Shown: positions 1 through 40,402 of the stretch, one piece after another
Layout: each line of letters starts with the position of its first letter
Position numbering within the stretch: the first letter of the stretch is position 1
Assembly: GCA_022827025.1 (NCBI GenBank)
Contig: JAJDTT010000254.1
Coordinates: forward strand, 1-40,402
Length of the DNA stretch: 40,402 bases
Reading direction: 5' to 3'
DNA from: Acidobacteriota bacterium
GTDB lineage: Bacteria > Acidobacteriota > UBA6911 > RPQK01 > JAJDTT01
The notes under the pieces: generated by a model
Told to the model about the DNA's origin: nothing
Seen by the model: the letters and a program-made list of their open reading frames with translations, nothing else
Databases searched by the model: none
Program-made: the position numbers and the translations under genes

Positions 1-234
1 AACGAGTTCGGAGAGGAGATCGTCAGCGTAGTTCTCCCGGACGGCGTCGTCCCGCAGACCATCGACGACACGCCGCTCCCCTGGCGGGTCAACTTCTACT
101 CCAACGGCCGCAGCTCCGGCGGCGCCATCGGCCTGGTCAACCGGCAGGAAAAGCGCCTCTACGTCACCGCCGACCCCGTCACCGGCCTGGCCAAGGTGTC
201 TCCGGCCCTCGAACTCCAAGGGAGACCCCGATGA
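1..234 (+). CDS. gspH: Type II secretion pseudopilin GspH, C-terminal part (5' end outside window)
   Basis: The frame is open from the first base and ends in TGA at 232-234, giving 77 residues of a C-terminus. The motif SSGGAIGLVNRQEKR followed by LYVTADPVTGLAKVS is the typical end of GspH/FimT-type minor pseudopilins, where the last beta strands carry a Gly-rich turn and a V-DP-TG-V motif. GspH would be a periplasmic, inner-membrane-anchored minor subunit of the type II secretion pseudopilus. Its stop codon overlaps the ATG of the next gene (ATGA at 231-234), so gspH and gspI are translationally coupled. The family assignment also rests on gspI, gspJ and gspK following directly. The prepilin leader is outside the window. 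Confidence 0.85.
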   Translation, partial: NEFGEEIVSVVLPDGVVPQTIDDTPLPWRVNFYSNGRSSGGAIGLVNRQEKRLYVTADPVTGLAKVSPALELQGRPR

Positions 235-302
235 TGAAAGGAGGGGCGATGATGAAAGGAGGGGCGATGACGAAAGGAGGGGCGATGACGAAAGGAGGGG
301 CG
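231..302 (+). repeat. Four tandem 18-bp units, each carrying a Shine-Dalgarno and start codon
   Basis: The units at 231-248, 249-266, 267-284 and 285-302 are near-identical copies of ATGATGAAAGGAGGGGCG (third and fourth read ATGACG). Each has AAAGGAGG followed after a few bases by the ATG of the next unit, so the array is a ladder of ribosome binding sites and starts, all in the gspI frame. It encodes MMKGGA twice and MTKGGA twice, then runs into a hairpin repeat starting GGAGGGGCGATTTCC. Confidence 0.95.
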
Positions 303-1070
303 ATTTCCAATCGCCCACGGGAGGGGCGATTTCTAGTCGCCCCGAGAGGCGATTCCCAATCGCCGACTCCCCTTTCCCCCCTCCGGAGTCCGGCGCCTAA
401 AAGACGCCGCTCCTGTCGGCGCCCGGAAGGACGCCGTTCCCAGTCGGCGCCTGAAAGACGCCGCCCCGGACGCCGTTCCCGGTCGGCGGCTGGAAGACGG
501 CGGTTAGGAAACCGCCGCTCCGGACGCCGCTCCCAGCCGGCGCGTGAAACACGCCGGTCCTGTCGGCGCCCGGAAGGACGCCGATCCCAGTCGGCGCCTA
601 AAAGACGCCGCTCCACCGGCTTCACCCTCCTCGAAGTCCTGGTAGCCGTCTCCATTCTCGGACTCGGCGTCGCCGTCACCATGCAGACCTTCTCGGGAGG
701 CTTGAAGAACGTCCGGCGGATCGATCTGGCCCATCGGGCCATGACCCACGCCGAGAATGTCATGAACCGCCTTCTCAGCGACGAGGACCTGGTGGGCCCC
801 CTCCAGTTGGACGGGAATCTGGACGACGAGTTCGACTACACGGCAACGGTGGACTTCTGGGAGCCCCCCCGCCAGGGCCTCGCTCCGGAGATCGCCCTCC
901 CGCCCGTGAACCTCCTCCTGGTGCAGGTCCGCGTGCGCTACAAGAACGACCCCAACGGCAAGTTCTACACCGCCCGCTGCCTCAAGCTGGTCCCCGACCC
1001 CTACGCCGCCCCGGGAAACCGCGGCCGCCCCCAGAGCGAAATGGAAAGGATCCTCCGCGGTGGAAGATAG
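231..1070 (+). CDS. gspI: Minor pseudopilin GspI with a repeat-encoded giant leader
   Basis: Minor pseudopilin of the type II secretion pseudopilus tip. The prepilin peptidase motif G-FTLLE followed by a hydrophobic helix (VLVAVSILGLGVAV) is present, with Gly130 as the predicted cleavage residue and Glu at mature position 5. The mature part is about 149 residues, a normal GspI size. The leader is about 130 residues instead of the usual 6-25. It starts with four MMKGGA/MTKGGA units and continues as Arg/Pro/Ser-rich sequence encoded entirely by hairpin repeats. Between the last in-frame ATG (285) and Gly130 I see no ATG, GTG or TTG in frame, so translation must cross the repeats. The start at 231 is chosen because it overlaps the gspH stop. 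The alternative is a gene recently disrupted by repeats that happened to stay in frame. Confidence 0.85.
   Translation: MMKGGAMMKGGAMTKGGAMTKGGAISNRPREGRFLVAPRGDSQSPTPLSPLRSPAPKRRRSCRRPEGRRSQSAPERRRPGRRSRSAAGRRRLGNRRSGRRSQPARETRRSCRRPEGRRSQSAPKRRRSTGFTLLEVLVAVSILGLGVAVTMQTFSGGLKNVRRIDLAHRAMTHAENVMNRLLSDEDLVGPLQLDGNLDDEFDYTATVDFWEPPRQGLAPEIALPPVNLLLVQVRVRYKNDPNGKFYTARCLKLVPDPYAAPGNRGRPQSEMERILRGGR
303..616 (+). repeat. Hairpin repeat array inside the gspI leader
   Basis: The block starts with GGCGATTTCCAATCGCC-type palindromes and continues with units such as GGCGCCTAAAAGACGCC, GGCGCCTGAAAGACGCC and GGCGCGTGAAACACGCC, separated by short conserved spacers (for example GCTCC and the reverse of GACTGGGA). 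Most units are in the opposite orientation to those in gspJ. It ends within a few bases of the codons for the prepilin cleavage site. The frame stays open for over 300 bases and is extremely rich in Arg. Confidence 0.9.
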
Positions 1071-2031
1071 AACCGGCATATTTCCCACAAGGAGCGGCGT
1101 CCGGAGCGGCGTGTTTCACGCGCCGACTGGGAACGGCGTCCTTCCGGGCGCCACCCGGGGCGGCGTCTTTCAGGCGCCGACTGGGAATGGCGTCCTTCCG
1201 GGCGCCACCCGGAGCGGCGTGTCTCACGCGCCGACTGGGAACGGCGTCCGGAGCGGCGTCTTTCAGGCGCCGACTGGGACCGGCGTCCTTCCGGGCGCCA
1301 CCCCGACCAGCGTCTTTCACGCGCCGCCCCCCCCACCCCCCAACGCCGGCTTCACCCTCATGGAGCTCGTCGTCGCCTTCACCATCCTGGGACTGGTGGC
1401 CGGCATCGTCTTCTCCTCCTTCCGCCTGGCCCTCAACAGCTACCAGAAGAGCCAGACCCGCCTGGAGGAGGAGGCGGCCGAGAGAATCCTCGGAGACCAG
1501 GTCAAACGCCAGGTCGCCTCCCTCTACCCCCTGCGCCCGGTGGCGCCCCCGGACCGGACCGGCCTGGGCCCGGTGGAGCCTCCCACCCGCTTTCAGACGC
1601 CCCTCTTCTTCGGCACCCCTGATTCGGTCACCTTCATCACCGTGGCGCCTCTGGTCATGCATGAGACGCCCGGACTCACCGTAGTCCGTTACGGCCTGGC
1701 GGAGGACGAGTACGGAGACCGCTACATGGGTTCCATGGAGAGCCGTTTCGTGGGCCTGGACAGCTTCAACACCATGGTCCGGATTCCGGCCGGAAAGCCG
1801 CTGCCCCTGATCCGGGGCATCGACGCGCTGGAGTTCCAGTACTACGGCTACGACCCGCGCCAGCGGGCGTTCGCCTGGTTCCCGGAATGGCTGGGAGAGG
1901 AAATGCAGTCCGTGCCTCGGGCCATCCGCATCGTTCATAACAGAGGGGAGGTCTTCGCCTCCGTCAACGCCAGCTTCATCGGGAGGCGGGCAAGGTCGAA
2001 CCGGGTATTCGGAACGGCGGCGGATCAATGA
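1060..2031 (+). CDS. gspJ: Minor pseudopilin GspJ with a repeat-encoded long leader
   Basis: Minor pseudopilin of the type II secretion pseudopilus. The cleavage motif G-FTLMELVVAFTILGL has Gly97 as last leader residue and Glu5 of the mature chain, and the mature part is about 226 residues, typical for GspJ. The start is GTG at 1060, which overlaps the gspI stop (1068-1070) and has AAGGA at 1046-1050. The 97-residue leader consists of repeats of an 18-residue unit like SGVFHAPTGNGVLPGATR, encoded by a 54-bp DNA unit. In-frame GTG codons at 1111 and 1219 are possible later starts, but even the latter leaves a 44-residue, repeat-encoded leader. It overlaps gspK by four bases (2028-2031). Confidence 0.88.
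   Translation: MEDRTGIFPTRSGVRSGVFHAPTGNGVLPGATRGGVFQAPTGNGVLPGATRSGVSHAPTGNGVRSGVFQAPTGTGVLPGATPTSVFHAPPPPPPNAGFTLMELVVAFTILGLVAGIVFSSFRLALNSYQKSQTRLEEEAAERILGDQVKRQVASLYPLRPVAPPDRTGLGPVEPPTRFQTPLFFGTPDSVTFITVAPLVMHETPGLTVVRYGLAEDEYGDRYMGSMESRFVGLDSFNTMVRIPAGKPLPLIRGIDALEFQYYGYDPRQRAFAWFPEWLGEEMQSVPRAIRIVHNRGEVFASVNASFIGRRARSNRVFGTAADQ
1091..1325 (+). repeat. 54-bp-period hairpin array inside the gspJ leader
   Basis: Alternating hairpins of the types GGCGTGTTTCACGCGCC or GGCGTCTTTCAGGCGCC and GGCGTCCTTCCGGGCGCC are joined by the spacer GACTGGGAAC. The full unit is 54 bp, a multiple of three, so copy-number changes leave the gspJ frame intact. The last hairpin ends at about 1325, separated from the prepilin cleavage codons only by a C-rich stretch encoding six prolines. 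Confidence 0.92.
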
Positions 2032-3035
2032 ACGGCAATCGATCGAACACCGGCGGCGGCGACCGCGGCGCCGTCCTCGTCCTCGTCCTCTGGGTGATGC
2101 TGGCCCTGGGACTGTTGGCGCTGAGCTTCGGCGCGGCCATCCGCACCGAGATCGACGCCACCCGCAACCTGGTGGACCAGAAGCGGGCGCACTACCTGGC
2201 CCGCGCCGGAATCGACTACGCCGTCTATCGGATCGTCGAATCCCAGATGGCCTTCGCCAAGAGCCGTCAGCGCATGGAGATGGGGCCGGGATCGGTCCCC
2301 GAGATCATGACCGGCGTCGTCACCCTGCGGTTGGGACCCGATGTCGCCGACGTCCAGGTGGTGGACGAGACCGGGAAGATCAACCTGAACACGGCGCCCT
2401 CCCACCTGATCTACAACCTCCTGATCACGGTGGGAATGGATCCGGACGGGGCCGACAGCCTCACCGATTCCATCGAGGACTGGAGGGACCCCGACGAGTT
2501 CCTCCGGCCCAACGGGGCCGAGAGCGGCTACTACCTTTCGCTCCCGCAGCCCTACTACGCCAAGAACGGCCCCTTCGACGTCCCCGAAGAGCTGCTCCTG
2601 GTGCGGGGCGTGACCCCCGAGATCTACTACGGCCGGAAGGGCCTGACGCCCGAAGGCGACCGCGTGGAGTACTTCGGTCTGGGCAAGTACCTGACCGTCT
2701 TCAGCAAGGTGAACCGGATCAACGTCAACTCGGCCCCGGTCCCGGTCCTGGCCGCCATCCCCGGCCTGACCTACGAGACGGCCCTGGTCATCGACGAAAT
2801 GCGCCGCCAGTTCCCCCTGGGCGACGTCAACACCGCATTGACCCGGATCCCGGGCCTGCCCACGGACACGGCCTCCTATCTCTCGACCCTTCGATCCAAC
2901 GTCTACAACCTGATCAGCACCGGCCACGTCTCCGGCTCGGAAGTCGCCGGCCGCATCAACGCCGTCGTCCAGATCGGAGTCGGAATCAAGCAGTATGCTG
3001 TCCTCTACTGGAATGAAGCCAACACCGAACTCTAG
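2028..3035 (+). CDS. gspK: Minor pseudopilin GspK
   Basis: The 335-residue protein begins with a short leader ending at Gly14 (DRG-AVLVLVLWVMLALGLLALSF), then a hydrophobic helix. As usual for GspK, the mature position 5 is not Glu. Downstream, LVDQKRAHYLARAGIDYAVYR and VVDETGKINLNTAP, with two helix-hairpin-helix-like segments (INLNTAP and INVNSAPVPVLAAIPGL), match the large globular GspK domain that caps the pseudopilus with GspI and GspJ. The start ATG overlaps the gspJ stop. This gene has an ordinary leader free of repeats, in contrast to its two upstream neighbours. Confidence 0.93.
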   Translation: MNGNRSNTGGGDRGAVLVLVLWVMLALGLLALSFGAAIRTEIDATRNLVDQKRAHYLARAGIDYAVYRIVESQMAFAKSRQRMEMGPGSVPEIMTGVVTLRLGPDVADVQVVDETGKINLNTAPSHLIYNLLITVGMDPDGADSLTDSIEDWRDPDEFLRPNGAESGYYLSLPQPYYAKNGPFDVPEELLLVRGVTPEIYYGRKGLTPEGDRVEYFGLGKYLTVFSKVNRINVNSAPVPVLAAIPGLTYETALVIDEMRRQFPLGDVNTALTRIPGLPTDTASYLSTLRSNVYNLISTGHVSGSEVAGRINAVVQIGVGIKQYAVLYWNEANTEL

Positions 3036-3439
3036 AACCCGCGATCTCCAATCCCCAAGGAGCGTCGTCGTCCACGCGCCGACCGGGAACGGCGTCCGGA
3101 GCGGCGGTTTCCTAACCGCCGTCTTCCAGCCGCCGACTGGGACCACCGTCCGGAGCGGCGTCGTCCCCGGCGCCGACTGGGAAAGGCGTCCGGAGCGGCG
3201 TCGTCCTCGGCGCCGACTGGGATCGGCGTCCGGAGCGGCGTCGTCCTCGGCGCCGACTGGGATCGGCGTCCTTCCGGGCGCCGATCCTCTCCCCCGTGCA
3301 ACAACCCCCCAAACAGCCACACCTCAAAGTGGCCGCATCCGGAGGGGCGGACAGCAAAGCCCCCCCTCCTGCAAACCAAAAAAAGAAGGCGGGACAGGAA
3401 AGTCCCCCCTCCTGTCCCCCCAAGAGGTAACCATCAACC
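3036..3439 (+). repeat. Repeat-filled gspK-gspL intergenic region
   Basis: 3059-3282 carries hairpins GGCGGTTTCCTAACCGCC and, from about 3158, nearly identical 40-bp units (GGAGC, then GGCGTCGTCCTCGGCGCC, then GACTGGGATC, then GGCGTCC). 3342-3418 carries a second, G/C-run type of hairpin (GGGACAGGAAAGTCCCC and relatives). A convincing promoter was not seen. No gene is supported here. A weak purine stretch (AAGAGG, about 3423-3428) precedes the gspL ATG. Confidence 0.9.
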
Positions 3440-4852
3440 ATGAGATTCAGCCTGGGAACCGCTCTCGGAATCGAAATCCACGGCCCTGACCTGATCCTGG
3501 CCGTCGTCCGAAAAGGCTTCCGCCATTTCGAACTCCAGGACCACGCCGTCATCAAGGACTTCCGGACCCTCCCTCCGGCCCAACTCCGGGACCGGATCAG
3601 CCAGTCCGTCCGGTCCTACGCAACCCTCAAGGACCGGATCGTCCTGGGCATCCCCCGCGACGAGGCCGTCGTCCGCTGGCTGGAACTCCCCCTGGAAGTC
3701 GAGGAGAACCTGGACCAGATGGTCCGGTTCCAGGTGGAGCGCCTGGAGCCCACCGAGGAGAACGGGTCCTACTTCGAACACCAGGTGCTGGAGAAGGACG
3801 AAGCCGCGGGCAAGCTGCTGATCCAGATCACCATGCTGCCGCAGGCCACCCTGGACCGGTACCTGGAGACCCTCCAGCTCGCCGACCTCTATCCGGTGGC
3901 CATCCGCCTGTCCAGCATCGCCTATCACCAGGTCCTGCTGGCTCACGCCGACGGACTGCCCGCGGAGCAACCCTGCCTGGTCCTGGCTCTGAACCCCGGT
4001 TCCATCGAAATGGTCCTGATCTCCGGATCGCGCAAGTATTTCTCCCAGAAGGTCGGGTTGCGGGAGGACGAACCGCCGACGCTGCCGTCGATCCTGCACC
4101 ACGTGGACGCGTTCGTCTCCCAGGTCGGTCCGGTGGACGGCGAGCTTCGCAAGATCTACCTGAGCGGCGCGCTGGCCCGTTCCCTCCTGGCCGAGTTCCG
4201 GTCCCGCTTCGAAGATTGCGAACTGCTCCGCACCCACCTTCGGCTGGCCCCTCAGGACCTCCGGGCGGCGGCGGTGGAGCCCTTCCTGCCGGCCGCCGGG
4301 TTGGCCATTTCAGGCCTGAACCGGTCGGGACCGGCCCGTTACAACCTGATTCCGGAGGAGAAGCGGCTGGTGCTGGAACGGTCCAGCATGGCGCCGACGG
4401 CGCTGCTGGCGGGGCTCCTGGCCGTGATGGCCGTGGCCCTGCTGGGCAGGGACTATTTCCAGCAGTCCGACCTGACCCGCCAGATCCAGGTGGAGCTCAA
4501 CGCCCTCCAGCCCAGGGTCCAGGAGGTCATGGACCTGCGGGAAAGGGCCACCCGGGCCGAAGCCCGGCTGGCCGAGCTGCAGGAGTTGATGCAGGGCCGG
4601 CAGAAGGTCCTGGGCATCCTGCAGGAGATGACGGAGAAGACCCCGGACGACGCGTTCCTGGACCAGCTTTCGATTCGGGGGGAACAGGTCACCATGGTGG
4701 GCTACGCGTCGTCGGCGTCGGCGCTGCTGTCCAACCTCACCACCTCCGAGTCGCTCGACACCGTCGAGCCGCGGAACATCGCGCCCGCCCGGGGGATGGG
4801 GGATCGGGAGAAGTTCACCTTCGACGCCACGTCCAAGGAGTCTGCGCGGTAG
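3440..4852 (+). CDS. gspL: Type II secretion GspL-like protein (PilM-like plus PilN-like)
   Basis: The 470-residue protein has an N-terminal actin-like fold domain of the PilM/GspL type (residues about 1-300; GTALGIEIHGPDLILAVVRKG and GIPRDEAVVRWLELP are typical of that fold). One membrane helix follows (about 317-337, TALLAGLLAVMAVALLGRDYF), then a coiled-coil stretch (about 345-390) and a small periplasmic ferredoxin-like end. This is GspL architecture: it would link the cytoplasmic GspE ATPase to GspM. The gene lies between gspK and gspM as in standard operons. The start at 3440 has only a weak ribosome site, but the N-terminal beta strands support it. Confidence 0.85.
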   Translation: MRFSLGTALGIEIHGPDLILAVVRKGFRHFELQDHAVIKDFRTLPPAQLRDRISQSVRSYATLKDRIVLGIPRDEAVVRWLELPLEVEENLDQMVRFQVERLEPTEENGSYFEHQVLEKDEAAGKLLIQITMLPQATLDRYLETLQLADLYPVAIRLSSIAYHQVLLAHADGLPAEQPCLVLALNPGSIEMVLISGSRKYFSQKVGLREDEPPTLPSILHHVDAFVSQVGPVDGELRKIYLSGALARSLLAEFRSRFEDCELLRTHLRLAPQDLRAAAVEPFLPAAGLAISGLNRSGPARYNLIPEEKRLVLERSSMAPTALLAGLLAVMAVALLGRDYFQQSDLTRQIQVELNALQPRVQEVMDLRERATRAEARLAELQELMQGRQKVLGILQEMTEKTPDDAFLDQLSIRGEQVTMVGYASSASALLSNLTTSESLDTVEPRNIAPARGMGDREKFTFDATSKESAR

Positions 4853-4859
4853 AAATGCC

Positions 4860-4909
4860 GGAGCGGCGTCTTTTAGGCGCCGACTGGGAACGGCGTCCTT
4901 CCGGGCGCC
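4860..4909 (+). repeat. Pair of REP-type hairpins after gspL
   Basis: GGCGTCTTTTAGGCGCC, spacer GACTGGGAAC and GGCGTCCTTCCGGGCGCC follow the gspL stop within 10 bases. It is one copy of the unit found in the gspJ leader, here outside coding sequence, and abuts the MITE-like element that starts at about 4910. Confidence 0.9.
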
Positions 4910-5050
4910 GAATCGTAGCGGGAAAGTGGAGAATCGAGGCCGGATTTTCACGATTTGGAGGTGCATGGTGGTTCTATTCGCCGAGAAATCGCACGAATAT
5001 GGACCGATTCTACGCTTTCGCAGTAGATTGATTTCTGCCGCGCAGGCTCC
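4910..5050 (-). mobile_element. MITE-like element, copy 1 (one end truncated)
   Basis: About 140 bp match the reverse complement of 9534-9674 with only scattered differences (for example GGAGGTGCAT, TTCTATTCGCCG and ATATGGACCGATTC). The end near 5026-5050 carries the terminal inverted repeat seen at both ends of copy 2. The other end is missing and replaced by a REP hairpin. No coding capacity is apparent. The element ends 15 bp before the gspM start, so it forms most of the gspM 5' region. Confidence 0.85.
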
Positions 5051-5065
5051 CGGTGAAAGGGAATC

Positions 5066-5656
5066 ATGAGGAAGCTGACACTCAGAGAGCGGCGCATCCT
5101 GCAGGGAGGAGGACTGACGGCAGCCGTCGTGCTGGTCTACTTCTTCGCGGTGGAGCCCTTCCATGAAGCCCGGGCCTCCATCCCGGTCCAACTGGAGACC
5201 AAGGCCAGGCTGCTGCAGCGTTCGAAGCAGCTCCTCTCGCAGCGGGACTACTACCGGTCCCGGAGCGAGGAGCTCGAGGGGCTGATCCAGCAGTACGAGA
5301 ACCGCTTCATCGAGGCCGAGAATTCCAGCGACGCCACCACCAGGATGGAGCTGGCGGTGCGGGACCTGGCGTCCCGGCTGGGAATCACCATCGCCCGGAG
5401 CAGCCGGGTGCAGGAGCGGGTCCTGGACGACCGGTACGCCAAGATCACGCTGAGAGTGAATCTCCGGGCCGACCTGCGGCAGGTGTTGGAGTTCGTCCAC
5501 GCCCTTTCGGCCTACCCCAAGTTCCTCAAGGTCGAGAACCTGGAGCTCCGGGTCGGACGGGTCAAGGGCCAGCGCCGCCTCAACCCCAGCCTGCACGTTT
5601 CGGGTCTGATTCAACTTTCTCCCGAGCCGGGCATCTCTACCAGGAGCGGAACATGA
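5066..5656 (+). CDS. gspM: Type II secretion GspM-like (PilO-like) inner-membrane protein
   Basis: The 196-residue protein has a short basic N-terminus (MRKLTLRERR), one membrane helix (about residues 14-31), a long coiled coil (about 40-95) and a compact alpha/beta end with the pattern RDLASRLGITIARSS then YAKITLRVNLRADLRQVLEFVHALSAYPKFLKVENLEL. This is typical of GspM subtype b/PilO proteins that pair with GspL in the inner-membrane platform. The purine-rich sequence GAAAGGG at about 5055 precedes the ATG. It overlaps gspC by the four bases ATGA (5653-5656). The symbol is by synteny and fold; sequence conservation in this family is low. Confidence 0.8.
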   Translation: MRKLTLRERRILQGGGLTAAVVLVYFFAVEPFHEARASIPVQLETKARLLQRSKQLLSQRDYYRSRSEELEGLIQQYENRFIEAENSSDATTRMELAVRDLASRLGITIARSSRVQERVLDDRYAKITLRVNLRADLRQVLEFVHALSAYPKFLKVENLELRVGRVKGQRRLNPSLHVSGLIQLSPEPGISTRSGT

Positions 5657-6447
5657 GGCAAGGAATCCTTTTGCTCAACCTGTTGCTGGTGGCGGGCGTC
5701 GGCCTGTTGGGCCAGCGCCTGATCTCGGACTGGCGCCATTTCCGGGAGTCCACGCGCCAGGACGTCTACCAGCGGATCAACCGGGGTCCCGCGCCGCGCG
5801 AGGACGCCTCCTTCAGGCAGGAGCCGACGCGGCCCTTCAACGACTACCTGGAGATCCACGAGAGAAACCTGTTCAAGCCGGAACGCCGGCCGGACCCGGT
5901 GGGTACCGGAACCCCCGCGCCCCCCCGGAAGCCCCCGCCGCTGCCCATCAAGCCGACTCTGCACGGGGTGTCCACCATCCGGGGCGAGCAGAGGGCATTC
6001 CTGACGGTCTTCGCGGGGAAGAAGAACCAGGGAGAGTCCCGGACGGTGATGCTGGGAGACCCGGTGCAGGGGTACCGGGTGGGTGAGATTACGCCGACCA
6101 CGGTCACCCTGGTATGGAACCATCACACCGAGCTGATCGACATCATGGACTCCAGGAAGGGCAAGCAGCCCAAGAAGTCGGCGGCCCGGAAGGCCGGAGG
6201 CGGCGCGGTCAACATCGTGACCGTCGGTTCCACGCGGGCCGCCGTGGAGACGGTGGCCGCAGCGGTCCCGCCCGCCGAAGAGGCGGCCCGCGCGGCCGTG
6301 AGTCCCACCGCCGCGCAACAACGGGTCCGGTCCGGTGGAGCCGCCGCCCGGGGCCGCACCACCCTCACCGGCCGCCAGGGCGCCGCCCGCGGCCGCACCG
6401 GAGCCGCGAGGCGCCCCGTCTATGGCACCGCCGCGACCCCGAGATGA
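5653..6447 (+). CDS. gspC: GspC-like inner-membrane component with a basic low-complexity tail
   Basis: The 264-residue protein has an N-terminal membrane helix (residues 4-22), a conserved GspC/PilP-like segment (FNDYLEIHERNLFKPERRP, about 62-80), and a small beta domain (about 103-164, LHGVSTIRGEQRAFLTVF through TTVTLVWNHHTELIDI) that corresponds to the homology region contacting the secretin N0 domain. There is no PDZ domain. Instead residues from about 168 to the end are Ala/Arg/Gly-rich and strongly basic, apparently disordered. The gene overlaps gspM and precedes gspD, as expected for the GspC-GspD pair. It could equally be named a PilP-like pilotage protein; the role is the same. Confidence 0.75.
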   Translation: MRQGILLLNLLLVAGVGLLGQRLISDWRHFRESTRQDVYQRINRGPAPREDASFRQEPTRPFNDYLEIHERNLFKPERRPDPVGTGTPAPPRKPPPLPIKPTLHGVSTIRGEQRAFLTVFAGKKNQGESRTVMLGDPVQGYRVGEITPTTVTLVWNHHTELIDIMDSRKGKQPKKSAARKAGGGAVNIVTVGSTRAAVETVAAAVPPAEEAARAAVSPTAAQQRVRSGGAAARGRTTLTGRQGAARGRTGAARRPVYGTAATPR

Positions 6448-6477
6448 GGAGCCGCGACTCCCAATCGCCAACGGAGC

Positions 6478-6629
6478 GGCGATTTCCAATCGCCGTCTTG
6501 GAGCGGCGATTTCTAATCGCCGGCCTGGAACGGCGATTTCTAGTCGCCAGTCAGGAACGGCGATTTCCAGTCGCCGTCTTGGAGCGGCGATTTCTAGTCG
6601 CCAATCAGGGACGGCGATTTCCAATCGCC
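6478..6629 (+). repeat. Six-hairpin array with exact 27-bp period between gspC and gspD
   Basis: Six 17-bp palindromes of the type GGCGATTTCCAATCGCC or GGCGATTTCTAGTCGCC start at 6478, 6505, 6532, 6559, 6586 and 6613. They are separated by 10-bp spacers that are similar but not identical (GTCTTGGAGC twice, GGCCTGGAAC, AGTCAGGAAC, AATCAGGGAC). A degenerate seventh unit precedes them. Together with flanks this accounts for most of the 292-bp gap between gspC and gspD. In RNA each unit would fold into a 7-bp stem with a 3-base loop. Confidence 0.97.
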
Positions 6630-6739
6630 GTCCCTGGCCACAACACCGAAACCGGCAAACGGCCTCCGCTCTTCCGGTTTGGAATATTTGATGTGAAACG
6701 TGTCCAACACATGATGACGATTCCCAAGAGGTTCAAATA

Positions 6740-9535
6740 ATGCGTGCGTTGATCGCAGTAATTGTCATTCTTTTCGGCGGGGGCGAACTCTTCGCCGCCG
6801 CGCAGCGAGTCGGCTTCGCCCAAAGTTCCGGGACCACCCGGCAGCCGGGCCAGGAGCCGGTGATCGTCGACGACGGCTCCCGGAGCGCTCCCCCGGTGTT
6901 CGGCACCGCCGGCTCCGACTCGCAGGACCAGCTCCGGAAGCGGCGGCAGGCGCTGCAGGAGATGTATCGAAAAAAGGCTCAGGGAGACCGGGCCGCCTCC
7001 GGGACGACCCCGGCGGCAGGGTCCTCCGGAGACAAGCCCCGGACCGCGAACGGCGGCTCGAAGAGTTCCGGAAAGGGAAACGGCGGAGTCAAGCTGGCCT
7101 TCACCGACATGCCCGTCGACCGGGTGGTGAACGCCGTCATGACCGAGCTGGGTTATTCCTACGTCATCGATCCCGCCGTCTCCGGAACGGTGAGCCTGTT
7201 CACCATGGACGACATCCCCAAGAAGACCCTCTTCCGGGTCCTGGAGCAGGTGCTCAAGCTGGCGGGACAGGCCATCGTCAAGCAGGAGGGGATCTACGTG
7301 GTCCTGCCCATCGGCAAGAGTCCCCGCGTGCCGCACAAGATTCTGGCCCGGCCCTCCGGCGCGGGCCGTCCCGTCCCCGCTCCGGTCCAGGAGAAGCCGG
7401 ACGCCCGGGAGGAGGAGCCCGGCGCCTCGTCTCCGGGGCAGGAATCCTCCGAATCCGATCCCTCGGAAGGCGCCGCGACGGCGGTGTCTCCGGGGGGAAC
7501 CGCTCCCGCGCCGGGAGTGGCTCTCCCCGGAGAGACGAGAGTCGCCGCCGCGCCTGCTCAAGAGGGAGAAGCTCCCTCGCCGGAGCAGGCGGCGGCATCC
7601 CAGGCCACTCCCGGCCCCACGGTCCTGACGCCGGCGGAGTCGGAGGAGGCCCTCCGGCTGGAGGACGAAGAGGGCATCATCACTTACGTCATCCCCCTCC
7701 ACTACCTGCCCTCCGAAGACATGATCGAGATCGTGAAGCCCTTCGTCTCCGAGGGGGCCACCGTGGTCAACCTGGTCTCGGTCAACATCCTCCTGATCAC
7801 CGACTACCGCCGGAACATCCAGCAGGCCCTGAACCTGATCCGGATGCTGGACACCGAGTATTTCTCCATCAACACCGTCGATCTGATCACCATCCGGCAC
7901 AACCACGCCGTGGACGTGGCCTCCGACCTGAGCGCGGTCTTCTCTCCGAGTGAGAAGGGAGGCGGTGTGCGCATCGTCGCCATCGAGCGGCTCAACAGCA
8001 TCCTGGTGGTCACGCACGCGCCGGCGGTCCTGCAGGAGGTCAAGACCTGGGTCGCCAAGCTGGACACGCCTTCCACCAACACCAATCTCAAGACCTACGT
8101 CTACGAGGTGGAGAACAACACCGCCGCCTACATCGCGGACGTCCTGGGCCAGCTCTACTACCAGGGCATGGGCCTGCCCATGGGCGGGACCGATCCTGCG
8201 GACCCGGATTCGGGCGATCAGACCCGGCGAACGCCGACCCAGGACCCCGGCTTCCTCCGCCAGCAGCGGGGCTTCGGCGGCTATGGTGGTGGTTACGGGG
8301 GCTACGGAGGCGGCTACGGCGGGTACGGAGGCGGTGGCTACGGGGGTTATGGCGGCGGCTATGGCGGATACGGCGGTGGTGGTTACGGGGGCTACGGCGG
8401 CGGCTATGGCGGGTACGGCGGTGGTGGCTACGGGGGCTACGGGGGCGGCTACGGCGGGTACGGCGGTGGTGGCTATGGCGGTTACGGTGGCGGGTACGGC
8501 GGCGGAAGGGGCATGGGGCCCTCCCTGTTCGGGCGTTCCCTCAGCCGTCCGTCAGGCATCCGGGTGGTGAGCGCGGGAGACATCCGCATCGTCGTCAACG
8601 ATTTCAGCAACTCCCTGATCATCCAGTCCACGGAGGCGGACTACCGTTTTCTGCTGGAGACCATCCGCCAACTGGACAAGCTGCCGCGCCAGGTCTTCAT
8701 GGAGGCCAGGATCTACTCGGTGGAGCTGCGGGACGACCTCAGCTTCGGAGTGGCGGCCTTCCTCCGGGGGCGGCAGGCCGACGCCACGGGACCGCCCACC
8801 ACCGGCAGCATCTCCGGAACGTCCGATGGGGGCGGCGGAGGGGGCGCCCTGTCCGTGGTGACCAAGGCCTTCATCGGGGCGCAACGGGAACTGGAGGCCG
8901 CCATCACCGCGCTCCGGTCCCGGACCAAGGTGGAGATCCTGGAGGCTCCCACGCTGCTGGCGGTGGACGGCATGCAGGCCCGGATCAACGTGGGCGCCGA
9001 GGTCCCGGTCACGACCGCCTCCTATGGAGACCCCATCACTTCGGGAGTCGCCAGCGCCTTCGCCAACAGCATCAACTATCGTCCCACCGGGACCTCCGTC
9101 CTGATCATGCCCCGCACCAGCGCCAGCGGCATCGTGACCATGGACCTGGCCATCGAGGTCAGCCAGGCCGCGGGCTCGTCCCTCACCCCCACCATCAGCC
9201 AGAACTACGTGGAGACCTCCCTCATCGTCCGGGACGGCGAGACGGTGGCCATCGCGGGCATCATCAGCGACATCAACGACCGCACCCGCAACCGGATCCC
9301 GGTGCTGGGGGACATCCCCGTGGTGGGGGCCCTCTTCGGACGGACCACCAAGAGCAAGCGCCGCTCCGAGCTGGTCGTCTTCATCACCCCCCACGTCATC
9401 CACGGCCTGCCCACCACCGTCGAGCTCACCCTGGACTTCAAGCGCGCATTGCGCAATGCCTACCACACCATCAACCGCAAGGAACAGGAACACCGCGACC
9501 TGATCCAAAGACGCAAGAACGAAGAAGGGCGTTAG
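6740..9535 (+). CDS. gspD: Type II secretion outer-membrane secretin GspD
   Basis: The 931-residue secretin has a signal peptide (residues about 1-20). The N0 domain is at about 117-190 (KLAFTDMPVDRVVNAVMTELGYSYVIDP). A Pro/Glu/Ala linker of about 110 residues follows, then N1 (about 312-375), N2 (about 376-440), N3 from about 445, and the secretin barrel (about 655-895, with VEILEAPTLLAVDGMQARINVGAEVP, ETSLIVRDGETVAIAGI and RIPVLGDIPVVGALFG). It forms the outer-membrane channel through which folded substrates leave the periplasm. N3 is interrupted by a Gly/Tyr-rich tract at about 512-591. AGAGG at about 6726 lies upstream of the ATG. It is longer than the usual 650-750 residues because of the linker and the tract. 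Confidence 0.95.
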   Translation: MRALIAVIVILFGGGELFAAAQRVGFAQSSGTTRQPGQEPVIVDDGSRSAPPVFGTAGSDSQDQLRKRRQALQEMYRKKAQGDRAASGTTPAAGSSGDKPRTANGGSKSSGKGNGGVKLAFTDMPVDRVVNAVMTELGYSYVIDPAVSGTVSLFTMDDIPKKTLFRVLEQVLKLAGQAIVKQEGIYVVLPIGKSPRVPHKILARPSGAGRPVPAPVQEKPDAREEEPGASSPGQESSESDPSEGAATAVSPGGTAPAPGVALPGETRVAAAPAQEGEAPSPEQAAASQATPGPTVLTPAESEEALRLEDEEGIITYVIPLHYLPSEDMIEIVKPFVSEGATVVNLVSVNILLITDYRRNIQQALNLIRMLDTEYFSINTVDLITIRHNHAVDVASDLSAVFSPSEKGGGVRIVAIERLNSILVVTHAPAVLQEVKTWVAKLDTPSTNTNLKTYVYEVENNTAAYIADVLGQLYYQGMGLPMGGTDPADPDSGDQTRRTPTQDPGFLRQQRGFGGYGGGYGGYGGGYGGYGGGGYGGYGGGYGGYGGGGYGGYGGGYGGYGGGGYGGYGGGYGGYGGGGYGGYGGGYGGGRGMGPSLFGRSLSRPSGIRVVSAGDIRIVVNDFSNSLIIQSTEADYRFLLETIRQLDKLPRQVFMEARIYSVELRDDLSFGVAAFLRGRQADATGPPTTGSISGTSDGGGGGGALSVVTKAFIGAQRELEAAITALRSRTKVEILEAPTLLAVDGMQARINVGAEVPVTTASYGDPITSGVASAFANSINYRPTGTSVLIMPRTSASGIVTMDLAIEVSQAAGSSLTPTISQNYVETSLIVRDGETVAIAGIISDINDRTRNRIPVLGDIPVVGALFGRTTKSKRRSELVVFITPHVIHGLPTTVELTLDFKRALRNAYHTINRKEQEHRDLIQRRKNEEGR
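8271..8510 (+). repeat. 45-bp tandem coding repeat: Gly/Tyr-rich insert in GspD
   Basis: A run of about 80 residues of GYGG/GGGY units, with a 15-residue (45-bp) higher-order period repeated about four times, sits inside the N3 domain of GspD. The codons differ between units mostly at third positions (GGC, GGG, GGT; TAC, TAT), which indicates that the amino-acid sequence is kept. Gly-rich loops occur in N3 of some secretins; this one is unusually long and regular. Confidence 0.95.
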
Positions 9536-9695
9536 GAGCCTGAGTGGCAGGAATTGATCTACTGCGAAAGCGGTGAATCGGTCCATATTTCCTCGATTTC
9601 CCGGCGAATAGAACGACTATGCACCTCCAAATCAAGAAAATCCGGCCTCGATTCCCCACTTTCTCGCTACGATCATTTCTACCGCGCAGACTCCT
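9534..9695 (+). mobile_element. MITE-like element, copy 2, with imperfect terminal inverted repeats
   Basis: The 162-bp element has ends that are inverted repeats of about 25 bp: AGGAGCCTGAGTGGCAGGAA at 9534 and, reading inward from 9695, AGGAGTCTGCGCGGTAGAAA. It matches the reverse complement of 4910-5050. It overlaps the gspD stop codon and carries no credible gene. Non-autonomous, probably mobilised in trans; no transposase with matching ends is visible in the window. Confidence 0.8.
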
Positions 9696-9846
9696 GAGAA
9701 AAACATGGGCGCCCCTCGGAGGGGGGACATTCTTGTCCCCCTCTTCGCCGCCGGATCGGAACCGCCGACTGGAAAGCCTCCGTTCCCAGGCCGCCTTTTT
9801 CTCGCAGGATTTCGCCGGACCGGGGCCGGTGGGGGAGCTCCTGAAA
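9696..9846 (-). repeat. Variant copy of the 200-bp GGAGCTCC repeat before the DUF6807 gene
   Basis: In reverse complement this begins GGAGCTCCCCCACCGGCCCC and ends with GGGGGACAAGAATGTCCCCC and CATGTTTTTCTCAG, like the copies at 12198-12397 and 39892-40090. Its middle part is shorter and different (it contains a CCAGTCGGCGGTT segment of the REP family). It ends four bases before the next gene's ATG and so supplies that gene's ribosome-binding region. Together with the element before it, it fills the 311-bp gap after gspD. Confidence 0.85.
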
Positions 9847-10815
9847 ATGAAGCGCATCGTGTCTGCCGCGTTGCTTCTGATCGGACTCGTTCCGTCCGCC
9901 GCCTCAGCCGGATCTCCCCACCCGATCCGCCTCGTCAAGACCGACGCGGCGCATGTGGACATCTACGCCGGCGAGACCCTCTTCGCCTCCTACCACTACG
10001 GCATCGGCCTGCACAAACCGATCCTCCATCCGTTGCTCAGCCCCGGGGGACACCGGATCACCCGGGGATTCCCCATGGAGTTCGGCATCCCCGGCGAGCA
10101 GACCGACCACTGGCAACACGAGGGCGTCTTCCTCACCTACCGCAACGTCAACGGCGTGGACTTCTGGTCCAAGTTTCCTCCCACGCGAGACCGGCCCGGC
10201 AGCGGCCGGATCCGCCACACCGGCTTCACCAGAATGGAAGGCGGGCCGCAAGGGATCTTGGGCACGACATCCAACTGGATCGCCCCCACCGGTCAGATCC
10301 TGCTCCGGCAGAATTCTCAAATGACCATCCGGGCCGGACCCGCCTGGCGAACCCTGGATTTGCAGATCACCCTGACCGCCCAAGAGCAGCCCGTCACCTT
10401 CGGCGACATCGAGGAGGGTCTGCTGGCCATCCGCGTCGCCTCCGATCTGCGCGAGGACCGCACCGGCCGCTACCTCAACGCCGAAGGCCTGGAACTCGCG
10501 GAAAACGTCTGGGGTAAACGCTCTCCCTGGGTCGCCCTGCGCGGAACAATCCAGGACGAGGACCTCACCCTGGCCATCCTGAACCATCCCCGCAGCACCC
10601 GGTATCCCACCTACTGGCACGCCCGCGCCTACGGCCTCTTCGCCGCCAACCCCTTCGGCCGGGCCGATTTCGAAAAGGGCGCCCCGCCCCTCAACTTCTC
10701 CCTGAACCCCGGCGAATCCGCCACCTTCCTCTACCGCATCCTCATCCACTCCGGCCACCTCACCCGCTCCCAGCTAAAAAACAACTTCACCAACTACCGC
10801 CTGGAATCAAAGTAA
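9847..10815 (+). CDS. Secreted DUF6807 (PmoA-like) family protein
   Basis: The 322-residue protein starts at an ATG followed by a clear signal peptide (MKRIVSAALLLIGLVPSAASA). The rest (YHYGIGLHKPILHPLLSPGGHRITRGFPME, then EQTDHWQHEGVFLTYRNVNGVDFW, ending NPGESATFLYRILIHSGH) matches the DUF6807 family, also called PmoA in some databases; it is not a membrane methane monooxygenase subunit. Biochemical function is unknown; such proteins are predicted beta-sandwich proteins found with carbohydrate enzymes. An in-frame extension back to 9619 is rejected because it lies in repeat DNA and would bury the signal peptide. Export makes it a possible client of the adjacent secretion system (inference). 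Confidence 0.82.
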   Translation: MKRIVSAALLLIGLVPSAASAGSPHPIRLVKTDAAHVDIYAGETLFASYHYGIGLHKPILHPLLSPGGHRITRGFPMEFGIPGEQTDHWQHEGVFLTYRNVNGVDFWSKFPPTRDRPGSGRIRHTGFTRMEGGPQGILGTTSNWIAPTGQILLRQNSQMTIRAGPAWRTLDLQITLTAQEQPVTFGDIEEGLLAIRVASDLREDRTGRYLNAEGLELAENVWGKRSPWVALRGTIQDEDLTLAILNHPRSTRYPTYWHARAYGLFAANPFGRADFEKGAPPLNFSLNPGESATFLYRILIHSGHLTRSQLKNNFTNYRLESK

Positions 10816-11230
10816 CAACCCCGCATCCCCCCCCACCAAGCAACGCCGCATTTCACACGCCAAGGAGCGACGTCGTCCGGAGCGGCGTCGTCCCCGGCGC
10901 CGTCTTACGACCTCGCATTCAAAAAAAACCGGGCGGCCGCATTGTCTCTCCCTCCCTCAGCTCGTCCCCCCCGCACGGCGCGAAAGAGAGCGAACGGACC
11001 GACCTTCCCTCCAAAGCCAAAAGCCAGGACGTCGAGCCGCCGAGCTTCGAGTACACCCAACGCTCGAAAGAGGGCGCCAAGAATGACGCCCCTCCAAACG
11101 AGCAGCGCCCCTGAGGTCGCCGATTGGGAAAAGCCTCTCAAGCGGTGTGTTTCACGCGCCGACTGGGATCGTCGTCCGGAGCGGCGTCGTCCCCGGCGCC
11201 GACTGGGATCGGCGTCCTTCCGGGCGCCGA
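10816..11230 (+). repeat. Left inverted arm and REP hairpins, DUF6807-RAYT interval
   Basis: 10864-10914 holds REP hairpins (GGCGTCGTCCCCGGCGCC). 10915-11110 is the arm element, including the A-run near 10921 and CGCTCGAAAGAGGGCGCC. 11150-11230 is two further REP hairpins with GACTGGGAT spacers. No gene is supported in this stretch. Confidence 0.85.
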
Positions 11231-11242
11231 TCCCCGCGCGCC

Positions 11243-11926
11243 TCACCCACCAACCTTCCCACCACCACCCCTCTCGAAAAGGACAAACTCCCCCTCCCGC
11301 AACCCTGCTCTCCCCGGGTTCTCTCGGATGTACTCCAAGCAATTCAAATAGTGTTCCGGATTCCTGATCAGGCGGTCCCAATAGTCTTTCTGCCAGAGTT
11401 TGCCCGAGGTTCCGGTCTTTTTTCTGATCTGATGGCCCGTAAATCCCTTCCAGCAACTCAAGATATTTCCGAGTCGGTGACGGCCAAGAGGCCGAAACAG
11501 CACATGGACATGGTTGGGCATTACGACGAATGAGGACAGTTCGTATCGCTGGCCATCGAAATATCGCAGTGCATCAGCCACGATCCTGGCCAATGCCGGA
11601 TCCTTCAGGATGCAGGATCCGCTCCCCTGATCCAACCAGTCCTCGATCCGTTGAAGAAAACGATCGTGGTAGCGCCTCGCCGTCTGAGAATTCCAAGGTC
11701 GAGGATTGTTTTTCAACCAGAGCGCGCGCTCTTCCCGCCACTGAACCAATTTTGCCTCGGGGAGCGAGTCTCCCAGGCGCCATGTCACAAAGATGAACTT
11801 GTGACCCTGTTGCCAGTGCGGCAGCCGATTTCGGCGAACTTCAACGGCTGCGTACGGGTCGAGATAAGAGTGGTTGCCTGGGAGGAGCGGGTTTGGAGCA
11901 AAGGGGTGCTTGGAATTGTATGGCAT
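11243..11926 (-). CDS. REP-associated tyrosine transposase (RAYT, HUH/Y1 superfamily)
   Basis: The 227-residue protein starts at the ATG encoding MPYNSKHPF. It carries the HUH motif in SSFVVMPNHVHVLFRP (His139 and His141), and GKLWQKDYWDRLIRNPEHY with LNCLEYIRENPGRAGL in the region that holds the catalytic tyrosine of this family; Tyr182 in DYWDR is the likeliest nucleophile. PHWQQGHKFIFVTWRLGDSLP near the N-terminus is typical of RAYTs. Family members are usually single-copy, vertically kept genes that act on REP palindromes. The frame continues upstream through the right repeat arm, but that part is not family-like and is excluded. All core motifs appear intact. No strong ribosome site is seen before the chosen ATG. 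Confidence 0.9.
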   Translation of the reverse strand: MPYNSKHPFAPNPLLPGNHSYLDPYAAVEVRRNRLPHWQQGHKFIFVTWRLGDSLPEAKLVQWREERALWLKNNPRPWNSQTARRYHDRFLQRIEDWLDQGSGSCILKDPALARIVADALRYFDGQRYELSSFVVMPNHVHVLFRPLGRHRLGNILSCWKGFTGHQIRKKTGTSGKLWQKDYWDRLIRNPEHYLNCLEYIRENPGRAGLREGEFVLFERGGGGKVGG

Positions 11927-11980
11927 ACGGTTCCAAACGATTGGTGGGTAGAAATGTGCGAAGGAAATGACGTGGGAGGG

Positions 11981-12197
11981 GGAGCGGCGCCCGGAAGGAC
12001 GCCGGTCCCAGTCGGCGCCGGGGACGCCGCCGCTCCGGACGTCTTTCCCAGTCGGCGCGTGAAACACGCCGAGACGCTTTTCCCAATCGGCGACCTCAGG
12101 GTCGCTGCTCGTTTGGAGGGGCGTCATTCTTGGCGCCCTCTTTCGAGCGTTGGGTGTGCTCGAAGCTCGGCGGCTGGACGTCTTGGGGCTTTTCTTC
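11981..12197 (-). repeat. Right inverted arm, proximal part, upstream of the RAYT gene
   Basis: REP hairpins (GGCGCCCGGAAGGACGCC and GGCGCGTGAAACACGCC) are followed by the element with TCGTTTGGAGGGGCGTCA and TCGAAGCTCGGCGGCTGGAC. It is the inverted counterpart of 11024-11230, near-identical over about 200 bp. The interval 11927-11980 is a short unremarkable leader. Confidence 0.9.
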
Positions 12198-12397
12198 GGA
12201 GCTCCCCCACCGGCCCCGGTCCGGCAAAATCCTGCGTGAAAAGGAGTGGGGGTTTTCCTACCCCCACTCCCTCGGGGGGACTGAAAGTCCCCCCTCCTAT
12301 CCGCCCAACTCCGGCCCCACCGGGGCCCAGCGAAAGCAACCGTAGAGAAGAGGGGGACAAGAATGTCCCCCCTCCGGGTGCCCCATGGTTTTCTCAG
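12198..12397 (+). mobile_element. 200-bp GGAGCTCC repeat nested in the right RAYT arm
   Basis: It begins GGAGCTCCCCCACCGG and ends CATGGTTTTCTCAG, and is nearly identical to 39892-40090. It contains three strong hairpins: GGAGTGGGGGTT/CCTACCCCCACTCC, GGGGGGACTGAAAGTCCCCC and GGGGGACAAGAATGTCCCCC. It splits the arm element: the sequence before (TTTTCTTC) and after (CGAAGGGA) is contiguous in the uninterrupted copy at 34255-34481. This shows insertion of one repeat family into another. Confidence 0.88.
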
Positions 12398-12536
12398 ACG
12401 AAGGGAGATCGGTCCTTCCGTTCGTTTTCGGGCTGGGGGAGGGGTGAAAAAGAACACGGGCGGGGAGAGCCGATGCGGCCGTCCGGTTTTTCTTGAATGC
12501 GAGGTCGTAAGACGGCGCCAAGGATGACGCCGCTCC
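12398..12536 (-). repeat. Right inverted arm, distal part
   Basis: This continues the arm element interrupted at 12198, through CGGTTTTTCTTGAATGCG and GGTCGTAAGACGGCGCC to CGCCGCTCC at 12536. It matches 34341-34481 closely and the reverse complement of about 10879-11010. The acyl-CoA dehydrogenase stop codon is 36 bp further on, and a small palindrome (CATGGATACTCCATG) lies between; part of it recurs near 40187. Confidence 0.88.
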
Positions 12537-12571
12537 TTCACTTGCAACATGGATACTCCATGTCGCCGCTT

Positions 12572-13711
12572 CTACCGCAACAAGTCGCGGGAGATGATCT
12601 CCCGCATGATCTCGGAGGTGCCCGAGGCGATGGGCCAGAGCCGGTAGTCCCGGGCGAAGCGTTCCACGGCGTACTCCCGCATGTAGCCGTAGCCGCCGTG
12701 CATCTGGACGGCGTGGTAGGCGACGCGGTTGGCCATCTCGGTGGCGTAGAGCTTGGCCATCGAAACGACCCGGGTGCACTCCTGTCCCGACGCAAAGAGG
12801 GAGGCGGCGTGGTAGGTCAGTTGCCTGGCCGCTTCCGCTTCCGTGGCCATGTCGGCCAGGCGGTGGGCCAGGGCCTGGAAACGGGACAACGGCCGGCCGA
12901 AAGCGTGGCGCTGGTTCAGGTACTCGGCGCAGTCCTCCAGCGCCTGCCGGGCGGCGGAGACGCACAGCACTGCGGCCATGAGCCGTTCCCGTTGCAGCCC
13001 GGAGACCAGTTGGGCGAACCCTTGTCCTTCCGCTCCCAGCAGGTTTTCTCCAGGCACCCGCACCTCGTCGAAGACCAGCTCGGCCGTGTCCGACGCCAAC
13101 ATGCCGGTCTTCTTGAGCTTCCGGCCGACGCTGAAGCCGGGAGTGTCCCGCTCCACCAGGAACTGGGAGAGGCGCTCACGGCGGGGACCGCCGTCCCGGG
13201 TCCGGGCGGCCACGAAGTAGAGGTCTCCGTTCACGCCGTTGGTGATGAAGGTCTTGGCGCCCGTCAGGACCCAGTCGTCCCCGTCGCGGACCGCCCGCGT
13301 GGAGAGGGCCGCCATGTCCGATCCCGTGTCCGGCTCGGTGATGGCCAGGGCGCAGATCTTCCGGCCCAGGATGATGTCCGGCAGGTAGCGCCGTTTCTGG
13401 GCCTCGGTCCCGAAGTGGACCAGCCAGGGGGAGGACATGTCCGTGTGGACAATGACGCCGAAAGCCACGCCGCCGGAGCGGCAGCGCGCCAGCTCTTCGG
13501 CCAGGACCACCGACATCCGGAAGTCGGCGCCCCCGCCCCCATATTCGGGCGGGTACTCGGCGCCGAGGAAACCCAGTTCCCCCATCTGCTCGAACAGCGA
13601 ACGGGGCGTTTCCTCCTTTTCCTCCCACTCCTCCACATGAGGCAGGATCTCCTCCTGAACGAAGCGTTTCAGAGACTCTCGAAAGAGTTCGTGGTCTTCG
13701 GAAAAGGGCAT
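12572..13711 (-). CDS. Acyl-CoA dehydrogenase
   Basis: The 379-residue protein has a full acyl-CoA dehydrogenase fold: an N-terminal helical domain, the flavin-contacting motif ALAITEPDTGSDMAAL (about 121-136) and GAKTFITNG, and a C-terminal helical domain with QMHGGYGYMREYAVERFARDYRLWPIASGTSEIMREII. The usual medium-chain catalytic Glu near the C-terminal GT motif is replaced by Ser. A Glu at position 242 (LQRERLMAA) matches the alternative base used in isovaleryl- and long-chain-type enzymes. It would oxidise an acyl-CoA to the 2-enoyl-CoA using FAD. It is downstream of the acyl-CoA synthetase gene with a 31-bp gap, so the two probably form one operon for activation and first oxidation of a carboxylic acid. 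Confidence 0.93.
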   Translation of the reverse strand: MPFSEDHELFRESLKRFVQEEILPHVEEWEEKEETPRSLFEQMGELGFLGAEYPPEYGGGGADFRMSVVLAEELARCRSGGVAFGVIVHTDMSSPWLVHFGTEAQKRRYLPDIILGRKICALAITEPDTGSDMAALSTRAVRDGDDWVLTGAKTFITNGVNGDLYFVAARTRDGGPRRERLSQFLVERDTPGFSVGRKLKKTGMLASDTAELVFDEVRVPGENLLGAEGQGFAQLVSGLQRERLMAAVLCVSAARQALEDCAEYLNQRHAFGRPLSRFQALAHRLADMATEAEAARQLTYHAASLFASGQECTRVVSMAKLYATEMANRVAYHAVQMHGGYGYMREYAVERFARDYRLWPIASGTSEIMREIISRDLLR

Positions 13712-13742
13712 GAGAAGTCAGCTCTCGGGGATCGGAGGAGAG

Positions 13743-15377
13743 TCAGCGGCCCTTCTTCTCCAGCTCCCGCCGCCGGAGCTCATTGCGGCGGATCTTTCCG
13801 CTGATGGTCTTGGGCAGTTCTTCGATGAACTCCACCTCGCGAGGGTACTTGTAGGGAGCGGTGACGGTGCGCACGTGGGCCTGGAGTTCCCGGGTCAAGT
13901 CGTCCGAAGGCCGGGCGGACTGGCTGAGCACCACGAAAGCCTTGATGATCTCTCCCCGCAACGGGTCGGGACTCCCCACCACGGCCACCTCCGCCACCGT
14001 CTCATGCTCCAGCAAAGCCGACTCCACCTCGAAGGGGCCGACCCGGTAGGCTGAGGTGTTGATGACGTCGTCGGTGCGGCTGACGAAGTAGAAGTAGCCG
14101 TCCTCGTCCCGGGTGGCGCGGTCTCCGGTGGTGTACCAGTCGCCTGCAAAACAGTTTGCGGTCGCCTCCGGGTTCCGGTAGTACCCGCAGAACAGCCCCA
14201 GCGGCCGGTCGGGGCGCACCCGGATGGCGATCTCCCCCTCCTCTCCGGGACCGACTTCATTCCCCGAGTCGTCCACTAGGCCCATGTGGAACCCGGGCGA
14301 GGCGACTCCCATGGAGCCGGGCCGGTATTCCATGCCGGGAAACGTGGCCACGCAGAGAACGGTCTCGGTCTGGCCGTAGCCTTCCCAGATGTGATGGCCC
14401 ATCTCCCCTTTCCAGGTGGCGATGACCTCGGGATTGACCGCCTCCCCGGCCCCCAGGCAGTGGCGCAGGGCCCGGGCCGGCCAGCGGGACAGATCTTCCT
14501 GAACCATCATCCGATAGGCGGTGGGAGGGGAGAAGAAGGTCGTGATGGGGTGTTCGTGGAGCATGCGGAGGGTCCGTTCCGCATCGAAACGCCCCCGGTG
14601 GTCCCAGATGAAGATGGCCGCCCCCATGTTCCACGGCGCGAACAGGCAGGTCCAGGCGGCCTGGGCCCATCCCGTGTCCGACAGCGTCCAGTGGAGATCG
14701 GTGGGCCGGTTGTCCAGCCAGAACTTGCCGGTGATGAGGTGCGCCTTCGGATAGCTGGCGTGGTCGTTCACGACCATCTTGGGCGGTCCGGTGGTCCCCG
14801 ACGTGAAGTAGATCATGAGGGGATCGGTGGAGAGGTTCCGGGGATGGTCCATGCTGGGGGAACTCTTGGCCAGCAGGTCCTCGTAGCCGAGACAGCCGGG
14901 GCCCCCGCCCACGACGATGACGTGCCGCAACCCGGGGCACTCCGGGCGCACGGCTTCGACCCGGTCCGCGTTGGCGGCATCGGTCACGGCCACCGAAGCC
15001 CCGGAGGCGTTGATCCGGTAAACGATGTCCTTGTGCCTCAGCAAGGTGGTGCCGGGGACCGTGACGACGCGGGCGCGGATTCCGCCCAGGAGGACCTCCC
15101 ACCATTCGACGATCCGGGGAAGCATGACGAAGACCCGCTCTCCGGGTTCCACGCCCAGTCCGGCCAGAGCATTGGCGCAACGGGTCGAGGATCGGGAGAA
15201 CTCCCGGAACGTCACGTTCCGGACGTCTCCGGCGTCGCTGACCCAACGCATGGCCACCTTGCCGGGGTCGGCGGCCCAGCGGTCGAACACGTCGAAGGCC
15301 CAGTTGTAGCGCTCGGGTCGGGTAAGGCGGAAACTGGCGTAGGTCTGCCGGTAATCGCCGATCTGGTAGGTGCTCAT
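13743..15377 (-). CDS. AMP-forming acyl-CoA synthetase (ACSM-like)
   Basis: The 544-residue protein belongs to the ANL adenylate-forming superfamily. The phosphate-binding loop is TSGTTGPPK (residues 192-200), the acidic adenylation motif is WEGYGQTET, and the hinge region is YTTGDRATRDEDGYFYFVSRTDD. The C-terminal catalytic lysine lies in TISGKIRRNELRRRE (Lys528). The pattern LHWTLSDTGWAQAAWTCLFAPW is typical of medium-chain acyl-CoA/acetyl-CoA synthetase-like enzymes. It would convert a medium-chain or branched/aromatic acid, ATP and CoA to acyl-CoA. It is the first gene of a pair with the acyl-CoA dehydrogenase. The exact substrate cannot be read from the sequence. Confidence 0.92.
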   Translation of the reverse strand: MSTYQIGDYRQTYASFRLTRPERYNWAFDVFDRWAADPGKVAMRWVSDAGDVRNVTFREFSRSSTRCANALAGLGVEPGERVFVMLPRIVEWWEVLLGGIRARVVTVPGTTLLRHKDIVYRINASGASVAVTDAANADRVEAVRPECPGLRHVIVVGGGPGCLGYEDLLAKSSPSMDHPRNLSTDPLMIYFTSGTTGPPKMVVNDHASYPKAHLITGKFWLDNRPTDLHWTLSDTGWAQAAWTCLFAPWNMGAAIFIWDHRGRFDAERTLRMLHEHPITTFFSPPTAYRMMVQEDLSRWPARALRHCLGAGEAVNPEVIATWKGEMGHHIWEGYGQTETVLCVATFPGMEYRPGSMGVASPGFHMGLVDDSGNEVGPGEEGEIAIRVRPDRPLGLFCGYYRNPEATANCFAGDWYTTGDRATRDEDGYFYFVSRTDDVINTSAYRVGPFEVESALLEHETVAEVAVVGSPDPLRGEIIKAFVVLSQSARPSDDLTRELQAHVRTVTAPYKYPREVEFIEELPKTISGKIRRNELRRRELEKKGR

Positions 15378-15489
15378 GCGGCGCCCGAAGCTACCAAGCG
15401 GGCGCCGAAACTGTCAAGAATCGCCGCCGGCCCGGGGGGCTCCAGGCCGGCGGACGAAATTGGGAGGGATCGGAGGGAACCCGCCGGGG

Positions 15490-15975
15490 TTATTCCCGTT
15501 TGGCCAGGTCGCGGTCCACCATCAGCAGGCCCATGGGCTCACCGTTCCCCCATCGCAGTTGAGCCGCGACCTCCGAAACCGACTTCTCCTCTTCGACCTG
15601 CTCCTGAATGAACCACTGCAGCTCCACGCCGGTGGCCAGGTCGCCCTCTTCGAGAGCCAGCAGATAGAGCTTGTGGATGGCCTCGGTGACACGTTTTTCG
15701 TGCGCCACGACTCGCTCGAAGGCAATCACGGGGGATGTGAAGCCGTCGGCGGGCTTTCCGAGGGTGTCCAGATCGACTTTCGCTCCCCGGGTCAGGAGGT
15801 AGTCGAACAACCGCATGGCGTGCCCGTACTCCTCACGGCTCTGCTCTCTCATCCAGTGGGCGAAACCGGGCAGATCCTTCGAGTCGTAGTAGGCCGAAAG
15901 GGCCAGGTAGAGGTAGGACGATTCCAACTCCATGTGAATCTGTGTGTTCAAGGCTTGATTGATTCTTCCGTTCAT
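15490..15975 (-). CDS. ftnA: Non-haem ferritin
   Basis: The 161-residue protein aligns in pattern with bacterial FtnA, with the complete ferroxidase ligand set: Glu16 (ELESSYLY), Glu49 and His52 (EEYGH), Glu93 (AHEK), Gln126 and Glu129 (QEQVEEE). It would assemble into a 24-subunit shell that oxidises and stores iron in the cytoplasm. The start at 15975 is fixed by a strong Shine-Dalgarno (AAGGAGG, reading on the - strand just before the ATG); a longer frame upstream is rejected. A good promoter lies at 16042-16071 and a Fur-type palindrome at 16202-16216 in the shared upstream region, which fits iron control. Confidence 0.95.
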   Translation of the reverse strand: MNGRINQALNTQIHMELESSYLYLALSAYYDSKDLPGFAHWMREQSREEYGHAMRLFDYLLTRGAKVDLDTLGKPADGFTSPVIAFERVVAHEKRVTEAIHKLYLLALEEGDLATGVELQWFIQEQVEEEKSVSEVAAQLRWGNGEPMGLLMVDRDLAKRE

Positions 15976-16041
15976 ATCTTCCTCCTTGTTGACTGAAACA
16001 GTCGCATGTCCAAGTCGCGATCTGCAGACTCCATGCGAATG

Positions 16042-16071
16042 AATATACATATTAAATGAACGGTCTGTCAA
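16042..16071 (-). promoter_or_regulatory. Sigma-70-type promoter of the ferritin gene
   Basis: On the - strand TTGACA (16071-16066) is followed after 18 bp by TATATT (16047-16042). The start of transcription would be near 16035, giving a leader of about 60 nt before the ferritin ATG. Confidence 0.65.
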
Positions 16072-16147
16072 ATATAAAACATAGTAAATAAAGGACTTAA
16101 ATGAAATGGGACATCAATATCAATGATTTTGAATGTCATTTTCAACG

Positions 16148-16170
16148 ATGGTGAAATTCAATTTCATCAT
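16148..16170. promoter_or_regulatory. Palindromic operator candidate
   Basis: TGAAATTCAATTTCA (16152-16166) is a perfect 7-1-7 palindrome, and the symmetry extends outward to 11-1-11 with one mismatch. The spacing is like that of Fur-family sites, but the sequence is not the classical Fur one. Confidence 0.5.
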
Positions 16171-16201
16171 TGACGATCATCACATTCCGAGAGGGGCTAT
16201 A

Positions 16202-16216
16202 TGATAATGATTATCA
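16202..16216. promoter_or_regulatory. Fur box
   Basis: TGATAATGATTATCA is a perfect 7-1-7 inverted repeat matching the classical Fur recognition pattern. It lies about 130 bp upstream of the ferritin promoter and about 190 bp upstream of the ABC ATPase start, so either or both transcription units could be controlled by iron. Confidence 0.75.
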
Positions 16217-16403
16217 ACTTCGTGATGGGATCGATAACATTCTGATTCTTCATGAATTCCACTTTCCCAAATTAGTTGGACTCTGATACCGGACCCTGCG
16301 CCTGACCCCGCCGCGAACCCATCCGGCACACTGGTGGACACTCGTAAATCGAGCCGATTCTGTTGAATTCGTTCCGTCGTTCCCCATAACCTGTTCTATT
16401 GAG

Positions 16404-17084
16404 ATGTCTTCCATGCTGGCGTTTTCACACGTCTCGAAGACCTATGGAGAAACCGTCGGCGCGGGGCTGACGGCGCTGCACGACGTCTCATTCCAGGTGC
16501 CCTCCGGACGCCGCGTGGCCATCGTGGGACGGAGCGGCAGCGGCAAGTCGACCCTCCTTCATCTGGCCGCCGGCATCGATCTGCCCACCCGCGGGAAAGT
16601 GGAGGTGCTGGGAAAGGACCTCTCCAGTTTCTCGGACCGCGACCGGACCCTGTTGCGCCGAAACGAGATCGGCCTCGTCTTCCAGTTCTTCCATCTCCTG
16701 CCCCACCTGCCGGTGCGGGAGAACGTGGCCCTCCCGGCGCTGGTGGCCGGCGGGAAACCCCGTGACTTCGAGCCCCGGGTGCTGGAATTGTTGGACCGGG
16801 TCAGCCTGGCTGATCGCGCCGGGGATCCGGTGAGCAACCTGAGCGGCGGAGAGATGCAGCGGGTGGCCATCTGCCGGGCCCTCCTGCGCCGTCCCCGGCT
16901 GATCCTGGCGGACGAGCCCACGGGTAACCTGGACGACGAGAACTCCTGGCTGGTCCTGGAACTGATGCTGGAGCTGGTGACCCGGGAGAAGGCCACGCTG
17001 CTCTACGTCACCCACAGCCGGGAGCTGGCGGGACTGGCCGACGAGACCTGGCGGATCCACAGCGGGGTCCTGGACGCCGCATGA
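16404..17084 (+). CDS. ABC transporter ATPase, LolD/AttE-like
   Basis: The 226-residue ATPase has Walker A GRSGSGKST (residues 42-50), Q-loop Gln94, signature LSGGEMQRV (146-154) and Walker B RLILADEPTGNLD (165-177). It belongs to the MacB/LolD group that powers FtsX-type permeases, which do not transport through the membrane but act mechanically on lipoproteins or periplasmic ligands. Its last codon overlaps the permease start by four bases (ATGA, 17081-17084). An alternative start is the ATG at 16413. With the next two genes it has the AttEFGH-type arrangement (ATPase, permease, AttH). Confidence 0.92.
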   Translation: MSSMLAFSHVSKTYGETVGAGLTALHDVSFQVPSGRRVAIVGRSGSGKSTLLHLAAGIDLPTRGKVEVLGKDLSSFSDRDRTLLRRNEIGLVFQFFHLLPHLPVRENVALPALVAGGKPRDFEPRVLELLDRVSLADRAGDPVSNLSGGEMQRVAICRALLRRPRLILADEPTGNLDDENSWLVLELMLELVTREKATLLYVTHSRELAGLADETWRIHSGVLDAA

Positions 17085-19603
17085 GGCGCTACCTGCTGCA
17101 CACGCTGAAGACGCGTCTCCGGGCGGGCCGGTCGCTCTATCTTCTGACGGTCCTCGGCGTCGCCCTGGGCGTCGCCTCGGTCCTCTCGGTGCAGATCATC
17201 AACCTGAGCGCCGTGGCCGCGTTCCGGGGAGCTCTCCGGGCCGTGGGATCGGAAGCGGACCTCACCGTCCGGGGCTTGAACCGGACATTGCCGGAGAGCC
17301 TCTTTCCGGAAGTGCTGGGCACGCGCGGCGTCCGCGGAGCCTGGCCCGTCTACCGGCTGGACGTGGCGGTGAAGGGATCGGATTCCTTGCTCCTGGAGGT
17401 GATGGGCATCGATCTCGTTTCTCCGGCATCGCGCGAGAGTCTGGAGCTTCTGGGCCGGGAAAAGGCGTCGGAAGGCTTGACCCAACCCGGTTGGATGGCC
17501 GTGACTCCCGAGCTGGCCCGGGCGCAAGGCTGGTCCGTGGGGGATTCGATCGAGGTCTCCTGCGGTCCCCGGGAGGCCCGCCTGGTCGTCGGCGCCCTGG
17601 TGGACTTCGCCCGGGTCACCACTCTGGCCGGGGCCAAGCTGGCGGTCATGGACATCTCCCAGGTCCAGGGGTTGCTGGGGCGCCCCGGCGAGTTGCACGA
17701 GATCCATGTCGAGGCGGCGGCTGAGGATCGCGCGAATCTCAAGGCGCTTCTGGAGCAACGCCTGGGTTCTTCGGTGGAAGTGCTGACTCCGACGCAACGA
17801 GAGGACGAGGCGGCCGGCCTTCTGAGCGCGTTCCGCCTGAACCTCACGGCCCTGAGCCTGATCAGCCTCTTCGTGGGCAGCTTCGTCGTCTACACCAGCT
17901 CGCAGGCGCTGCTGGTGCGCCGGAGGCGCGAGTTCGGAGTGCTCCGGGCCGTGGGCGCGACGAGGGCGCAGCTCTTGGGACTCATCGCCTTCGAGGCGGC
18001 CCTGGTGGGAGGGCTGGGGGTGATCCTGGGAACCGGCTTGGGCTACTGGGCGGCCCGAGCCAACGTGGATGCCGTCAGCGCCACCCTGACCCAGGTCTAT
18101 CTCCTGAACGAGATCACCTCCCTCCAGGTTCCCGCGTGGGTCTACCTGGCGGGCGCCGCGGCCGGCATGGGCGCCGCGCTGGCCGGGACCCTCCTCCCTG
18201 CCCTGGACCTCTGTCTTTCTCCTCCCCGGTCGCTCCTCTCTTCCCGGCTCCTGCAGGAGAAGGTGGGGTCCTCGGCGATATCGCTGGCCCTGGCCGGGAC
18301 CGGGATTCTGACTCTGGCGGCGGTCTGGTACCGGTTCGCCGCGGACTGGCGGCCGGCCGGCTTCGTTCTGGGCGTCGCCCTGCTGGTGGCCATCCCGCTG
18401 TTCACTCCCCTCCTGGTCCGCGCGGCGTCTCTGCTGCCCCTTTCGGGTCTCGGCGTGGGATATGGGTTCCGGTCCCTGGCCGGCCGCTGGACCACCACCG
18501 TCTTCACGGCCTCCTCCCTGGCCATCGCGGTCAGCATGATGGTGGGCGTGACTCTCAAGACCAGCAGTTTCCGGGAGACGCTGGAGGTCTGGCTTCGGAC
18601 GTCGGTCCAGGCGGACATCTACGTCAAGACCGAGTCCTGGAGAGGAAGAGGCGACGAGACCGCCCTGAGCCCGGAGCTGGTGTCCCAATTGTCCCGGACC
18701 GAAGACGTCGTGGCCTTCGACCGCTACCGGAGGCTGACGGTCCAATCCGGGGACGAGCGCATCTTCCTGGCCGGGGTCGAGACCGGACTTCCCGGGGGCG
18801 AGGCTCGATTTCCCCTGGTGGGAGGAGATCCGGACGCAGTCTACCGGCAGTTCCGGGACGAGGGCGCCGCCCTGGTGGGGGAGACCCTGGCCCGGCGGCG
18901 CGGTCTGGAGCCTGGGGGACTTCTTCCGCTGGTCACTCCGGCCGGCAAGGCGCAGGTGCCCATCGCCGGCATCTACTACGACTATCAGCCCGGAACGGGG
19001 CTGGCCGTGGTCGGGCTGGAAACCATGGAGAAACTCTTCGGTCCGGGGCCCGTCCAAAGCATGGCCTTCTACTTGAGACCCGGAGCGGATACCGACAAAA
19101 CCATCGACCGCCTCCGGGCGGCGCACGCGGGAGAGTCCCTTCTGTTCCGGAGCAACCGGAAGCTGCGCCAGGAAGTAATGGAGATCTTCGACCAGACCTT
19201 CGCGGTGACCCGTCTCCTCCAAGGAACGAGCCTGCTGATCGCCGTGGCGGGCATCATATTGACGCTGTTGGTGCTGGCCCGGGAGGAGTCCGCGGAGCTC
19301 GCCCTCTACCGGTCCCTCGGCGCCCGGCGGTCGCAACTGTTCCGGATCTTCGTGGGCAAGGGGCTGGGGATGGGAGTCGCCGGACTCGTCCTGGGTCTGG
19401 CGGGGGGAGTCATCCTGGCGGGCATCGTGGTCTTCGTCATCAATCGGGCCTACTTCGGGTGGACCATCCAGGTCCACTGGCCCTGGGGAACCGTGCTGGC
19501 CCAATCGGCGACCATCCTGGCGGCGGCGGTGCTGGCGAGCCTCTATCCGGCGCTGGCGGCCAGCCGGACGCCGGCGACTCAACTCAGCCGGGAGGACCTT
19601 TAA
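17081..19603 (+). CDS. FtsX-like ABC permease, AttF/AttG-like fusion
   Basis: The 840-residue protein has an N-terminal membrane helix followed by a periplasmic domain. Two sets of hydrophobic helices follow (about residues 255-470 and 710-830), separated by a second periplasmic domain, so it is the fused form of two FtsX-type permease halves. Sequences such as RRRREFGVLRAVGATRAQLLGLIAFEA and ELALYRSLGARRSQLFRIFVGKGLGMG are the classical cytoplasmic coupling segments of this family. It pairs with the upstream ATPase (overlap) and is followed after five bases by the AttH-like gene. Substrate unknown; lipoprotein or hydrophobic ligand handling at the periplasmic face is likely by family. Confidence 0.9.
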   Translation: MRRYLLHTLKTRLRAGRSLYLLTVLGVALGVASVLSVQIINLSAVAAFRGALRAVGSEADLTVRGLNRTLPESLFPEVLGTRGVRGAWPVYRLDVAVKGSDSLLLEVMGIDLVSPASRESLELLGREKASEGLTQPGWMAVTPELARAQGWSVGDSIEVSCGPREARLVVGALVDFARVTTLAGAKLAVMDISQVQGLLGRPGELHEIHVEAAAEDRANLKALLEQRLGSSVEVLTPTQREDEAAGLLSAFRLNLTALSLISLFVGSFVVYTSSQALLVRRRREFGVLRAVGATRAQLLGLIAFEAALVGGLGVILGTGLGYWAARANVDAVSATLTQVYLLNEITSLQVPAWVYLAGAAAGMGAALAGTLLPALDLCLSPPRSLLSSRLLQEKVGSSAISLALAGTGILTLAAVWYRFAADWRPAGFVLGVALLVAIPLFTPLLVRAASLLPLSGLGVGYGFRSLAGRWTTTVFTASSLAIAVSMMVGVTLKTSSFRETLEVWLRTSVQADIYVKTESWRGRGDETALSPELVSQLSRTEDVVAFDRYRRLTVQSGDERIFLAGVETGLPGGEARFPLVGGDPDAVYRQFRDEGAALVGETLARRRGLEPGGLLPLVTPAGKAQVPIAGIYYDYQPGTGLAVVGLETMEKLFGPGPVQSMAFYLRPGADTDKTIDRLRAAHAGESLLFRSNRKLRQEVMEIFDQTFAVTRLLQGTSLLIAVAGIILTLLVLAREESAELALYRSLGARRSQLFRIFVGKGLGMGVAGLVLGLAGGVILAGIVVFVINRAYFGWTIQVHWPWGTVLAQSATILAAAVLASLYPALAASRTPATQLSREDL

Positions 19604-19608
19604 CTCAG

Positions 19609-20721
19609 ATGCCATTCCTCGCCGGAGCTCTGGTTGTTCTGAGCCTGCTGGGGTCGACCCTCGACTGGAAGCCGGCCCGTCCCGACTATGCCTGGTCCTT
19701 TCCCCGGGATCACTGGGCCCGAACCGGTTTCCGCACCGAATGGTGGTACTTCACGGGACACCTTCAGACCGCCGGAGAGAATCCGCGCCGGTTCGGCTAC
19801 CAGTTCACCTTTTTCCGAGTCGGACTCCAGCCCACGTCTCCGGCTCTGGATTCCGCCTGGAAGGCCCGGGACGTCATCATGGGGCACGCGGCCGTCACCG
19901 ACCTGACCAGCAAGCGGCATCGCTTCACCGAGATTCTCTACCGCGCCATGCCGTTATTGGGAGAGTTCGGAGACGGATCGGGACCGCTCGTCGCCTGGAG
20001 CCGGCCTCCCGCCGGCAGTACCGTCCGCTGGAGCCTGCACTGGAACGGCAGGGGCTTCGACCTCGCCGCCTCGGACGAGAACCAGGACTTCTCCTTCCGG
20101 CTCTCGACCCGCGGAACCAAGGGCCCGATCTTTCAGGGTCCCAACGGGTACAGCATCAAGGGGGGAGAAGACGGAGCCGCGAGCCAGTACTACAGCTTCA
20201 CCCGGATGGCGACCCGCGGCCGCGTCTCCATCGGAGGCGAGGAACACGCGGTGGAGGGCGTCTCCTGGATGGACAAGGAGTTCGGGTCCAATCAATTGGG
20301 GGCCCGTCAGATCGGATGGGACTGGTTCAGCCTCCAGTTGGACGACGGCCGCGACCTGATGCTTTATCTTCTGAGGGACCGCCACGATCAGGTGGATTTC
20401 GCCAACGGGACGCTGATTTCCAGGGAAGGACAGGCTCGGTATCTGGAATCCGGCGATTGGTCGGTCCGAGCCACCGGAACCTGGACCAGCCCCCACAACG
20501 GCGCCCGCTACCCCGCCGGGTGGCAGGTGCGTGTCCCTGCCGAGGATCTGGAACTGGTGGTGACACCGGAGGTTGCCGATGCCGAGAACGTGAGCCGGAT
20601 CCTTCCGGGACTGGCCTACTGGGAGGGCCCGGTGAGAGTCGAGACCGCGGCGGGTGATCGTCTGGGACAGGGGTACGTGGAACTGACCGGATATGCGGAG
20701 CGGAGCCGGCCGGCACTCTGA
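19609..20721 (+). CDS. AttH/CrtC-like secreted lipocalin-type protein
   Basis: The 370-residue protein starts with a short hydrophobic segment (MPFLAGALVVLSLLGSTLDW) that may be a signal peptide. The motifs YAWSFPRDHWARTGFRTEWWYFTGHL, FGYQFTFFRVGL, GVSWMDKEFGSNQ and GWDWFSLQLDDGRDLMLYLLR match the AttH family, related to hydroxyneurosporene synthase (CrtC) and made of two lipocalin-like barrels. It is the usual third partner of the AttE/FG transporter. The substrate of this system is not established. The start is the ATG at 19609, five bases after the permease stop, with GGAGGA at about 19591. Confidence 0.88.
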   Translation: MPFLAGALVVLSLLGSTLDWKPARPDYAWSFPRDHWARTGFRTEWWYFTGHLQTAGENPRRFGYQFTFFRVGLQPTSPALDSAWKARDVIMGHAAVTDLTSKRHRFTEILYRAMPLLGEFGDGSGPLVAWSRPPAGSTVRWSLHWNGRGFDLAASDENQDFSFRLSTRGTKGPIFQGPNGYSIKGGEDGAASQYYSFTRMATRGRVSIGGEEHAVEGVSWMDKEFGSNQLGARQIGWDWFSLQLDDGRDLMLYLLRDRHDQVDFANGTLISREGQARYLESGDWSVRATGTWTSPHNGARYPAGWQVRVPAEDLELVVTPEVADAENVSRILPGLAYWEGPVRVETAAGDRLGQGYVELTGYAERSRPAL

Positions 20722-20760
20722 AACCGGCGGCCCCCCGCAGTGAACAGGCGCTGAATCGAG

Positions 20761-22401
20761 ATGTCGACCATCGACTGGATCATCGTCCTGGGCCTCAACC
20801 TGTTGGTCTTCGGATACGGACTGATCCGTTCCCGCGAAACCAGAACCAACCTGGACTGGTTCCTGGGCGGCCGCAATCTCCCCTTCTGGATCGTCGCCGT
20901 CTCCCTCTTCGCCACCTCCGTCGACAGCGGAGACATCGTGGGGGTCAACGGAATGACCTACGTGGAGGGGATTACGACTCTCACCACGTGGTGGCTGGGT
21001 GTGGTGGTGGGATACGTCATCGCCGCCTTCTTCGTGCTGCCTCCCATGTACCGGGCCGGAATGTTCACCAACGCCGAGTACCTGGAATACCGCTTCGGAC
21101 CGGCGGCCCGGGTGGTCAGCGCCCTGGTGCAGGTTCAGTACCGGACCAACATCCTGGCGGGAATCGCCATCTCCCTCCAGTTGACGCTCACTCTGGTCAT
21201 GGGTCTCGACGAGATCGGGGCCTGGATCGTCGTCGCGGCATTCGCCTCAATGGCGACCTTGTATTCGGCCCGGGGAGGACTCAAGACCATCGCCTGGGTC
21301 GACGCCCTCCTGACCGTGGTCATGATCACCGGTGTCCTGGTCTTGTGGAACGTCCTCTGGACCGTCGCCGGCGGCTGGTCGGGCGCCGTGGAGAAGCTGA
21401 CTCTCAAGGGGGGGGCCGAACTGCCCGGCTATCTGCTGCATATCGGGGTCTCGCGGCCGGGCAGCCCCGATCCCCTGGTGGTGACCATGGCGTGGCTCAT
21501 CCTGGGAGCCGCCTACCCCATCGTGAACCACAGCGAGACCATGAAGCTGTTCGGAGCCCGCTCCCTTTGGGACGTGAAGGTGTCCGTCCTCATGGCCTCG
21601 GGCATGACCATGATCCTCATGTATTTCAACGGGACCCTGGGAATCCTGGGCCGGGCCGTCTGGCCCGAGACGCTGCAGCGGCCCGATCAGATCTACCCTC
21701 TTCTGGTGAACGAGTTCCTGGGACCGGGGCTGAAGGGCATCGTCGTCGCCGGAGTCATCGCGGCGGCGATCACCACCTACGAGGGGATCGGATCGGCGCT
21801 GGCGGCCCTCTGCACCCGGGACATCTACGCCCGCCTTTTCGTCAAGGACCGTGAAGACAGCCACTATTTCCGGGTCAGCCGCTGGGTCACCCCCTTCGTC
21901 GTGGCCGCCTCCTTCGCCTACATCCCCTTCATTCTCCGCTACGAGAACATCGCCGGTTTCTTCATCCGGGTCACCAGCGTCTTCGTCATTCCCCTCATGA
22001 CCGTCTACCTGGTGGGCGTCTTCACGCGAGCCCACCGGCGGAGCGGGATCATCGGACTGGCGGTCGGTTCCGCCTATGGCATCATCGCTCTGGTCGGGTC
22101 CGGCCTGGAAATCTTACCGGTCTGGTTCACCGACAAGTTCGCCGCCTACGCCTGGAGCATCGTCGCCACCTCGGGCGCCATGATCCTGACGACCCTGATT
22201 CTGGGACGCGACTCGGAACGGAGCCTGGCTCAGGAGCGGGTCGGCGGTTGGCTGGACCGGTCCCGAAGGGGGGTGCCGGATCTGGTGGATTCGCCCTTCG
22301 AAGCGCGGGGCCGCTCCGTGCCGTGGTGGGCCCACCCCAATCTCTGGGGCGTCGTCGTCATGGCGGCTTCCCTGATCCTGGTCTTCTACGTTTTCTGGTA
22401 A
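20761..22401 (+). CDS. Sodium:solute symporter family protein
   Basis: The 546-residue integral membrane protein has about 13-14 hydrophobic helices. The first region (DWFLGGRNLPFWIVAVSLFATSVDSGDIVGVNG) and the SSS-type segment with Arg/Tyr and MFTNAEYLEYRFG fit the sodium:solute symporter family (LeuT fold). It would bring a small organic solute into the cell with Na+. The ligand is not predictable; many relatives are annotated with sugar or carboxylate transport on weak evidence. It follows the AttH gene by 39 bp and may be co-transcribed. It is convergent with the phytanoyl-CoA dioxygenase gene. Confidence 0.88.
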   Translation: MSTIDWIIVLGLNLLVFGYGLIRSRETRTNLDWFLGGRNLPFWIVAVSLFATSVDSGDIVGVNGMTYVEGITTLTTWWLGVVVGYVIAAFFVLPPMYRAGMFTNAEYLEYRFGPAARVVSALVQVQYRTNILAGIAISLQLTLTLVMGLDEIGAWIVVAAFASMATLYSARGGLKTIAWVDALLTVVMITGVLVLWNVLWTVAGGWSGAVEKLTLKGGAELPGYLLHIGVSRPGSPDPLVVTMAWLILGAAYPIVNHSETMKLFGARSLWDVKVSVLMASGMTMILMYFNGTLGILGRAVWPETLQRPDQIYPLLVNEFLGPGLKGIVVAGVIAAAITTYEGIGSALAALCTRDIYARLFVKDREDSHYFRVSRWVTPFVVAASFAYIPFILRYENIAGFFIRVTSVFVIPLMTVYLVGVFTRAHRRSGIIGLAVGSAYGIIALVGSGLEILPVWFTDKFAAYAWSIVATSGAMILTTLILGRDSERSLAQERVGGWLDRSRRGVPDLVDSPFEARGRSVPWWAHPNLWGVVVMAASLILVFYVFW

Positions 22402-22432
22402 GGCGCGGGAGTTCCGCGGCGCAATCGCCTTA
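22399..22432. terminator. Inverted repeat spanning both convergent stop codons
   Basis: TAAGGCG (22399-22405) and CGCCTTA (22426-22432) are perfect arms, and the outer three bases of each arm are the stop codons of the two convergent genes. An inner hairpin CGCGG-GAGTT-CCGCG (22404-22418) is also present. No T-run follows, so a bidirectional terminator role is only a suggestion. Confidence 0.45.
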
Positions 22433-23266
22433 GGTTGACGTTCCGCGGTCCACCCAGTGCCGGAAGAGCGGCTGGACCGTGCCAGGCAGGGACTCGAAGA
22501 CTTCCCGTTTGACCAGCGGCACCAGGTAGGGCTTGCCGTTGGTCTCGGCCACGATCCGGGAATGGTCGTCGGTGCCGAGCAACAGCGGACTCAGGTTGAT
22601 CCACCACGGGGCGTATCGGACCACCGCCGCCACCCGCGCCTCGCGGCTCAGGACGGGAGCTGCCGAGTGCCAGATGCGGCTGTCGAGCAGGAGCAGGCTT
22701 CCTGCCTCCCCTGTCACCTGAACCTCCGCGGGATGCGGCGCCCCGCGGTCGACTCCGTTGTCTCCGGTGGGGTTGTTGGAAGAGCGATGGCTTTCCGGCA
22801 CCACGTAGGTTCCTCCCGTCTCGGTCGTGAAGGGCGTGAGCATGAAGATGCCGGTCAGGACCTGGACCGAGTCGGGATAGGGTGCCGGGATATGGGCGGC
22901 GTTGGTCTGGTTGAAGGGCCAGTCCGCGTGCCACACCCGGTCCCGGTGGCCCGGATCGCTGATCAGCCCGCCCAAGGAGAGGATCCGGGAGTAGTTTCCC
23001 CAGAGCCGCTCGATGATGGCAAGGACCCTGGGGTCCGCCAGATAGGGCGCGATGGACTGGTCCAGGTTGATGAGTCCCACCACCGCCCCGCCCCGGGTGG
23101 TGACCCGGGCGTCCCCGGCCACGAGCTTGGCTTCCTCGGTCTCCAGGGACTGTTCCCGGGCGGCCAGCACGTTCCGGCAGACGGAGTCCACCCGGTCCGG
23201 GGGAATCACGTCCTCCAGCAGGAGCCACCCGTCTTCGTGTAAACGCTGCAACAGAAACTCGACCAT
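22430..23266 (-). CDS. Phytanoyl-CoA dioxygenase (PhyH) family protein
   Basis: From the ATG encoding MVEFLLQRLHEDGW the protein has 278 residues. It carries the Fe(II) facial triad typical of 2-oxoglutarate oxygenases: VWHADWPF (His113 and Asp115) and the distal RIWHSAAP (His200), with Arg211 in REARVAAVVRY as the likely 2-oxoglutarate contact. It would hydroxylate an organic substrate using O2 and 2-oxoglutarate; the substrate is unknown and many bacterial members do not act on phytanoyl-CoA. The frame extends 31 codons upstream to 23359, but that part is not family-like. No strong ribosome site is visible for either start. Confidence 0.87.
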   Translation of the reverse strand: MVEFLLQRLHEDGWLLLEDVIPPDRVDSVCRNVLAAREQSLETEEAKLVAGDARVTTRGGAVVGLINLDQSIAPYLADPRVLAIIERLWGNYSRILSLGGLISDPGHRDRVWHADWPFNQTNAAHIPAPYPDSVQVLTGIFMLTPFTTETGGTYVVPESHRSSNNPTGDNGVDRGAPHPAEVQVTGEAGSLLLLDSRIWHSAAPVLSREARVAAVVRYAPWWINLSPLLLGTDDHSRIVAETNGKPYLVPLVKREVFESLPGTVQPLFRHWVDRGTST

Positions 23267-23453
23267 ATCGGCATTGTTCCAGACGCGAAAGCCGGTTCGC
23301 AAGAAGAGGAGTAGCGAGTGAGAGAAGAGACCGCGAAAAAGGCCTGCCGGAGCGACCAACTGAAAACGGTCCGTCCCGCACCCTCAATACTGAAGAAATC
23401 TCGTCTAATTGGGCACATGATCGTTTAATACAAATGGAGTACTCAAGCACAGG

Positions 23454-23487
23454 TTCGGGTTCCGGGTCAGTTTGGGTTCCGGGTCAG
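23454..23487 (+). repeat. Two tandem 17-bp units
   Basis: TTCGGGTTCCGGGTCAG is followed directly by TTTGGGTTCCGGGTCAG (one mismatch). It lies in the 495-bp interval between the PhyH start and the two-TM gene, which otherwise holds no recognised gene except the weak small frame at 23532. Confidence 0.85.
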
Positions 23488-23531
23488 GCGGTGTGGATTT
23501 TTCCTGGCCTCCACGAACATAATGGAGATTA

Positions 23532-23747
23532 ATGCAGTCCTATGAGCACCGAGAAGACACACCCGGCGGGGAGATCTTCCCAGCAACCAGACAGGAGGGC
23601 AGCCACCGCAAAGAAGCGGACGGAAACGGGCTTGAACAGGTCTCAGCCCCTTGCGGTCCGCGACACCGTATCTCCACCATCATCGGAAAAACCAGGAGGG
23701 GGCAAGAGTTCGCGAAGGAGCGGATCCTGATTCCAATGCCGACATGA
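23532..23747 (+). CDS. Possible small hypothetical protein coupled to the two-TM gene
   Basis: A 71-codon frame starts at an ATG with GGAG five bases upstream, and its TGA (23745-23747) overlaps an in-frame ATG of the next gene at 23744, which suggests coupling. The product is polar and basic, without a recognisable domain. A 62-codon frame (23542-23730) overlaps it in another phase. Either may be non-coding; the evidence is only position and ribosome site. Confidence 0.28.
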   Translation: MQSYEHREDTPGGEIFPATRQEGSHRKEADGNGLEQVSAPCGPRHRISTIIGKTRRGQEFAKERILIPMPT

Positions 23748-23761
23748 GGAGCAGCGCAGAC

Positions 23762-24280
23762 ATGACCAACCAGAAATTCGACGATCTCCTTTTTGGGGTC
23801 CGCCGTTCGATCCGCTATCATTCCCGGCGCCAAGCGTTTTTCGAGGGCGTGAATCGATGGACCGATTTCCTACTGCTGGCGCTCGGCTCCGGAACGGTCG
23901 CTTTGGCGGTCCAGGACCGACCGTCGTGGATTCTTGGATTGGGACTGGGTGTCGCACTCGTTTCCAGCCTCAAACTCGTCTTTGCCTTTGGCGTCAAGGC
24001 GACCCAGCATGCCCAGTTTGTCAGGGATTTTACACTGCTCGAAAAGCGACTCTCCGCCGATGCCTCCGAGGAGGAGATCAAGGCCGTCACCCAGGAACGT
24101 CTGGATCTCGAGGCCTTGGAGCCTCCCGTCATGCAGGTGCTCGACGTGCTCTGCCACAATGACCTGCTGAGAGCGATGAGCTATACCGATGAGAAAGAGC
24201 AGGTTGCCGTGACCTGGTGGCAACGGCAAACGGCCCACTTTTTCAATTTCGGGACCCACCGTCTCGCTAAAGGAGGCTAA
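23762..24280 (+). CDS. Two-TM membrane protein, SLATT-like
   Basis: The 172-residue protein (MTNQKFDDLLFGVRRSIRYH start) has an amphipathic N-terminus, two close membrane helices (about residues 36-50 and 56-80) and a helical cytoplasmic tail with FVRDFTLLEKRLSADASEEEIKAVTQERLDLEALEP. This layout, a 2-TM hairpin followed by charged helices with a conserved LE motif, resembles SLATT-type domains, which are predicted pore-forming effectors in nucleotide-signalling defence systems. No SMODS or SLOG partner is encoded next to it, so a defence role is not supported by context. Start: AGGAG at 23747 precedes 23762; the ATG at 23744 is an alternative. Confidence 0.7.
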   Translation: MTNQKFDDLLFGVRRSIRYHSRRQAFFEGVNRWTDFLLLALGSGTVALAVQDRPSWILGLGLGVALVSSLKLVFAFGVKATQHAQFVRDFTLLEKRLSADASEEEIKAVTQERLDLEALEPPVMQVLDVLCHNDLLRAMSYTDEKEQVAVTWWQRQTAHFFNFGTHRLAKGG

Positions 24281-24477
24281 ATCTGCCCGTTGCCCACAGA
24301 TTGCACAAGGGGCAATAGTCAGGGCCTGGTTTCATTCCTTTTTTCGTAAGACGAGTTCCAGTAAGCAGCCTGCCCCGTATAGACCAGAGCGCCAGAATAA
24401 AGGCAACAGATTGATTTGACCCTTACTCCTAACGCATGGCCGCGACTGACCGTGCTCTGTTCCAATTGGAGAATCAC

Positions 24478-25182
24478 ATGACAGAGAAAAAAGTCGTGAT
24501 CGTAAGCGCCGGCGGAAGCGGCATGGGGGCTGCGGCGGCGCGGAGGTTCGCCGCTGACGGGTTTGGGGTCTCCATCCTGTCCTCCTCCGGCAAAGGCGAA
24601 GCCCTGGCAACGGAGCTTGGCGGCGTCGGCGTCACGGGGTCCAATCGATCCAACGACGACCTGAAGCGCCTCGTGGACCTCACCATGGAAAGATGGGGCC
24701 GGGTGGACGTGCTGGTGAACAGTGCGGGACACGGCCCGAGAGCGCCGATCCTCGAACTCTCGGATGACGACTGGCACCGCGGCATGGAAGTCTACTTCCT
24801 GAGTGCCGTTCGTCCGACACGCCTGGTCGCGCCCATCATGCAGCGTCAGAAGGGTGGGGTCATCGTCAATATTTCCAGCTTCGCCGCGTTCGAGCCCGAA
24901 CCTGCGTTTCCCACCTCCGGCGTGTTCCGGGCGGGATTGGCGGCCTTCGCAAAACTCTTCTCGGACAAGTACGCCGCCGACAACATTCGCATGAACAACG
25001 TCCTGCCCGGGTTCATCAACAATTTCCCCGAGAATCCGGAGTATCGCGACCGCATCCCGATGCAGCGCTACGGCACCACGGAAGAGATAGCCGAGGTCAT
25101 CGCCTTTCTGGCCTCCAAGGGCGGCGCGTACATCACGGGACAGAACATTCGAGTCGATGGAGGAATCACTCGATCCGTCTGA
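24478..25182 (+). CDS. SDR-family protein with a degenerate active site
   Basis: The 234-residue Rossmann protein has a cofactor motif SAGGSGMG (residues 10-17), NSAG (81-84), NISS (131-134) and the C-terminal SDR pattern ITGQNIRVDGGI. At the place of the catalytic YxxxK it reads TSGVFRAGLAAF, so the Tyr position is Ser147 and the Lys is Arg151. A classical oxidoreductase mechanism is therefore doubtful, although dinucleotide binding looks intact. The gene is followed after 16 bp by a second SDR-like gene, and the pair is probably an operon. An upstream in-frame ATG at 24436 is less likely. Confidence 0.85.
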   Translation: MTEKKVVIVSAGGSGMGAAAARRFAADGFGVSILSSSGKGEALATELGGVGVTGSNRSNDDLKRLVDLTMERWGRVDVLVNSAGHGPRAPILELSDDDWHRGMEVYFLSAVRPTRLVAPIMQRQKGGVIVNISSFAAFEPEPAFPTSGVFRAGLAAFAKLFSDKYAADNIRMNNVLPGFINNFPENPEYRDRIPMQRYGTTEEIAEVIAFLASKGGAYITGQNIRVDGGITRSV

Positions 25183-25198
25183 TCGGGAGAAAATAAGG

Positions 25199-25894
25199 AT
25201 GAAAGTGATCATCGTCGGAGCATCCGGAAAGATCGGTCGCGGGGTCGACAGGGCCGTATCGGCCAACCATGAAGTGATTCGAGTCGGTCTGGCAGACGGT
25301 GACGTGCAGTGTGACTACACCGATCCCGAGTCGGTGCGAAGCATGTTCGCGACAGTCGGGGCCTACGATGCGCTGGTATCGGCCGTGGGCGCAGATAGTC
25401 GATTTCTTCCGTTCGAGGAATTGGCCGATGACGACTATCGCTACGGATTCGAGAGGAAATTCCTGTCGCAGATCCGGCTGGTGTCAATGGGGCAATCCAC
25501 GATTCAAGACGGCGGCTCGTTTACGTTGACCAGCGGATTCCTGAGCCACTATTCGAACCAGCGCGGTATCGCCACGGGACCGTTCAATGCGACGCTCGAA
25601 GCCTTTGTGGAACAGACGGCCCGGCTGTGGCCTCGAGGGATTCGAGTCAACGTGGTCAGTCCGGGCCCCGTGGTTCCGGCTGGGAAAGAAGGATGGGGAA
25701 AGGTGACAGCGGCGCAGTGCGGTCAAGTGTATGTCCAGGCAATCGAGGGAGCGATGTCGGGCGAAGTCTTGCGCGTTTGGGGCGGGCTTCCGGTTCCCGA
25801 TTCACGGGAAGCGGCGATTTCCATTCGCCGAAGGAGCGGTGGTTTCCAACCGCCGGACTCCGGAGAAGGTCGCAAGGCGGGTGCGAGCGAATGA
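25199..25894 (+). CDS. Short SDR-like NAD(P)-binding protein with a repeat-derived C-terminal tail
   Basis: The 231-residue protein begins MKVIIVGASGKIGRGV with a GxxGxxG dinucleotide motif (Gly7, Gly10, Gly13). It then follows the pattern of the roughly 200-residue, Tyr-less SDR group: LVSAVGADSRFLPFEEL, LTSGFLSHYSNQRG, PFNATLEAFVEQTARLWPRGIRVNVVSPGPV. It lacks YxxxK. The family-like part ends near EVLRVWGGLP (about residue 200). The remaining residues (AAISIRRRSGGFQPPDSG and following) are encoded by two REP hairpins at 25813-25854, so the original stop was probably replaced by repeat sequence. Catalytic activity is uncertain. Confidence 0.8.
   Translation: MKVIIVGASGKIGRGVDRAVSANHEVIRVGLADGDVQCDYTDPESVRSMFATVGAYDALVSAVGADSRFLPFEELADDDYRYGFERKFLSQIRLVSMGQSTIQDGGSFTLTSGFLSHYSNQRGIATGPFNATLEAFVEQTARLWPRGIRVNVVSPGPVVPAGKEGWGKVTAAQCGQVYVQAIEGAMSGEVLRVWGGLPVPDSREAAISIRRRSGGFQPPDSGEGRKAGASE
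25813..25854 (+). repeat. Two REP hairpins inside the 3' end of an SDR gene
   Basis: GGCGATTTCCATTCGCC (25813-25829) and GGTGGTTTCCAACCGCC (25838-25854) are members of the hairpin family, separated by 8 bp. A further degenerate copy in reverse (GCGACTGGAAATCACCC) occurs at about 25903-25919. The first two are read as codons by the SDR gene. Confidence 0.85.
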
Positions 25895-25954
25895 AGAATG
25901 AGCGACTGGAAATCACCCCTCCAAGTCCCCCTCGCTTCAGGTAAGAGAGAACGC

Positions 25955-26296
25955 ATGAATGCGGAAAATGACGCCAAGGGTATTCTGGCAGATCGGGTCC
26001 GTAAGACTCTCTCGGGACGTGAGGGCGTCTCTGAACGAAGAATGTTCGGCGGCGTCTGCTTCATGATCCACGGCAACATGTGTGTCGGCACCTGGAAGGG
26101 CTCGCTCATCGTGCGGCTGGACAGGAAGGATCATGAAAAGACCCTGTCGGAACCGCACACGAGACCGGCGGACATCACCGGCCGTGTGATGAAGGGATGG
26201 GCCCTCGTGGAGCCGTCCGGAATCGACTCCGACAACGGTCTGAAGGCGTGGGTCCACCGGGCCGCTATCTACGCCGGATCCCTTCCCCCCAAGTGA
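25955..26296 (+). CDS. TfoX N-terminal domain protein
   Basis: The 113-residue protein is a stand-alone TfoX/Sxy N-terminal domain: RRMFGGVCFMIHGNMCVGTWKGSLIVRLD is the characteristic beta-sheet motif, and KGWALVEPSGIDSDNGLKAWVHRA the C-terminal half. Full-length TfoX regulates competence, but single-domain versions are widespread and of unknown role. The ATG at 25955 is chosen because the upstream part of the frame is repeat-derived. A run of purines (AAGAGAGA) precedes it. Confidence 0.85.
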   Translation: MNAENDAKGILADRVRKTLSGREGVSERRMFGGVCFMIHGNMCVGTWKGSLIVRLDRKDHEKTLSEPHTRPADITGRVMKGWALVEPSGIDSDNGLKAWVHRAAIYAGSLPPK

Positions 26297-26310
26297 ACAC
26301 GCGCGGAAGA

Positions 26311-26335
26311 GGGCACCCACGAGGGGTGCCCCTAC
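26311..26335 (+). repeat. GGGCACCC hairpin
   Basis: GGGCACCCACGAGGGGTGCCC is a strong hairpin; a near-identical copy lies at 37551-37572 and a related one at 37431. It is a third type of dispersed hairpin, located between the TfoX and VCBS genes. Confidence 0.8.
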
Positions 26336-26410
26336 ACTGCATTTCTCTTTCCTCTCCGGTGTAGACTAGGCGGCATCAGCTTCCATTCCGGACAGAAAGG
26401 AAAGACCGCC

Positions 26411-29239
26411 ATGATCCATGGGAAATCGATTCAAGCGGCTTCGGTGCGCATGTTGGCCCTGCTGGCCTTGACCTGGGGCGCTTCGCCTCTCGCGGCTGGA
26501 GAGAAGGTCTGGACGTCATCCTCCTTCCTCGACTTCGCCGACGGGAGCTTCAGCGACGGAGGCGTCAACACCTACGTCACCGTTCAAGGAGAAGTCGTCC
26601 TGATCAAGCTGTTGGACCTGAATCACGACGGGCGCGTCGACATCGTGATCCCCAACGACCACGATCCCCACGAGCGGGCGGACCTGTTCATTTACTGGGG
26701 TGGAGATGAGGGATACTCGCCGCGTCGACACAGCCGGCTGCCCACCAACGGGGGACACGACGGCGCCGTGGCCGATCTGGACGGGGACGGCAATCCCGAG
26801 TTGATCGTGGCCAACAACTTCAACGGAACCCGGACCGACCTGGATTCCTTCATCTACCGCGGCGCCAAGGGCGGCCCCAAGGCCTCCGGCCGGACCGGTC
26901 TTCCCACCCGGGGCGCCCGGGCGGTGGCGGTGGAGGACCTTAACCGGGACGGGCACCCCGACATCGTCTTCGCCAACAGCGGATTGGACTACCACGTGAC
27001 GGTGGACCCGCACAACGAGTCCTTCGTCTACTGGGGATCGCCGGACGGGTATTCCGCCGAACGGCGGCAGGTGCTCAGGACCGTGAACAGCCGGGACGTG
27101 AAGGTGGCCGACCTGGACCGGGACGGGCACCTGGACTTGGTCTTCGCCAATGAGGGGAACACGGACGCGGAAGGGGGCGCCCTCCTCTACTGGGGAACGT
27201 CGGAGGGCGACTACACGGGCCGCGAGGCGGACCATCTACCCGGTGACCGGTCTTCGGCGGTCGAGGTCGCCGACCTCAACGGGGACGGTTTTCCCGAGGT
27301 GGTCCTGGCCAACGCCTACCGGCTCAAGACCCGGGAGATGGGCATGTACAACATCGTGGACACGGTGAGCGTGCCCTCGTTCATCTATTGGGGGTCGGCC
27401 AAGGGATATTCGGTGGAATCCAAGACGCTGCTGCCCACCGTGGGGGCCTCGGACGTGGCGTCGGGAGACCTGAACCGGGATGGCCACGTCGACCTGGTCT
27501 TCGCCAACAAGTCGGGACTGGCGTCCTTCATCTACTGGGGGTCTCCGGACGGTTACCGCTCGCACCGGCGGACGTCGATTCCCACAAAGGCGCCCACCCG
27601 CTGCCTGGTGGAGGACCTGGACGGGGACGGCTACCCCGAACTGGTCTTCTCGCAGCATGGCGGGCAGCCTCACGGAAAACCCCCCGCGTACGTCTATTGG
27701 GGCGGTCCGGAGGGCTACTCGCCCGAGTGGCGGACCGAGCTGCCCACGTTCGAGGCGACCGGCGTCCAGGCGGGAGACCTGGACGGAGACGGCAGCAAGG
27801 ACCTGGTCTTCGTCCATTCGGCCGACACCACCCATGGGATCCCGGCGTACATCTACTGGGGCGGCCCCAAGGGGCGGTTCGAGCCGTCTCGGCGTCAATT
27901 GCTGCCCAGCGGCAACGGCTACTGCTCCAGCGCGGACATCAACCGGGACGGCCACGTGGACCTCCTGTTTCCTTCCGTCTACAGAAAGAGCCCGACTCCG
28001 GCCATCTACTGGGGGTCCGGCTCGGGGTACTCCGGGTCCAATCGGACCCTCATCGGATCCGGCGGGAGCTTCTCTTCCCGGCTTGCCGACTTCAACCGGG
28101 ACGGTTACCTGGACGCGTCCTTCACCCAGTGGAGTCCGGGAACCGAGGCCACCAGCCTCTACTGGGGCGGCCCGGATGGATTCTCTGACGGCAATCGCTT
28201 CATCTTCCGGATCGGAAGCATCCGGGAGCACACCATCGGCGACCTGAATCGCGACGGTTGGATCGACGTGATCTTCAGCGGGACCCTCAACAAGGTGGTG
28301 GTCTTCTGGAACAGTCCGCTGGGATTCGACAACGAGCGCAGGACGGAATTGCCTTCGCGGGTTTCGGTGGGCGTCGAAGTAGCCGATCTGGACGGGAACG
28401 GCTACCTGGAAGTGATCGCCTGCAACCTCTACGACAGGGACCCGGCGCCGGGCAAGCCTCGGTCCTTCGGAGGCTCCGCGGAAGGGGACACCTTCATTTA
28501 CTGGGGTGGTCCCGAGGGCTACGACGAATCGAACCCGACCATCCTGCCTTCGGTGGGCAACTCTTCCGCGGCCGTGGCCGACCTGAACGGGAACGGGTTC
28601 CTGGACCTGGTCCTGAGCAGCTACCATGCCGGCTACACCCGCAGCCATCCCTCCAGGATCTATTGGAACGGGCCCTCGGGTTTCGACCCGTCCCGCAAGA
28701 TGGAGATCCCCAGCAACTCCGCTTCGGGAGTCATCGCCAACGACTTCGACCTGGACGGGCACGTGGACATCCTGTTCGGCTGCCACTCCAAGCAGGGGAA
28801 CCACAGGAACGACGCCTTCCTCTATTGGGGCGGTCCGGAGGGGTTCTCCACCGAGCGCCGGACTTCCCTGCCGGTCCTGGGACCGCACCATCTTGCCTCC
28901 GATCCGGGTCACGCCTATGATCGGGGCCATCGCTACGACTACATTTCTCCGCCATTCGACGCCGGTTCCGTGGAGCGCCTCGGAACCATCACCTGGGAGG
29001 GGGAGACCCCGTTCCGGACCGGTCTGGAATTCCAGGTGCGGTGGGCCGCCAGCCGGGAGGGGTTGGAGTCAGCCGAATGGACGGGACCGGAGGGGACCGG
29101 GAGCTACTACCAGCAGACCGGCGCGCAGCTTCCGGACGTCGGCGATGGGACCCGTTGGATCCAGTACAAGGCCAGCCTCCTCAGTCCCGGGTCGGCCAAC
29201 TCGCCGGTGCTGGAATCAGTCTCCATCAGTTATCGCTGA
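26411..29239 (+). CDS. Secreted FG-GAP/VCBS repeat beta-propeller protein
   Basis: The 942-residue protein has a signal peptide (VRMLALLALTWGASPLAAG). Fourteen repeats each contain a calcium-type loop D-x-[ND]-x-[DN]-G-x-x-[DE] (for example DLNHDGRVD, DLDGDGNPE, DINRDGHVD, DFDLDGHVD), usually followed by an [IL]YWG strand and a G-[YF]-S turn. Fourteen repeats suit two seven-bladed propellers. The C-terminal 130 residues (SPPFDAGSVERLGTITWEG to VLESVSISYR) form a separate beta-sandwich-like end. Likely extracellular; adhesion or glycan/protein binding is inferred from the fold. It is a possible substrate of the type II system, although no direct signal for this can be recognised. AAAGG at about 26396 lies before the ATG. 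Confidence 0.92.
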   Translation: MIHGKSIQAASVRMLALLALTWGASPLAAGEKVWTSSSFLDFADGSFSDGGVNTYVTVQGEVVLIKLLDLNHDGRVDIVIPNDHDPHERADLFIYWGGDEGYSPRRHSRLPTNGGHDGAVADLDGDGNPELIVANNFNGTRTDLDSFIYRGAKGGPKASGRTGLPTRGARAVAVEDLNRDGHPDIVFANSGLDYHVTVDPHNESFVYWGSPDGYSAERRQVLRTVNSRDVKVADLDRDGHLDLVFANEGNTDAEGGALLYWGTSEGDYTGREADHLPGDRSSAVEVADLNGDGFPEVVLANAYRLKTREMGMYNIVDTVSVPSFIYWGSAKGYSVESKTLLPTVGASDVASGDLNRDGHVDLVFANKSGLASFIYWGSPDGYRSHRRTSIPTKAPTRCLVEDLDGDGYPELVFSQHGGQPHGKPPAYVYWGGPEGYSPEWRTELPTFEATGVQAGDLDGDGSKDLVFVHSADTTHGIPAYIYWGGPKGRFEPSRRQLLPSGNGYCSSADINRDGHVDLLFPSVYRKSPTPAIYWGSGSGYSGSNRTLIGSGGSFSSRLADFNRDGYLDASFTQWSPGTEATSLYWGGPDGFSDGNRFIFRIGSIREHTIGDLNRDGWIDVIFSGTLNKVVVFWNSPLGFDNERRTELPSRVSVGVEVADLDGNGYLEVIACNLYDRDPAPGKPRSFGGSAEGDTFIYWGGPEGYDESNPTILPSVGNSSAAVADLNGNGFLDLVLSSYHAGYTRSHPSRIYWNGPSGFDPSRKMEIPSNSASGVIANDFDLDGHVDILFGCHSKQGNHRNDAFLYWGGPEGFSTERRTSLPVLGPHHLASDPGHAYDRGHRYDYISPPFDAGSVERLGTITWEGETPFRTGLEFQVRWAASREGLESAEWTGPEGTGSYYQQTGAQLPDVGDGTRWIQYKASLLSPGSANSPVLESVSISYR

Positions 29240-29245
29240 GCCGTT

Positions 29246-29337
29246 GGGAGGGGGGACTTTTAGTCCCCCCGTCTTCTGCTGTCTGGATCGGGAGAGATTT
29301 GTGTTGAAGAGGGGACAGGAAAGTCCCCTCTCCCACG
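29246..29337 (+). repeat. G/C-run hairpins between the VCBS and permease genes
   Basis: GGGGGGACTTTTAGTCCCCC (about 29252-29271) and GGGGACAGGAAAGTCCCC (about 29313-29330) are two hairpins of the second repeat family. The following 60 bp before the permease start are AT-rich (TTTATTTTATAGATAG) and may hold its promoter. Confidence 0.85.
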
Positions 29338-29401
29338 TCCACCCTCCTCTTTTCCTTTATTTTATAGATAGTTGTCTTTCACAATATGAGATCGGACCTC
29401 A

Positions 29402-30715
29402 ATGAATAAGATAGCCGAATTCTTCAAGTTCGAGCAGGAGAACACGAACTGGCGGATCGAGGTCACCGGCGGCGCGACCACGTTCATGACCATGGCCTAC
29501 ATCGTGGTCGTGAACCCCGCCATCCTGTCCGATGCCCTGGGCAAGGAGATGTTCGGGGAGCTGTTGTTCGCCACCTGCGCGGCCGCCGCCCTCGCCACGC
29601 TCCTGATGGGGCTGCTGGCCAACTATCCCTTCGCGCTGGCGCCGGGAATGGGCCTCAACGCCTTCTTCGCCTACACCATCGTCCTGGGCATGGGGGTGGA
29701 CTGGAAGCTGGCCCTGGGAGTGGTCCTGGCTTCGGGGTTGCTGTTCCTGCTGTTGACCGTGTTGCGAGTCCGCGAAGCGATCATCAACGCGGTTCCCGAC
29801 CCGCTGAAGAGGGCCGTCGCGGCCGGGATCGGTCTGTTCATCGCGTTCATCGGGCTGAAGAACGCGGGCCTCATCGTCGACAATCCGGCCACCCTGGTGA
29901 GCCTGGGCGAGGTTCGCTCCTGGTCCGTGGCATTGGCCCTGTTGGGGCTCCTGGCCATCGGCGTGATGATGGCGCGCGGAATCCGGGGCGCGATCCTGCT
30001 GGGCATGATGGGAGTGACCTTGCTGGCCATGATCTTCGGGGCAACGCCGTGGCCCACGGGATTGGTCAGCATGCCGGTCTGGCCCGTCAATCTCTTCGGC
30101 GAAGCCGTGCGCCACCTGCCCCAGACGCTGAACATGGCGTTCATCGAGCTGATCCTCGCCCTGCTCTTCGTGGACCTCTTCGACACCATGGGAACGCTGC
30201 TGGGATTGTCGGAACGTTCCGGTTTTCTGGACAAGCGGGGTCGCCTGCCCCGGGCCAACCGGGCGTTGCTTTCCGATTCGGTGGGAACCGTCTGCGGCAG
30301 CGTCATCGGGACGTCAACCGTGACCACCTATATCGAGAGCGCAGCCGGCATCTCTTCCGGCGCCCGGACCGGTTTTTCCAGCGTGGTGGTCAGCGGACTG
30401 TTCGCCACAGCGTTGTTCCTGACTCCGTTGGTTCAGTCGGTGCCCACCTTCGCCGCCGCCCCGGCGCTGGTGGTGACGGGTGTGCTGATGATGGGGGCCG
30501 CCGCGCGGATCCGCTGGAATGACCTCTCGGAGGCGGTGCCGGCCTTCCTCACGCTGATCGCCATCCCGCTGACCTTCAGCATCGCCGACGGCCTGGCTCT
30601 GGGTTTCATCTCCTATCCCATCGTCAAGCGGTTGAGCGGACGAGGCGACGAGGTGCATTGGCTGGTCGACGTCCTGGCGGTGGTCTTCATCGCCAAGTAC
30701 GTCTTCATCGGTTAA
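29402..30715 (+). CDS. NCS2-family purine permease, AzgA/PbuG-like
   Basis: The 437-residue membrane protein has about 12-14 helices. The N-terminus (TNWRIEVTGGATTFMTMAYIVVVNPAIL), PFALAPGMGLNAFFAYTIVLGMG and LLFVDLFDTMGTLLGLSERSGFLD, with GTSTVTTYIESAAGISSGARTGFSSVV, are hallmarks of the AzgA-type adenine/guanine/hypoxanthine permeases. It would import purine bases by proton symport. It converges on, and overlaps by 11 bp, the 3' end of the next gene. It is flanked upstream by hairpin repeats and an AT-rich leader. Confidence 0.93.
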   Translation: MNKIAEFFKFEQENTNWRIEVTGGATTFMTMAYIVVVNPAILSDALGKEMFGELLFATCAAAALATLLMGLLANYPFALAPGMGLNAFFAYTIVLGMGVDWKLALGVVLASGLLFLLLTVLRVREAIINAVPDPLKRAVAAGIGLFIAFIGLKNAGLIVDNPATLVSLGEVRSWSVALALLGLLAIGVMMARGIRGAILLGMMGVTLLAMIFGATPWPTGLVSMPVWPVNLFGEAVRHLPQTLNMAFIELILALLFVDLFDTMGTLLGLSERSGFLDKRGRLPRANRALLSDSVGTVCGSVIGTSTVTTYIESAAGISSGARTGFSSVVVSGLFATALFLTPLVQSVPTFAAAPALVVTGVLMMGAAARIRWNDLSEAVPAFLTLIAIPLTFSIADGLALGFISYPIVKRLSGRGDEVHWLVDVLAVVFIAKYVFIG

Positions 30716-33700
30716 GTTTCCGGCGGGCGAGGCGCCTCACGGCTCTCAGATCGAGTTTTCCGGTCCCCAGCAACGGAATCTGTTCGGTCTTCACGAAGCG
30801 GTCCCGGCGCGGGGTGTGGAGATTGGGGAGCCCCAAGCCGGCAAGACGCCCCAGCACGGGTCCGATCCGGGATTCGTCCAGGGTGTGCAGTACGGCCAGA
30901 GCCTCCCCCTTCTTTTCGTCGGGGATTCCGGTGACGGCGAAGACCTGCTCCTCCGATTCGGCCGCCTGATGCAACAGTTCCTCCACTCGCCCGTGGGGAA
31001 CCATCTCGCCGCCGATCTTGGAGAAGCGGGCGAGCCGATCGGTGATCTTCACAAAGCCGTCCTCGCTCACCAGGCCGATGTCGCCCGTGACGTACCACCC
31101 GTCCCGGATCGCTTTCCGGGTCAGGTCGTCGCGCCCCAGATAGCCCCGCATCAGGTTGGGGCCCTTGACCAGCAGCATGCCGGGAGACCCGGCCGGCAGC
31201 GGGTCAAACGTGTCCGGGTCCACTACCCTCACCGCCACTCCAGGCAGGGGCTGGCCCACGGTTCCCGGCCGCGAGCCGGACTGAAAGAAGCCGGGAGCCC
31301 GGTAGTCGGGGACGCCCACGGAGACCACGGGCGAGCATTCGGTGGTCCCGTAACCCTCCAGCGGCCGCAAGCCGAACCGTTCCTGGAAGGCGGAGGCCAG
31401 CCTTTCGGGCAGCTTCTCCGCGCCGGTCACCACCAGCCGCAGCGATCCGAGCTGGCCGGGAGTGCACAGCCGCAGGTAGATCCGAAGGAAGGTCGGAGCG
31501 GTCAGCATGATGCTCACGCGGTAGCGCTCCACCAGCCGTCCAACGGCCGGACCGTCCAACGGATTGGGATGCATGGGCAGAGCCAGGCCCTGCTTGGCCG
31601 CAAACCAGAAGACCATGTACCCGAAGGAATGAAACATGGGCATGATGCCCAGGATCCGGTCCGCCGTCCGCGTCCGCAGCACCTGCTCGGCCGCGTCGAT
31701 ATTGGAATGCAGGTTGAACTGGGTGAGCATCACCCCCTTGGGGTCGCCCGTGCTGCCGCTGCTGAAGATGATGGTCACGAGGTCGCGGGCGCCGGGGACC
31801 CGGGTGGCCCCGCACAGCTTTTCCAGCCGGCGGCAGGGGAAAAACAGGGAGGCCAACAGGCTGGAGACCCGAAGCCCGGTGCCGATGCCTTCCGCCAATT
31901 CCTCCAGGTAGAGAAGACGGACGTTTCCCGGCGGGGTCAGGTCCGCCTTTTTCAAGAAGGTGCGGCTCGTGACGACGGTCTCGAGCCCCGCCTGCTCCAC
32001 GGCCGATTCCATCCCGTGGACGCCCGCGGTGTAGTTCAGGTTCACGGTGACCCGGCAGGCCAGGGCGGAGGCCAGATTCATCAGGGCGGAGGCGACGGTG
32101 GGCGGCAGGAGGATCCCGACTCTCTCCTGCCCGGCCCATTCCGGCTTGAGAGTCCGGGCCAGGGCCACGGCGCCGGTCAGGGCCTTGATCCGATTCAGGC
32201 GGGGCCGGCTCTCGTCGGCATAGGCGAGAGCCAGTGGACGCGTCCTGGCTCTGCGCACGAAGGCCCGGTGCAAGGGACGGGAGCCCTCCTGTCGATGGGT
32301 CCACGCGGCGCAGGACAGCTCCTGGACGGCTTGACGAATCGTTCCCGCGTCCGTACCCGAAGGCATCGGTGCGCCGAAAGCCAGCGTGACCTGGTAGGGG
32401 ATCTCCCGCGGGATCTTGAGGACGAACCGGTCCCGCTCATAGCTGAAGATGCTGCCCCAGATCCGGTCCAGGTAGACGGGAATGATGGGCGCCCGCCGGT
32501 TCCGGAGGATCCGTTCCAAGCCTCGATTGAAGGGCAGCATCGTGCCCGTTCGGGAGATCTGTCCTTCGGGAAAGATACAGACCAGCTCACCCTGGTCCAG
32601 GCGCTCGCCGGCATCCCTCAGAGCCCGAAGAATTTCCCGCGGGCCCTCGGACGAGGAGATGGGAATACATCCCAATGACTTCATGAATGGCTTGAAGTAG
32701 AACCGTTCATAGTATTTCCGATGAACGATAAATCGGATCGGACGGTCGATGACGGCGAGGAGCAGGACGAAATCGATGAAGGAGACGTGGTTGGGGACCA
32801 GCAGCGCTCCTCCCTGCTCCGGGACCCTTTCCCGGCCCACGACCCGGAGCCGGTACAGGGAATGTGTGGCCAAGACCAGCAGGAGGCGCAGCAGGACATC
32901 GGGAAGCAGGGAGACCGCCCAGCACATTCCCGCCGTGAGCGCCAGCGCCGCAACCACCAGGATGGAGACCGGGGAGAGCCCCAGAGCGGCAAGTCCCGCC
33001 GCTCCCAGCGATCCCAACGTGATCCCGCCGAAAATCCAGACGTTGGCCAGCGCGATGACGGCTCCCCGGTGCCGGTCCGGAGCCCGCCATTGGAGCAGTG
33101 AGTTCAACGGTACGATGATCATGCCGCTGGCCACGCCCAGAGCGGCGGAAAAGGCCAAAAGCCCGTAGAACCCGGGCACGACCAGAGCCAACAGCAGGGT
33201 GTTTCCCGCCATCAGAACGGCCCCCAGCGGGATCACGCCGTACTCGACCTTTCCCCGGGAGAGCCGGGCGGTGATCAAGCTGCCGCCGCCCACTCCCAGG
33301 CCGAACAGGGCCAGGGGGATTCCCGCATGGGTGTCGGAAAGGCCCAGGACCGACTTCACGTAGACCAGGATGTCCTGGCCGAGAAGGCTCGCGATGGTCC
33401 AGTAGACAACGGACCCGGCCACGGCGAGGCGCAGAACGCGCTGTCGCCGGATGGCCCGCCAAGCGGTGCGGACGGTTTCTCCCAGGTTTCCCTCGGAGCG
33501 GGCTGCCGGCACCCTGGGAAGCCGCAAAGAGATGATGAGCCCCACCACCGCCGCCGGAACCAGGACCGCTGCCGCCGTCCAGGCGACCTCTCCCGACAGA
33601 TCCAGGAGCAGGCCGCCGGAGGCCGTGCCCAGGATGATGGCCAGAAAGGTCCACGTCTCCAGGTGGGCGTTCCCGGCGGTGAGCCGCTGGTGGGGCAACA

Positions 33701-34121
33701 TCTCGGGAAGGATTCCGTACTTGGCAGGGCTGAAGAGGGCGCTCTGCAGGCCCATGAGCCCGAGAATCACGAGTGGAGCCAGGGTCGAGCCGGGAGCCGT
33801 GTAGAGGGCGAGGGCGGCGCTACCCATGAGCAGGACCTCCGCCACCTTCATGCTGACGATGACGGTCCTCTTGCTGACCCGGTCGGCCAGGAGGCCTGCG
33901 GGGAGCGAGAAGAGCATGAGGGGAATGGTCAGGACACAGAAGGCGACGGCGGTCTGGAGCTGGGCCGCGGACTGGTACTCGGGTCCCCCGGGCGCCAGGT
34001 GCGCCGTGGAGGCCTTGATCGCCAGGAAGGTGACGATCAATTTCCAGGCGTTGTCGTTGAAGGCCCCGAAGAACTGGGCGATCAGGAGAAACTTGAGACC
34101 GGCTGTTGCGTCCTTTGACAT
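30705..34121 (-). CDS. LplT-PlsC-acyl-ACP/CoA ligase fusion (Aas-like)
   Basis: A 1138-residue three-part protein. Residues about 1-400 are an MFS transporter of the LplT type (FLLIAQFFGAFNDNAWKLIVTFLAI). About 415-620 is a PlsC acyltransferase, with NHVSFID (Asn444-Asp450, the HX4D site) and IFPEGQISRTG. About 640-1130 is an AMP-forming ligase, with SSGSTGDPKGVM near 785, GYGTTECSPVVS and GTGKLDLR near the end. Together these could flip lysophospholipids across the inner membrane and re-acylate them with an activated fatty acid, which is how the LplT-Aas pair works in Enterobacteria. Here all three activities are on one chain. Its stop overlaps the permease gene. Confidence 0.93.
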   Translation of the reverse strand: MSKDATAGLKFLLIAQFFGAFNDNAWKLIVTFLAIKASTAHLAPGGPEYQSAAQLQTAVAFCVLTIPLMLFSLPAGLLADRVSKRTVIVSMKVAEVLLMGSAALALYTAPGSTLAPLVILGLMGLQSALFSPAKYGILPEMLPHQRLTAGNAHLETWTFLAIILGTASGGLLLDLSGEVAWTAAAVLVPAAVVGLIISLRLPRVPAARSEGNLGETVRTAWRAIRRQRVLRLAVAGSVVYWTIASLLGQDILVYVKSVLGLSDTHAGIPLALFGLGVGGGSLITARLSRGKVEYGVIPLGAVLMAGNTLLLALVVPGFYGLLAFSAALGVASGMIIVPLNSLLQWRAPDRHRGAVIALANVWIFGGITLGSLGAAGLAALGLSPVSILVVAALALTAGMCWAVSLLPDVLLRLLLVLATHSLYRLRVVGRERVPEQGGALLVPNHVSFIDFVLLLAVIDRPIRFIVHRKYYERFYFKPFMKSLGCIPISSSEGPREILRALRDAGERLDQGELVCIFPEGQISRTGTMLPFNRGLERILRNRRAPIIPVYLDRIWGSIFSYERDRFVLKIPREIPYQVTLAFGAPMPSGTDAGTIRQAVQELSCAAWTHRQEGSRPLHRAFVRRARTRPLALAYADESRPRLNRIKALTGAVALARTLKPEWAGQERVGILLPPTVASALMNLASALACRVTVNLNYTAGVHGMESAVEQAGLETVVTSRTFLKKADLTPPGNVRLLYLEELAEGIGTGLRVSSLLASLFFPCRRLEKLCGATRVPGARDLVTIIFSSGSTGDPKGVMLTQFNLHSNIDAAEQVLRTRTADRILGIMPMFHSFGYMVFWFAAKQGLALPMHPNPLDGPAVGRLVERYRVSIMLTAPTFLRIYLRLCTPGQLGSLRLVVTGAEKLPERLASAFQERFGLRPLEGYGTTECSPVVSVGVPDYRAPGFFQSGSRPGTVGQPLPGVAVRVVDPDTFDPLPAGSPGMLLVKGPNLMRGYLGRDDLTRKAIRDGWYVTGDIGLVSEDGFVKITDRLARFSKIGGEMVPHGRVEELLHQAAESEEQVFAVTGIPDEKKGEALAVLHTLDESRIGPVLGRLAGLGLPNLHTPRRDRFVKTEQIPLLGTGKLDLRAVRRLARRKLNR

Positions 34122-34480
34122 GCGTTCCCAGGGGCACCTATGTAGAGGAGGCTTTCAGAGTCTATTCGGCGATTCGCCTGCTCATATTTTGGCGTATTGT
34201 TACATAGGAGTCCGGCGCCGGTAATACGCCGGTCCCAGTCGGCGCCTGGAAAGTCGCTCCTCGTTTGGAGGGGCGTCATCCTTGACGCCCTCTTGCGAGC
34301 GTTGGGTGTTCTCGAAGCTCGGCGGCTGGACGTCTTGGTTCTTTTCTTCGAAGGGAAGTCGGTCCTTTCGCTCGTTTTCGCGCTGGGCGGGAGGACGAAC
34401 ACAGGCGGGGAGTGACGATGCGGCCGCCCGGTTTTTCTTGAATGCGCGGTCGTAAGACGGCGCCAAGGATGACGCCGCTC
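34122..34480. repeat. REP hairpins and a solo, uninterrupted arm element
   Basis: 34122-34205 is a short AT-richer stretch with no recognised signal. 34208-34250 has REP hairpins (GGCGCCGGTAATACGCC and a GGTCCCAGTCGGCGCC tail). 34255-34481 is a complete solo copy of the element that forms the RAYT arms, from TCGTTTGGAGGGGCGTCA to GACGCCGCTCC, without the 200-bp insertion present at 12198. It ends exactly at the stop codon of the next - strand gene. Confidence 0.85.
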
Positions 34481-36058
34481 CTAGCGTTGAAACTGGAAAG
34501 AGAAGAGCTTGGCGTTCTTGAAGTGGAACCTGAGCTGGACGGCCGTATCCTCCAGTCCTCCCACGTCTTTCCTTCCCTGCCACGTCATGCGGTGCCGGCC
34601 GCTGGTCCGGATCGGGTCGGAGTCCTCCAGGGTGAAGCCCGGAATGGGGTGCTGGTTCGAGTCCAGGATCTCGACCCGGAGTTCGGGAACTCCGGAGCCC
34701 CAGTTGTGCTTGGCCGCCTCCATGGTCACGTAGAGGCCGTTTCCCTGGAAGCTGAAGGGCCGGGTCACCAGGCGTCCGGGATGGAGCTTGCCCGCGTCCA
34801 CCGAGACGAAACCGTCGCGGGGCACGGTGGCCAGGCCGATGGCGAAGATGCCCTTGTCTCCCTTCTCGTATAGCGCGTCGGCGCCGCGCCAGTTGCCGCC
34901 GTAGTAGTAGACCAGGACCTTGTCCTCGTGGACGATGGGGGCCTGAAAAACGTAGACGGTGGATTCATCGAAGTCCCCGAAGTCTCCCAGCCGGATGAAG
35001 GGCTCCCGGTAGTTGCGCTCGTAGTGGAGTCCGTCGCGGCTCATGGCCAGCTCGGGGTAATGCCAGGTTTTGGTGGTCCGGAAGATCTCGATGATGGACA
35101 GGTAGATCCCGTCGTAGTCGAACGCAGCCATGGCGTAGAACTCGGTGTCGGGCGGGTCCTTCTCATCGGGCAGGACGATCAACTGGTCCCGGCCCCAATT
35201 GATCAGGTCGGGACTCTCGGCCCGGCCGATGAGCCGTTTGCCCAGCGGACACGCGCGGTGGATGCAACTCTCGATGTGGGCGGCGTACACCTTGCGGATG
35301 GGGTCCCATCCCATGAACACGGTGGGGCCCCAACGTCCCGGCACGGGAGAGGTGTCCACGACCGGGTTGTTCTCGTAGGGCGTCCAGTTGAACCCGTCGG
35401 GGGAGTGGTAGAGGTCCAGCATGAAACCCGGGTTCCCGGGGGACCCGCGCCGGTGCCCGAGGGAGACGTATCGCTTGGCCGGGTCGGTGGCATTGGGGTC
35501 GCGGAAGGTGGGGACACGGCTCTCATCGGGCAGGATGTTGTTGCGGGTCGAGCCGTTGAATTCCACCTTCCCGAGACTGGGCTTCTCCCAGATCACACCG
35601 TCCCTTGAGGTGGCGAAACAGGTCAGCCACACGTCGCCGTTGGAGTTGCCTACGAAGCCGTAGCTCTCCGGCGACCAGACCTTTTCGCGGACCACGCCCT
35701 CGTCGGTCCACTTGTAGTCGGTGATGTCGGCGCCCTTCTTGACCTTGAAGTCGTTGTTGCTCCGGTACCACATCTTGAACAGGCCCTCTTCCTCGTCGTA
35801 GTAGACGCGGCTGAGGCCGAGGTAGTGTCCCTCCCACGGACGGTCGGAGGCGATAAGGGGATTGTTCGGGTGCTTCTGCGCCGGATTGAGCACCTGCCGG
35901 GCGTGGGACAGGTGCTGAATCATGTAGTCGTCCACGAAGAGTTGGGTCCGGGATCCGATTTCGGCGAGACCTCCACCCGCGCCCGCGCCCGACGCGGCCG
36001 GTCCGGCCGCCAGCATCAGGGCCATTGCGACGATCCACGTTGTTCCTTGATGTCTCAT
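34481..36058 (-). CDS. Secreted glycosidase-like (GH43/GH32-type) beta-propeller protein
   Basis: The 525-residue protein has a signal peptide (IVAMALMLAAGPAASGAG). The body begins GSRTQLFVDDYMIQHLSHARQVLNPAQKHP, then PWEGHYLGLSRVYYDEEEGLFKMWYR, TSRDGVIWEKPSLGKVEFNGS and WGPTVFMGWDPIRKVYAAHIES, and ends with a beta-sandwich. This is the five-bladed-propeller pattern of the uncharacterised glycosyl hydrolase-like family common in planctomycetes and acidobacteria. Catalytic residues cannot be assigned from the sequence alone. AAGGAG precedes the ATG. It follows the cyclase gene by 25 bp, so they likely share a transcript. The 3' end touches a repeat element. Confidence 0.82.
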   Translation of the reverse strand: MRHQGTTWIVAMALMLAAGPAASGAGAGGGLAEIGSRTQLFVDDYMIQHLSHARQVLNPAQKHPNNPLIASDRPWEGHYLGLSRVYYDEEEGLFKMWYRSNNDFKVKKGADITDYKWTDEGVVREKVWSPESYGFVGNSNGDVWLTCFATSRDGVIWEKPSLGKVEFNGSTRNNILPDESRVPTFRDPNATDPAKRYVSLGHRRGSPGNPGFMLDLYHSPDGFNWTPYENNPVVDTSPVPGRWGPTVFMGWDPIRKVYAAHIESCIHRACPLGKRLIGRAESPDLINWGRDQLIVLPDEKDPPDTEFYAMAAFDYDGIYLSIIEIFRTTKTWHYPELAMSRDGLHYERNYREPFIRLGDFGDFDESTVYVFQAPIVHEDKVLVYYYGGNWRGADALYEKGDKGIFAIGLATVPRDGFVSVDAGKLHPGRLVTRPFSFQGNGLYVTMEAAKHNWGSGVPELRVEILDSNQHPIPGFTLEDSDPIRTSGRHRMTWQGRKDVGGLEDTAVQLRFHFKNAKLFSFQFQR

Positions 36059-36083
36059 TGCTTTCTCCTTGTCCCGATAGGGC

Positions 36084-37139
36084 TCAGATGATGGCGATGG
36101 GGCGCAGGGCGAACCCCGCCACGGTGCCCCGGATCTTGTTCACGGTGCAGATGTAGGTGAACTCGTACACGCGGTCGCGAGAGAGTTCTTCCAGGACGTG
36201 AAACTCCGCGATGTGGACCCCCTGCTCGATCAGCAGGTAGTTGTGAACCGGCATGAAGGAGCCGTACTTTTCGCGGTAGGCGTTGTTGTCCGCCGCCGTG
36301 GGCTTGTACTCCACTCCGCTGGTGTCCCCTCCGACGATCATGGCCCCCTTCTGCTCCACCAGCCAGCGGGCCGAGTCCAAATTGATGCCGGCCGAATCGT
36401 GCCGGTCGATGGTCTCGTGATCCGATCCGGCCGTGCCCCAGAATTGGGTCGTCCCGGTCCGGACCAGAACCACGTCTCCGAACTGCAGCGTGGTTCCCTG
36501 CTTTTTGAGCGCACCCTGAAGGTCCGCCGGAGTAATTTCGTAGTTTGGTGGCAGCACCTTCAAACCCTTGTATGCGGCCACGTCGATCATGACCCCGCGG
36601 GCCACGATGGGCGGGATGTTGGTGGCGTCGCATTTGCGAATCCCCCAGTCCCCAGCGTCCTCCGACTCCTTGAACCCGTTGTACCAGTGGTTGTCCTTCC
36701 CCTGGGTGGCGTGGCCCAGCCCGTCGATCTGGGTGGCCACGTTGTCGTTGATGAACAGGGCGCAACTGTGCCAGGCCGTCAACGAGGGGTTGTCCTGGAT
36801 CACCCCCGGGATGTCCTTCTGGCTCTTCACGCCGTCGGGAGACCGGAACATGATGATCTCACCCGGGCTGTGGCCGGGCCACTTGTAGGACGTCCGGTCG
36901 TAGCTCAGCCCCAGATCAAAGACCTTGCCCTTCCGCACCAGCTTCAGGGCGGCCAGGCGGGAGGCGTCGGTCATCTCGTTGAGCGCCCCCACTTCGTCGT
37001 CCTTCCCCCAGACCCACCCCCATCCCTTCCCCGCCTGCCACTTCTTGGCATGTGACGAGGGCGGCATCACGGCCGCGGCCAAGACGGCCGCCGCAACGAG
37101 CCCGATCAATACCGTGAGGAAGATCTGTTTCTTGCTCAT
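36084..37139 (-). CDS. Secreted cyclase-family protein (kynurenine formamidase-like fold)
   Basis: The 351-residue protein has an N-terminal membrane/signal segment (FLTVLIGLVAAAVLAAAV). The body belongs to the putative cyclase family (PF04199): GALNEMTDASRLAALKLVRKGKVFDLGLSYDR, INDNVATQIDGLGHATQG, FGDVVLVRTGTTQFWG, and HNYLLIEQGVHIAEFHVLEEL. The metal motif usually written HxGTHxDxxxH reads NVATQIDGLGH here, so the first His is Asn and the second is Gln; Gln at the second place occurs in one branch of the family. Metal binding and hydrolase activity are therefore less certain. GGGAGAA lies before the ATG. Confidence 0.85.
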   Translation of the reverse strand: MSKKQIFLTVLIGLVAAAVLAAAVMPPSSHAKKWQAGKGWGWVWGKDDEVGALNEMTDASRLAALKLVRKGKVFDLGLSYDRTSYKWPGHSPGEIIMFRSPDGVKSQKDIPGVIQDNPSLTAWHSCALFINDNVATQIDGLGHATQGKDNHWYNGFKESEDAGDWGIRKCDATNIPPIVARGVMIDVAAYKGLKVLPPNYEITPADLQGALKKQGTTLQFGDVVLVRTGTTQFWGTAGSDHETIDRHDSAGINLDSARWLVEQKGAMIVGGDTSGVEYKPTAADNNAYREKYGSFMPVHNYLLIEQGVHIAEFHVLEELSRDRVYEFTYICTVNKIRGTVAGFALRPIAII

Positions 37140-37625
37140 GCTGGTTCTCCCTTACTCTGAATCAGCCAGTATCGGCGGCGTCCAGTCTACTATGAGCTGA
37201 GGAGGGGGGACTTTCCTGTCCCCCGTATTCCTCTTCAAGCAGTTGGGAATCCGGCGGAATGAAAGCCTCCGCCCCCGGACGACTCCTGAATCTTACTGGA
37301 TCGCGCTGCCCGCCGCCCGGTCGGAGGATGACCTCATCCCGGAAGCATCGCTGTTTCCCCAGGCGGAGCCGGATGCTTCCTTGGCGGAAACAGGACTTTC
37401 CCCTCCGGTGCGACAGCTTCCCGTTCGTAGGGGCGACCCTTGTGTGGTCGCCCTCCCGCTGCTGGCAGCCGAGATCGGCCGGGGGCTACGCCGTGAGTCC
37501 CACGCCATTTCCGGTCCGTCGACCGGGGCTGGGTCGGTTTCGACCGAAGAGGGCACCCACAAGGGGTGCCCCTACGGAATTCGAAACACCTTGACGAGGA
37601 GTGACAATATTCACAACATGATGCC
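37140..37625 (+). repeat. Intergenic region with three dispersed hairpins
   Basis: 37204-37224 is GGGGGACTTTCCTGTCCCC, 37430-37453 is GTAGGGGCGACC with a matching GGTCGCCC arm, and 37551-37572 is GGGCACCCACAAGGGGTGCCC followed by CCTAC. These belong to the G/C-run and GGGCACCC families. No gene or clear promoter is seen in this 486-bp gap. An in-frame extension of short frames on either strand looks non-coding. Confidence 0.75.
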
Positions 37626-37895
37626 GTGATCACTACGATTGACCGGGACGGGAGAGTGGTGGTGCCGAAGCCGCTCCGCGATCGCTTCAATCTCGTCGCA
37701 GGAACGGAGTTGGAGATCGAAGCCACCGCGGAGGGCCTGACGTTACGCAAGGTCTGTAACACGTCGCCGCTCGTTCGCGAGAAGGGTGTTCTGGTTCACC
37801 ATGGTGACACTCGAGCGGCCTTGGACATCTCGGTGTTCATCCGTGCGGAACGAGACGCACGCAGTCGCCGGATAGCAACAAAGAACCCCGTTTGA
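37626..37895 (+). CDS. AbrB/MazE-type antitoxin-like protein, no toxin partner seen
   Basis: The 89-residue frame from a GTG start begins ITTIDRDGRVVVPKPLRDRFNLVAGTELEIEATAEGLTLRK, a standard swapped-hairpin AbrB DNA-binding domain. The C-terminal half (VREKGVLVHHGDTRAALDISVFIRAERDARSRR) resembles the tail of VapB-type antitoxins. A PIN toxin gene would normally follow, but only 40 bp separate it from the 3' end of a convergent gene, and no PIN domain is present. It is either an orphan regulator or the remnant of a VapBC pair. The ribosome site is weak. Confidence 0.65.
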   Translation: MITTIDRDGRVVVPKPLRDRFNLVAGTELEIEATAEGLTLRKVCNTSPLVREKGVLVHHGDTRAALDISVFIRAERDARSRRIATKNPV

Positions 37896-37935
37896 TGCGC
37901 TCGCCGTTTTTTATGTCGGTTCTGCTCGACCTGGT

Positions 37936-39027
37936 CTAACCGGAAAACAGGTCCAACTGCCGCTTCTCTCCAGGACGCCGAAAAGCAGCCGCCGAAAGGG
38001 CCATGGACTTCCGGTTGAGCCCCAACCGCCTGCAGGTGACCTGAAAGAGCTCGCCGATCTGGCGGGCGTAGACTCCCGTACCCTTCATGCGCTCGTGAAA
38101 CTCGGAGGAGTAGAGGTTCCCTCCCCTAGTCTCCCGGATCCGGTTCAGGACGCGTTGCTTCCTGTCCGGATAGCAGCGCTCCAACCACGACTCGAACAGA
38201 TCCTTTACACCATACGGAAGCCGCAGCAGGATGTAGGAGGCCGCGACGGCCCCCGCCTCGGACGCCGCCTCCAGAATCGATGGAATCTCATGCTCCGTGA
38301 GACCGGGAATCACCGGCCCCACCATCACCCGGACCGGAATTCCCTGCTCCGATAGTTCCCGAACGGCCGCCAACCGGGCCGACGGAGTGGACGCCCGGGG
38401 CTCCATCGTTCTCTGAAGCTTGGCATCCAGCGTCGTGATCGACAGGTTCACCGACGCCGCGTCCTTCGCAGCCAGTTCCAAGAGCAGGTCGGCGTCCCGG
38501 GTCACCAGGTAGTTCTTCGTGACAATAGCCGCAGGGTTGGCGAACTCCACCAGGACCTCAAGGCAAGCCCGGGTGATGCCCAACCGGCGTTCCGCAGGCT
38601 GATAGGCGTCGGTGACCCCGCTGATGGCGATGGTCTGCGGCTCCCATTTGGGGGAAAGGAGTTCCTTGCGCAGCAACCGGGGGGCATCCTCCTTGACCAG
38701 GATCCGGGTCTCGAAGTCCAGACCGGCCGAGAAACCCAGATACTCGTGGTAGGGGCGGGCGTAGCAGTAGACGCAACCGTGCTCGCAGCCCCGGTAGGGG
38801 TTGACGCTGAATTCGAAACCGACGTCCGGGCTCTGGTTCCGGGCCAGGATGGTCCGGCTGGTGTCCGTGTAGAGACGGGTATCGGGGTGAGTCTCTCCAG
38901 CTTCCGTGTCGGAAACGTAGTGGATCGGCTCGAAACGATTGGCCGGATTCCCGGCGGCGCCGCGGCCTCGAATGGGTGCGGAAGACATGGCCCGATTCCA
39001 TCCAATCTGCTGAAGAGCGGCAGCCAT
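37936..39027 (-). CDS. Radical SAM protein, PA0069/SplB-like family
   Basis: The 363-residue protein has the iron-sulphur motif GCEHGCVYCYARP (Cys81, Cys85, Cys88), preceded by NPYRG and followed by ISGVTDAYQPAERRLGITRACLEVL. This is the pattern of the PA0069-type radical SAM family, which is related to spore photoproduct lyase and of unknown function. MSSAPIRGRGAAGNPANRFEP near the N-terminus is conserved; the ATG at 38988 is an alternative start to 39027. It is divergent from the aldolase gene, and a perfect palindrome (39030-39047) lies against its start codon. Confidence 0.9.
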   Translation of the reverse strand: MAAALQQIGWNRAMSSAPIRGRGAAGNPANRFEPIHYVSDTEAGETHPDTRLYTDTSRTILARNQSPDVGFEFSVNPYRGCEHGCVYCYARPYHEYLGFSAGLDFETRILVKEDAPRLLRKELLSPKWEPQTIAISGVTDAYQPAERRLGITRACLEVLVEFANPAAIVTKNYLVTRDADLLLELAAKDAASVNLSITTLDAKLQRTMEPRASTPSARLAAVRELSEQGIPVRVMVGPVIPGLTEHEIPSILEAASEAGAVAASYILLRLPYGVKDLFESWLERCYPDRKQRVLNRIRETRGGNLYSSEFHERMKGTGVYARQIGELFQVTCRRLGLNRKSMALSAAAFRRPGEKRQLDLFSG

Positions 39028-39029
39028 AA

Positions 39030-39047
39030 TGACAGATCATTCTGTCA
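39030..39047. promoter_or_regulatory. Perfect palindrome in a divergent promoter region
   Basis: TGACAGATCATTCTGTCA (7-4-7) lies three bases from the upstream ATG of the radical SAM gene and 28 bp before the aldolase start. Its size and position suit an operator for a dimeric repressor. It is not one of the dispersed hairpins. Confidence 0.5.
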
Positions 39048-39074
39048 CCCTTGCTCACCGGGAAAGGAGACGGA

Positions 39075-39866
39075 ATGAAACCCAACCGACTGCGCCAGAA
39101 GCTCGACGCCGGTGAGACCACGGTGTCCACCAACATCTACACCTCTTCGCCCGACGTGGTGGAGATGCTGGGACACGCCGGGACCTTCGACTACGTGGAA
39201 TTCGAGGCCGAGTATGTTCCCTACGACCTGCATTGGATGGACCACTTCGCCCGGGTCACGGAGCTGTTCCCCCATCTTTCCGCCATGATCAAGATCGACC
39301 AGGAACCCAGGACCTTCATGGCCGCCCGGGCCATCGGGGCCGGCATCCAGAACGTGCTCTTCGCCGACGTCCGGACTCCCGAGGAAGCCCGGCAATGCGT
39401 CGCCGCCATGAAGCCGGAGATTCCGGGATCGGTGGGGCATCAGGGTTATGGCGACCGGCGCGTGTCCCGCTACTTCCTGGACGGTCCGGCCAAATACGTA
39501 AGCATTCTGGAGAACTCGGTCGTGGCCCTCATGAGCGAGAAGAAGTCGGCGGTGGACACCCTGGAGGCGAGTCTGGACGTGGAGGGAGTCGACATGGTCC
39601 AGTTCGGCGCCGCCGATTTCTCCTTGTACGTCGGCAAGCCGGGGCAATGGGAAGATCCCGAGGTCACGGCGGCCAAGAACCGGGTGATCCGGACCTCCCT
39701 GAAAATGGGGATCCAGCCCAAGGTGGGAATTCATTCACCCGAGGACGCCCGGCAATACCTGGACATGGGCGTTCGCCACTTCATCCTGGGCGGCGACCTG
39801 GGGATCCTCTACTCGTTCTGGAAGGAAAAGGGTCAGAAGCTTCAGGACATCATCGACGGGCACTGA
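39075..39866 (+). CDS. HpcH/HpaI aldolase family protein
   Basis: The 263-residue protein (MKPNRLRQKLDAGETTVSTNIYTSSPDVVEML) shows the TIM-barrel aldolase/citrate lyase pattern: FDYVEFEAEYVPYD (acid residues), RAIGAGIQNVLFADVRTPEEAR, VGHQGYGDRR and VQFGAADFSLYVG (metal or acid at the strand ends). Family members cleave or condense 2-hydroxyacyl or 4-hydroxy-2-oxo acids with a divalent metal and pyruvate or acetyl groups. The substrate is unknown. The start at 39075 has a good Shine-Dalgarno (GGAAAGGAG); the frame extends 24 bp upstream. Confidence 0.88.
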   Translation: MKPNRLRQKLDAGETTVSTNIYTSSPDVVEMLGHAGTFDYVEFEAEYVPYDLHWMDHFARVTELFPHLSAMIKIDQEPRTFMAARAIGAGIQNVLFADVRTPEEARQCVAAMKPEIPGSVGHQGYGDRRVSRYFLDGPAKYVSILENSVVALMSEKKSAVDTLEASLDVEGVDMVQFGAADFSLYVGKPGQWEDPEVTAAKNRVIRTSLKMGIQPKVGIHSPEDARQYLDMGVRHFILGGDLGILYSFWKEKGQKLQDIIDGH

Positions 39867-39891
39867 CGGGCCAGGAGCCCGTGTGTCGTAA

Positions 39892-40090
39892 GGAGCTCCC
39901 CCACCGGCCCCGGTCCGGCGAAATCCTGCGAGAAAAGGAGTGGGGGTTTTCCTACCCCCACTCCCACGGGGGGACTGAAAGTCCCCCCTCCTATCCGCCC
40001 AACTCCGACCCCACCGGAGCCCAGCGAAAGCAACCGCAGCGAAGAGGGGGACAAGAATGTCCCCCCTCCGGGTGCCCCATGTTTTCTCAG
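39892..40090 (+). mobile_element. 200-bp GGAGCTCC repeat, complete copy
   Basis: Nearly identical to 12198-12397, with the same three hairpins (GGAGTGGGGGTT/CCTACCCCCACTCC, GGGGGGACTGAAAGTCCCCC, GGGGGACAAGAATGTCCCCC). It ends at TTTTCTCAG and is followed at once by a second GGAGCTCCCCCACCG start, a partial tandem copy. Confidence 0.92.
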
Positions 40091-40402
40091 GAGCTCCCCC
40101 ACCGCCGGGCCTCCGGCATGATCCCGCGAGAAACCGGGCGGGTGGAGCGGCGACTTTCTAGTCGCCGACTGGGACCGGCGTCCGGAGTATCCATGTTGCA
40201 ATGGGAGCGGCGTCATCCGGAGCGGCGTCGTCCTCGGCGCCGTCTTCCGACCTAGCATGCACACAAAACCGGGCGGCCGCATCGTCTCTCCCCCCCACTC
40301 CGCGCGTCCCCCCCGCCCGGCGCGACAGAGAGCGCACGGACCGCCCGTCCCTCCACAGCACACAGCCCGGACGTCGAGCCGCCGCGCTGCGCGTCCCCCC
40401 CA
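40091..40402. repeat. Partial repeat, REP hairpins and a truncated arm element at the window end
   Basis: 40091-40140 begins like the 200-bp repeat but diverges. 40148-40165 is GGCGACTTTCTAGTCGCC, a REP hairpin. 40206-40402 holds REP hairpins and the arm element in reverse orientation, cut off by the window end. No gene is supported. Short frames here are repeat-derived. Confidence 0.85.

Follow-up and report, generated by a model that had tools for sequence, protein, structure and literature searches.

Two neighbouring minor pseudopilin genes of a type II secretion system (T2SS) in an Acidobacteriota bacterium, gspI and gspJ, carry REP-like hairpin repeat arrays in frame between their start codons and the codons for the prepilin cleavage site, which gives leaders of 130 residues in gspI and up to 97 residues in gspJ. 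Among the arrays found in 1.41 Mb of the genome, those of gspI and gspJ are the only N-terminal ones with no start codon downstream of the array. Taken as a whole, the arrangement is best explained, with a probability that we put at about three in four, by insertion and expansion of REP-like elements in leaders that are cleaved from the product, have a pinned start and are kept in frame. The window (the whole 40,402-nucleotide stretch of DNA that was analysed) opens with the 3′ end of gspH (1–234, + strand, stop codon at 232–234), at a junction that is homologous in congeners, followed by gspI (231–1070, +), gspJ (1060–2031, +) and gspK (2028–3035, +) and then by gspL-, gspM-, gspC- and gspD-like genes. 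The secretin gene gspD contains a Gly/Tyr-rich tandem repeat of the GGYGGYGGG type with a 45-bp period (window 8270–8505).

Frame, start codons and cleavage sites

Both gspI and gspJ encode a class III signal peptide with the G↓F-x-x-x-E motif (N_methyl, PF07963; 29.8 and 29.1 bits, above the cut-off of 21.2), and a Peptidase_A24 prepilin peptidase gene is present in the genome. Curated family cut-offs are not reached by GspI (XpsI model, 48.2 of 150 bits; GspI model, 26 of 44.35 bits) or by GspJ (GspJ-type model, 20 of 295 bits). The names are used here because of the synteny gspG-H-I-J-K-L-M-C-D and order-wide conservation; strictly, the products are ‘GspI-like’ and ‘GspJ-like’. A preliminary description of this DNA had placed both arrays shortly before the cleavage-site codons and in frame with them, which is confirmed by their positions. 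Repeats in gspI occupy 229–614, and the Gly codon (618–620) of the cleavage site G↓FTLLEV (618–638, +) lies 3 bases past the array end; in gspJ, the Gly codon of G↓FTLMEL (1348–1368, +) is at 1348. The ordinary 14-residue leader reported for gspK was also recovered, and that gene has no array.

The start codon of gspI, ATG 231, shares an ATGA with the gspH stop, and the leader counted from it, Gly included, is 130 residues long as originally described. The last in-frame ATG of gspI is at 285, in agreement with the earlier claim that no in-frame start follows that position, and extension of the scan to CTG, ATT, ATC and ATA added only ATT 303. Between 306 and 617 an in-frame scan for ATG, GTG, TTG, CTG, ATT, ATC and ATA found none, so a start just before the cleavage site, non-canonical codons included, was sought and not found. 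The frame in use has no stop codon in 231–617, whereas 8 and 4 stops interrupt the two remaining forward frames. Because no in-frame start lies past 303, the gspI array must be translated if gspI is made at all, and we infer translation from ATG 231. The mature part of gspI is under purifying selection (dN/dS 0.09–0.20 against three congeners), so the gene does not look dead. An AF2 model of GspI has an unstructured stretch at residues 1–130, a long helix at 133–183 and strands thereafter, with pLDDT of 82–97 across most of the mature part; it thus predicts a disordered leader with a pilin-like fold for the remainder. Foldseek gave no significant match with this model, and a GspI profile search for solved structures found none. 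The net charge of the gspI leader is +35 over 130 residues, which might be costly and counts against a near-neutral reading of the insertions.

For gspJ the evidence for translation of the array is weaker than for gspI. The previously given leader of 97 residues, counted from GTG 1060, is an upper limit, since starts at GTG 1111 or GTG 1219, both in frame, would give leaders of 80 or 44 residues, and the array has no stop codon in any forward frame. GTG 1060 is favoured as the start because it overlaps the end of gspI, as does the matching GTG in two congeners (G002 and G003). Mature gspJ, like mature gspI, is under purifying selection (dN/dS 0.07–0.14 against three congeners).

Repeat elements inside and outside the leaders

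The array shared with gspJ makes up the distal part of the gspI leader (391–614, +; seven units with spacing 26/28/39/54/26/28); this part of the preliminary description stands, with the correction that 18-bp units and a second hairpin family precede it. Four tandem 18-bp units, each combining a Shine-Dalgarno-like AAAGGAGG with an ATG, lie at 229–304 (+) in frame with gspI; their four exact genome matches are all at this site, and they may represent a multiplied initiation site. Three hairpins of the second family, of GGCGATTTCCAATCGCC type, follow at 298–364 (+) and recur at window 6447–6636. The gspJ array (1084–1326, +; periods 54/39/93) belongs to the same family as that of gspI in inverted orientation, as had been proposed, with 81% complementarity between 391–614 and 1103–1326. 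Another array of this family lies between gspK and the gspL-like gene (3052–3290, +), with a period of 40, not a multiple of 3. Unit spacing taken in register, as centre-to-centre hairpin spacing is too noisy for a frame test, is 54/39/93 in the leaders compared with 40/55/56/67 in intergenic arrays, a difference that is suggestive of a frame constraint in the few arrays available. The gspI and gspJ leader RNAs fold more stably than shuffled sequences (z −3.3 and −3.2), and an Rfam search gave no match.

The array family has more than 160 copies in the genome (≤2 mismatches), compared with 7 for the reversed pattern, and so exceeds chance. In the genome-wide sample of 1.41 Mb (26% of the genome), 158 elements were found, nearly all of them intergenic; coding DNA, called with a codon model made for this analysis, holds 9.6% of element bases while making up 87% of the 1.41 Mb. 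Five of 43 gene-upstream arrays were flagged as having no start past the array; four of these have one on inspection, and gspI remains. gspJ lies outside this 43-array scan, the codon model having called its array coding. As N-terminal candidates, window 9691–9847 and loci L063, L072 and L074 were rejected, each having an ATG past the array, and the gspH array was rejected as a third leader case, with a conserved ATG directly past it. A few proteins have short in-frame element-derived tails at the C terminus, and one element lies within a long open reading frame, so leaders are not the sole tolerated site. At L080 (1864–1946) an in-frame repeat element is located between two apparent domains of a 1111-residue open reading frame.

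A RAYT-like gene for a REP-associated tyrosine transposase is present in the window on the − strand (approximate core 11243–11940; mechanical reading frame 11243–12550), with matches to Y1_Tnp (24.5 bits) and to NF047646 (about 70.6–72.7 bits; curated cut-off 80). It is flanked by a REP doublet at 11160–11230 (−) and, on its other side, by inverted REP units at 11979–12070 (+). These units are of the leader-array family, and the whole (~11160–12070) forms a REPtron-like unit. Each of the four congeners also has RAYT-like genes, likewise with matches below the curated cut-off. The family is like REP/REPIN-RAYT systems (REPtrons) in consisting of short palindromes with many copies between genes, in its hairpin doublets at 28-bp spacing and in the Y1 transposase gene that has REPs in inverted orientation on either side. 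Of the GTAG or CGTC tag expected at the foot of REP hairpins, presence alone was scored: CGTC occurs in the REP-like units. Unlike the gspI and gspJ arrays, REPs are normally extragenic, and none of the RAYT matches reaches the curated cut-off.

Leader length and repeat turnover in relatives

Leader length varies widely among congeners, the comparison for which the preliminary description had called. gspI leaders are 130 residues long in this genome (G000), 61 in G002, 28 in G001 and 20 in G003, while mature GspI is 88–93% identical among congeners spanning this range of 20–130 residues. For gspJ the corresponding lengths are 97 residues in this genome, 79–86 in G002 and 22–29 in G003. One degenerate hairpin is found in the gspI leader of G003 and exactly one hairpin in its gspJ leader; the gspI leader of G001 has two hairpins, and both G002 leaders carry a hairpin family that differs from that of G000. 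Wherever a congener has hairpins at one of these loci, their orientation is that seen at this locus in the others, a pattern suggestive of an ancestral insertion with later turnover. Frameshifted arrays, which would speak against translation, were sought in these relatives, and the leaders of G002, G003 and G001 are open and in phase. The exception is gspJ of G001, with a closed frame and a new start codon close to the Gly codon. At this gspI/gspJ junction (L018 1954–2041), AT-rich GGAATTTGGAATTT-type repeats close the frame, with the gspJ start apparently near the cleavage site.

GspI leaders of genomes beyond the genus are ordinary: in the phylum sample they place the nearest in-frame start 5–38 residues from the Gly, compared with 112 here and 59 in G002. 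Repeats of other kinds occupy gspJ leaders in further families of this order. Four f5 genomes have 7-bp tandem repeats in gspJ leaders of 27, 47, 77 and 45 residues, and the 105-residue gspJ leader of G005 contains a palindrome with 53-bp arms. The G005 gspI/gspJ junction (L021 1247–1476) holds a MITE-like palindrome with arms 94% complementary, open in the gspJ frame. All of these gspJ leaders are open in frame from a start that overlaps the gspI stop, and possible downstream starts exist in some of them (GTG18, TTG6, GTG27 and TTG34). They therefore support recurrence without proving it, and are weaker cases than gspI. The gspI/gspJ junctions of G009 and G011 are empty, with 9-residue leaders, and G009 has an apparent second gspI/gspJ copy (G009:C1:4295971-4296261). 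The stop/start overlap of gspI is at offset −1 in G000–G004, and that of gspJ is at offset −1 in G005, G007, G010, G013, G016, G009 and G011. Almost every leader with repeats carries a net positive charge, which is compatible with cytoplasmic retention of the leader.

Proposed origin, alternatives and significance

In the explanation that we favour, REP-like elements, spread probably by RAYT-type transposases, would have inserted downstream of the start codon of gspI and gspJ, ahead of the codons for the cleavage site, and expanded there. In both genes the start appears to be fixed by overlap with the upstream stop through translational coupling. The overlapping stop/start codons of gspH-gspI and gspI-gspJ leave no intergenic DNA for repeats, and since the start is pinned, the leader would be the only dispensable stretch at these junctions. 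Prepilin peptidases cleave directly past the Gly on the cytoplasmic side (PMC10191384); if such long leaders are cleaved in the same way, the leader would be removed there and the mature pseudopilin left unchanged. Insertions that add whole codons, and later length changes of the same kind, would be nearly neutral because the leader is cut off, while out-of-frame insertions would kill the gene, with in-frame ones alone surviving. The reading of the leader as a safe harbour in which repeats can enter and grow, put forward in the preliminary description, is thus supported at the sequence level by the frame, the relatives and leader turnover, and is refined by the pinning of the start to the upstream stop. 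The gspH array counts against it: as this array sits upstream of a normal ATG, an element inserting at a junction does not have to land in a leader.

A selective role for the long leaders, in which the basic leader or its RNA hairpins tune targeting, translation, message stability or the GspI:GspJ ratio, would account for the stable folding of the leader RNAs, for the positive charge of nearly all leaders and for the multiplication of a Shine-Dalgarno and ATG module by the 18-bp units at the gspI start. Such a role appears unlikely given that leader length and sequence turn over, down to 20 residues in G003, at 88–93% mature identity, that the same hairpins recur at many unrelated intergenic sites, and that leader composition tracks array orientation and not the gene. 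The arrays could instead be untranslated, with a start near the cleavage site (non-canonical or by re-initiation) and a frame that is open by chance. Di Nocera and co-workers cautioned that for many REPs annotated as N-terminal the true start lies downstream, which makes them extragenic (PMC3733652), and gspH in this genus has an array with just such a start, while gspJ has GTG codons within its array. Against this stand the stretch of gspI from 306 to 617 with no in-frame start codon, the stops in two of its three frames, and the congener leaders with arrays, all in phase save gspJ of G001, which together make untranslated arrays quite improbable. Decay of the two genes, or arrays created by faulty assembly, is very unlikely. 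The assembly is fragmented (318 contigs), repeat arrays pose difficulties for assemblers and this contig begins within gspH, but the mature parts of both genes are intact and under purifying selection, both arrays are intact in frame, and the independent assemblies of G001–G003 have hairpins at the same junctions.

Precedents exist both for in-frame palindromic repeats within genes and for repeats where coupled genes overlap. Rickettsia palindromic elements (RPEs) and intragenic REPs are short palindromic repeats lying in frame in genes, some of them N-terminal (Di Nocera 2013, PMC3733652; review PMC10969869), with clusters encoding 43–82 residues (PMC3733652; PMC10969869). The arrays here resemble them by behaviour, in that insertion into the reading frame leaves the gene intact; they differ in that the extra sequence, up to about 130 residues, belongs to a prepilin leader that would be cut away, and in that two neighbouring genes are affected, together with relatives carrying unrelated repeat families. 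Mycobacterial interspersed repetitive units (MIRUs) sit where the stop and start codons of coupled genes overlap and are compatible with downstream expression (PMC12548453). The overlaps here (ATGA 231–234; GTG 1060 in the end of gspI), conserved in relatives, are of the same kind, but a MIRU carries its own reading frame coupled to the downstream gene, whereas here the repeats are the leader of the downstream protein itself: the frame of the gspI array does not end at the next start and runs stop-free into the mature protein. The Gly-Phe site, Glu5, the long hydrophobic helix and the prepilin peptidase in the genome are those of class III signal peptides of type IV pilins and T2SS pseudopilins, whose described leaders are short (8–18 residues in S. 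sanguinis; PMC6497953), unlike the 130 residues of gspI. Repeats in prepilin leaders have no precedent in the limited collection of literature that was searched. The novelty lies in their location, within a leader that the cell is expected to discard, in the leader length and in the recurrence with repeat classes unrelated to one another. On the broader proposition that the cleaved leaders of coupled pseudopilin genes are a general repeat refuge, repeatedly invaded by unrelated classes (REP arrays, heptamers and MITE-like palindromes), with selection holding the frame and leaders of 60–130 residues still being processed, we see the odds as evenly balanced.

Genes of this type are otherwise liable to be trimmed or frameshifted in annotation, of which annotators should be warned. 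The proposed origin predicts that leader length variants would shift in multiples of three only, and the long leaders would probe the tolerance limit of Sec targeting and of the prepilin peptidase. The location of the repeats would be explained by the coupling of genes that have no intergenic space, and selfish repeats could grow within a conserved frame at little cost where the host removes the product.

Follow-up and report, generated by a model that had tools for sequence, protein, structure and literature searches.

The window, the whole stretch of 40,402 nt that was analysed, probably contains a REPtron, a RAYT locus passed on vertically within a genus of the Acidobacteriota, in which the gene stays in place while GGAG-tagged REP hairpins and a REPIN-like element, E1, move. 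The identity and residues of the RAYT, its fixed locus, the later arms, the element ends, the covariation of the stems, the position of a CT dinucleotide and the co-occurrence of RAYT and hairpins were observed directly and support this reading. The results bear on how RAYTs pick and disperse REPs. The genus forms a natural series, with the RAYT locus kept in three species, differing stems at the same intergenic sites and a young element present in just one of them.

RAYT gene and locus

The window represents contig C22 of a genome of 5.33 Mb in 318 contigs. The RAYT was assigned by domain, alignment and structural model, and the names of the other genes at the locus were assigned by reading translations.

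11243-11926, minus strand: RAYT, a TnpAREP-type Y1 HUH transposase of 227 amino acids (P0001)

P0001 scored 26.2 bits against Pfam Y1_Tnp, above the cut-off of 23, and 72.8 bits (2.6e-20) against NCBIfam REP_Tyr_transpos, missing the equivalog cut-off of 80, which is a database threshold and not a biological defining feature of RAYTs. The best solved relative by sequence was the REP-bound TnpAREP 4er8. The structural model (pLDDT 86) had the Y1 HUH transposase fold with TnpAREP as the nearest structure, and the fold search placed 4er8 first (E 3.9e-5, TM 0.57 by target length). The HUH motif was MPNHVHV. Residues H139, H141, W178, R188, Y199 and N203 of P0001 were invariant among the 32 sequences of alignment A1, as was P204, which completes the class 2 signature Y---NP with Y199 and N203. 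Y199 aligned with Y115 of the E. coli enzyme. In the alignment to 4er8, W178, Q179 and R188 corresponded to E. coli W94, Q95 and R104, residues of the guide-binding region (PMC6006769). The N-terminal region read LPHW..FVTWRLGDSLP, and Pfam gave no match for a C-terminal HTH domain in the 227 residues. The dN/dS between intact RAYT homologues was 0.08-0.34; for P0001 it was 0.16-0.34, so the protein is maintained by selection. The orthologue at the locus was under purifying selection in three species.

P0001 was present as a single copy. The genome also held one homologue with 67% identity on contig C110, which retained the HUH motif and the tyrosine, and one relic on contig C83; the several near-identical mobile copies of an IS200/IS605 element were not found for this RAYT. 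Contigs C265 (L037/L161) and C28 (L036) carried, at their ends, pieces of another RAYT-type gene (MARTARHKSSEAAFYHLTNR...), which belongs to a separate Y1 group.

A RAYT of the P0001 type occurred in all four genomes of the genus. Window positions 1-10800 and the RAYT were collinear with G001 and G003 in the same orientation. An apparent inversion of the RAYT with respect to the adjacent gene in G003 was rejected, as synteny showed an orientation artefact of the locus. The RAYT of G001 was flanked by inverted REP arrays of about 100 bp and that of G003 by other hairpins, both without E1. The locus is old, fixed, vertically inherited and non-mobile, with a single-copy RAYT, and its arms grew later.

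GGAG-tagged hairpins and the arms of the RAYT

Hairpins with an 8-bp stem and a loop of 3-5 nt were counted in a 1.05 Mb sample of the genome and in shuffled sequence. GGAG preceded 199 hairpins (15 in shuffled sequence), GTAG 61 (9) and GTGG 8 (9). Inverted REP hairpins of a kind scattered through the genome flanked the RAYT, and their tag was GGAG instead of GTAG or GTGG. The GGAG stems consisted of CGGCG, GGGCG or GGGGG followed by three variable pairs (ACT, ACA, GTT, ATT, TCT, TCG, TGT and others). Stem covariation was 0.492, compared with 0.128 in shuffled sequence and at most 0.160 in slid controls; because the sequences had been selected as hairpins, a high percentage of pairing follows from the selection, and it is the two-sided changes that carry information. 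A T.G wobble at pair 6 was found in 74 of the 199 hairpins. The opposite strand would have a C-A mismatch there, and the GGAG strand is therefore the better folder.

Of the 199 GGAG hairpins, 103 had a CT precisely one base 3' of the stem (other offsets, 0-13), as did 26 of 72 after hairpin types had been collapsed (p = 3e-15). Cleavage by TnpAREP takes place at a CT on either side of the REP, 5' or 3', and the tag bases A3G4 have been proposed to select this CT (PMC8266576). The GGAG tag retains AG, and the CT at +1 is positioned as a TnpAREP cleavage site would be, making it a putative site of cleavage. The exchange of GTAG for GGAG renders the guide model testable, as AG should still select CT. 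Tags in prior surveys were GTAG, GTGG and CGTC, the REP search rules of one study admitted GTAG and GTGG only (PMC6006769), and GGAG was not found in the published REP surveys searched for it. The GGAG tag with CT at +1 is new and apparently an undescribed REP tag. It was rejected as an exclusive mark of the nearest RAYT clade, since other branches also use GGAG. Residue 185 of alignment A1, which corresponds to H101 of E. coli, was R wherever the flanks carried GGAG (27 of 27 RAYTs) and mostly H where they carried GTAG or GTGG (13 of 17), which makes it a candidate specificity residue. It was rejected as a proven tag determinant because the tree contains about three changes and a sign test is powerless.

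Abundant GTAG-tagged hairpins (GTAG-GGGCACCC-CTTGT-GGGTGCCC and a version with GGGCGACC) were seen in the G000 sample L038-L117. No RAYT was found beside GTAG-tagged hairpins in the window's genome.

The claim that the intact-HUH RAYT lies between inverted arms, whose hairpins are of the same type as those in the secretion operon, was confirmed, and the shared type is GGAG. Three inverted collinear blocks of 74, 131 and 93 nt with 91-92% complementarity surround the gene. The features of the arms were as follows.

10879-10952 and 12463-12536: inverted block pair, 74 nt
11009-11139 and 12071-12201: inverted block pair, 131 nt, 92%
11143-11235 and 11979-12071: inverted block pair, 93 nt, 92%
10879-11095, plus strand: left outer arm, E1, 217 bp, with inverted GGAG hairpins at 10879-10902 (plus) and 11072-11095 (minus)
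11096-11239, plus strand: left inner arm, REP hairpin array, dispersed in the genome joined to E1
11979-12114, minus strand: right inner arm, REP array, inverted copy (93 nt, 92%; 131 nt, 92%)
12115-12536, minus strand: right outer arm, E1-long, 422 bp, with GGAG hairpins at 12115-12138 (plus) and 12513-12536 (minus)
12275-12375, minus strand: GGGGGACT and GGGGGACA GGAG hairpins of subfamily B, nested in the right arm
34267-34481, minus strand: E1 copy, 85%, at the 3' end of a minus-strand gene (34481-36058)
40219-40400, plus strand: E1 copy ended by the contig edge

The left arm comprised about 361 bp and the right arm about 558 bp. The right arm differs by its middle stretch (12202-12462), a repeat in its own right; positions 12198-12391 were 96% identical to 39892-40085. 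The arm repeat ran slightly past the ends first noted, to 10864 and about 12567. As a query against its own genome, the left arm gave 57 matches, dozens of them elsewhere with E below 1e-20, far beyond chance.

Alignment of the copies with their flanks revealed E1 as a discrete dispersed unit of 217 bp (10879-11095). It starts with GGAG-CGGCGTCG-TCCC-CGGCGCCG-TCTT and ends with the inverse of GGAG-GGGCGTCA-TTCT-TGGCGCCC-TCTT, and is thus delimited by two REPs in inverted order, as a REPIN is. Copies including those in L014, L022, L030, L031 and L032 stopped exactly at the E1 ends with unrelated DNA beyond, and no common direct repeat flanking these copies, judged by eye, was visible. Many copies had an additional short left part, GGAGTATCCATGTTGCAAGTGAA. 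E1-long retains the E1 ends, and its middle is replaced by a second repeat with GGGGGAC-type hairpins. The window's genome contained at least 20 full-length E1 copies with 82-99% identity. Among the congeners, G003 had no match, and those in G001 and G002 were only 28-31 nt long; E1 was absent from 27 further genomes searched. The REP array adjoins the gene in both arms and is also found elsewhere joined to E1. Because array and E1 are present in both arms and are dispersed in this joined form, each arm is one copy of E1 plus array, and the two copies face each other in opposite order. The notion that they are long recognition ends of the RAYT did not hold, as E1 is dispersed without the RAYT and is missing at the RAYT locus of G001 and G003.

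Among known systems, the REPtron with TnpAREP of E. coli, S. maltophilia and Marinomonas (PMC8266576) shares with the locus the Y1 HUH enzyme, the W-Q...R...Y motif, the single copy, the vertical maintenance, the inverted tagged hairpin flanks and the CT beside the hairpin. The locus differs in its GGAG tag (GTAG or GTGG there), in the 227 residues of P0001 with their distinct N-terminal region and in flanks extended by a REPIN-like element of 217-422 bp. TnpAY1 subclass 2.7 (PMC6006769) is similar in its NHVH, WQ and YIR.NP motifs, its long flanking REPs and its median length of 213 amino acids; P0001 has YIRENP where the subclass has YI[LR][NQ]NP. The hairpin types that end E1 (CGGCGTC and GGGCGTCA) flank P0001. 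The GGGGGAC subfamily flanks the RAYT on C110, beside which the subfamily B type of 12275-12375 also occurs, and the relic on C83. Classical REPINs are shorter than E1. The REPIN of Bertels and Rainey (2011, PMC3116915) is reportedly a dispersed, non-autonomous unit between two inverted REPs whose cognate RAYT is encoded by the same genome. E1 agrees in its two inverted REPs and in having a candidate cognate RAYT in the genome, and differs in its length of 217 or 422 bp, its unique middle and its GGAG tag.

Spread of the hairpins and rival explanations

REP arrays and inserts were also found in the secretion operon and further along the window.

391-614, minus strand: REP array, putative in-frame leader of gspI (at least 111 amino acids before GFTLLE)
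1103-1326, plus strand: REP array, putative in-frame leader of gspJ (at least 43 amino acids before GFTLME)
4838-5046, plus strand: insert with GGAG...CTCC ends, absent at the same site in G001 and G003
9532-9840, plus strand: insert missing in G001 and G003, carrying a GGGGGACA hairpin (9718-9741)

The gspI and gspJ regions with such leaders span 231-1070 and 1060-2031. The nearest in-frame start was at least 111 codons from GFTLLE in gspI and at least 43 codons from GFTLME in gspJ, and the REP array fills both intervals. In the congeners, possible starts lay 5-28 codons away, and shorter leaders are possible there. The lack of a closer start together with the congener starts suggests that REP expansion turned into coding sequence for in-frame leader peptides of gspI and gspJ, which would be translated. 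In the alignment with G001 and G003, REP arrays were lineage-specific at the same sites and had different stems. The predicted spread of hairpins into gspI and gspJ is supported by these arrays, which are lineage-specific relative to the two congeners, as are the inserts. At 4838-5046, no target duplication was seen in comparison with the clean empty site in G001 and G003. Positions 4838-5046 and 9532-9673 also represent another dispersed element of the GGAG...CTCC kind, whose inverted ends (GGAGTCTGCGCGGTAGAAAT and ATTTCTGCCGCGCAGGCTCC) match imperfectly and which was also seen among k-mers in L038-L117.

Co-occurrence of hairpins and RAYT was assessed with R1, a covariance model of the GGAG hairpin that detects only stems resembling the ones found in this genus. 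Matches numbered at least 157, 155, 181 and 139 in its four genomes and 0-26 in 56 other relatives. A second search of 17 genomes, one of them in common with the first, gave a single high count of at least 108, in a Verrucomicrobium whose RAYT shares 61% identity with P0001 and has GGAG-GGGGGACA hairpins on its flanks. Counts among the 71 genomes outside the genus and that Verrucomicrobium were 0-36. Thus, as the original prediction requires, none of the genomes searched had a comparable load of R1-type hairpins without a P0001-type RAYT. Four of the five genomes with RAYT and hairpins belong to one genus, so the co-occurrence provides two independent points, and because R1 is restricted to genus-like stems, low counts elsewhere do not equal absence of GGAG REPs with other stems. 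In G371, a broken RAYT with one R1 match was rejected as a case of a dead enzyme without REPs, as its GGAG hairpins have stems invisible to R1.

P0001 or its 67% paralogue on C110 is the likely mover of the GGAG REPs, because these are massive in the genus and in the Verrucomicrobium with the 61% RAYT and number 0-36 elsewhere. The prediction that this RAYT spread the hairpins stood in so far as hairpins and RAYT type co-occur; its sole candidacy did not stand, since the C110 homologue with its GGGGGAC flanks shares it. The proposed inventory of other RAYT genes gave this homologue and the relic, both with GGGGGAC flanks, besides the fragments on C265 and C28. P0001 is a good, not an exclusive, candidate for hairpin spread, with binding and cleavage predicted. 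The two RAYTs may plausibly each serve a stem subfamily of their own, and the C110 paralogue could move some or all hairpin families.

In the proposed mechanism, the mobile units would be GGAG-tagged REP hairpins and REPIN-like elements with two inverted hairpins, i.e. E1 with 217 or 422 bp. The hairpin would fold once the GGAG strand is single-stranded. The RAYT, presumably P0001 rather than its paralogue in the case of E1, would recognise GGAG and the 8-bp stem and cut at the CT at +1, which the last two tag bases, AG, would select by the rule suggested for TnpAREP. With a pair of inverted hairpins, the intervening segment could be copied or moved through a single-stranded intermediate to a new site without target duplication. 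The flanks of the RAYT may have gained one E1 each, in inverted order, because new copies would also land beside existing REPs, and long arms would result.

It appears unlikely that the RAYT is incidental for E1, with the element spread by the C110 RAYT or a lost enzyme and accumulating at the locus because REPs attract REPs. Such a course would fit the C110 homologue, 67% identical with catalytic residues retained and GGAG hairpin flanks, and the abundance of GTAG hairpins for which no flanked RAYT was found, so that a REP family may outlive its enzyme. The flanks of C110, however, are of the GGGGGAC subfamily, and it is P0001 that is flanked by the E1-end types; the orthologue at the locus, moreover, is under purifying selection in three species. 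Still less probable is that the outer-arm symmetry arose from homologous recombination or assembly through E1-long. The right neighbour of the RAYT in the window is an acyl-CoA dehydrogenase gene, unlike both congeners, which share a TPR gene on this side. This ancestral neighbour was located at C116:412, and contig C116 starts within a 96% copy of 12284-12538 of the right arm; the regions concerned are C116:1-410 and window 12115-12571. The break in the right flank falls in E1-long on both C22 and C116, and the change is either an E1-long recombination or an assembly join through the repeat; such a join may have altered the outer right arm. The inner right arm is unaffected by the break: the innermost 220 bp of the right arm are contiguous with the unique RAYT gene and contain REPs and part of E1, inverted to the left arm, and the two E1-long copies differ by 4%, both of which argue against an origin of the symmetry in this way.

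Positions 10879-12536 might also be read as one TIRtron-like transposon with terminal inverted repeats of about 350 bp and E1 copies as its deletion derivatives. Long inverted arms do surround the RAYT, and TIRtrons have been described in Acidobacteria (PMC3733652), where a RAYT likewise lies between long inverted repeats and some TIRs are dispersed; the nearest architecture is that of P. putida and P. fluorescens, whose TIRs join a degenerate REP to other hairpins (PMC3733652). TIRtron enzymes (TIRYTs) belong mostly to subclass 2.1 (PMC6006769). This reading is highly improbable, as there is a single full arm-RAYT-arm copy, G001 and G003 have the RAYT at the same locus without these arms, and the dispersed copies are single arms beside other DNA and not two-ended deletion forms. 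Furthermore, TIRs are unrelated to REPs and TIRYTs have a C-terminal HTH, whereas the arms here combine tagged, intact REPs with a dispersed element that is young, and P0001 lacks a Pfam HTH match. The preferred reading is the vertically inherited REPtron with moving REPs and E1.

RAYTs within host genes

In phylum-wide searches, 17 of 72 stop-free RAYT matches in Acidobacteriota and 51 of 136 in Verrucomicrobiota lay in frames of at least 450 amino acids. Pfam host domains around Y1_Tnp were HsdR, Eco57I, MmeI, IspG, leucyl- and valyl-tRNA synthetase, PriA and others. RAYTs were found in frame inside the following genes, many of which encode restriction or methylation enzymes.

Leucyl-tRNA synthetase: L212, L217, L222
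Valyl-tRNA synthetase: L234
PriA: L228
IspG: L155
HsdR: L148/L206, L207, L149/L172, L150
Eco57I-like gene: L121, L171, L174, L225
MmeI: L233
Acetyl-CoA synthetase: L183, L187

The REP hairpins beside the embedded RAYTs were also within the open frame. The open frames of these host genes are shown. It may well be that this RAYT clade inserts REPs and its own gene in frame into host genes, yielding working enzymes with a transposase domain in mid-protein. The fused proteins are probably made and functional, because the host genes are essential and single-copy. The habit is new and apparently undescribed: literature searches for gene-embedded RAYTs found no description, and unexpectedly long proteins were discarded as gene fusions or annotation errors in an earlier survey (PMC6006769). 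Should these in-frame cases in essential genes be borne out, transposases would be parts of housekeeping enzymes.

Three Verrucomicrobiota genomes had a full-length, single-copy leucyl-tRNA synthetase with a RAYT. These enzymes (L212, L217 and L222) aligned to an uninterrupted homologue save for about 200 amino acids of RAYT plus REP peptides in the editing domain, and no other strong leucyl editing domain was found in each of the three assemblies. In an Akkermansiaceae assembly, the sole GcpE was split by a RAYT within one frame of 853 amino acids, and this carrier was the only strong IspG copy.
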